NCBI RefSeq assembly: GCF_900155385.1
Contig: NZ_LT699744.1
Coordinates: 1 to 34,769 of the forward strand
Direction of reading: 5' to 3'
Length of the DNA stretch: 34,769 nt
Source: Vreelandella massiliensis
GTDB lineage: Bacteria > Pseudomonadota > Gammaproteobacteria > Pseudomonadales > Halomonadaceae
In this document: positions 1 through 34,769 of the stretch, piece after piece
Layout of the letters: each line of letters starts with the position of its first letter
Numbering within the stretch: the stretch's first letter is position 1
Made by a program: the position numbers and the translations under genes
The notes under the pieces: generated by a model
What the model was told of the DNA's origin: nothing
The model's input: only the letters and a program-made list of their open reading frames with translations
Databases searched by the model: none

Positions 1-1694
1 AGGCGCTCCTCGCCGCGCACGGGCACCAGAATACGGGCGCCGCGCGCCGAGAGCTGCGGCTCAAGGGCCTCCCACTGGTAGCGCCCGGCGAGAAGCTCCG
101 GGTCACGCTCGGGGGGGCGCGACTGCACGTGTAGCACCTGGCTTGTCTCCGGTGCCGGCGCCTGGGACGTGGGTGGCTGCAGAATAAACCAGCTCGGCTG
201 ACCCGCCTCGTCGCCCTGCCACGCGTAGTAGTCCACCGGTACGCGCGTGCGGTGCGGCAGATCGTCGGGCCGGGTATAGGCGTTGGCGAGCAGTGGCTGG
301 CGGCTTGTGACCTCAAGGCGAACCGCGTCGGGCGGCAGTCGCAAATAGAAACGTGCCGGGTCGGAAAGATCCGCTATCGGCTGCGTATTCGCCACCCGGT
401 CAATCATCGAGGGCATGACATCGGCCGCGAGCCTTCCCTGATCCACTTCCTTGCCTTGCGCATCCAGCAGCCGGTACTCGGCCTCAATGGTCTTTTCTTC
501 TGGCAGGGGCTCGCCCTCGCCGTGAGCGCGAAGGTCCAGGCGCAGAGACGTACCCACTTCATCACCGGGCAGTAGCTGAAACGCCGCAGATAGCCCCGGC
601 TGCACGCTCCAAGCCCGCAGAAAACGGGGTTCGGGCAGCGCGCTCTGCTCGGGCTCCTCGACTGGCCAGAGGTCGACCATGCCGGGCTGATTCGGCGTGA
701 CCACCAACAGCCCCGGCGAGAGAACGTGCTCGCTTGATAGCGGCTCGCCGGAAAGCGTCACCCGCTCTTCAGGCGGCGCTTCGAGCTGCTCGGTGACATG
801 GCGCAGCGAGAGTTCGGGTTCCAGGCCCTCATCGAAAAGCGGCGTGAACTGAAGGCGGTAGCGCCCCTCTTTTTCAATGGGCAGCACGCCGAGGCGATCC
901 GGCCCGGCATAGAGCCCGGGCGAGCGAGGCATGAGGTTTGGGTCGATGTAGGCGTCGGCGCCCTGGATGCTAAACAGTACGCCCTGGGCGGGGTTGGTGC
1001 CGAGTGGGCCGACCGGCTGCCACTGACGCTCCAGCAAATTCAGGCGCTCCTGGCGCGTCAGTAGCTCCGGCGGGTAGAGTGCCCCCTGGGACAGCCGCTC
1101 CTTTTGGGCTTGGCTCAGTCGCTCCCAGGCCACCGAGGCCTGCCGCTCGCTCATGCGCTCCTCGTAGTAGACACGCACGGCGACGTTCTCAAGCGGCGGA
1201 GCAAGCGGTTTCAGGCGCAGGCGGACATAGGCCGTTTGGGGCAGCGCCTCCAGCTGCACGTTGAAGGATTGACCGGCGGCCACGGCAAGCGCCCTGTCGC
1301 CATAGAGGTTGCGCGGCACCGGCACGCCGTCCTTGATAAGCGGCTGAGGTAAGCGGGTCTCCTGGGTATAGCGCCCCGCATGCAAGGGCTCGCGATTGCC
1401 GTCCAGCAGCTCGTACTCGAGGGCGTAGCGCATCGGGACGTCCTGCTCGGCCGCGGGATCGGCGCCCGCGTGGGTAAGCACGCGTAGCCGTTGGGCCTGG
1501 CTGATAACGGGGAAGGTGAGCCAGTCGTCTTCGGGCAGGAAATAGACCGTCGAGGCGCGCGCGTCGAGACCGAGCTGCTGGACCACGGCGGGCGCCGGCG
1601 GCGGCACCTGAAACAGCGCGCGCAGAGGCGGGTAGAGAAACGCTGCCACGATGACGAGCAGCAGTATTAGCAGCAGGCGGCCTAGTAGTCTCAT
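1..1694 (-). CDS. Unrecognised membrane-anchored protein, 3' end cut by window edge
   Basis: This frame reads from an ATG at 1694 leftwards to base 1 without a stop, about 564 codons, so the C-terminus lies outside the window. The protein begins MRLLGRLLLILLLVIVAAF, a single hydrophobic helix (residues 3-20) typical of a signal anchor; the rest is soluble, proline-rich and beta-rich in character, so it is probably extracytoplasmic. I do not recognise a family. Its start overlaps the stop of the upstream CapC-like gene by four bases (ATGA), which implies translational coupling and a shared role. The operon also holds a response regulator and a CHASE2 sensor-like protein, suggesting an envelope function under two-component control. 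That role is inferred from context only. Confidence 0.8.
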   Translation of the reverse strand, partial: MRLLGRLLLILLLVIVAAFLYPPLRALFQVPPPAPAVVQQLGLDARASTVYFLPEDDWLTFPVISQAQRLRVLTHAGADPAAEQDVPMRYALEYELLDGNREPLHAGRYTQETRLPQPLIKDGVPVPRNLYGDRALAVAAGQSFNVQLEALPQTAYVRLRLKPLAPPLENVAVRVYYEERMSERQASVAWERLSQAQKERLSQGALYPPELLTRQERLNLLERQWQPVGPLGTNPAQGVLFSIQGADAYIDPNLMPRSPGLYAGPDRLGVLPIEKEGRYRLQFTPLFDEGLEPELSLRHVTEQLEAPPEERVTLSGEPLSSEHVLSPGLLVVTPNQPGMVDLWPVEEPEQSALPEPRFLRAWSVQPGLSAAFQLLPGDEVGTSLRLDLRAHGEGEPLPEEKTIEAEYRLLDAQGKEVDQGRLAADVMPSMIDRVANTQPIADLSDPARFYLRLPPDAVRLEVTSRQPLLANAYTRPDDLPHRTRVPVDYYAWQGDEAGQPSWFILQPPTSQAPAPETSQVLHVQSRPPERDPELLAGRYQWEALEPQLSARGARILVPVRGEER

Positions 1695-4600
1695 TGCTCG
1701 CCTCCCGTGAGCAGTAGAAAGGCTCGGCGGTCAATGAAGGCCTCGACCTCCCCGGTCCAGGGGCTATCCGGCGTCAGTTCGGTGACCGCCTGACTCAGCG
1801 GATTCAGGTTGGCGATGGCCAGGATCGCGCGTGGGGCATCGGCTGCCGCCACCAGCAGAAAGGCCTGACGGGAATCGGGGTCCAACACACGGGCAAGGCG
1901 GTACCCCCGGTGCTGCAGTGTTCGTAGCGCCACGATGTCGTCGGTCGCCACGTAGTGCTCAAGAAGCGATGCCGCGCGCTCGGGCAGCGGCGCTTTTGAC
2001 AGGCCATCGCGCGCGACCTGCTCGGCAAGAGGGGTATTGAGCGTCTCGATTTCTAGCGCCTGGAACTGCAGCTGCTGCTGACGATCGTCGGTGGGCAACG
2101 CGAAGGCGCGCCGAACCGAAGGGGCGATCCAGACGGTGGCAAAATCCGTGTTGCGAGCGGCGGCCAGATAGCGCGTCTGGGCACTGCTGCCCACTTCATA
2201 CCCGGCAGTCGATGCGTCACCGAGCACCTCCTCGGGGGCAAGGCCCATGCTCTCCAGTGACCGGCGCAGCCGCTCGCGCAGCGGCAGTGGCGCGGCATCC
2301 GGGCGTAAGCCATCGGCGAAAGCCAGAAGACTCGGCGCCTGGATGCTCTCTCGCTCCCCCATCCCCCTTATCTGGGTGACGAGAAGCGGCGCGCCGCCTG
2401 CTTCACGCACGAACACCTGATGCATCAGATTGAACACGCTGCGCGGGTTGCGTGGGTTCAACACATCCGCACTCCCCGCTGGGTCAAGGAAGGGGTGGCT
2501 ACCCGCGATCAGCAGCGCGCCCGCTTCGAGGGTTTGAAATAACTGAGTGCCAGCCTCCAGGGTATTGCGTTCAAAGCGCGGGCGCGGCACCTGGACAAGC
2601 TGGGACGACGCTCCACCGGTGGCGATCACCACGCTGCCCCAGGGCTGGGTGGGCGTGGCGTCTAGGGTATTTTCCAGGATCAGGTAGCGCTGATCGTGCG
2701 TGCGATCATGAAAGCGAGTGATGCGATAGCCCAGTCCCCGGGCCAGGTCATTGAGGTAGCGCAGCTCACCCAACGCGTCTTCGTTCCAACCGCGCTGAGG
2801 GCCGCTCACGGCGAGCTCAAGAAGTGGGCTCAACACTTCAAGATCAAGAAACAGCAGCTCGTCAAGACGGGGTGGGCGAAAATCGCCCCCGCCCACCTCG
2901 CGGATCAGCGCGGTTCTTTCTAGCAGGTAGTCGCTCAACGCTCCCGTGTGCTGCGCCAGCGGCGTTGGGGCCGCCTCTTGACGGTGGCTGCGGGCCAGCA
3001 GCGGGCGCAACGCATCCGGGTTGAGGTAGAGCTCGGCAAAGCCCGAGCGGGTGCGCTCGCGCTGCACATTGGGAATGCTTGGCGCCTCCCAGCGTAGGGT
3101 CAGCTCGCCCAGAAGCCGCTCAAGCGACTGCAGTTTTAGATCCTCGGGCAAGGCCTGCTTCACCCGCAGCTGGCTTGGCAGGGCAAGCAGATTGGTCTCA
3201 GGCGCACGCCCACCCAGCAGCTCGCGGGCTGCAGTCCGGGTAATCAAGCGCACCTGAATGGCATTGCCCGGCCCGAAAGTCTGGTGAAACTGATGAAAGA
3301 AGCTGCCGGGATTGCGCGTCACGTCGATCGTGCCCGCCGTGCTTTCACGCAGGCGCACGCTGCTCACGGCAAGGGCCGCAGCCTTCTGGTCACGAAATAG
3401 CGCCAGTCCCGCTTCGGTGATACCGCGCTCGTTGATGGCCGCAGGCACCTCGACCACCAGCCGGCTTTCGAGCTGGGTATCGATAACAAAGGTCCCCCAT
3501 CCCCTGGGCGCCCCCACTTCACTCAGGACGAGGTAGCGCTCCTCGACCCGTGAGATGGCGTAACCGAGTTCACTTAGCCCCCGCCGGGCCTGCTCGAGCT
3601 CGGCAGCATCGCCTTCTCTTTGATAGCGCTTGAGCGCTAGGAGCGCTGCCTGAAAGCGGGCGAGCTCAACGCCGCTAGGTTGCGGCAGATTTTCCCGCCC
3701 GACCACGCCGTAATCCACCACCCGCTGGCGCAGCAGCACATCGCCCAGTGTGGCTTGCGTTTCCGGTGGTGCCACCCGCGCCTGAGTGTCGGCGCCCTCC
3801 TCGATCAGCTGGGCGGGAATGAAGCTCAGCGCAAAGCCCACGAAACTGGCCACCACCACGGCCGTGAGCGAGGTCTGCAGGGTGGCGCGCGTGACCCGGA
3901 TGCCGATGTCCTTGTCGTGCATCTTGAGCGCAAGCAGCGTCGAGATGAGATAGCCAAAGGCGAAGAAGTCGGTGACCTTGATCCAGGGCGCAAAAAACTG
4001 AAAGCCGTAACCGAGCAACAGCTTGTAGACAAAGCCGACGCTGAAGAAGAAGAACAGCTTGCGCGCCCCGGAGAGGTTGATGTTGCCGAAAAAGGGCAGC
4101 TTGAGCAGCAGGTGCACCGCGGTCAAAATCACCGCCACCTCGGCGAAGGTGAGCAACAGCTTAGTCGGCTGATACCACTGCAGTGCCAAGAGCGAGGGAA
4201 TCAGGATGCCGTTGAACTCCCAAGCGTAGTGCAAATTCATGCGCGAGGCGATGAAGGCCGTGGTCAGCAGAATGATATAGGCCTTGGGGCTTGCGAGAAT
4301 CGAGCTGGCCACGTCCTCGTAGAGGTAGTTCAGGTTGGAAACCGAGAAGTTGGTCAGCTCCATCAAGCCCAAGCGCACCAGCACGAACGTCGCGGCCAGG
4401 GTCACCAGCAGCCAGAAGGTGCCACGCACCATGCCCGGCTTCCAGAAGTTGTTGGCGATCAGCGCAACGATAATCAGGCCGAAGCTGTGCAGGTTGTTGG
4501 CGTAGTCGAACTCCAGGCCGAAGTTGGCATCGAGAAAGGCCCCGAGCCCCGGCAGCCAGTAGGCGTCGAACACCACTCGGACAATCACGCTGGTGAGTAC

Positions 4601-4903
4601 CAGGGCAAAGAAACGGTCGCGGCCAAAGAAATCGGCCAGCCCCAGATAGCGCGCGCCCAGCAGCGAAAAAGCGTGAACGAGCAGATAGGTGACCATGCCC
4701 TCGCCGATGATCACCGCCACGCTCCACGGCTTGATTAGCAGTAGCGGCACCAGATAGCCGGGCACCACCAGCCCGGCCAGGCTCCAACCAAAACGCAGGT
4801 TGAAGAAGGCCACCACCGCCACGCCCACCCAGACGGTGGTAATGACGGAGCTGGCAAGACTGCCCTCGGGAAAGAGGTGGAAAGGCAGCAGATCCCAATT
4901 CAT
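1691..4903 (-). CDS. CapC/PgsC-like multi-spanning membrane protein with duplicated extracytoplasmic domain
   Basis: The 1070-residue protein has about 370 N-terminal residues made of roughly ten hydrophobic helices, followed by a long soluble region. The membrane part has two segments resembling CapC/PgsC of poly-gamma-glutamate synthesis: residues 37-60 with the VVPGYLVPLL signature and residues 230-262 with NGILIPSLLALQWY. Family CapC proteins are only about 150 residues, so this is a doubled and much enlarged relative. The soluble part holds an internal repeat: residues about 443-560 and 723-850 share LGY.I.R, RYL.L, WG..VI, LV.VP, E.G..LF and a following NP.S.F...HQ.F motif, with a weaker third partial copy near the C-terminus. 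Its start overlaps the response regulator stop by ATGA. A role in handling a glutamate-rich or other envelope polymer is inferred; no ligase is present in the window. Confidence 0.75.
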   Translation of the reverse strand: MNWDLLPFHLFPEGSLASSVITTVWVGVAVVAFFNLRFGWSLAGLVVPGYLVPLLLIKPWSVAVIIGEGMVTYLLVHAFSLLGARYLGLADFFGRDRFFALVLTSVIVRVVFDAYWLPGLGAFLDANFGLEFDYANNLHSFGLIIVALIANNFWKPGMVRGTFWLLVTLAATFVLVRLGLMELTNFSVSNLNYLYEDVASSILASPKAYIILLTTAFIASRMNLHYAWEFNGILIPSLLALQWYQPTKLLLTFAEVAVILTAVHLLLKLPFFGNINLSGARKLFFFFSVGFVYKLLLGYGFQFFAPWIKVTDFFAFGYLISTLLALKMHDKDIGIRVTRATLQTSLTAVVVASFVGFALSFIPAQLIEEGADTQARVAPPETQATLGDVLLRQRVVDYGVVGRENLPQPSGVELARFQAALLALKRYQREGDAAELEQARRGLSELGYAISRVEERYLVLSEVGAPRGWGTFVIDTQLESRLVVEVPAAINERGITEAGLALFRDQKAAALAVSSVRLRESTAGTIDVTRNPGSFFHQFHQTFGPGNAIQVRLITRTAARELLGGRAPETNLLALPSQLRVKQALPEDLKLQSLERLLGELTLRWEAPSIPNVQRERTRSGFAELYLNPDALRPLLARSHRQEAAPTPLAQHTGALSDYLLERTALIREVGGGDFRPPRLDELLFLDLEVLSPLLELAVSGPQRGWNEDALGELRYLNDLARGLGYRITRFHDRTHDQRYLILENTLDATPTQPWGSVVIATGGASSQLVQVPRPRFERNTLEAGTQLFQTLEAGALLIAGSHPFLDPAGSADVLNPRNPRSVFNLMHQVFVREAGGAPLLVTQIRGMGERESIQAPSLLAFADGLRPDAAPLPLRERLRRSLESMGLAPEEVLGDASTAGYEVGSSAQTRYLAAARNTDFATVWIAPSVRRAFALPTDDRQQQLQFQALEIETLNTPLAEQVARDGLSKAPLPERAASLLEHYVATDDIVALRTLQHRGYRLARVLDPDSRQAFLLVAAADAPRAILAIANLNPLSQAVTELTPDSPWTGEVEAFIDRRAFLLLTGGEQ

Positions 4904-5286
4904 TCTTCCAGAAGCCCCCGCACCAAGGCGTCGAGCGCTTGGATATTAAGGGGTTTGTGCGCCACGGCATCGGCGCCGGCGGCCTTGAGTTCGTCTTCGA
5001 GCCCCGGGCGCACGGTGCCGGTAAGCATCATGATGGGCTTTGTGATCTTCTGCTCCTCTCTGAGCCAGCGCAGTAGGTATTCACCGTCGAGTTCCGGCAT
5101 CCACAGATCCAGAATAAAGAGGTCGGGCAGCCGCTTGGTCGTCACCTCCTCCATGGCCTGCTTGACGCTTGGCGCATGGCTGACCTCGAAGCCGGCTCGG
5201 CGCAGCACAAAGCCGAGCAGCTGGGCCACGTCGGCATCGTCGTCAACCAGAAGGATGCGTTTACTGATGGTCTGAGAGTTGGTCAT
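4900..5286 (-). CDS. Single-domain response regulator (receiver only)
   Basis: This is a 128-residue protein consisting of one CheY-like receiver domain and no output domain. The acidic pocket is D15-D16-D17 (LLVDDD), the phospho-acceptor is D60 (ILDLWMP), the switch residue is T89 (MLTGT) and the conserved lysine is K111 (HKPL), so it should be phosphorylatable. Its start lies 26 bases inside the end of the upstream CHASE2 gene, and its stop overlaps the CapC-like gene start by ATGA. With no DNA-binding domain it probably acts by protein contact or as a phosphate shuttle. The neighbouring sensor lacks a phospho-acceptor His, so the phosphate donor may be another kinase, possibly the GAF-PAS kinase encoded divergently at 8171-9730; that pairing is inference. 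Confidence 0.93.
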   Translation of the reverse strand: MTNSQTISKRILLVDDDADVAQLLGFVLRRAGFEVSHAPSVKQAMEEVTTKRLPDLFILDLWMPELDGEYLLRWLREEQKITKPIMMLTGTVRPGLEDELKAAGADAVAHKPLNIQALDALVRGLLEE

Positions 5287-7927
5287 CTAGGGAAAATCCC
5301 GGTAGTCGTAGTTCAAAACGTATGCCCTCACCGATGGCGGTCGTTGCGCTCAATTCACCGCCCCAGAGGGTGACCTGATCAACGGCCTGTTTCAGCCGGT
5401 GCATGGCGGGGGTGGTATCCCATGCGGCCCCCTTGATGGCGGCTTGCAGCCGCTCTTCAGGCATGCCGTAGCCGGTGTTATCGAAGATAAAGGTGGTCCA
5501 GAAGACGTCGCCTGCGTGTCGCTCCTCAAGCTTTAGGCGAATCACGCCGCCGGGGCTTGCATCATCGGCAAGCACGGCGACAACAGCGTCCAGGATGTTC
5601 TCGATCTGGGTCACGTCGACCCGCACGAAGGCATTGAACGGGGGGCTCTCGAGTTCGAAGGCAAGCTCGCGCGTGGCAAGGCGTGGCTCCCAGCGCCGGG
5701 CCAGGTCTTCCGCCAGCGCGGTGACGTTGACGGGAAAGTCCGACAGCCGGCTGATGTCCTGAACGGCGTTGAGAATAGCCTGAGAACGGGTCAAGGTACG
5801 CGACATCTGCTGAAGCTTGCGCTCGACAAGCTCGCCGAAGGCCGCCTTGTCCGCCGCTGCCACGTCCTCTTGGCGGCCAAGCTCGGCGGCCAACAGCGCG
5901 GCTTCCAGTTGATTACGCAGCTCCGCGCTGACCTTGTTGCCGAGCTCATCCTTTAGCCGCTCAAGGCGCACCAGATAGGTCACATCCACCAGCTCAAGCA
6001 GAAAGCCGTGTATCCGGAAAGGGGTCGCGGCACTGCCCGACGCCTCCCCTTCCGCGCCCTTCAAGGGGCGCACGTTGAGCGAAAAAGCCCCCTTCACGCC
6101 GGGCAGGTTGGCCGCAAATGTCACACTCTCGTCAGTCAACACCATGTGCTGGAGATGCTCGCGCGCGGTGGCAAGCGGCATCCCGCCGAGGGTCGCGATG
6201 GCGTCGGCGGCGGTCATGCTGAACACGGAGAGCCCCGAACGCTTCACTAGCTCCTCCATTTTGCGGTTGACCTGCATCACCTGGCCAAAGAGGTCGTAGA
6301 GGATGGTACTGGTATGCAGCGAGTTAAAGACGTTCTCCAGAAGCGCGAGCCGACGCTCGAAAAGCTGCGACACCTCGCTTAAGGATTCATACTCGGACTC
6401 CACCGACTCCAGGCGCACCAGCCGCTTCCAGGGGCTCGCCTCGCTGCGCTGGCGCGCCTGCCACAGCTGGCGCTGATAAAGAAGCTCGCCAATCTGACTG
6501 CTGAAGTCCCGTAGCAACGACAGAAAGAGGGGATTATTTTCTAGGGTTTCTTCGGCCATCTCACCGCTCAAAAAGCCCAATAGCTGGCCGTTGAACTCCA
6601 AGGGCACCAAAAACTGTCGACTGCCCGCTGCCGGATGCTTCAAAAAGGTCTTGGATAGCACGATAGGGCCGCCCTCTTCCAACGCGGTAGAGTAAGGCGT
6701 GCGCTCGAAGTCGCGCCGGCGCTCGTCGATATCCTCAATGGAGCAACCATAGGCCTTCACCTCGCGAAGGTGCTTGGCGTTGCCCGCGCGCTCCAGCAGG
6801 ATGGCGCGGTCAAGATGCAAAATCTGGGTGGTGAGCAAGATGATCTGCCCCCAGGGATCCTGGCTTGAGTTGAAGTCCGCGGGCAGCAAGCGGTCATGCA
6901 GACGACTACCGCTGGCTCGCAGCAGCTTACGCACCATCGCCGACTCGCGCCGCTGCTCGCGCCGGGAGAGCCAATACCAGAGCAGCAGATGGAAGGCGAC
7001 CAGCTCGACCACCGGGAGCACAATCCCCAGAAGGTGCAGCGAAAGCCAGCCCGTGCCGAACAGAAGCAGGCCACCCCCCAACGACACCCCGAGCGAGCGC
7101 TTTACGCCCAAGCGAAAATAGAGCAGCACCGAAACACTCAGCACGCCAATAGAGAGCAGCAGGTTCTGCCACCAGGTCGTGCTCTCAAGCGGCTGACCCC
7201 GCAACAGGGTATCCACCGCATAGCCGGCGTATACCAGTCGCGACACATTGGCTTCCTGCGGCAGGGGCGTCAGCAGCGGCGGATTGGTCGGGTCGATGCT
7301 ACGCCCCACCAGCACCACGCGTCCGCCCACCAGATCCCGGGTGAGATCGCCACGCAGCACCCGCTCCGCCTGTACCACCGGCAAGTAGTTCACCCCCGGG
7401 CGAAAATCGATCAAAAAGTCATCCTCGGGCACCGCTCGGTTTTCGGCTCGACGGGCAACCATCGCCTCGGTGCTGAAGTAGCGCTCACCTTCGTCGATCA
7501 CCTGGGGCTGGTGCACGCCCAAGCTATCCAGCGCTTGTGATGGGGGAAGGGTTAACACTTGGCTTTCGCCGTCGGCCTGGGCGGCTGTCTGCCCCACCAC
7601 CACACCCGCCTCGCGCAGTCGCGCAAGCTGCGCGTCAGTGAGCTCGGTGGGCTGGTGGAGAAGGCCAATGCTGGCGGGATTGAAATGCTCAAGACGCTCG
7701 ACAAGCGCCAGCCACTCCGCTTGCTGGCGCTGTTCGAAGTCGGCCTCTACCAAAAGTACCTGGGGAACGGGCCTCTCCCCTAAGTTGAGGCGGTGGAATT
7801 GCCAATACGTCCAGGCATTGGGCAGTTGAAAAACACCTAAAGCGCTTGCCAGCCAGATGGCCGCGAGGGTAATCAAGGCAATCCAAGGGCCGGCAAAACG
7901 CCAGCGGTTCAACGGAACCAGAAGCAT
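5261..7927 (-). CDS. CHASE2-type sensor with degenerate histidine-kinase module
   Basis: The protein has about 888 residues. From the N-terminus it shows one membrane helix (about 15-35), a large periplasmic CHASE2-like domain, then three closely spaced helices (about 255-320) ending in a basic stretch, the CHASE2 topology. A GAF-like region, a coiled linker, a PAS-like region and a C-terminal GHKL-like ATPase region follow. The expected H-box helix (LERLKDELGNKVSAELRNQ) contains no His, and the N-box region (ILDAVVAVLADDA) lacks the metal-binding Asn. The later DNTGYGMP and GEGIRFELRLP segments still resemble the G boxes. It is therefore probably a pseudokinase, a phosphatase or an allosteric partner. 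It is the first gene of the operon. An in-frame TTG at 7936 is an alternative start; neither start has a strong ribosome site. Confidence 0.8.
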   Translation of the reverse strand: MLLVPLNRWRFAGPWIALITLAAIWLASALGVFQLPNAWTYWQFHRLNLGERPVPQVLLVEADFEQRQQAEWLALVERLEHFNPASIGLLHQPTELTDAQLARLREAGVVVGQTAAQADGESQVLTLPPSQALDSLGVHQPQVIDEGERYFSTEAMVARRAENRAVPEDDFLIDFRPGVNYLPVVQAERVLRGDLTRDLVGGRVVLVGRSIDPTNPPLLTPLPQEANVSRLVYAGYAVDTLLRGQPLESTTWWQNLLLSIGVLSVSVLLYFRLGVKRSLGVSLGGGLLLFGTGWLSLHLLGIVLPVVELVAFHLLLWYWLSRREQRRESAMVRKLLRASGSRLHDRLLPADFNSSQDPWGQIILLTTQILHLDRAILLERAGNAKHLREVKAYGCSIEDIDERRRDFERTPYSTALEEGGPIVLSKTFLKHPAAGSRQFLVPLEFNGQLLGFLSGEMAEETLENNPLFLSLLRDFSSQIGELLYQRQLWQARQRSEASPWKRLVRLESVESEYESLSEVSQLFERRLALLENVFNSLHTSTILYDLFGQVMQVNRKMEELVKRSGLSVFSMTAADAIATLGGMPLATAREHLQHMVLTDESVTFAANLPGVKGAFSLNVRPLKGAEGEASGSAATPFRIHGFLLELVDVTYLVRLERLKDELGNKVSAELRNQLEAALLAAELGRQEDVAAADKAAFGELVERKLQQMSRTLTRSQAILNAVQDISRLSDFPVNVTALAEDLARRWEPRLATRELAFELESPPFNAFVRVDVTQIENILDAVVAVLADDASPGGVIRLKLEERHAGDVFWTTFIFDNTGYGMPEERLQAAIKGAAWDTTPAMHRLKQAVDQVTLWGGELSATTAIGEGIRFELRLPGFSLDDQLSDHQ

Positions 7928-8040
7928 ATCAATCAACCGGGTTGAGGGGCTTATTACTCCCCATGGCCATCAAAAAGGCTTAATGGCGTGGAAAATAAAC
8001 GATCAATTTCCTGAGCTTAGCACCGTCACCAGCACTCTTG

Positions 8041-8088
8041 TACCCAGGGTATCAACGCCATGCGTTCTTGTTTGTTGGGTAAATACCC
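8041..8088. promoter_or_regulatory. Paired TACCC/GGGTA inverted repeats in a divergent promoter region
   Basis: The intergenic space between the divergent CHASE2 and GAF-PAS kinase genes carries TACCC-A-GGGTA at 8041-8051 and GGGTA-AA-TACCC at 8077-8088. Two repeats built from the same 5-bp arm, 25 bp apart, could be operator half-sites for a factor acting on both operons. They are short and could be chance. Confidence 0.25.
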
Positions 8089-8170
8089 ACGCCTGCGTTA
8101 GAGTTCTATGCGTGCCAAGGCCGCTGACACTCGGTCAAAGCAGACGCGTTATCAATAAGGGAACCCTGAG

Positions 8171-9730
8171 ATGCAAAAGCCTCCTTTGCCCGCCAATGAA
8201 GCCGCTCGGCTTGCCAGTCTCGCTGATCACTACATTCTCGATACGCCCAGCGAGCCGGTGTTTGATGCCATCACTACGCTGGCGGCGAAGATCTGCGACA
8301 CGCCCTATGCATTCATCGCCTTGCTTGACTCGCGCCGACAGTGGTTCAAATCCACCTATGGCATGGAGCTAAAAGAGTCCAACCGAGACGATAGCTTCTG
8401 CGGCCATGCTATTCTTAATAAAAATCTTATGGAAGTACCCGACGCCAGCCGGGACCCGCGCTTTCACGACAACCCCTTCGTGGTCAGCGACTTTCATGCC
8501 CGTTTCTATGCCGGCAAGCCGATTCACAGTGCCGACGGCCAGGCCCTTGGCACCCTGTGCGTGATGGATCGCGAGCCCCGTGAGCTGGAGCGCGAGCAGA
8601 CCGACGCCATGGAGGCGCTGGCCCAGCTGGTGGAAACGCTGCTCAACACGCGACGGCAAGAGGCTAAGTTTGCGTGGCTTGGCTCGGTGCTCGACGGCAT
8701 GTCGGAGGAAGTCGCGCTTTTTGATATGGAGAGCCTGCGTTACGTCTACGCCAACGCCAGCGCCTTGGAAGAACTCGATACCGACATAGACGCCCTCAAA
8801 GAAGCCACCCCCCTGGACATGATGCCAGAGCTCGACCGAGAAGGCCTTGAGGCGCTGCTAAAGCCGCTGCGCCAAGGGGAAAAAGAGGTCGTGATCAGCG
8901 AGCAGATGCGCCGGCGCAAGGGAGGGGTGCTGTATCCGGTGGAGATTCGGCTTCAGATCGTAAAAACCGCCGTGCCCGTGTTCGCGAGCGTGGTGCGCGA
9001 CATCAGCGAGCGAAAGGCGATCGAACGCGCCCAGCGCGAGCTTATCTCCACGGTGAGCCATGAACTACGCACCCCGCTGGGCTCCATCGACGGCGCGCTC
9101 TCGGTGATCACCTCGGGCATGGCCGGGCCTGTGCCGGAGCCGGTGGCCGAGATGGCCACTCTCGCGCAGCGCAACAGCCAGCGGTTGGTGAGGCTGGTCA
9201 CCGAGTTTCTCGATCTTGAGAAAGCGGAGCTTGGCCGGGTCGACTTCAACATAAAACCGCTAGATCTTAACGAGTTCCTCAACGAGGCGATCAGCGCCAA
9301 CCAAGGCTTCGCTCACAAGCATGGGGTCAAGCTTGAACTGGGCGCGATACCGCCGGTAGCGGTACTTGCCGACGCTGATCGTCTTCAGCAAGTGCTGACC
9401 AACCTGCTTTCCAACGCGATCAAGTTTTCTCCCGAAGGCGAAACCGTCAGGGTAGCGGCCCAACGCCTTGATGAACGTCATGGCGACGGCGACCGGGTGC
9501 GCATCAGCGTTATCGATCGCGGCCCCGGCATTCCCGAGGCGTTCAGGCCCTACCTCTTTGAGAAATTCAGCCAAGCCCAAGGCAACGAGGCCAAAAGGCC
9601 GGGGACAGGCCTCGGGCTAGCCTTGGTAAAAGCCTATGTCGAAGGCATGCAGGGGCAAGTGCATTTTGAGTCGCAAGTGCAATCAGGCACGACGTTTCAC
9701 GTCGATTTACCGATGGAGGAGACGCCGTAG
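8171..9730 (+). CDS. GAF-PAS hybrid-free histidine kinase, cytoplasmic
   Basis: This 519-residue kinase has no membrane helix. An N-terminal GAF domain (about 25-160) is followed by a PAS domain (about 170-285), a HisKA domain with H297 in STVSHELRTP, and a HATPase domain with N415 in the N-box (NLLSNAIKFS), the G1 box DRGPGIP (449-455) and the G2 box GTGLGLALVK (478-487). All catalytic motifs are intact, unlike the kinase-like protein encoded divergently at 5261-7927. The start is supported by AAGGGA eight bases upstream. No response regulator gene follows it on this strand, so it is an orphan or serves the receiver encoded at 4900-5286. The GAF domain implies a soluble cytoplasmic signal; its ligand cannot be read from sequence. 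Confidence 0.93.
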   Translation: MQKPPLPANEAARLASLADHYILDTPSEPVFDAITTLAAKICDTPYAFIALLDSRRQWFKSTYGMELKESNRDDSFCGHAILNKNLMEVPDASRDPRFHDNPFVVSDFHARFYAGKPIHSADGQALGTLCVMDREPRELEREQTDAMEALAQLVETLLNTRRQEAKFAWLGSVLDGMSEEVALFDMESLRYVYANASALEELDTDIDALKEATPLDMMPELDREGLEALLKPLRQGEKEVVISEQMRRRKGGVLYPVEIRLQIVKTAVPVFASVVRDISERKAIERAQRELISTVSHELRTPLGSIDGALSVITSGMAGPVPEPVAEMATLAQRNSQRLVRLVTEFLDLEKAELGRVDFNIKPLDLNEFLNEAISANQGFAHKHGVKLELGAIPPVAVLADADRLQQVLTNLLSNAIKFSPEGETVRVAAQRLDERHGDGDRVRISVIDRGPGIPEAFRPYLFEKFSQAQGNEAKRPGTGLGLALVKAYVEGMQGQVHFESQVQSGTTFHVDLPMEETP

Positions 9731-10071
9731 CTCGCCGGGGCGAAATCACCCCTTCCAAGTGCGGACACGTCCGAAGAGGTCGTTGGTGCCCCAGACACCG
9801 GCGCGCATGGCTTCGAGTTCGAGCACCTGAGAGTGGTCGACAAAGAGGTTGACCTCGGGGCCGAAGCTCTTGATATACCACTCGTAGACGGCAGGGTCCG
9901 CGGCCTCGAAGACGGCATTCTCGATACCGATGCCGTCGGCTAGGCTTGAGATGATGTCGGTGCGCCACTCGCGCACCTGCTCGGTGATGCCCTCCGACTC
10001 CACCATGATTTTATAGGCCCCTGCGTCGAGGTTGAACCGTACCGGCTTTCTCGGAGACCCGTTTGTTTGAG

Positions 10072-11297
<1,226 letters not shown>

Positions 11298-12012
11298 AGC
11301 TCCATCCTCTCAAGGTTTGGAGCCTCCGGGAATCCCGGAACGGTTCAAGGTGGCGCTTGGCCTCGCGGATAGCCTCGTTCGGGTCTTGGAGTCCCTGCTG
11401 CTCAAGCGCCTCGACACTGCTGGTGCCGCCGGCGCCAAACTGGACGTTAACCTCCGGCTTAGCCTTGAGTCCGTGCTGGATCACCCGCTCGGTGAGCCTG
11501 ACCAAGTCGTCCTGGGGAATGGCAAGAAAGCCGCTGGAGATTTCGACCACATCGAATCCCAGGCGCTTGCACTCCTTCAGGTAGTCGTCCACTTTCTCCG
11601 GGCAGCGCTCAAGTACCCGCTCGATGAAGCCACCGGTGGAGACATGCACATCGTGGGCGTGGCTCAGCGCTATGATCTCCTTGAGTACCTCCTCGGGCAT
11701 TAGGGTGAAGGAACCACCGCTGAATTTGAGAATGTCCACAAAGTCGCCACAGGTTTCGTAAATATCGGCCAAATGGCGCTTGCCCAAGGGATCGTAATAG
11801 GGTCCGCGGATTTCGGTCAGTCCACGGTTACGGGGCTTTTCCTCACGCTCATTAATGGGCAGAAAGCTGAAGGCGCGCTCTGAATTTGCCATGTAGAGCC
11901 TCTCTGTTGATGAATAAATGAGATACTCCTGAGCGTAGTTCAAAGAAATTCAAACGTGAAATACCCACCGGCGGGGAGCAGAAAAATTAAATAAAAATTG
12001 TTCGCATTAATG

Positions 12013-12041
12013 TTGAATAGATAAATGAGAATGGTTATAGT
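12013..12041 (+). promoter_or_regulatory. Strong sigma70 promoter for candidate small RNA
   Basis: TTGAAT (12013-12018) and TATAGT (12036-12041) are separated by exactly 17 bases, close to the consensus. The predicted start, about 12048, coincides with the base of a hairpin, and no convincing open frame follows before an intrinsic terminator. Confidence 0.65.
12021..12039. promoter_or_regulatory. Fur-box-like sequence overlapping the promoter spacer and -10
   Basis: The stretch AATGAGAATGGTTAT (12024-12038) matches the classical 19-bp Fur box at 12 of 19 positions when aligned over 12021-12039, with AATGAGAAT as the best half. It covers the spacer and -10 of the promoter, where Fur would repress. 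The outer left arm matches poorly, so this is suggestive only. Confidence 0.4.
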
Positions 12042-12047
12042 GCCTGT

Positions 12048-12167
12048 GTGGTGCTTGATGAGGCATCACAGCCAGGCAGAAACCGCCAGTTTCCTGCCAT
12101 GGTTCTCCCTCTCATTTCATTGCTAGTCACGGTCTTTTTGCCGCCCTCTCGGGCGGCTTTCTTTTTT
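12048..12167 (+). ncRNA. Candidate iron-responsive small RNA, about 120 nt
   Basis: A predicted transcript from about 12048 contains a 7-bp hairpin (12048-12054 with 12063-12069, one G-U pair), a second 9-bp hairpin with one bulge (12075-12083 with 12089-12098), an unpaired pyrimidine-rich stretch (about 12099-12139, containing TCATTTCATTGCTAGTCAC) and a terminator hairpin with a T tract. That layout, with a strong promoter carrying a Fur-like site, is typical of trans-acting small RNAs such as RyhB or PrrF. The CATTGCT segment loosely recalls the RyhB pairing core, but I do not claim homology. The neighbours are a disrupted ComA-like gene and an Fe-S/molybdenum enzyme operon, both on the opposite strand. 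A leader or remnant is the alternative. Confidence 0.5.
12140..12167 (+). terminator. Intrinsic terminator
   Basis: A 7-bp GC stem (GCCGCCC / GGGCGGC) with loop TCTC at 12140-12157 is followed by TTTCTTTTTT. The T tract lies on the plus strand, so it terminates rightward transcription, which fits the candidate small RNA rather than paoC on the minus strand. Confidence 0.8.
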
Positions 12168-12178
12168 GTCCCGCAGTT

Positions 12179-14386
12179 TTAATCCAACAGTGCTTCGATG
12201 GTGATCGGCAGGTCGCGGATTCGCTTGCCAGTGGCGTGATAAACGGCGTTGGCGATCGCCGGAGCGATACCGGTCAAGCCGATCTCGCCGATACCGCGGG
12301 CGCCAAACTCGTTAAAGCGAAAGTCGGGATAGTCGAGCAGCTCGACATCGACCTCCGGCATGTCGGCATGCACCGGCATCCGATAGTCGGCGAGGTTGGC
12401 GTTGATCATGCGTGCGTCGCGTGGATCATACTCAAGTCGCTCCAGCAGCCCCATGCCGATGCCCATCGTAATCGCCCCCTCCACCTGGTTGCGCGCGGCA
12501 AGCGGGTTGACAGCGCGGCCGACGTCGATACTGCTCACCACCCGGGCGACGCGCAGCCGCGAAATCCCTGGATCCCAGCGAACCTCCACGAAGTGCGCGC
12601 CGAAGGAGCGAAAACTGTACTCGCGCCGCTCACCGCCAGGCGCGGCGCTGCCCTGACCGGAGACGCTGCCAAGGCGGTGTCGGGCAAGGATCTCGGCAAA
12701 ACCGCAGCGTTTCTCCTCGGCGATCAGGGCCCCTTCCTTGACCTCCAGCGACGCGCGCTTGTAACCCGCGAAGTGGCTACCTGGGCCAATAGCGACTTCT
12801 TTTAGAGCATCCAAGGCATCGCGAGTCGCGGCAGCCACCGCCGGGAGGACGGTTGCCGTGGTCATCGAGCCGCCGGAGAGCGGCCCGGCGGGCAGGCTTG
12901 TCTCGCCAAGCCGCACATCGATGCTGGCCACTGGCACGCCAGTGAGCTCGGCTACTGTCTGAGCAACGATGGTATAGGTGCCGGTGCCGATGTCCTGTGT
13001 CCCGCAGGCGGCGAGCAGCGAGCCATCGGCACGGATCTCCACCCGTGCCTCACAGTGCTGGCGACCGGCGAACCAAGTCGCCGAAGCCATGCCGTAACCG
13101 ATGATTTCGTCTCCTTCGCGCATCGCGCCGATGCGCGAGTCGCGCGCCGCCCAACCAAACCGCTCGGCTGCGCTCTTCAGGCAGACATCAAGCTGTTTGC
13201 TCGACCATGGCAGATCGCGCTGGGGGTCGTGATCGGCATAGTTGCGCAGACGCAGTGCCAACGGATCCATGTCCAGTTTCAGGGCCAATTCGTCGATGGC
13301 GCACTCCAAGGCGAAGATGCCGGATACCTCGCCCGGGGCGCGCATCGGACAGGGCGTGCCGTGGTTGACCGCCAACAGGCGCTGGCGGGTGGCCACGTTG
13401 GCACAGTCATAAGCACTCGGCGTGGCCCCACCGCAGCCGTCGACGTGGCGATCAATCAGCGACGTCTCACTGGTGCTGTCGTGGTGGATTGCCATCAGCT
13501 GGCCATCCCGCTCAGCCGCCAGGCGGATGCGCTGGCACGAGGCCGGTCGGTGCCCTGTGTTCATCATATCCTGCTGACGCGGCAGCACCGTCTTGACCGG
13601 GCGACCGGTCATACGTGCCGCCGCCACGGTCGCCACCGCATGGGGCCACATGAAGAGCTTGTTACCGAAGCCCGAGCCGATGTAGTGGGAGATCACCTCG
13701 ACCCGCTCCACGGGCATATCGAAGATGCGGGCCAAGGCATTGCGCTCATAAAAGACGCCCTGGGTCGACTCATGTACGATCAGGCGCTGCTCGCCATCGC
13801 GCCACTGCGCCAGGGTGACGTGCGGCTCAAGCGGCACATGGCTCTCGGCGGCGATGCTGTAGGTGGCATCATGGGTCACCTCGGCCGAGGCAAAAGCAGT
13901 GTCGGGGTCGCCACGGGAGTAGTGGCCGACCGTTTCGCCCTCGGCACCGCTTGCCAGCAGGCCGGGCTTGGCATCGTCTTCATGCCGGTAGCGGGCGCGA
14001 ACGCAGAAGGCGGCGGCTCGCGCCTGTTCGAAGGTTTCGGCCACTACCAGGGCGATGTACTGGCCATGGTAATAGATACGCTCGTCCTCGAAGGGCAGAC
14101 GCACCTCGCTGACCTGATCGCCGTGCTTCATGCTATTGGGGCTGCGATGCAGCCGAGGAAAATGTCGGTGGTGAAGGATATCCACCACGCCAGGCATGGC
14201 ACGTGCTTCATCAAGCTCCAGCGCCTCAAGGGTGCCATGGGCGATGGTAGCGGACACCGGATAGCCGTACAGCATCCCGGTGGCATGCCAGTCGACGGTA
14301 TAGGTGGCGCGTCCGGTCAGCTTGTCTTCACCGTCGATGCGTGGCGTCCGATGACCGACGACGGTGGGGTCGTTTATCTCGCTCAT
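12179..14386 (-). CDS. paoC: Aldehyde oxidoreductase, molybdenum-binding large subunit (PaoC/YagR-like)
   Basis: This 735-residue protein has the two parts of the xanthine dehydrogenase large subunit: an N-terminal Ald_Xan_dh hammerhead domain (about 15-125, with GRATYTVD and IAHGTLEALELDEARAMPGVVDIL) and a long molybdopterin-binding domain. Family signatures include VISHYIGSGFGNKLFMWP, APGEVSGIFALECAIDEL and, near the C-terminus, GARGIGEIGLTGIAPAIANA, which carries the likely catalytic Glu. The last motif is closer to E. coli PaoC than to purine-oxidising XdhB types, so aromatic or other aldehydes are the probable substrates, with water-derived oxygen and electrons passed to the Fe-S and FAD subunits. 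Its start overlaps the paoB stop by ATGA. No XdhC/PaoD-type cofactor chaperone is in the window. Confidence 0.88.
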   Translation of the reverse strand: MSEINDPTVVGHRTPRIDGEDKLTGRATYTVDWHATGMLYGYPVSATIAHGTLEALELDEARAMPGVVDILHHRHFPRLHRSPNSMKHGDQVSEVRLPFEDERIYYHGQYIALVVAETFEQARAAAFCVRARYRHEDDAKPGLLASGAEGETVGHYSRGDPDTAFASAEVTHDATYSIAAESHVPLEPHVTLAQWRDGEQRLIVHESTQGVFYERNALARIFDMPVERVEVISHYIGSGFGNKLFMWPHAVATVAAARMTGRPVKTVLPRQQDMMNTGHRPASCQRIRLAAERDGQLMAIHHDSTSETSLIDRHVDGCGGATPSAYDCANVATRQRLLAVNHGTPCPMRAPGEVSGIFALECAIDELALKLDMDPLALRLRNYADHDPQRDLPWSSKQLDVCLKSAAERFGWAARDSRIGAMREGDEIIGYGMASATWFAGRQHCEARVEIRADGSLLAACGTQDIGTGTYTIVAQTVAELTGVPVASIDVRLGETSLPAGPLSGGSMTTATVLPAVAAATRDALDALKEVAIGPGSHFAGYKRASLEVKEGALIAEEKRCGFAEILARHRLGSVSGQGSAAPGGERREYSFRSFGAHFVEVRWDPGISRLRVARVVSSIDVGRAVNPLAARNQVEGAITMGIGMGLLERLEYDPRDARMINANLADYRMPVHADMPEVDVELLDYPDFRFNEFGARGIGEIGLTGIAPAIANAVYHATGKRIRDLPITIEALLD

Positions 14387-15372
14387 GAGTGTCTCTCCCG
14401 GGCGTCGCGCAGGGCGCGCACGATGGCTTGACGTGCCAGCGTGATCTTGAAGGCGTTGTGAGAAAGCGGCTTTGCCTCGGCAAGGGCGGTATCCGCCGCC
14501 TCCTTGAAGGCGGCCTCATCGGCACGTCGGCCAACGAGGAGTGACTCCGCCTCGTGACAGCGCCATGGCCGCGTGGCCACGCCGCCCAGCGCCAGGCGTG
14601 CTTCGCCGATCATCCCGTCGTCCAGCGAGAGCATGGCCCCGGCTGAGGCCAGGGCAAACTCGTAGGAAGCGCGGTCCCGAAGCTTGGTATAGGCCGTCCC
14701 CAGCGGCCGCAGTGGCGGGTCCAGGGTCACCGCGACGATCAGCTCACCTTCACCGAGCGCGTGCTCCCGGTGCGGCGTGGTACCGGGAAGATAGTGGAAG
14801 TCGGCGAAATCGATCTCGCGCTCACCGTCCGGGCCTTGCAGGGTGAGCGTGGCACCGATGGCGGCCAGCGCCACGCACATATCCGACGGGTGGACGGCCA
14901 CGCAGGATTCGCTGCCGCCGAGCACGGCATGCATGCGGTTGATGCCGTCGATAGCGTCACAGCCGCTGCCCGGTGCGCGCTTGTTGCAGGCCGCCGCCAC
15001 ATCGCGAAAATAGGGGCACCTCGTGCGCTGCATGATATTGCCGCCGGTGGTCGCCATGTTGCGCACCTGGGTCGAGGCGCCGGCCATAATCGCCTGTGCC
15101 AGCAGCGGGTAATCCTGTTTTACGTCGGGGTGGCGGGCTAGATTAGCGTTGGTCACCAGAGCGCCAATGCGCAGGCGGTCATCCTCTAGCCGCTCGACTT
15201 CCTTCAGCGGCAGATCGTTGATGTCGATCACCCGTGAAGGACGCATCACATCGAGCTTAGCCAGGTCGAGAAGCGTGGTACCACCGGCCACGAAGGTGCT
15301 GTGCGGTTCGGCCTGGTAGTGCTGCACGGCGCTCTCAATGCTGTCGGCGCGTGAGAAGGCGAAGGGTCTCAT
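14383..15372 (-). CDS. paoB: Aldehyde oxidoreductase, FAD-binding subunit with extra Fe-S cluster motif (PaoB-like)
   Basis: This 329-residue subunit belongs to the FAD_binding_5/CO_deh_flav_C family. FAD contacts are visible as FVAGGTTLLD (27-36) and TTGGNI (108-113). An inserted cysteine segment, C119 (RTRCPYF), C129 (ACNKR), C138 (GSGC) and C157 (SESC), matches the extra [4Fe-4S] cluster segment of PaoB and 4-hydroxybenzoyl-CoA reductase beta subunits, which most xanthine dehydrogenases lack. It moves electrons between the 2Fe-2S subunit and the final acceptor. The start at 15372 is chosen because its ATG overlaps the paoA stop (ATGA); an in-frame upstream ATG at 15459 lies inside paoA. 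The stop overlaps paoC by ATGA, so the three subunits are translationally coupled. Confidence 0.88.
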   Translation of the reverse strand: MRPFAFSRADSIESAVQHYQAEPHSTFVAGGTTLLDLAKLDVMRPSRVIDINDLPLKEVERLEDDRLRIGALVTNANLARHPDVKQDYPLLAQAIMAGASTQVRNMATTGGNIMQRTRCPYFRDVAAACNKRAPGSGCDAIDGINRMHAVLGGSESCVAVHPSDMCVALAAIGATLTLQGPDGEREIDFADFHYLPGTTPHREHALGEGELIVAVTLDPPLRPLGTAYTKLRDRASYEFALASAGAMLSLDDGMIGEARLALGGVATRPWRCHEAESLLVGRRADEAAFKEAADTALAEAKPLSHNAFKITLARQAIVRALRDARERHS

Positions 15373-15896
15373 AGGTGATCGCCCTCCCGTGATGCCTGGC
15401 TTTCGAGATGGCGGCGGGCATCGGCGATGGCAGCCTGAATATTGCGGTAGGCACCACAACGGCAGAGATTACCGCTCATCGCCTCGCGTATCGCGGCATC
15501 GTCGGTGGCGGCATTCGGGTCCTCAAGCAGCGCCACGGCCGACATGATCTGCCCTGGGCTACAGTAGCCGCACTGATAGGCGTCATGGACGAGGAAGGCC
15601 TCCTGAACCGGGTGCAGTTTGCCTTTTCTTGCAAGCCCTTCGATGGTGGTGATCGATTGGCCCTCGCACATCACCGCCAGGCGCAGGCAGGCATTCATTG
15701 CGCGGCCATCGACATGCACCGTACAGGCACCGCACTGCCCATGATCGCACCCCTTCTTGGTGCCACCGAGTTGCAACTGTTCGCGCAGTACGTCGAGTAG
15801 GACGGCCTGCGGCAAAACGTCGACGGTGATGGGCTCTTCGTTCACGATCAGCCGAACGGTCATGGGGGTATCGGGAGGCGAGATAGACGTCTGCAT
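15369..15896 (-). CDS. paoA: Aldehyde oxidoreductase, 2Fe-2S subunit (PaoA-like)
   Basis: This 175-residue subunit has an N-terminal plant-ferredoxin-like domain with C50, C55, C58 and C70 (KKGCDHGQCGACTV) and a C-terminal four-helix Fer2_2 domain with C109, C112, C145 and C147 (QCGYCSPGQ and GNLCRCG), giving two [2Fe-2S] clusters. It relays electrons between the molybdenum site and FAD. The start at 15896 has GGAG six bases upstream; an ATG at 15947 is possible but has no better site. E. coli PaoA has a twin-arginine signal and is periplasmic. Neither start here gives an RR motif, so this enzyme is probably cytoplasmic. First gene of the paoABC operon. Confidence 0.9.
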   Translation of the reverse strand: MQTSISPPDTPMTVRLIVNEEPITVDVLPQAVLLDVLREQLQLGGTKKGCDHGQCGACTVHVDGRAMNACLRLAVMCEGQSITTIEGLARKGKLHPVQEAFLVHDAYQCGYCSPGQIMSAVALLEDPNAATDDAAIREAMSGNLCRCGAYRNIQAAIADARRHLESQASREGDHL

Positions 15897-16029
15897 TGCC
15901 AGCTCCGTATCGGATATCGATTCCGAGCAAAGAAACGCTCGGTTCAAAGGTGCTGACTTTCAGCGTAGCAGCCTATCGTTCGAAGGGGGTAAGCGGCCGC
16001 GTTACGGCATGGTATGAGCCGCGATAGGC

Positions 16030-16060
16030 AATGCGGATGCCGTAGATGCCGAAGCTCTCG
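16030..16060 (-). other. Possible short remnant of an IS3-family orfB
   Basis: Read on the minus strand this 31-bp stretch gives ESFGIYGIRIA, close to [10 protein letters not shown] in the OrfB encoded at 10072-10980, and the DNA is similar to 10767-10795. It lies alone between paoA and the tRNA fragment. It may be a scar of an earlier insertion; the match is short. Confidence 0.3.
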
Positions 16061-16122
16061 GCACATGCTGCTAGACGTAATACAGTGGAAGGATCGAAAC
16101 GCAAATAACGCTTTGACTTACT

Positions 16123-16168
16123 TGGCGTCCCTGGCAGGAGTCGAACCTGCGACCTGCCGCTTAGGAGC
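16123..16168 (-). other. 3' part of tRNA-Arg(CCU): island attachment-site remnant
   Basis: On the minus strand these bases give an anticodon loop CTCCTAA, the anticodon-stem 3' strand GCGGC, a full T arm (GCAGG, TTCGACT, CCTGC), the acceptor 3' strand CAGGGAC and G-CCA. The 5' half of a tRNA is absent: bases beyond the loop do not pair with GCGGC. A tRNA broken at the anticodon loop next to a P4-type integrase is the classic product of site-specific island integration. The intact gene should lie at the other end of the island, outside this window. Confidence 0.75.
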
Positions 16169-16260
16169 GGGATTTCAGTACGTTTTATGCATTATCAAAC
16201 GTACCTATGCCCACTCATAAAAAACTTAAAAATCATATATTTAAGATATTTTTTGTCTTT

Positions 16261-16289
16261 TTGTGTCTTACTTGATACCACGCTATACT
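16261..16289 (+). promoter_or_regulatory. Promoter of the integrase gene
   Basis: TTGTGT (16261-16266) and TATACT (16284-16289) are 17 bases apart, in an AT-rich stretch. A transcript from about 16296 would exclude the ATG at 16187 and supports the GTG start at 16325. A direct repeat of AGGGGAACC at about 16300 and 16312 follows. Confidence 0.55.
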
Positions 16290-16324
16290 GTGCAAATCTA
16301 GGGGAACCAATAGGGGAACCCGAA

Positions 16325-18184
16325 GTGGGTACCAAGAAGGCAATAACCACCCCGGCAGAAGTCTCTGCTTTCGCACTCCCGGAGGGCAGGTTGAAGGCAC
16401 GCCGCGCCGTGAAGTCAAAACATGGCGCTGGTTTGTCGTTGGAAGCACGCGCGGGCAAATCCACGAAACTTTGGATGTATCGTTTCAATCTTGGCGGGCA
16501 ACAGCGTGAAATGATGTTGGGCAGCTATCCTGCCATGACATTAAAGCGTGCCAGAGAAGAACACGCCACTGCCGTTGAATTAGTAAAAAAAGGGCTGGAT
16601 CCACGTAAACAGCGCGCGTCTGAAAAAGCTAATAACTTGTCCGCTTGGACAATGCGAAATGCCTTTGAACGCTGGATAGAGCACTATCAACAAACACCCG
16701 GCCGAAAACAGCAGCAACCACCTACCGCCAAGACGGTATCGCAACAACGGGGGCGCTGGCGTCGTAACCTTGCGCCACTGCTGGCCGATTTTTATGTTCG
16801 TGATGTATCCCGGCGCTTGATTATCGACGTGCTGGAACAAGCGTCAAAAAAAGGCAAAGTAGAGGCGCGCCATAGCCTTAATCTACTTCGTCAGTTACTA
16901 CGTTATTGCCAAATACGTGAACAAATTGAAGTAAATCCGACTGATGGGCTAACGCCCTCTGATATTGCGGCCTCTGCATCTCCACCGCGTAAACGTTACT
17001 TATCATTGTCAGAATTGCACCAGCTGTGGCAGGCAATAGACGATGCGCGTGCAGATACGGAAGGCAAAGCAACTACAGCCGTACTAAGTATTCCCGTTGC
17101 CAATGCGCTTAAGCTTTTAATTTTGACGGGTGCACGCCGTGGAGAGGTAGCGTCCATGCGCTGGGATGAAATCAAAAAGGATATCTGGACAATTCCCGCT
17201 GAACGCACCAAGTCCCGCCGCCAGCATCAAGTATACCTCAGCCCCCTAGCACTTAAGCTCCTAGACGAGCAGCGCCATCTAGGCGTGGGGGAGTTCGTCT
17301 TTGCCTCCACCCAAGGAACTGGTAATCCCATTCATCCAGACAGCCTAAGCACTACCATTGCTCGACTACAGGGTCGAAGCAGCAAAGAACACAATGTGGC
17401 CGCGCCGCTAAACCATCTACATCATTTTACGGTCCACGACTTACGGCGTAGCTTTGCTACACAAGCAACAGAAGTTCTTATGGCGGATCCATTTCTAGTA
17501 GAAACCATGCTAGCCCACGCGCCACCTAAGCTAATCGGCACTTATAACCATGCAAAGCGATGGAAGTCTCAAGTAATCGTCTGGCTCAGTTGGGGAGAAC
17601 TTATAGCTCAAAAAGTCGCAAGCTCCCCCACTTCAAACGCTAATAGCTTTAAGAGTGTTAGCCCTACCATGATGACAAGCTCTGAAAGTGAACCAGAGTT
17701 GGATGCGTCACCAAATAATCAGCGAAGTGCGGGAACAATTGTGTCAAATAGCCAGGCTTCTGCGCCACCTGATTTCATTACCTTTATCGATATTGAGGCC
17801 TCCGGCTTAAAGCAGCCAGATAGCTACCCTATCGAAATCGGCTGGGCCGATACTCTCGGTAATAGCGACGCCTTCCTGATTTGCCCTCTTCCCCAGTGGA
17901 CGTATTGGGATGAGGATGCCGAATCCCTGCATGGCATCACACGCGAGCAACTTCAGGAGGAAGGCGTCTCCGTGGACGAAGCAGTTAAACGGCTAGAAGA
18001 GATGCTAGGTGTTGAGACTGTCTTCTGTGACGCGCTGGCATTTGATGGTTTCTGGCTCGATCGACTATTCAAAGCTGCGGGCATAGAGCCTTCGTTCCAG
18101 TTGGCTGATGTTTACCAGCTATATGGTGCATTAGGCGCCGAGCGAGCGACACGATTGGGAAATATTATCCCGTCTTATTCATGA
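16325..18184 (+). CDS. P4-type tyrosine recombinase fused to a DEDDh exonuclease, truncated by IS1380
   Basis: Residues 1-100 form a P4/CP4-type arm-binding (DUF4102-like) region with LWMYRFNLGGQQREMMLGSY, followed by a core-binding domain and a catalytic domain. The tetrad is visible: R271 in GARRGE, H371 and R374 in HDLRR, H398 in LAHAP and Y407 in GTYNHA. After a linker of about 70 residues rich in Ser and Asn, residues 483 onward are a DnaQ/RNase T-type 3'-5' exonuclease: D489 and E491 (FIDIEASGL) and D574 (LAFDGFWL). An IS1380 insertion at 18168 removes the last motif and adds six foreign residues. The GTG start at 16325 is favoured by AGGGGAA seven bases upstream and a promoter at 16261-16289; an ATG at 16187 lies before that promoter. 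The integrase part appears intact. Confidence 0.85.
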   Translation: MGTKKAITTPAEVSAFALPEGRLKARRAVKSKHGAGLSLEARAGKSTKLWMYRFNLGGQQREMMLGSYPAMTLKRAREEHATAVELVKKGLDPRKQRASEKANNLSAWTMRNAFERWIEHYQQTPGRKQQQPPTAKTVSQQRGRWRRNLAPLLADFYVRDVSRRLIIDVLEQASKKGKVEARHSLNLLRQLLRYCQIREQIEVNPTDGLTPSDIAASASPPRKRYLSLSELHQLWQAIDDARADTEGKATTAVLSIPVANALKLLILTGARRGEVASMRWDEIKKDIWTIPAERTKSRRQHQVYLSPLALKLLDEQRHLGVGEFVFASTQGTGNPIHPDSLSTTIARLQGRSSKEHNVAAPLNHLHHFTVHDLRRSFATQATEVLMADPFLVETMLAHAPPKLIGTYNHAKRWKSQVIVWLSWGELIAQKVASSPTSNANSFKSVSPTMMTSSESEPELDASPNNQRSAGTIVSNSQASAPPDFITFIDIEASGLKQPDSYPIEIGWADTLGNSDAFLICPLPQWTYWDEDAESLHGITREQLQEEGVSVDEAVKRLEEMLGVETVFCDALAFDGFWLDRLFKAAGIEPSFQLADVYQLYGALGAERATRLGNIIPSYS

Positions 18185-19885
18185 GGGCAGCCTGAAAACG
18201 AAGATGACGGATGGTATTCTCTTGAGAAATCAGAACGTTCCGGCAAGAACCTGATTCCAGAGGACCATCCGCCATGGGTGAAAGCGTATCTCCCTGGATT
18301 CCGTCCTGCAACGGGTCCATTCGCGTTGAGCTTGATGGCCAGCGCACCACAAGCGATAGCGGCGCCTTGCTGCTGCGTGAAGCTCTCGACAGCAGCGGTG
18401 TCATAGACGCACTGGATGAAAACCTGATCGACCAACGTAACCCGCTGCGCGTCCGCCATTCGCTGGCCAACCAGCTGCGCACCCTCGTGCTGCAGCGTGC
18501 GATGGGCTGGATCGATCTCAGCGATACCGACATGCTGCGCCACGACCCGCTCTGGCAACTGGCCTGCAGCGATGCGCGCGGGATGACGCCATTGACGCAG
18601 GACCGGCCATCCCAAGCCACGCTGTCGCGGCTGCTGACGTGCCTTGGACGTAGCGACAACATCGATGCCGTACACGAAGGTTTGCTGCGGTTGGTGGTCT
18701 GGCGTCTGACCTCGCTGGAGAAGGGCAAACGCCCGGATCAACTGACACTGGACATCGATGGCCTGCCGATTGAGGTCCACGGTCACCAGGGCGGCTCGGC
18801 CTTTCATGGTCATTACGGTGCCCGCATCTACTCACCGCTAGTCGCGTCGTTGGCAGAGACCGGCGACATGGTGGGCGGTTTGCTGCGGGAGGGCAATGCT
18901 GGCCCGGCCGAGAATGCCGACACCTGGGTCCCGCATCTGGTACGGCGACTCAACGAGAGCACCGGCGCCCAGGTGCGAGTGCGCATTGACGCTGGCTTCA
19001 CCGACAACGACACGCTGGAGGCCCTGGAAGACCGCAACATCGAGTACCTGGGCCGACTGCGCAGTCACACGGGACTGCAGAAGCTGGCAGCGCCGTACCT
19101 GAAACGGCCACGGGGCCGGCCACCCGAGCAACCTCGGGAGTGGTGCCACGACCTGGAGTACCAAGCCGGTTCCTGGCCGTCGTCACGGCGCGTGGTGCTG
19201 GTGGTGCAGGAACGTCCCGATGATCTGCTGCTGCATGCCTTCTTCCTGGTCACCAACCTCAACAAGTTCCACTGGCCGCCGGAGAAAGTCCTGGCGCTCT
19301 ACCGCAAACGCGGCAGCGCCGAGGCGCACATGGGCGAAGTGAAGTCAGCACTCGACGTACATCTCTCCTCGACCGACCGCGGCGCTTCTACTGTTCAGGA
19401 GGTGATGGCTCGCAACGAAGTGAGTCTGCTACTGAGCCTCTACGCCTACCAGACCCTGCATGGCCTGCGCTGCCTACTCACGCGGCAAACCCGCCAAGGC
19501 TGGAGCCTGAGCCGGATGCGCGAGCAGGTGCTCAAGGTCGCTGCCACTATCTCACGGCACGCTCGGCGCATTACTGTTCACCTCGGTGACGCTGCTGACA
19601 AATGGTGGCCCACTTTACTGAAAGGGCTGCCGAAGCTGACTGCGCTAAGCTGACCTTCCGGCGATACTGACTGAGGCAAGATCAAGGCGGCCACAACGGT
19701 GGCCGGCGGATATGGCTACCCTGATGGCCGAGATCAATGCCAGAAAGTTATAAATAGCTGAGTTAAGATCACCATTGGAGCATTAGTCAGCAGATGCACA
19801 CGCCATAAATACGGCTACTGAAGACCGAAGCTGGCAACCCGGGGCTGTAAAAATGCTCAATCGGCGTTCTCATGAATGAGGCGGG
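18169..19885 (+). mobile_element. Complete IS1380-family element, copy 1, 1717 bp
   Basis: Terminal inverted repeats read CCCGTCTTATTCATGAG at the left end and CCCGCCTCATTCATGAG, reversed, at the right end. The element is flanked by direct repeats of ATTAT (18164-18168 and 19886-19890), the target duplication. It carries one intact transposase gene and about 230 bp of noncoding DNA at its 3' side. A second, inverted copy lies at the right edge of the window. Confidence 0.93.
18274..19653 (+). CDS. IS1380-family transposase
   Basis: This is a full-length DDE transposase of 459 residues (DDE_Tnp_1, IS1380 group). It shows LTLDIDGLPIEVHGHQGG around the first catalytic Asp, RIDAGFTDNDTLEALE around the second and YRKRGSAEAHMGEVKSAL as the YREK-like segment with the catalytic Glu. 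AGAGGA lies nine bases before the ATG. It transposes the element in which it lies. Its first two thirds are almost identical to the copy at the right edge, whereas the last third differs at many residues. Confidence 0.94.
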   Translation: MGESVSPWIPSCNGSIRVELDGQRTTSDSGALLLREALDSSGVIDALDENLIDQRNPLRVRHSLANQLRTLVLQRAMGWIDLSDTDMLRHDPLWQLACSDARGMTPLTQDRPSQATLSRLLTCLGRSDNIDAVHEGLLRLVVWRLTSLEKGKRPDQLTLDIDGLPIEVHGHQGGSAFHGHYGARIYSPLVASLAETGDMVGGLLREGNAGPAENADTWVPHLVRRLNESTGAQVRVRIDAGFTDNDTLEALEDRNIEYLGRLRSHTGLQKLAAPYLKRPRGRPPEQPREWCHDLEYQAGSWPSSRRVVLVVQERPDDLLLHAFFLVTNLNKFHWPPEKVLALYRKRGSAEAHMGEVKSALDVHLSSTDRGASTVQEVMARNEVSLLLSLYAYQTLHGLRCLLTRQTRQGWSLSRMREQVLKVAATISRHARRITVHLGDAADKWWPTLLKGLPKLTALS

Positions 19886-19981
19886 ATTATCAGAAACAGC
19901 CCAACACCGCATCGCGCACGGGAAGACGCCAAGCGTTACGCTTCAGCTTACCGGAATGTCATCACTGACCTCCCCCGATAA
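19886..19981 (+). pseudogene. Displaced 3' end of the integrase-exonuclease gene (Exo III motif)
   Basis: Joining 18168 to 19891 (one ATTAT copy) continues the frame ...RLGNIIRNSPTPHRARED, then AKRYASAYRNVITDLPR and a TAA at 19979-19981. The segment supplies the missing Exo III motif H622-R-A-R-E-D627-A of a DEDDh exonuclease and gives a restored protein of 644 residues. Without its own start it is presumably not translated now. Confidence 0.85.
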
Positions 19982-19999
19982 ATAGCTGAACAGTGACCG

Positions 20000-20019
20000 C
20001 TCGCCCTTCACTGGGCGAG
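20000..20019. terminator. Possible weak terminator between convergent genes
   Basis: A 7-bp stem CTCGCCC/GGGCGAG with a 6-base loop lies between the stop of the exonuclease remnant and the stop of the VWA gene. There is no clear T tract on either side, so it may only pause or protect transcript ends. Confidence 0.3.
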
Positions 20020-20035
20020 GGTTTACGAGATTTGA

Positions 20036-21265
20036 CTAAGTAGATAAAGTGACTTTTATCCCCCACTCCGCCGGTGTTCGACCATCTTTCACGAGGCACC
20101 ATATAACGGTATAAAAAGGAGATGTTTCAGGTACGGTAATAAAGCCATCGGTAAACACCACCAGTAGCTCAGGCGGTGAGACTTCCAAGGCAGTAAATAC
20201 CGGCCGCACATCGCTCCCCCCTCCCCCACAACACTGCCACTGGCTGAGTTCATGGAGCTGACCTTCATGTAATTGACGCTGCTGGGTGATTCGCGTGTCG
20301 AACTCCATGACGTTAACCGTGACACGGTCACATGCGCCAAGGATGCCAACCAGTTCACTCAAAAAATGCGGCAAATCTCGCTGACAGCTTCCACTGGTAT
20401 CAATCGCCACCGCCAATGACAATGTTTGACTGCGCTGGCTGGGCAAATAAAGCCCCCGATATATATGCCGTCGTGATGGCGGGAGCCATTGTCGATTACC
20501 GCTCAACGTTTGCTTAATAAATTGCGCCAGCACCTGTTGCCAGGGGATCACCGGCTTGCGTAGGCGCTCCACCAGACGCGCCACATGCCCGGGTAAGGTT
20601 CCCTGCTGTCGCTCGTGCTGCTGGGCCGTAGCGACCAGGCGTTGCTGCCAGGCGCGCGCATTTTCCGCCGATACTGGGCGGGGCATGAAATCGGGATCAT
20701 GCACGTCACCGGCCTGCGCCTGCAGGGCCTGTTGCACATCGTGAATATCCAGCACATAACCGCGCAGACGGCGACTCTTTTGACCGAGAAGGGCATAGAT
20801 CTGCTCGGCCGACTGTCCATGAAAACATCGATCAAACAGGGCATCTTTCGGGCAATGGCCGAGCTCCTCCTTGAGCAAAGCGTTAATTTCGTAGTCGCAT
20901 GCATGATTCCAGCGTTCATGCGCTCGGCTAAGCTGGCGGCGATGATGCCCCAGCGCACAGTGCCATACCTCATGTGCCAGAATGAAACGGCGATCCTCGT
21001 GACTACGCCCCGCCATAAACGCCGCGTTAAAGAAAATACTTTCCCCGTCAGTTCCTGCGGTAGGAAGCCGATCATCCACTACAGCAGCAAGCCTCAGCTG
21101 CATCAGTAGCTTGGCAGTAAACGGTTGGAACGTGAGCAGCCAGGCCCGGTCGGCTTCGCACAGTTGCTGCATCCGCTTCTTTAGATGCTGCTCCTCGGCA
21201 TTAGGCGCACGCGGGGCGAAAGGCATTTGAGCCTGGGCTTCCGTTTGGATAGGCGCATTAGGCAT
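20036..21265 (-). CDS. Metallopeptidase-like protein with C-terminal VWA domain (DUF2201 type)
   Basis: This 409-residue protein has an N-terminal putative metallopeptidase domain with H98-E-V-W-H102 (ILAHEVWHCALGHH), an HExxH zinc motif, and a C-terminal VWA-like domain with the MIDAS residues D289-T-S-G-S293, a GGGGSDVRP loop (347-354) and VVFTDG (369-374). This domain pair is the COG3864 type, which commonly sits beside a MoxR ATPase, as here. In MoxR-VWA systems the ATPase is thought to remodel or load targets held by the VWA partner. The start at 21265 overlaps the moxR-like stop by eight bases; ATGs at 21277 and 21307 are alternatives. It is co-transcribed with the MoxR gene from the promoter near 22470. 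Confidence 0.9.
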   Translation of the reverse strand: MPNAPIQTEAQAQMPFAPRAPNAEEQHLKKRMQQLCEADRAWLLTFQPFTAKLLMQLRLAAVVDDRLPTAGTDGESIFFNAAFMAGRSHEDRRFILAHEVWHCALGHHRRQLSRAHERWNHACDYEINALLKEELGHCPKDALFDRCFHGQSAEQIYALLGQKSRRLRGYVLDIHDVQQALQAQAGDVHDPDFMPRPVSAENARAWQQRLVATAQQHERQQGTLPGHVARLVERLRKPVIPWQQVLAQFIKQTLSGNRQWLPPSRRHIYRGLYLPSQRSQTLSLAVAIDTSGSCQRDLPHFLSELVGILGACDRVTVNVMEFDTRITQQRQLHEGQLHELSQWQCCGGGGSDVRPVFTALEVSPPELLVVFTDGFITVPETSPFYTVIWCLVKDGRTPAEWGIKVTLST

Positions 21266-22436
21266 TAGACGATGCATCCGCTTGATCCGTGGGCATTTCC
21301 GCCGCAAATGACAGCCCCATCTGCGCGCTTAGGTGCTGCTGAAACACCTCGCCATGCTGCTCGCTCCAGGCAGAAAAATCAGGATGCCCTAGAAGCGCCA
21401 GGGTGCGCGCTTGCGTAGTCACGTCGTCTGGGCCTTGCAGCGCGTCCAGAAGTGCCAGCGTAGCAAAGTCGGCCGTGAGCCCCCGGCTAATGGCAAAGAA
21501 ACGCGCCAGGCGCTGCTGAGTGCTAGGTGTTTCAAGCTCATCAGCTTCAATATTTTTCCATAGCGCATGCGCCAACCCCGCACAGAACGCATAACGTTGA
21601 TCCGCCCGTTCAGGAATTTGGATCGGCACTTTACCGGCAAGCATGGCGGGGATATCCGGGAGTTTGAGCGCCCAGTCACGGAAAGCCAGAAATTCCGTAC
21701 CGGCGCCCTCACCCACCAAGCCATGCACTATCAGCGCCTGAACATCAGCTGGCAGAGAGTCCGCTTGACGAAGTGACTGCGCAACACGCGCCCAACTGCG
21801 CGGGCTGGGCCAGCCCTGTTCGACGGCCCCTTCCATGGAAAAGAAACACTCGGGACGAAAACGTAAAAAAGCGATGACCTCAGGATGCAATCCTTCCGAA
21901 CGCGCCCAACGGGTCCAGTTATCCAGATCGGGCGTGAGGTTGAGATGGCAAAAACGGTTGGCCAGCGCACTGGAAAACGTCTGTGCAACGGCGCGATCCT
22001 CTAGGCGGTTACCCGCCGCGACCACCAGCCAGCCGGGAGGCAGGCGATAAAGATCGCCCAGGCGTCGGTCGAGAATCAGCTCATAAGCCGCCACCTGAAG
22101 GCTACGATCCGCGGCAGTGAGCTCATCAAACAACAAAATACCTCGGCTATTGGGATCACGGGGCCACTCCCCCGCGAGCAGCCAATCCACAACGCCACGT
22201 TCATTATCAGGAACAGGCAAGCCGCGTAAGTCCACAGGCTCACGTTGCGCTAGACGGATATCGATAAAACCTATGCCTTGCTCCTCAGCCACCTTGCGTA
22301 CAATCGCGCTTTTGCCCACCCCGGGTGCGCCCCATAGCATGACCGGTGGTAATTGCTCGGCAAGTGCCGGCGTATGCGCCAACTGCTGGGCCTGGTGGGA
22401 TAAAAGCGTCATCGCCTGATCGGGTGTCGCGTACAT
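21258..22436 (-). CDS. MoxR-family AAA+ ATPase
   Basis: This 392-residue AAA+ protein has Walker A GAPGVGKS (36-43), Walker B LLFDE (101-105) and a sensor-1 Asn in AAGNRLED (N143), so ATP hydrolysis should be intact. The family works as chaperone-like rings with VWA partners, assembling or activating protein complexes. AGGAGG lies six bases upstream of the ATG, an ideal ribosome site. The gene overlaps the downstream metallopeptidase-VWA gene. Its promoter region carries the 34-bp composite operator motif described at 22470-22503, shared with the LRR-like gene and an AAA+ remnant. The hipBA pair is divergent from it. Confidence 0.92.
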   Translation of the reverse strand: MYATPDQAMTLLSHQAQQLAHTPALAEQLPPVMLWGAPGVGKSAIVRKVAEEQGIGFIDIRLAQREPVDLRGLPVPDNERGVVDWLLAGEWPRDPNSRGILLFDELTAADRSLQVAAYELILDRRLGDLYRLPPGWLVVAAGNRLEDRAVAQTFSSALANRFCHLNLTPDLDNWTRWARSEGLHPEVIAFLRFRPECFFSMEGAVEQGWPSPRSWARVAQSLRQADSLPADVQALIVHGLVGEGAGTEFLAFRDWALKLPDIPAMLAGKVPIQIPERADQRYAFCAGLAHALWKNIEADELETPSTQQRLARFFAISRGLTADFATLALLDALQGPDDVTTQARTLALLGHPDFSAWSEQHGEVFQQHLSAQMGLSFAAEMPTDQADASSNA

Positions 22437-22469
22437 AAAGAGCCTCCTGGCGCGATAGTCGATATGTCT

Positions 22470-22503
22470 AGCTTAATCTGCGAATGCGACAATCGATGTC
22501 GCA
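22470..22503 (-). promoter_or_regulatory. Composite operator/promoter motif, site 1 (MoxR-VWA operon)
   Basis: Read toward the MoxR gene, the site is TGCGACATCGATTGTCGCA, eight bases, then TTAAGCT. The TGCGAC/GTCGCA arms form an inverted repeat with a 7-bp spacer, 49-67 bp before the ATG. Two other sites (26170-26203, 28960-28993) keep the same arms and the same spacings. Confidence 0.7.
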
Positions 22504-22512
22504 AGCATCGAC

Positions 22513-22530
22513 TTTCCCTAACGGGATAAA
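22513..22530. promoter_or_regulatory. Putative HipB operator O1 (imperfect)
   Basis: TTTCCCTAACGGGATAAA keeps the TTTCCCTA half-site of the near-perfect palindrome at 22558-22581, with a degenerate right half. It lies between site 1 and the hipBA promoter region, so HipB bound here could also affect the divergent MoxR gene. Confidence 0.4.
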
Positions 22531-22557
22531 ATTTGCTTTTCAGGTTTATCGCCTTCA

Positions 22558-22581
22558 AAATTTTCCCTATAGGGAAAATTT
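22558..22581. promoter_or_regulatory. Putative HipB operator O2 (24-bp perfect palindrome)
   Basis: A perfect 24-bp palindrome with core TTTTCCCTATAGGGAAAA is centred between 22569 and 22570, about 60 bp upstream of the hipB-like gene. HTH antitoxins of this family repress their own operon through such palindromes. Confidence 0.65.
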
Positions 22582-22610
22582 GGCTATCATGGCTGTGTCA
22601 TCCTCATTAA

Positions 22611-22627
22611 TTTCCCCTTAAGGAAAA
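22611..22627. promoter_or_regulatory. Putative HipB operator O3 (imperfect)
   Basis: TTTCCCCTTAAGGAAAA is an imperfect version of the 22558-22581 palindrome and ends 13 bases before the hipB-like start, next to its ribosome site. Together with O1 and O2 it makes an evenly distributed array of about 50-bp steps. Confidence 0.45.
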
Positions 22628-22640
22628 TCCGGAGCCCTCC

Positions 22641-22898
22641 ATGCATCCCTCTATTTCCTCAATGGGTCAAGCGTGTCAGCCAATCGATACTGCTGAACGT
22701 CTTGGCTTGATCATCCGCCAGGCACGTAAACGCCAAGGGCTGACGTTGGAAACGCTGGCGGGGCTCTGCGGTGTCAGCATTCGCTTTTTGAGCGAACTGG
22801 AAAACGGGCGGCAGTCTTGTGGCATGGGGCGAGTCTTGCGCGTACTGGAAACGTTAGGTGTTGAGCTCTTCGCCCTACCGACGGATATCAACGCATGA
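22641..22898 (+). CDS. HipB-like HTH antitoxin
   Basis: This 85-residue protein carries a Xre/Cro helix-turn-helix (about 20-75): LGLIIRQARKRQGLTLETLAGLCGVSIRFLSELENG. It should bind and neutralise the HipA-like kinase encoded next and repress their shared promoter through the TTTCCCTA palindromes. GGAG lies six bases before the ATG. Its TGA overlaps the toxin ATG (ATGA), the usual coupling of antitoxin to toxin. The gene is divergent from the MoxR-VWA operon and may be an addiction cassette inserted into that locus. Confidence 0.9.
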   Translation: MHPSISSMGQACQPIDTAERLGLIIRQARKRQGLTLETLAGLCGVSIRFLSELENGRQSCGMGRVLRVLETLGVELFALPTDINA

Positions 22899-24172
22899 AT
22901 CACGATACGTTAAGCGTATGGTACGCAGAGCGCCGCGTTGGCACTTTATGGCGCGGTGAAGACGGTCGATTGATGGGGTTTGAATATGAAGAAGATTGGC
23001 AACGTCATGGCCATGCCATCTCTAACAGCCTACCGTTTAGCCAGCGCACATGGCCGCCTGAAACGCTGACGGCTCATCACTGGTTCGGCAATTTGCTCCC
23101 TGAAGAGCAAGCACGGACCGCCTTGATACGCCAACTCGGTATCCCCGATGACGACTTCTCATTGCTTGCCGCCATCGGGGGCGATTGTGCCGGCGCACTC
23201 ACGATTTTGCCACCCGGCCATGCACCTGACTCCGCTACACTTTCTTCAGAAGATGTTGTGCCATTTTCCCAGGACAAATTGCATCAGTGGGCTGCATTTA
23301 AGCAGCGCTACACATTGTTCAAGGAAACTTCCACAACGGCCAAGCCGCGCCTTTCCCTCGCGGGGGCACAAGATAAGATTCCGGTGGTTTGGCTCGATGA
23401 GGCCTTCTATCTGCCCAGAGGAACCACAGCCTCATCCCATATCATCAAGTTTGCCGTAGAAGGCCGTGAGCAAGTGATATTTAATGAGCTCTACCTCAAT
23501 ACGCTTGCGGCGTTAGTGGGTCTCGACTGCCCCAAAACATACGTACGCTATGTCGACCGCTATCCCTTGCTTATCATTGAGCGCTACGACCGCCAAAAAG
23601 AGGGAGACGTTTTTAAGCGTATTCACCAAGAAGACCTATGCCAGGCCATGGGCATATCCCGCACACGGAAATACCAAGAACATGGCGGCCCGACCTTCGC
23701 TGATTGCATCCAAGCACTCCGAGAAATATGCAAGCCGCCGGCACGCTCCCTCCAACAGCTGCTGCGTTGGCAAATATTCAACGTCTTGGTGGGTAACAGC
23801 GACGGTCATGCAAAAAATGTGTCGTTACTGCAAAATGAAAAAGGCAAATGGCGTATAGCGCCGGCCTACGATCTCGTGGGTACGATAGTACTGGGATACG
23901 ATCCTCGGCTCGCCTTCTCCATTGGTGAGCAATACAACGCCATGCAGCTTTTGACCCGCGACTGGCAAGCTTTCGCCGATGCTTGCCAGCTGAGCTATCC
24001 CTTCATTAAGCGTGAAATCGAACACATGCGCATGAGGCTCTCCGAGCATGTTGACTCCACCGATATACAGCATGCAGTGGCAGAAGCGGGGTTACCCAAG
24101 AATGCCTGGCCTCGCTTGCAGCAGCAGCGCCACCACATTGTCAAACAGTGCAAAAAATCCGCTCAGTGGTAA
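22895..24172 (+). CDS. HipA-like serine/threonine kinase toxin
   Basis: This 425-residue protein has both parts of the family: an N-terminal Couple_hipA region (about 5-105, with SNSLPFSQRTWPPETLTAHHWFGNLLPE) and a HipA_C kinase domain. Kinase motifs are visible: SLAGAQDK (154-161) as the phosphate-binding loop, K185 in HIIKF, D303 in GNSDGHAKN as the catalytic base and D326 in APAYDL as the metal ligand. The archetype phosphorylates glutamyl-tRNA synthetase and induces dormancy; other HipA families have other targets, so the substrate is open. The gene appears intact. It ends ten bases before the convergent LRR-like gene with no visible terminator. Confidence 0.92.
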   Translation: MNHDTLSVWYAERRVGTLWRGEDGRLMGFEYEEDWQRHGHAISNSLPFSQRTWPPETLTAHHWFGNLLPEEQARTALIRQLGIPDDDFSLLAAIGGDCAGALTILPPGHAPDSATLSSEDVVPFSQDKLHQWAAFKQRYTLFKETSTTAKPRLSLAGAQDKIPVVWLDEAFYLPRGTTASSHIIKFAVEGREQVIFNELYLNTLAALVGLDCPKTYVRYVDRYPLLIIERYDRQKEGDVFKRIHQEDLCQAMGISRTRKYQEHGGPTFADCIQALREICKPPARSLQQLLRWQIFNVLVGNSDGHAKNVSLLQNEKGKWRIAPAYDLVGTIVLGYDPRLAFSIGEQYNAMQLLTRDWQAFADACQLSYPFIKREIEHMRMRLSEHVDSTDIQHAVAEAGLPKNAWPRLQQQRHHIVKQCKKSAQW

Positions 24173-24182
24173 CGTAAGGCGT

Positions 24183-26138
24183 TTAACGTCCGCCTGAGGC
24201 TGGCTGCCGCTGCCTTAGCTGATGACGGATAACAGGCGGAAATGCCAACATGTCATCATCGTTATCTTCCTGTATGACTTCTTGCCCCATGGCCACCGCC
24301 GTTTGCACCGCCGCAGAAGGCGGCATCAACGCGAGCTGCATAAACTGCTGTTGGACTTCACGAATGTTTTTCGAAGTGGGAAACCCTGGCAGGCGCCACT
24401 GAAACCAGTCATCCGATTGGCGTGCAAGCGTCATCAATAGCGCGCGTACGGGACCTGGGTACATTTGAAGTAACTCTGCGAGTTGTTGGGGCAAGCTGGC
24501 CCAGGGTGTCATTTCAGCAATGGCGTGCAAAACGGCCTGACGCTGGGCTTGATCAAGGCTTTCCTCCTTTAGCAAGCGCGGCAGATAACGCGCAGTGCCT
24601 TTTTGCATAGCGGGCAACGACAGCTGAGGCCATTGTCCGCTGCCGTAAAGCGAGACCAACACCTCATGCATTAGCGCGATCAATGCGGGATGGGCGTTTT
24701 CCGCCGTGGCGGCACGCACAAAATATCCCAGATTATTGCGCTTCATTGCCTCCTTAAGCAGCGTTTTTCGAAAGGCTTTCGCGTGTTCGCTTTCGGAGGC
24801 ACATAGCGCCCACAACTGAAGGTCGGCGTTTAACCCTTCATCCAAGCGATCCGCTGGAAACTCCCACCCCCAACGCGTGTCAACACGCTGATAGTCGCCG
24901 TCACGCAGGCTGGGACGCTTGCGTTTGCGCCCCCCTTGACGGTGCCAGGCACTCAACGTTCGCCGGCACTGCCAAAGCGCGTCGAGCGCCATGCCTTGTT
25001 TCGCCAGATGCAACAGCGTGGTTAGGCTATGAAATGCGGCCTGCGGTGCATAGCGCTGGGACAGCACGTTGAGTACGCCTTCGAGCAAGTCGATTTCGCC
25101 CGCTTCCAGCCGCTTTAGGCTCTGCTTTAGCGTGGCTTCATCGATAAAAAAGCGCGCCTGGTGCAAAAGCGGTGTTGGCACACTGCCGTAACAGTCCACG
25201 GGCAGTCCGTCGGGTAGCGCGACGTCAGTTAGCGCATCGCAGTGATAAAGTGCCAGGTGCTTGGCCCAGCTCACAGTAAGACGTTCAAGTCGCGGCGCAT
25301 GCAGCTGCACATGATCCCAGGCGTCGGTCAGCTTGAGGTTTTTCATATTGCCGCGCAGCGTCAGGTGTTTACGTGAACCGTGACGCAGTGGCATGGGAGC
25401 ACGCTCAGAAGGCGCTTGGCGCGATCGGGCAAACGCCCCCTTCACCTCGGTCAGCGCCTCTAAACCTTGTGTTTCGCATACGCCAAGCGTGTGCATACTC
25501 AGCGTTTCTAGAGCGGTAGCTTTGTTCATTCGCACACGCTGGGGCCCATCGATCACGAGCTGCGTTAATGGGGAGGCATCCGTAATCAACCACTCACCCT
25601 CACCAGAAAGGTGGAGCGCCGATGGCAGAATGGTTGGATTGATGACGACAGTGAGCGGCAATGGGCTAGGCGTCGCTACCGGGGAGGGTTTGCTCAAGTT
25701 ACTCGGACATGACCAACCCCAACGTAATGCCATATCGTGGGTTTTCGCCTCATGGCCAAGGAGCCGTACGCCCTTCCATGGCGCCTGTTCTGACGTGAGC
25801 CGCAGTATATCCGTTTGCCAATCCGCATCCAGCTCATACACCACGCCATGTACCATAAGCGTGCGTGGCATACTCAGACTAAACAAGTGGACGATCGCGC
25901 CTTTGGAAAGCGCTGGCAGATGAATCTCGCGCAGGTTAGGCAACTGATTTAACTGTAGATGCAGGTAGTCTTGCGCACCGCAGCCGCGTAAATCCAGCAC
26001 TTCCAGCTGACCGTCCTCATGAAGATCCAGCGCGCGCAAATTCGGTTCAGCGAGCACTAATCGCGTGCCTTTCTCGGCATTACCGCACGGCCCGATGAGG
26101 GCGGTGCCGCCATTGCTATCCAGCGTTAGTGGGTCCAT
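24183..26138 (-). CDS. Leucine-rich-repeat-like protein of unknown function
   Basis: I do not recognise a family for this 651-residue protein. The N-terminal 100 residues hold short beta-strand repeats of LRR or solenoid type (LRALDLHEDGQLEVLDLRGC, then LPNLREIHLP), and similar strands recur to about residue 330 (MKNLKLTDAW, LERLTVSWAKHLALYHCDALTDVALP). The C-terminal half is predominantly helical. No signal peptide, membrane helix or obvious catalytic motif is visible, so a recognition or scaffold role is likely. GGGAGG lies six to seven bases before the ATG. Its promoter carries the same 34-bp composite motif as the MoxR-VWA operon, at nearly the same distance from the start, which ties it to that system as a possible sensor or target-binding subunit. 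Confidence 0.8.
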   Translation of the reverse strand: MDPLTLDSNGGTALIGPCGNAEKGTRLVLAEPNLRALDLHEDGQLEVLDLRGCGAQDYLHLQLNQLPNLREIHLPALSKGAIVHLFSLSMPRTLMVHGVVYELDADWQTDILRLTSEQAPWKGVRLLGHEAKTHDMALRWGWSCPSNLSKPSPVATPSPLPLTVVINPTILPSALHLSGEGEWLITDASPLTQLVIDGPQRVRMNKATALETLSMHTLGVCETQGLEALTEVKGAFARSRQAPSERAPMPLRHGSRKHLTLRGNMKNLKLTDAWDHVQLHAPRLERLTVSWAKHLALYHCDALTDVALPDGLPVDCYGSVPTPLLHQARFFIDEATLKQSLKRLEAGEIDLLEGVLNVLSQRYAPQAAFHSLTTLLHLAKQGMALDALWQCRRTLSAWHRQGGRKRKRPSLRDGDYQRVDTRWGWEFPADRLDEGLNADLQLWALCASESEHAKAFRKTLLKEAMKRNNLGYFVRAATAENAHPALIALMHEVLVSLYGSGQWPQLSLPAMQKGTARYLPRLLKEESLDQAQRQAVLHAIAEMTPWASLPQQLAELLQMYPGPVRALLMTLARQSDDWFQWRLPGFPTSKNIREVQQQFMQLALMPPSAAVQTAVAMGQEVIQEDNDDDMLAFPPVIRHQLRQRQPASGGR

Positions 26139-26169
26139 ATTCGCCTCCCGTTGCTGATATCGAGATAAC

Positions 26170-26203
26170 AGCTTAACGGGCCGGTGCGACGTTCCATGTC
26201 GCA
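26170..26203 (-). promoter_or_regulatory. Composite operator/promoter motif, site 2 (LRR-like gene)
   Basis: Toward the LRR-like gene the site reads TGCGACATGGAACGTCGCA, eight bases, then TTAAGCT. The arms and the distal heptamer are identical to site 1 (22470-22503), while the spacer bases differ, a pattern expected of a conserved protein-binding site rather than a recent duplication. The arms lie 47-65 bp before the ATG. Confidence 0.7.
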
Positions 26204-26218
26204 GTTAACATGGATGGC

Positions 26219-27823
26219 TTAAGCGCCCCAAGTGTGGATAGGCCTATCGCCGTGGTGTTCAGTGCCCTGCCAGATTTTCTCTTCCCATGGCACATCGTCT
26301 GCGCGGTTGAACACCACAAGATGGGCTTCATCGGCACCCACTTGGTCCGCATAACCGGCTGTTTGCGCGACGCCCTTCGCTACGGTGGCCTCCCGGCTGT
26401 CGCGTTGAATTTTGAGCTCAATCACCACCCGCTGTACCGGGCCGTTAAAGCCTTGCGCCTGACTCAGCGGCCACTCGATCAATAAGTCGATGCGCTTGCG
26501 CCCCAGGCCATATTCGCGCGTGATACGCCCGCCGCCGTTGATAATGCGCTGCAAAAATGCCTGCATCACAAGCTGCGGCCCGGCTTCTTTATACTGAAAG
26601 CGCTCCAGCCAACTCTCGGCGTGCTCGCGGAAAAACTGCTGAAATCCTGCCAGCAGTTTGGGCACGTCCAGCCGACGTTCAGGAGTGAGGTACCAGGCCT
26701 GCTCCTGATTGGGAATGCGCGTCTGCATGATCCAGGTAAGATCGCGCGGGATGACTTCGCGATAGATACGGTTACTGATACGCAGGGACGGGTACGTCTC
26801 GATCAGGCCCAAGTCTTCGACATACTGCTGGTCGTCCGGCTTGATCGCATCAATATCGACACTCTCTTCGCTGGTAAGTAACGCACTCATCACCCGCTGC
26901 ACGCGCGGCTCGCGCAGCTTGTCGGTGAGCTGATCCAGGTGCGTGGTGCGGGATTGAATCAGCGTCTCACGCGCGGCGCGGTAATCCTCCAGCGTGAGCA
27001 GGCGCGTGCGATCGCGGGCGGGCCTGAAGCGCCAGGTCAGCTCGTAACCCAAGGCGTTGACCAGCCAAGGCTGGCCTCGGGTGTCTTCCCATAGCTCCGG
27101 GAAAATCGCCGGGTCCAAAGGCTGCCCGGTGGCTTCGGTATGCTGACACCAAAGTTGCTCGCACTCTTCATAGGAGAAGTTGCCCATGCGCAGCGATTCG
27201 GCCTTGATGTTGAAGGCGCTGCCGCCGGTGATCACCTCCGCGCCCTCCTGGTGCATGCGGTAATCGCGCACGTCGCGTACACCGCATAGAATGATCGACT
27301 GGGGGAAGGCGTTGGGCCGCTGGGCGTACCCCGCACGGATTTGTCGCAGAAGCGATATCAGCGTATCCCCGACTAAGGCATCGACTTCGTCGAGAAACAG
27401 AACGGTAGGTTTAGTGGCATGCTGTGTCCACATCTGCAGTAATCTAGTCAGTCGCTGCTGGGGCGAAATTGTGTATTGCTTGGCTTCATACCACGTGACC
27501 AGTGCATCCTCATCAAGATAGAGCTGAATGGCATTGATCACCGCATCACACACTGCCCGCATGCCTTTTTCTTCGTCTCCCCGAGCGGCTTGGGCGCCTT
27601 CGATATTGGCGTAAGCACATGCATAGCGACCTTCTTCATTGAGCGCCTGCATCATCGCCAACAGCGTGGTGGTCTTGCCCGTCTGGCGCGGCGCGTGCAA
27701 CACGAAGTAGCGCTCTTGCGCGATCAGCGCTTCAATCTCTTCCCAGTCGACACGCATCAGCGGATCAATATGATAATGCTTGTCTGGCTTAGTTGGGCCG
27801 GCGTTATTAAAAAAGCGCTCCAT
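26219..27823 (-). CDS. AAA ATPase with C-terminal PD-(D/E)XK nuclease domain
   Basis: This 534-residue protein is of the AAA_35-like group. It has Walker A APRQTGKTT (44-52) and Walker B LFLDEVD (142-148), followed by a winged-helix-like region. The C-terminal domain matches the PD-(D/E)XK fold: D446 (GRKRIDLLIEW), E469-x-K471 (RVVIELKIQRD) and Q487 (VAQTAGYAD). Proteins of this design are widespread in accessory DNA and are suspected defence or mobile-element nucleases, but no firm function is known. AAGGTG lies seven bases before the ATG. It is on the same strand as the LRR-like gene, 80 bp upstream of it, and divergent from the WYL regulator. Confidence 0.85.
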   Translation of the reverse strand: MERFFNNAGPTKPDKHYHIDPLMRVDWEEIEALIAQERYFVLHAPRQTGKTTTLLAMMQALNEEGRYACAYANIEGAQAARGDEEKGMRAVCDAVINAIQLYLDEDALVTWYEAKQYTISPQQRLTRLLQMWTQHATKPTVLFLDEVDALVGDTLISLLRQIRAGYAQRPNAFPQSIILCGVRDVRDYRMHQEGAEVITGGSAFNIKAESLRMGNFSYEECEQLWCQHTEATGQPLDPAIFPELWEDTRGQPWLVNALGYELTWRFRPARDRTRLLTLEDYRAARETLIQSRTTHLDQLTDKLREPRVQRVMSALLTSEESVDIDAIKPDDQQYVEDLGLIETYPSLRISNRIYREVIPRDLTWIMQTRIPNQEQAWYLTPERRLDVPKLLAGFQQFFREHAESWLERFQYKEAGPQLVMQAFLQRIINGGGRITREYGLGRKRIDLLIEWPLSQAQGFNGPVQRVVIELKIQRDSREATVAKGVAQTAGYADQVGADEAHLVVFNRADDVPWEEKIWQGTEHHGDRPIHTWGA

Positions 27824-28006
27824 CGAATAGCACCTTGAAAAGGAAAACTTTCTTCACTTTAGCACGGGTAACTGCCTATCGTTGCCACAAGGAAAAATAG
27901 CCATAACGTGAAAGCAAAATGTTCTCAATCGCGCCAGCAACTCTCTAACAGACCCAATAGCTTGATACCCTGAAGGTAGGTACACAGCTACGAAAGGACA
28001 ACGCGT

Positions 28007-28942
28007 ATGTCTCAGCTCGCACGGCAGTGGGCGATTTTATGCCACCTTGTTCCCCCCCACGGCCCCATCACGGTAAGTGAGCTCTACCAAAAGCTGTCGG
28101 ATCACTTCCCGGCGAGTAAGCGCACTTACGAGCGGGATCTTCTGCATCTTGCCGATACCTTTCCCCAAGCGGTTATCAGTGAGGACGGCGGAGGTGATAA
28201 CGGGCGAACTACCTACTGGTCCCTGCGTTCGCGGCGCGGCCTTATCCCCGAGGTGTTGCTCAATGATGCCGATATTGCGATGGCACTGGTGGTACTCGAA
28301 CAACAGGCCCATAGCCGCTTGCCCCGTAGCGTCATGCAACGTCTACAAAAATGGTGGGAGCAAGCCCATGGCACCTTGGCGCATGCACCGGATATTCGAC
28401 TCGATCATTACCGGGCATTAATCCGCTACTTACCCGATTCGCTTCGCCCGGTACCGCCTACCGCACCAGAGGCCATTCAACTCACTGTCGAGCAGGCCCT
28501 TATGGAAGGCCAAGCCTTGAGGCTCACACGAGATACTCTGGATGGCGCTGAGACGCTAACAGGCTTAGTGCCACTTCGCTTATTGCTGCTAGAAGAAGTG
28601 ATGTACCTACTTGCCGAACACCCTAAAGCCGAAAGCGCTGAGGCGCGGTTGTGCAAAATCCCATTGCACCGTGTCACTCATGCTCAATGCATCGGCCTTG
28701 CCACCGGGCGGACGAGGGATCCCGACCTTGCCCAACAAGAGGTACTCGGCACCGGTGGGCAGCAACCTATCGAAATGGTGGTATCTCGCGAGGTGGCAGA
28801 GATGCTTTTTGAACGCCCGATGGGTCACAACCAAATACTGACACCGCTTGGCAACGGTCACTACCGACTCACCACAACGCTGGATGACAGCCACCAGCTT
28901 CGTCACGTTTTAGCGCAAAATGGCGGCATGTTCAGCGCTTAA
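28007..28942 (+). CDS. WYL-domain transcriptional regulator
   Basis: This 311-residue regulator has an N-terminal winged helix-turn-helix (about 1-75; QLARQWAILCHLVPP and SKRTYERDLLHLADTFP), a WYL domain (about 155-240; ALRLTRDTLDG...GLVPLRLLLLEEVMYLLAEH) and a C-terminal WCX-like extension. WYL proteins such as BrxR and CapW repress bacterial defence operons by binding inverted repeats and respond to a ligand through the WYL pocket. The canonical W-Y-L triplet is not conserved exactly. AAAGGA lies eight bases before the ATG. Site 3 of the composite motif begins 18 bases after its stop, making it the best candidate to bind all three sites. Confidence 0.87.
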   Translation: MSQLARQWAILCHLVPPHGPITVSELYQKLSDHFPASKRTYERDLLHLADTFPQAVISEDGGGDNGRTTYWSLRSRRGLIPEVLLNDADIAMALVVLEQQAHSRLPRSVMQRLQKWWEQAHGTLAHAPDIRLDHYRALIRYLPDSLRPVPPTAPEAIQLTVEQALMEGQALRLTRDTLDGAETLTGLVPLRLLLLEEVMYLLAEHPKAESAEARLCKIPLHRVTHAQCIGLATGRTRDPDLAQQEVLGTGGQQPIEMVVSREVAEMLFERPMGHNQILTPLGNGHYRLTTTLDDSHQLRHVLAQNGGMFSA

Positions 28943-28959
28943 TCAGCGATGACCCACAA

Positions 28960-28993
28960 TACGACAGATGACGTCGCACCACTGCAATAAGCT
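28960..28993 (+). promoter_or_regulatory. Composite operator/promoter motif, site 3 (AAA+ remnant)
   Basis: On the plus strand the site reads TACGACAGATGACGTCGCA, eight bases, then ATAAGCT. It differs from sites 1 and 2 by one base in the first arm and one in the heptamer, with identical spacings. It lies between the WYL gene and the decayed AAA+ gene and points toward the latter. Confidence 0.65.
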
Positions 28994-29056
28994 AGAAAAA
29001 ACGGCCGCGTTTACCCTGGCACAAAAGGCATAGCATAACGTGCCTACCATGCCCGA

Positions 29057-29392
29057 GTGCCTATGGAGTGGCTGAATAACCGTCCTGGACTTGAGAGCAC
29101 CGTGAAGCGATTGAGCTGCCACAAGCACGGCCGCCTATGCCTTCACGGATTGCCCGATAGCGACAAAATCGCCTTGCCGAAGTGCCTTTTCAAGCGCTTG
29201 GACAGCAAATTGACCGACGTTCACACCAGCGGCATGCTAGATAAATTCGCTGGGGGGACAGAAGAAAATTCGGGTTGCTTGCTGAAATAGCGTCGCGAAA
29301 AAAAGGCCGTACTGCGATGTAACGAGGTGGATACCCTGCTAATGCAGCAGGATAACGAGATACAGAGCTGGGAAATTTCGCGCACTAATTGA
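29057..29392 (+). pseudogene. Decayed AAA+ ATPase remnant
   Basis: From a GTG at 29057 the frame gives RLCLHGLPDSDKIALPKC, then KRLDSKLTDVHTSGMLDKFAGGTEEN. It reads like an AAA+ core in which a Walker A GLPGSGKTAL has become GLPDSDKIAL. After a frameshift near 29265-29300 the same protein continues as REKKAVLRCNEVDTLLMQQD and EIQSWEISRTN, the Walker B region with CDEVD changed to CNEVD, and ends at TGA 29390-29392. Two nucleotide-binding motifs are damaged, the frame is broken and the rest of the ATPase is missing, so this is a pseudogene. It follows site 3 and was probably the third operon of the MoxR-VWA system. Confidence 0.65.
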
Positions 29393-29410
29393 AACGGAGA
29401 AAATAAGCTC

Positions 29411-29791
29411 ATGGATCACTTACAACGCGATATAGATCGCTGCCCTCGCGTCGCCGTGTACGGCACGCTCAAGCAAGGCTGCCACAACCATCATTGGCTT
29501 GAAGGCGCTATCCTGGTTGGACATGACCGCCTTACGTCCCTCACCCTCTATGACCTTGGCCCTTACCCCGGTGCCAAAGTGGAAGCGTCAACCGGCGCGG
29601 TCGTTGAGATTTACGCGATCAATGTCGAACACTTGGCTTTACTGGATCAGCTGGAAGGTTACGTCACGCATGCACCATGCGAAGGGCTTTACGATCGTGC
29701 TGTTTTTCCCACTCAGCATGGTGAGGCGTGGTGTTACCTCTACAACGCAGGAACTCAGGGCGAGATGCGTATCGAGGATGGGGAATGGTGA
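29411..29791 (+). CDS. Gamma-glutamylcyclotransferase family protein
   Basis: This 126-residue protein is of the AIG2/GGCT-like fold. VAVYGTLKQGCHNHHWLEGA (14-33) is the family's substrate-binding loop and the Glu in LDQLEGY (about residue 81) is the expected catalytic base. The family releases 5-oxoproline from gamma-glutamyl amino acids, amines or peptides; the exact substrate is not readable. The only purine-rich site, GGAG, is 11 bases before the ATG, so translation may be modest. Its stop overlaps the start of a poly-gamma-glutamate hydrolase gene by seven bases, so both proteins probably act on gamma-glutamyl bonds in sequence. Confidence 0.88.
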   Translation: MDHLQRDIDRCPRVAVYGTLKQGCHNHHWLEGAILVGHDRLTSLTLYDLGPYPGAKVEASTGAVVEIYAINVEHLALLDQLEGYVTHAPCEGLYDRAVFPTQHGEAWCYLYNAGTQGEMRIEDGEW

Positions 29792-30438
29792 CAAAGCATA
29801 GGCAATCCATGCTTGAGCATGTAACCACTTGGCTACGTCGAAAGGGGTGGATTCGCCACCGCGGAGACCGCTACAGCAACTTTTCGGCGCTGGCATGCGA
29901 GCAACCCAATGGGGCATTTTCGATTACGTATGCCGATCGGGGCTCGCCGATCACCATCATGGCCATTCACGGCGGCAAAATCGAGCCTGGCACCTCCTCC
30001 CTGGCAAAACGAATCGCAGGTAAGAGGTTCAACTATTACAGCTTCAGTGGAGACAAGAAGCGCCACAACTGGGATTTACACATCACTAGCACGGCGTTTG
30101 ATGAGCCCGTTGCCTTGGCATTGGCGGACCGTTCCGCTGTCGTGGTAACACTTCACGGCTGCATGGGCCGAGGCACTGTTGCCTATACCGGAGGCGATAA
30201 CGTTGAACTGTGTCAACAGATGGAAAACGTGTTGAACTGCGCGGGTGTAAAAAGCCGTCCGCACCCTATTTTTCATGGCCATGGACGCAACAATATCTGC
30301 AACCGGGGCCAGCATGGGGGGCTTCAACTGGAGCTGACTCCAAGGCTACGCCTCTGCCCTTATGCCTGGCGAAAACGGCGTATCTTGGTCGATCGTATCC
30401 AGAAACTGCTGGACGACGGTGCTAACCTTAACGGGTAG
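29785..30438 (+). CDS. Poly-gamma-glutamate hydrolase family protein
   Basis: This 217-residue protein matches the Gamma_PGA_hydro family (PghP/YmaC-like zinc peptidases). Signature segments are AIHGGKIEPGTSSLAKRIAG (zinc-binding His and Glu), LHITSTAFDEP, VVVTLHGCMG (a further His) and the C-terminal NNICNRGQHGGLQLELTPRLR. The archetype is a phage enzyme that cuts poly-gamma-glutamate capsule. No signal peptide is visible, so it acts in the cytoplasm or is released by lysis. The ATG at 29785 has GAGG seven bases upstream and overlaps the cyclotransferase stop; an ATG further upstream at 29728 lies inside that gene. A phage or island origin is likely. Confidence 0.88.
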   Translation: MVTKHRQSMLEHVTTWLRRKGWIRHRGDRYSNFSALACEQPNGAFSITYADRGSPITIMAIHGGKIEPGTSSLAKRIAGKRFNYYSFSGDKKRHNWDLHITSTAFDEPVALALADRSAVVVTLHGCMGRGTVAYTGGDNVELCQQMENVLNCAGVKSRPHPIFHGHGRNNICNRGQHGGLQLELTPRLRLCPYAWRKRRILVDRIQKLLDDGANLNG

Positions 30439-30481
30439 GCTCGATCCCAGCGCCACCGTTCAACCTGCAAGCGAGACCGGT

Positions 30482-30778
30482 ATGTCATTACCCGAGGCAT
30501 TTCCCCTAGAAGATATTCCCCACATTGAGGCCAGCCCCGACGACTACCGGCTGCTTGAACGCGTACCGTTAACCAAAAGTGATGCCACTTTTCCAGTGAC
30601 GCTACACCCGCCCGCCGGTGACGAACGGCCTTTCGTCGTGGCCGACGTGGAAACCACTGGGCTTGATACAGAGGCGGATAGCATCATCGAGCTGGGCTTG
30701 GTACGCGGTGAATATAGCCCGCGTGAAGCCCGTATTACGTCAATCACTGGCGCACTGAGCCGGTTTGAAGACCCGTAA
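30482..30778 (+). pseudogene. 3'-5' exonuclease (DEDD type), truncated by IS66
   Basis: This 98-codon frame ends in an exonuclease start: PFVVADVETTGLDTEADSIIELG carries the Exo I Asp and Glu, but the domain stops after LSRFEDP, where the left end of the IS66 element (GTAAAC) supplies the stop codon. Exo II and Exo III are missing, and no continuation is seen on the far side of the element, so the gene is dead. It lies 43 bases after the hydrolase gene and was probably co-transcribed with it. It is the second DnaQ-like exonuclease of the island, and its Exo I region differs from the integrase-fused one. Confidence 0.8.
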
Positions 30779-30811
30779 ACGATCCACTAACCACATCTGG
30801 GCAGGCATCGC

Positions 30812-32413
30812 TCAGTCGGGTAACGTTTTCTTCCAGTGCCAGGGTAGCAGCGTAGTGAGCTCGTCATCATTGAGCGTGGGCAGCGTTTCGAAGACGTACT
30901 GCAAGTAGTCGTAGGGTGAGAGGCCATTGGCCTTGGCGGTTTCGATCAGGCTGTAGATTGCCGCGCTGGCTTGAGCGCCGCTCGGTGTGTGGCTGAACAG
31001 CCAGTTTTTACGCCCCACCACGAAGGGGCGGATAGCGTTTTCGGCCAGGTTGTTGTCCAGCGGGATTCTGCCGTCCTCAAGGAAGCGGGTCAGGCGCGGC
31101 CATTGGCTATCCAGGTAATGCAACGCCTTACCCAGCGCGCTTTTGGGCAGCACTTGCGCCAGGGACTTATCGAGCCAGGTGCGTAGCTGAGCGACCAGTG
31201 GACGGCTCTTCTGTTCGCGTAAAGCCTGACGTGCTTCTGGCGCCAACGCTTTGGCTTGTTTTTCGACACCATAGAGCTTGCTGATCTGGTTCAGTGCCCA
31301 GTCAGCCTTGCCGGTTTTACCGGCTGGCTGTACTTTCTGGGCCTCGATGAACTTGCGTCTTGCATGTGCCCAGCAACCGGCGTGGGTGATGCCATTACGT
31401 CGCACCACCTCGGCGTAGCCTTCATAGCCATCGGTCACTAGGCAACCGGCATAGTGGCCCAGCAGACGCATGGGCACGCTTCCCGCACGGCTGGGGGCAT
31501 AGCCGAACAGCACCACCTGCTGGCCAGGCGGCCCACCTCGTTGTACCCACATGTACGATTTGGCACTGGCCTTGCGTTCCTCTTCCTGGTTGACCTGGAG
31601 GGTGGTCTCATCCATGTGGATCAGAGGCGCTGTTAACAGGTGTTGGCGCAGTGTCTCAATGAGCGGGGTGAGGCGCTCACCGGCTTGCACCATCCAGCGG
31701 GCTAGCGTGTTGCGCGGGATCTCCGCGCCGTGTCGGGCAAAGATCTGACTTTGCCGGTAGAGCGGCAAGGCATCCTGGTACTTGGCGGTGGCCACGTAGG
31801 CTAACAAGGTGGCGCTGGCATTACTCTTGGGCAGCAGTTTGGCCGGTGCAGGGGCCGTTTTGACGTTTTCTTCGCAGGTTGGGCAGGCATATTTGCGCCG
31901 CACATGGCGGATCACTTCGACGCGAGCCGGCACCACATGAAGCTCTTCACTGACGTCTTCACCGATGACCTTAAGCTCGGTTCCGTCTTGGGCACAACAA
32001 CGTTCTGCTTCGTTTAGCTCATGAACCACCTCGACGCGAGGCAGTTCTGGCGGCAGGGCCACACGCCCACCGCGCGGGCGCTTTTTGACAGGAGCGGTAG
32101 CGTTATCGGCCAATGACGTTGCGTCGGCGTTCTCCGTCGCTTCATCATCCGCCGCACTGTCCTCTTCATCAACGGCCAGCTCAGCCTCATTGATCAGCAG
32201 GTCACCCTGTTGGATGCCGTACTTTTCCGTGGAGGGACCAAACTGGCGCTCCAATGCCAGGCGGAACTGTTCGTACAGGGATTGCTTGGCCGCTTCCCAC
32301 TGCGCCTCTTTCTTCTCCATCAGGCGATGCAGCTGCGCGTTCTCTTCCTCCAGCGCCTGAACCTGGCGTTGCAGTTGAGAGACGTCATGGGCGGAAGCAG
32401 TGGCGTTTTTCAT
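30812..32413 (-). CDS. tnpC: IS66 transposase TnpC
   Basis: This is a full-length 533-residue transposase. An N-terminal coiled coil (VSQLQRQVQALEEENAQLHRL) and a zinc-finger-like region (CPTCEENVK) precede the DDE domain, with Asp in LIHMDETTLQV, Asp in CLVTDGYEGYAE and Glu in DNNLAENAIRPF. The C-terminal IS66_C motif LIETAKANGLSPYDYLQYVF is present. It is the catalytic subunit and needs TnpA and TnpB for efficient transposition in typical members. Confidence 0.95.
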   Translation of the reverse strand: MKNATASAHDVSQLQRQVQALEEENAQLHRLMEKKEAQWEAAKQSLYEQFRLALERQFGPSTEKYGIQQGDLLINEAELAVDEEDSAADDEATENADATSLADNATAPVKKRPRGGRVALPPELPRVEVVHELNEAERCCAQDGTELKVIGEDVSEELHVVPARVEVIRHVRRKYACPTCEENVKTAPAPAKLLPKSNASATLLAYVATAKYQDALPLYRQSQIFARHGAEIPRNTLARWMVQAGERLTPLIETLRQHLLTAPLIHMDETTLQVNQEEERKASAKSYMWVQRGGPPGQQVVLFGYAPSRAGSVPMRLLGHYAGCLVTDGYEGYAEVVRRNGITHAGCWAHARRKFIEAQKVQPAGKTGKADWALNQISKLYGVEKQAKALAPEARQALREQKSRPLVAQLRTWLDKSLAQVLPKSALGKALHYLDSQWPRLTRFLEDGRIPLDNNLAENAIRPFVVGRKNWLFSHTPSGAQASAAIYSLIETAKANGLSPYDYLQYVFETLPTLNDDELTTLLPWHWKKTLPD

Positions 32414-32458
32414 GCCGCAGAGTATATCAAAAACGCCCGTAAAAAAGGAGCAAGAACA

Positions 32459-32815
32459 TCAGCCAACAGACTGAAAATTCAGTGCTTTATGCGGTTGCAT
32501 CGCTTTCAGGTCGTAGCCATCCAGCAGCCAGTTAAGTTCCTGGCCACTCAGTGTCACCGAGTCCCCATCCAGGTGGGTTGGCCATTTAAAACGTTCGCGT
32601 TCTAGGCGCTTGTACCACACCACAAAACCATTGCGCTCCCAGAACAGCAGTTTCACCTTGTCACGCTGCCGATTACCGAACACAAACAGCGCCTTATCGA
32701 ACGGATTCAACTCCATGGCTTCCTGAACCAATAAGGCCAGTCCGTCGATCTGCTTGCGCATATCCACCGGTTCGCGGCACAGATATACGTTCAAGTCGGT
32801 ACTGGGACGGATCAT
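32459..32815 (-). CDS. tnpB: IS66 accessory protein TnpB
   Basis: This is the 118-residue IS66 Orf2. It contains VYLCREPVDMRKQIDGLALLVQ, FVFGNRQRDKVKLLFWERNGF and WYKRLERERFKWP, all hallmarks of the family. Its ATG overlaps the tnpA stop (ATGA), which fixes the start at 32815 rather than further upstream. It is required for transposition of family members that carry it, but its biochemical role is unknown. Confidence 0.94.
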   Translation of the reverse strand: MIRPSTDLNVYLCREPVDMRKQIDGLALLVQEAMELNPFDKALFVFGNRQRDKVKLLFWERNGFVVWYKRLERERFKWPTHLDGDSVTLSGQELNWLLDGYDLKAMQPHKALNFQSVG

Positions 32816-33024
32816 GGCGCCACCGCCACTTCGACAAATCGCGCGGGACGATAGCGTGGTGGCACGGGCAACGCCTGGACCTTGAGCCGCCCTTCCCAGG
32901 CCAGCAGATCGGCTAACGTTAATCCCTGATGCGTGGCGTACTGGCTTAGCGGCATCTCCAGTACTGAGGCATGGTAAAGATGACCGAGCCAAAAGGCTTG
33001 TGTAGCGTTGAGTTCGCGACTCAT
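32812..33024 (-). CDS. tnpA: IS66 accessory protein TnpA
   Basis: This 70-residue protein, MSRELNATQAFWLGHLYHA..., is a short IS66 Orf1 with a helix-turn-helix-like segment (LSQYATHQGLTLADLLAWEGRL). The ATG at 33024 has GGGAGAG a few bases upstream and is preferred over an upstream in-frame codon at 33069. It is the first gene of the element's operon. Confidence 0.85.
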   Translation of the reverse strand: MSRELNATQAFWLGHLYHASVLEMPLSQYATHQGLTLADLLAWEGRLKVQALPVPPRYRPARFVEVAVAP

Positions 33025-33104
33025 GAGGCTCTCCCAAATAAAAGAGAGCCTCAGTGTGGTTGGCAACATTCAGCCTGAGAAGATGTGTTTAGTGGACCGT
33101 TTAC

Positions 33105-33228
33105 CTTTTATGTGTTATTGGTTTTTTTTCAAATACAGCGCCACAGCCCCCCTAAGGATTCGAGGCGGAGACGGTATCCACATGATCATAGCCACGGCTT
33201 GTAAGATGCTTCTCGCGCCAGCCATTAC
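33105..33228. other. Unassigned 124-bp segment between IS66 and IS1380
   Basis: No gene, repeat or recognisable fragment is visible here. It is not the continuation of the exonuclease cut at 30774. It probably belongs to whatever lay beyond a deletion adjacent to the IS66 element. Confidence 0.5.
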
Positions 33229-34769
33229 CCCGCCTCATTCATGAGGGTGCCGATTGAGCGTTTTGGAGCCATGGGTTGCCGGCTTCGGTTTTTCGCAGCC
33301 GTATCGATGGCGTGTTGACACACAGATTAATGCCCAAGTGTAGCGCTTATCTTCGTTGTCTATAACTTTCAGGCATTGATCCCGGCCATCAAGGTAGCCA
33401 TGTCCGCCGGCCCCCGTTGTGGCCGCCTTGTTCTTGCGTTAGTTATGAGTTTATCGCCGTATTAGCTCAGTGCGGTCAGCTTCGGCAGCCCCTTGAGCAA
33501 GGTGGGCCACCATTTTTCAGCGGCGTCACCGAGGTGAACGGTGATACGTCGAGCATGTAGCGAGAGGGTGGAAGCGACCTTGAGCACCTGCTCGCGCATC
33601 CGGCTCAGGCTCCAGCCTTGGCGAGTTTGTCGCACCAGAAGACAGCGCAGGCCATGCAGGACCTGGTAGGCGTAGAGGCTCAGCAGTAGACTCACTTCGT
33701 TACGAGCCATCACGTCTTGAACGGTGGAGGCGCCACGATCCGTCGAGGAGAGATGCACGTCGAGGGCTGATTTTACCTCGCCCATGTGCGCTTCGGCACT
33801 GCCGCGCTTACGGTAAAGCGCCAGGACTTTCTCTGGGGGCCAGTGGAACTTGCTGAGATTGGTGACCAGGAAGAAGGCATGCAGCAACAGATCATCGGGG
33901 CGTTCCTGCACCACCAGTACCACGCGCCGTGGTGACGACCAGGAGCCGGCTTGGTATTCCAGGTCATGACACCATTCACGAGGCTGTTCGGGTGGCCGGC
34001 CACGGGGTCGCTTGAGATAGGGCGCGGCTAGCTGCTGTAGACCTGTATGGCTGCGGAGCCGGCCCAAGTACTGAATGTCACGCGCTTCCAAGGCCTCCAG
34101 TGTCGCGTTGCCTGTGAAGCCAGCGTCAATGCGCACTCGCACCTGGGCGCCGGTGCTCTCGTTGAGTCGCCGTACCAGATGCGGGACCCAGGTGTCGGCA
34201 TTCTCGGCCGGGCCAGCATTGCCCTCCCGCAGCAAACCGCCCACCATGTCGCCGGTCTCTGCCAACGACGCGACTAGCGGTGAGTAGATGCGGGCACCGT
34301 AATGACCATGAAAGGCCGAGCCGCCCTGGTGACCGTGGACCTCAATCGGCAGGCCATCGATGTCCAGTGTCAGTTGATCCGGGCGTTTGCCCTTCTCCAG
34401 CGAGGTCAGACGCCAGACCACCAACCGCAGCAAACCTTCGTGTACGGCATCGATGTTGTCGCTACGTCCAAGGCACGTCAGCAGCCGCGACAGCGTGGCT
34501 TGGGACGGCCGGTCCTGCGTCAATGGCGTCATCCCGCGCGCATCGCTGCAGGCCAGTTGCCAGAGCGGGTCGTGGCGCAGCATGTCGGTATCGCTGAGAT
34601 CGATCCAGCCCATCGCACGCTGCAGCACGAGGGTGCGCAGCTGGTTGGCCAGCGAATGGCGGACGCGCAGCGGGTTACGTTGGTCGATCAGGTTTTCATC
34701 CAGTGCGTCTATGACACCGCTGCTGTCGAGAGCTTCACGCAGCAGCAAGGCGCCGCTATCGCTTGTGGT
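33229..34769 (-). mobile_element. IS1380-family element, copy 2, cut by window edge
   Basis: The element begins at 33229 with CCCGCCTCATTCATGAG, the same inverted repeat as copy 1, preceded by ATTAC, which may be the target duplication. Orientation is opposite to copy 1. The 230-bp noncoding 3' end and the last third of the transposase differ clearly from copy 1, while the rest is almost identical. Confidence 0.92.
33462..34769 (-). CDS. IS1380-family transposase, 5' end outside the window
   Basis: The frame enters from the right edge in phase (TTSDSGALLLREALDSS...) and lacks only about 24 N-terminal residues compared with the complete copy at 18274-19653. The DDE landmarks are present: LDIDGLPIEVHGHQ, RIDAGFTGNATLEALEAR and YRKRGSAEAHMGEVK. 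Residues shared up to RIDAGF are identical to copy 1. Beyond that point changes cluster (GNATLEALEARDIQ, QQLAAP, SSPRR, VLHGLRCLLVRQ, VASTLSLHARR). It is presumably functional. Confidence 0.92.
   Translation of the reverse strand, partial: TTSDSGALLLREALDSSGVIDALDENLIDQRNPLRVRHSLANQLRTLVLQRAMGWIDLSDTDMLRHDPLWQLACSDARGMTPLTQDRPSQATLSRLLTCLGRSDNIDAVHEGLLRLVVWRLTSLEKGKRPDQLTLDIDGLPIEVHGHQGGSAFHGHYGARIYSPLVASLAETGDMVGGLLREGNAGPAENADTWVPHLVRRLNESTGAQVRVRIDAGFTGNATLEALEARDIQYLGRLRSHTGLQQLAAPYLKRPRGRPPEQPREWCHDLEYQAGSWSSPRRVVLVVQERPDDLLLHAFFLVTNLSKFHWPPEKVLALYRKRGSAEAHMGEVKSALDVHLSSTDRGASTVQDVMARNEVSLLLSLYAYQVLHGLRCLLVRQTRQGWSLSRMREQVLKVASTLSLHARRITVHLGDAAEKWWPTLLKGLPKLTALS

Follow-up and report, generated by a model that had tools for sequence, protein, structure and literature searches.

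The closest described counterpart of the element reported here is the operator of DriD, a homodimeric WYL activator of Caulobacter crescentus. In the DriD preprint, which concerns five promoters in one organism, the operator is given as ATACGAC-X7-GTCGTAT, a site that overlaps the -35 and lies at a fixed distance from the -10 (PMC12340889). SiwR of Mycobacterium smegmatis is also a homodimeric activator, binding a 19-bp imperfect palindrome upstream of a -10 and serving an adjacent two-gene operon, and mycobacterial PafBC, which works by sigma adaptation, is a WYL activator of promoters without a -35 contact. BrxR and CapW share the WYL fold and have operators in defence loci, but they are repressors, and the passages on them report no fixed link to a -10 (see also PMC11804915, PMC10693628 and PMC12839542).

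The window analysed here, a stretch of 34,769 nucleotides of Vreelandella massiliensis (contig NZ_LT699744.1), contains three 34-bp composite sites (Table 1). They had been located in an earlier sequence-only reading, and a scan with TGCGAC-N7-GTCGCA-N8-TTAAGCT confirmed them, with three matches against 0.01 expected in shuffles; sites 1 and 2 match this pattern fully and site 3 has two mismatches. Sites 1 and 2 end 33 and 31 nt before the ATGs of the MoxR and LRR-like genes (67 and 65 nt from the 5' ends of the sites), and site 3 does begin 18 nt past the end of the WYL stop codon. The arms and 7-bp spacer, T(G/A)CGAC-N7-GTCG(C/T)A at the three sites and family-wide, match those published for DriD; the outermost A/T of the DriD consensus is not conserved in the composites. 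The likeness extends to a palindrome lying over a poor -35, to a -10 placed 9 nt past the second arm, as in three DriD oligos by our own reading of them, and to a single palindrome between divergent genes in two genomes (G138 and G576).

Table 1. Features of the window that bear on the composite sites.
Feature	Position	Strand	Remarks
DUF2201 putative metallopeptidase and VWA-like protein	20036..21307	-	overlaps MoxR gene; predicted same operon
MoxR-type AAA ATPase	21258..22436	-	first gene behind site 1
Composite site 1	22470..22503	-	arms TGCGAC/GTCGCA, 7-bp spacer, N9, -10-like TAAGCT
LRR-like protein	24183..26138	-	behind site 2; N half predicted to be beta-rich, C half helical
Composite site 2	26170..26203	-	TGCGAC-N7-GTCGCA-N9-TAAGCT
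WYL regulator, 311 aa	28007..28942	+	likely binder of composite sites, judged from sequence
Composite site 3	28960..28993	+	TACGAC-N7-GTCGCA-N9-TAAGCT; flanked by WYL gene and AAA remnant
Double-AAA ATPase remnant	29042..29389	+	after site 3; 59% identity over 122 aa to intact copy

The motif is family-wide in the genomes compared. At 43 loci that surround WYL homologues, CGAC/GTCG palindromes number 75 at spacer 7, against 9-40 at each of the spacers 1-6 and 8-15. A palindrome with spacer 7 lies no more than 3 kb from the WYL gene at 35 of the 43 loci, against 1-8 for spacers 3-6 and 8-12. For the 72 distinct palindromes of these loci, TAnnnT occurs exactly 9 nt past an arm in 37 of 144 orientations and at most 5 times at any other offset from 0 to 29. 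The 37 distinct composites of the WYL loci, to which the following counts are confined, also conserve free positions (T1 in 26, G2 in 32, A7 in 29, T13 in 34, C18 in 31, A19 in 30 and C33 in 23), and the consensus reads TGCGACA-N5-TGTCGCA-N9-TAnnCT. The usual distance from composite to start codon is 20-60 nt. Across 201 genomes of the family the exact pattern was found at 31 sites in 18 genomes, against 7 for the reversed control. A class-wide spread was rejected, as the motif there is at background level, and a chance origin is rejected by the shuffle, spacer, offset, family-genome and WYL-proximity counts.

A -35 of 4/6 or better was seen in none of 52 composites, compared with about 10% of background TAnnnT. 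The fixed distance from palindrome to -10, together with this missing -35, points to activation of the DriD type. The sequence-only reading had spoken of a composite operator/promoter, which the sequence comparisons support; activation was absent from that proposal and was added from these two features. We consider it most likely that the 34-bp element is a promoter that depends on an activator, as in the DriD system of Caulobacter, and that the WYL protein encoded next to it reads the site. Were this protein a repressor of the BrxR or CapW kind, sitting on the palindrome, blocking polymerase at the -35 and released on a signal, its fold matches to both, with Z scores tied with that of DriD, would be accounted for, and WYL repressors are often found beside defence genes according to the accessible part of PMC9122601. 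Repression would, however, require a self-sufficient promoter, against which the -35 count speaks, and would not need the -10 to lie exactly 9 nt away; the BrxR box, with 11-bp arms and a 5-bp spacer, is also unlike the composite. We regard repression as unlikely.

The genes behind the sites belong to a few families that recur behind the box, in a conserved position, across genomes. The MoxR gene product has an AAA/MoxR-type domain, with AAA_3 below its cut-off, and its neighbour is a VWA-like DUF2201 protein. This arrangement recalls the MoxR-vWA ternary conflict systems (PMC7159879), in which a MoxR AAA adjoins a VWA protein with a peptidase-type domain and the third component is VMAP, iSTAND, FtsH or a beta-propeller, but no VMAP, iSTAND or FtsH was identified here; in that article WYL occurs once and DUF2201 not at all. 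Exact arms precede the MoxR genes in 8/8 rows (7 distinct sites), one locus of the set having been fetched by its site. The LRR-like protein has no Pfam family and no Foldseek match in the PDB at E 0.001, and the LRR label is therefore unconfirmed. The gene after site 3 has an intact double-AAA copy (AAA705, 705 aa) 525 kb away, at C1:552807-554924, behind a box of its own. In protein searches of 82 genomes of the genus, which found the genes by protein and not by their sites, a box with exact arms stands before 8 of 10 LRR-like genes, and all 15 AAA705 genes have a box (12 with exact arms, 3 with one mismatch). Conservation at orthologous loci, looked for before MoxR, LRR-like and AAA705 genes, was thus found for each, and a V. 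azerica locus (L049) keeps all three sites.

That the MoxR-VWA, LRR-like and AAA+ genes of the window form one regulon, as had been suggested, is supported for the first two; the AAA gene at 26219-27823 has no composite site upstream, site 2 lying downstream of it, and is not tied in. Sequence comparison instead identifies the AAA member of the regulon as the double-AAA family, distinct from that gene. In relatives, candidate members are a second RecBCD, ADP-ribosylglycohydrolases, a sirtuin and a metallophosphatase. A composite lies upstream of three of four accessory recC genes (in G088, G192 and G576, not in G162) and upstream of none of the other recC genes at the 26 of 26 loci read, counts that exclude further recC matches, among them accessory fragments in G589. 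Of these, G088 and G192 are 90% identical and so not independent. In the available descriptions, DriD has other targets (didA, bapE, dnaG and recJ), as does SiwR.

An integrase is encoded at 16187-18184, and the AAA705 gene occupies different locations in V. massiliensis and V. azerica, as might be expected if the inverted arms were recombination or attachment sites of this nearby tyrosine recombinase. Yet the spacers vary from one site to the next, a conserved TAnnnT and start codons that usually lie 20-60 nt away are marks of a promoter, and boxes precede the same genes at different locations, which leaves this explanation very improbable.

The whole-genome scan added two sites to the three in the window. 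With the pattern ending in TAAGCT and up to 3 mismatches, V. massiliensis has 7 places, 4 of them with 0-1 mismatch, namely the window sites and C1:845166-845199. The reversed pattern gave 12 places at the same cut-off, so that by count only matches with 0-1 mismatch carry weight. The fifth site (C1:554956-554989) has 2 mismatches and is credible because it lies 31 nt before the intact double-AAA gene, whose relatives share the same element; a chance reading of it, prompted by its overlap with a potential start codon further upstream, was dropped once homologues with the same site were found. The fourth site, on its other strand, lies 29 nt upstream of the start of a truncated metallophosphatase (47-51% identity over 43-55 aa, E 1e-7 to 2e-9), and no homology to the AAA gene was found there. 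Its better -10 points away from the metallophosphatase, and its assignment as the promoter of that gene is less certain.

The WYL protein is predicted to consist of a wHTH (residues 1-73), a three-helix bundle (79-138), a WYL domain (155-231) and a WCX (252-304), and its AlphaFold2 model (pTM 0.53) has this wHTH-3HB-WYL-WCX order, a predicted likeness to DriD. With this model, DriD chains occupy Foldseek ranks 1-6 (E 2e-11), compared with 4e-9 for PafBC, 9e-7 for CapW and 1e-6 for BrxR, although identity to DriD in the alignments is 15-18%. A PDB sequence search with the close WYL group alone gave nothing relevant; for the wider group PafBC is the best sequence-profile match. PafBC is, however, a heterodimer in which, as far as its available description goes, only the HTH of PafB contacts a -26 motif, whereas here there is a full palindrome, and a single WYL-type gene, not two distinct subunits, was found in the genome. 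In the HTH, R43 is invariant and R39 near-invariant, with the same 4-residue spacing as R38 and R42 of SiwR, reported in the accessible text as needed for promoter binding. In the WYL domain R222 is retained, and the partner Arg of the pair, in a difference from DriD, is replaced by P or A. Several WYL paralogues occur alongside one motif code, another difference from DriD. A search of viral contigs gave no relative of this regulator.

As the likely binder of the sites, the role first proposed for it, the WYL protein gains support from these comparisons. It is the only match of its kind in its own genome, where no other Pfam WYL was found, and 16 of the 18 family genomes with exact composites have a match, against 31 of the other 183 (Fisher p 9e-10); a 17th, G132, has a truncated WYL frame of 167 aa. 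Composites and WYL genes thus occur together in the majority of genomes, though not in every one. In four that have a box before AAA705, no WYL homologue was detected, as would suit another regulator at the palindrome, such as the HipB-like HTH protein encoded at 22641 or a hitherto unseen factor, with the WYL gene a mere neighbour; WYL binding is itself read from sequence. But a palindrome of another kind, at about 22558-22581, belongs to hipB, the V. azerica locus that keeps all three sites has no HipA homologue, the palindromes are concentrated near WYL genes, and their arms are those of the DriD consensus as given in the preprint. We judge another regulator improbable.

For the DriD-type promoter we infer binding, activation and a ligand as follows. 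A WYL homodimer would sit on both arms, covering the -35 slot, the palindrome itself suggesting only a dimer; it would hold RNA polymerase-sigma70 at a promoter that polymerase alone could not use, and a signal loading the WYL domain (in DriD, single-stranded DNA after damage) would switch it on. The MoxR-metallopeptidase/VWA pair, the LRR-like protein and the double-AAA ATPase would then be produced jointly. Since every gene brings its own box, modules dispersed along the chromosome can still belong to a single regulon. More tentatively, one DriD-type code read by interchangeable WYL activators may define a response of Halomonadaceae to damage or phage, dispersed in the genome and exchanged horizontally, of which the MoxR-metallopeptidase machine, the LRR-like helical-repeat protein and the double-AAA ATPase would be members here, and the candidates listed above members in relatives. 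If true, genes carrying the code join the regulon wherever they land.

Our literature search, judged by titles and abstract openings, found no published study of this regulon. The same operator-promoter geometry as in DriD appears here in another bacterial class, marking mostly uncharacterised genes, and the mechanism that the DriD preprint proposes to be shared by homodimeric WYL activators becomes testable outside Caulobacter (PMC12340889). This geometry also offers a sequence-based way of finding genes activated by WYL proteins and predicts which of the marked genes function jointly. It suggests, too, that accessory modules dispersed in the genome, the second RecC included, are held under one damage-type signal by a portable promoter.

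A pattern search of the window confirmed the positions that the sequence-only reading had given for three copies of a 34-bp composite (0.01 expected by shuffling): a TGCGAC-N7-GTCGCA palindrome followed, after 9 nt, by a -10-like TAAGCT. In the V. massiliensis genome (3.4 Mb, 23 contigs) the composite has three perfect copies, sites 1, 2 and 4; site 3 has a single mismatch, and the remaining three places have 2-3 mismatches, a loose cut-off at which a reversed control pattern gave 12 places.

Among 201 family genomes, we found 56 WYL places in 47. In 43 loci (40 of the 55 WYL places outside the own genome, two named genomes and the window) CGAC-N7-GTCG occurs 75 times, whereas the other spacers (1-6 and 8-15 bp) give 9-40 occurrences each, and 35 of the loci have a palindrome no further than 3 kb from WYL (1-8 of 43 for control spacers of 3-6 and 8-12 bp); a TGCGGC arm is present in some of the other eight. 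For the 72 distinct palindromes, TAnnnT stands exactly 9 nt past the arm in 37 of 144 orientations, other offsets giving at most 5, and the resulting 37 distinct composites agree on TGCGACA-N5-TGTCGCA-N9-TAnnCT at bases not fixed by the search pattern. Of the 201 genomes, 18 carry the exact composite, with 31 occurrences in all (reversed control 7), and 16 of the 18 have a WYL match; genome G132 has a truncated homologue, and none was found in G129, where the exact composite at L126:9948-9981 has no long open frame behind it. Across 369 genomes of the class, the exact composite does not rise above background once the own genome is set aside.

Composite sites, associated genes and neighbouring features (window coordinates; C1, coordinates in the same genome outside the window; L and G, loci and genomes of relatives)
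Feature	Position	Strand	Remark
Site 1	22470-22503	-
Site 2	26170-26203	-
Site 3	28960-28993	+
Site 4	C1:845166-845199	+
MoxR	21258-22436	-	site 1 upstream
DUF2201 metallopeptidase/VWA protein	20036-21307	-	overlaps MoxR gene, behind site 1
LRR-like gene	24183-26138	-	site 2 upstream
WYL gene	28007-28942	+	site 3 downstream of gene
AAA705 remnant	29042-29389		behind site 3; 59% identity over 122 aa, E 2e-35
AAA705, intact copy	C1:552807-554924		31 nt behind composite with 2 mismatches
Boxed AAA705 without detected WYL homologue	L179, L181, L185, L186		G129, G188, G190, G573
Window AAA gene	26219-27823	-	upstream of site 2
91% identical copy of window AAA gene	C1:836058 (L204)		about 9 kb from site 4
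hipB/hipA-like pair	22641-24172	+	flanked by the MoxR and LRR-like genes; no counterpart seen at V. azerica locus L049
Inverted repeat of hipB/hipA-like pair	about 22558-22581		AATTTTCCCTATAGGGAAAATT
Weaker inverted repeat of the pair	about 22611-22627
Tyrosine recombinase	16187-18184	+	residues 533-660 (C-terminal) match DEDDh exonuclease model (PADLOC E 7e-10); unusual fusion
CapC-like capsule domain protein	1691-4903	-
Poly-gamma-glutamate hydrolase-like protein	29728-30438	+

The sequence-only reading had counted the window AAA gene into the regulon, a membership that is not supported, as no palindrome precedes this gene; none precedes its 91% copy either. Behind site 3 lies a remnant of AAA705, a 705-aa double-AAA ATPase of a different family, and in V. 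azerica an AAA705 gene, split into frames, occupies the site-3 position adjoining the WYL gene. AAA705, the third member, was apparently moved or duplicated, with a promoter box retained by both copy and remnant.

Searched by protein, regardless of box, in 82 genus genomes, AAA705 is present in 16 and the LRR-like protein in 11; matches beginning past query residue 60 or shorter than 80 aa (one AAA, one LRR fragment) were dropped for start placement. The box stands before all 15 AAA705 genes with a placeable start (exact CGAC-N7-GTCG arms in 12, one mismatch in 3), with TAnnnT at N9 in 14 and a distance to the start of 28-31 nt in 14. Exact arms precede 8 of 10 LRR-like genes (TAnnnT in 6 of those 8), the other two being 28% identical. 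All 8 MoxR rows, covering 7 distinct sites, have exact arms, and 6 of the 8 have TAnnnT; one of the 7 sites comes from a locus retrieved because of its site. The VWA gene is without its own box, and none is expected since it lies inside the predicted MoxR operon. The comparison of orthologous loci that had been proposed finds the box retained before the MoxR and AAA705 genes and most LRR-like genes. Both boxes of G572, AAA and LRR, are the same as those of V. azerica, the species to which G572 may belong.

Other genes boxed in relatives encode a DUF2201_N metallopeptidase-like protein adjoining the WYL gene, an ADP-ribosylglycohydrolase, SIR2, PcfJ and a calcineurin-like phosphoesterase, and the WYL gene itself is behind the box in four loci. 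We read 30 recC loci: the composite precedes 3 of the 4 accessory (second) genes and none of the 26 others. The accessory genes (L139, L140, L141 and L142, from G088, G192, G576 and G162) share 64-100% identity with the G088 query, against 47-49% for the remaining recC of those genomes, and all four have AAA705 within the same 20-kb stretch. In G138 the LRR-like gene and AAA705 are divergent, with a single palindrome between them (L123:9931-9979), and in G576 the LRR-like gene and the accessory recC have the same arrangement (L141:5204-5252; AAA705 within 14 kb), resembling the bidirectional promoter of driD, which encodes a homodimeric WYL activator of Caulobacter crescentus.

The WYL profile found no homologue in four of the 15 genomes with boxed AAA705 (G129, G188, G190 and the 88% complete G573); G132 is also among the 15. 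Another protein may read the box in these genomes. An arm base is off consensus in three of the four (G129, G188, G190), which could be decay, but an arm mismatch also occurs in the own AAA705 copy and in G194, both with a WYL gene.

With the WYL protein as reader, it would bind the palindrome and activate the boxed genes on an inducing signal. Taking TAAGCT as the -10 puts the centre of the palindrome at the -35 slot, and a -35 hexamer of at least 4/6 at 16-18 bp was found in 0 of 52 distinct composites (the WYL-locus set plus further loci), versus about 10% of background TAnnnT; fixed spacing and lack of a -35 favour activation over repression. The palindrome-to-10 spacing equals that of DriD, for which we placed the -10 hexamer 9 nt past arm 2 in all three promoters from the oligos in PMC12340889, with the conserved G-14 as anchor. 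Foldseek on the predicted WYL model ranked DriD first, and our in-house aligner tied it with the WYL repressors BrxR and CapW. One Arg of the WYL-domain pair is lost, making ssDNA as the signal the least certain step. Our literature search found no account of such a regulon in this lineage, of this gene set or of several WYL paralogues occurring with a single code. The regulatory mode is most likely that of DriD, in another lineage and with another gene set.
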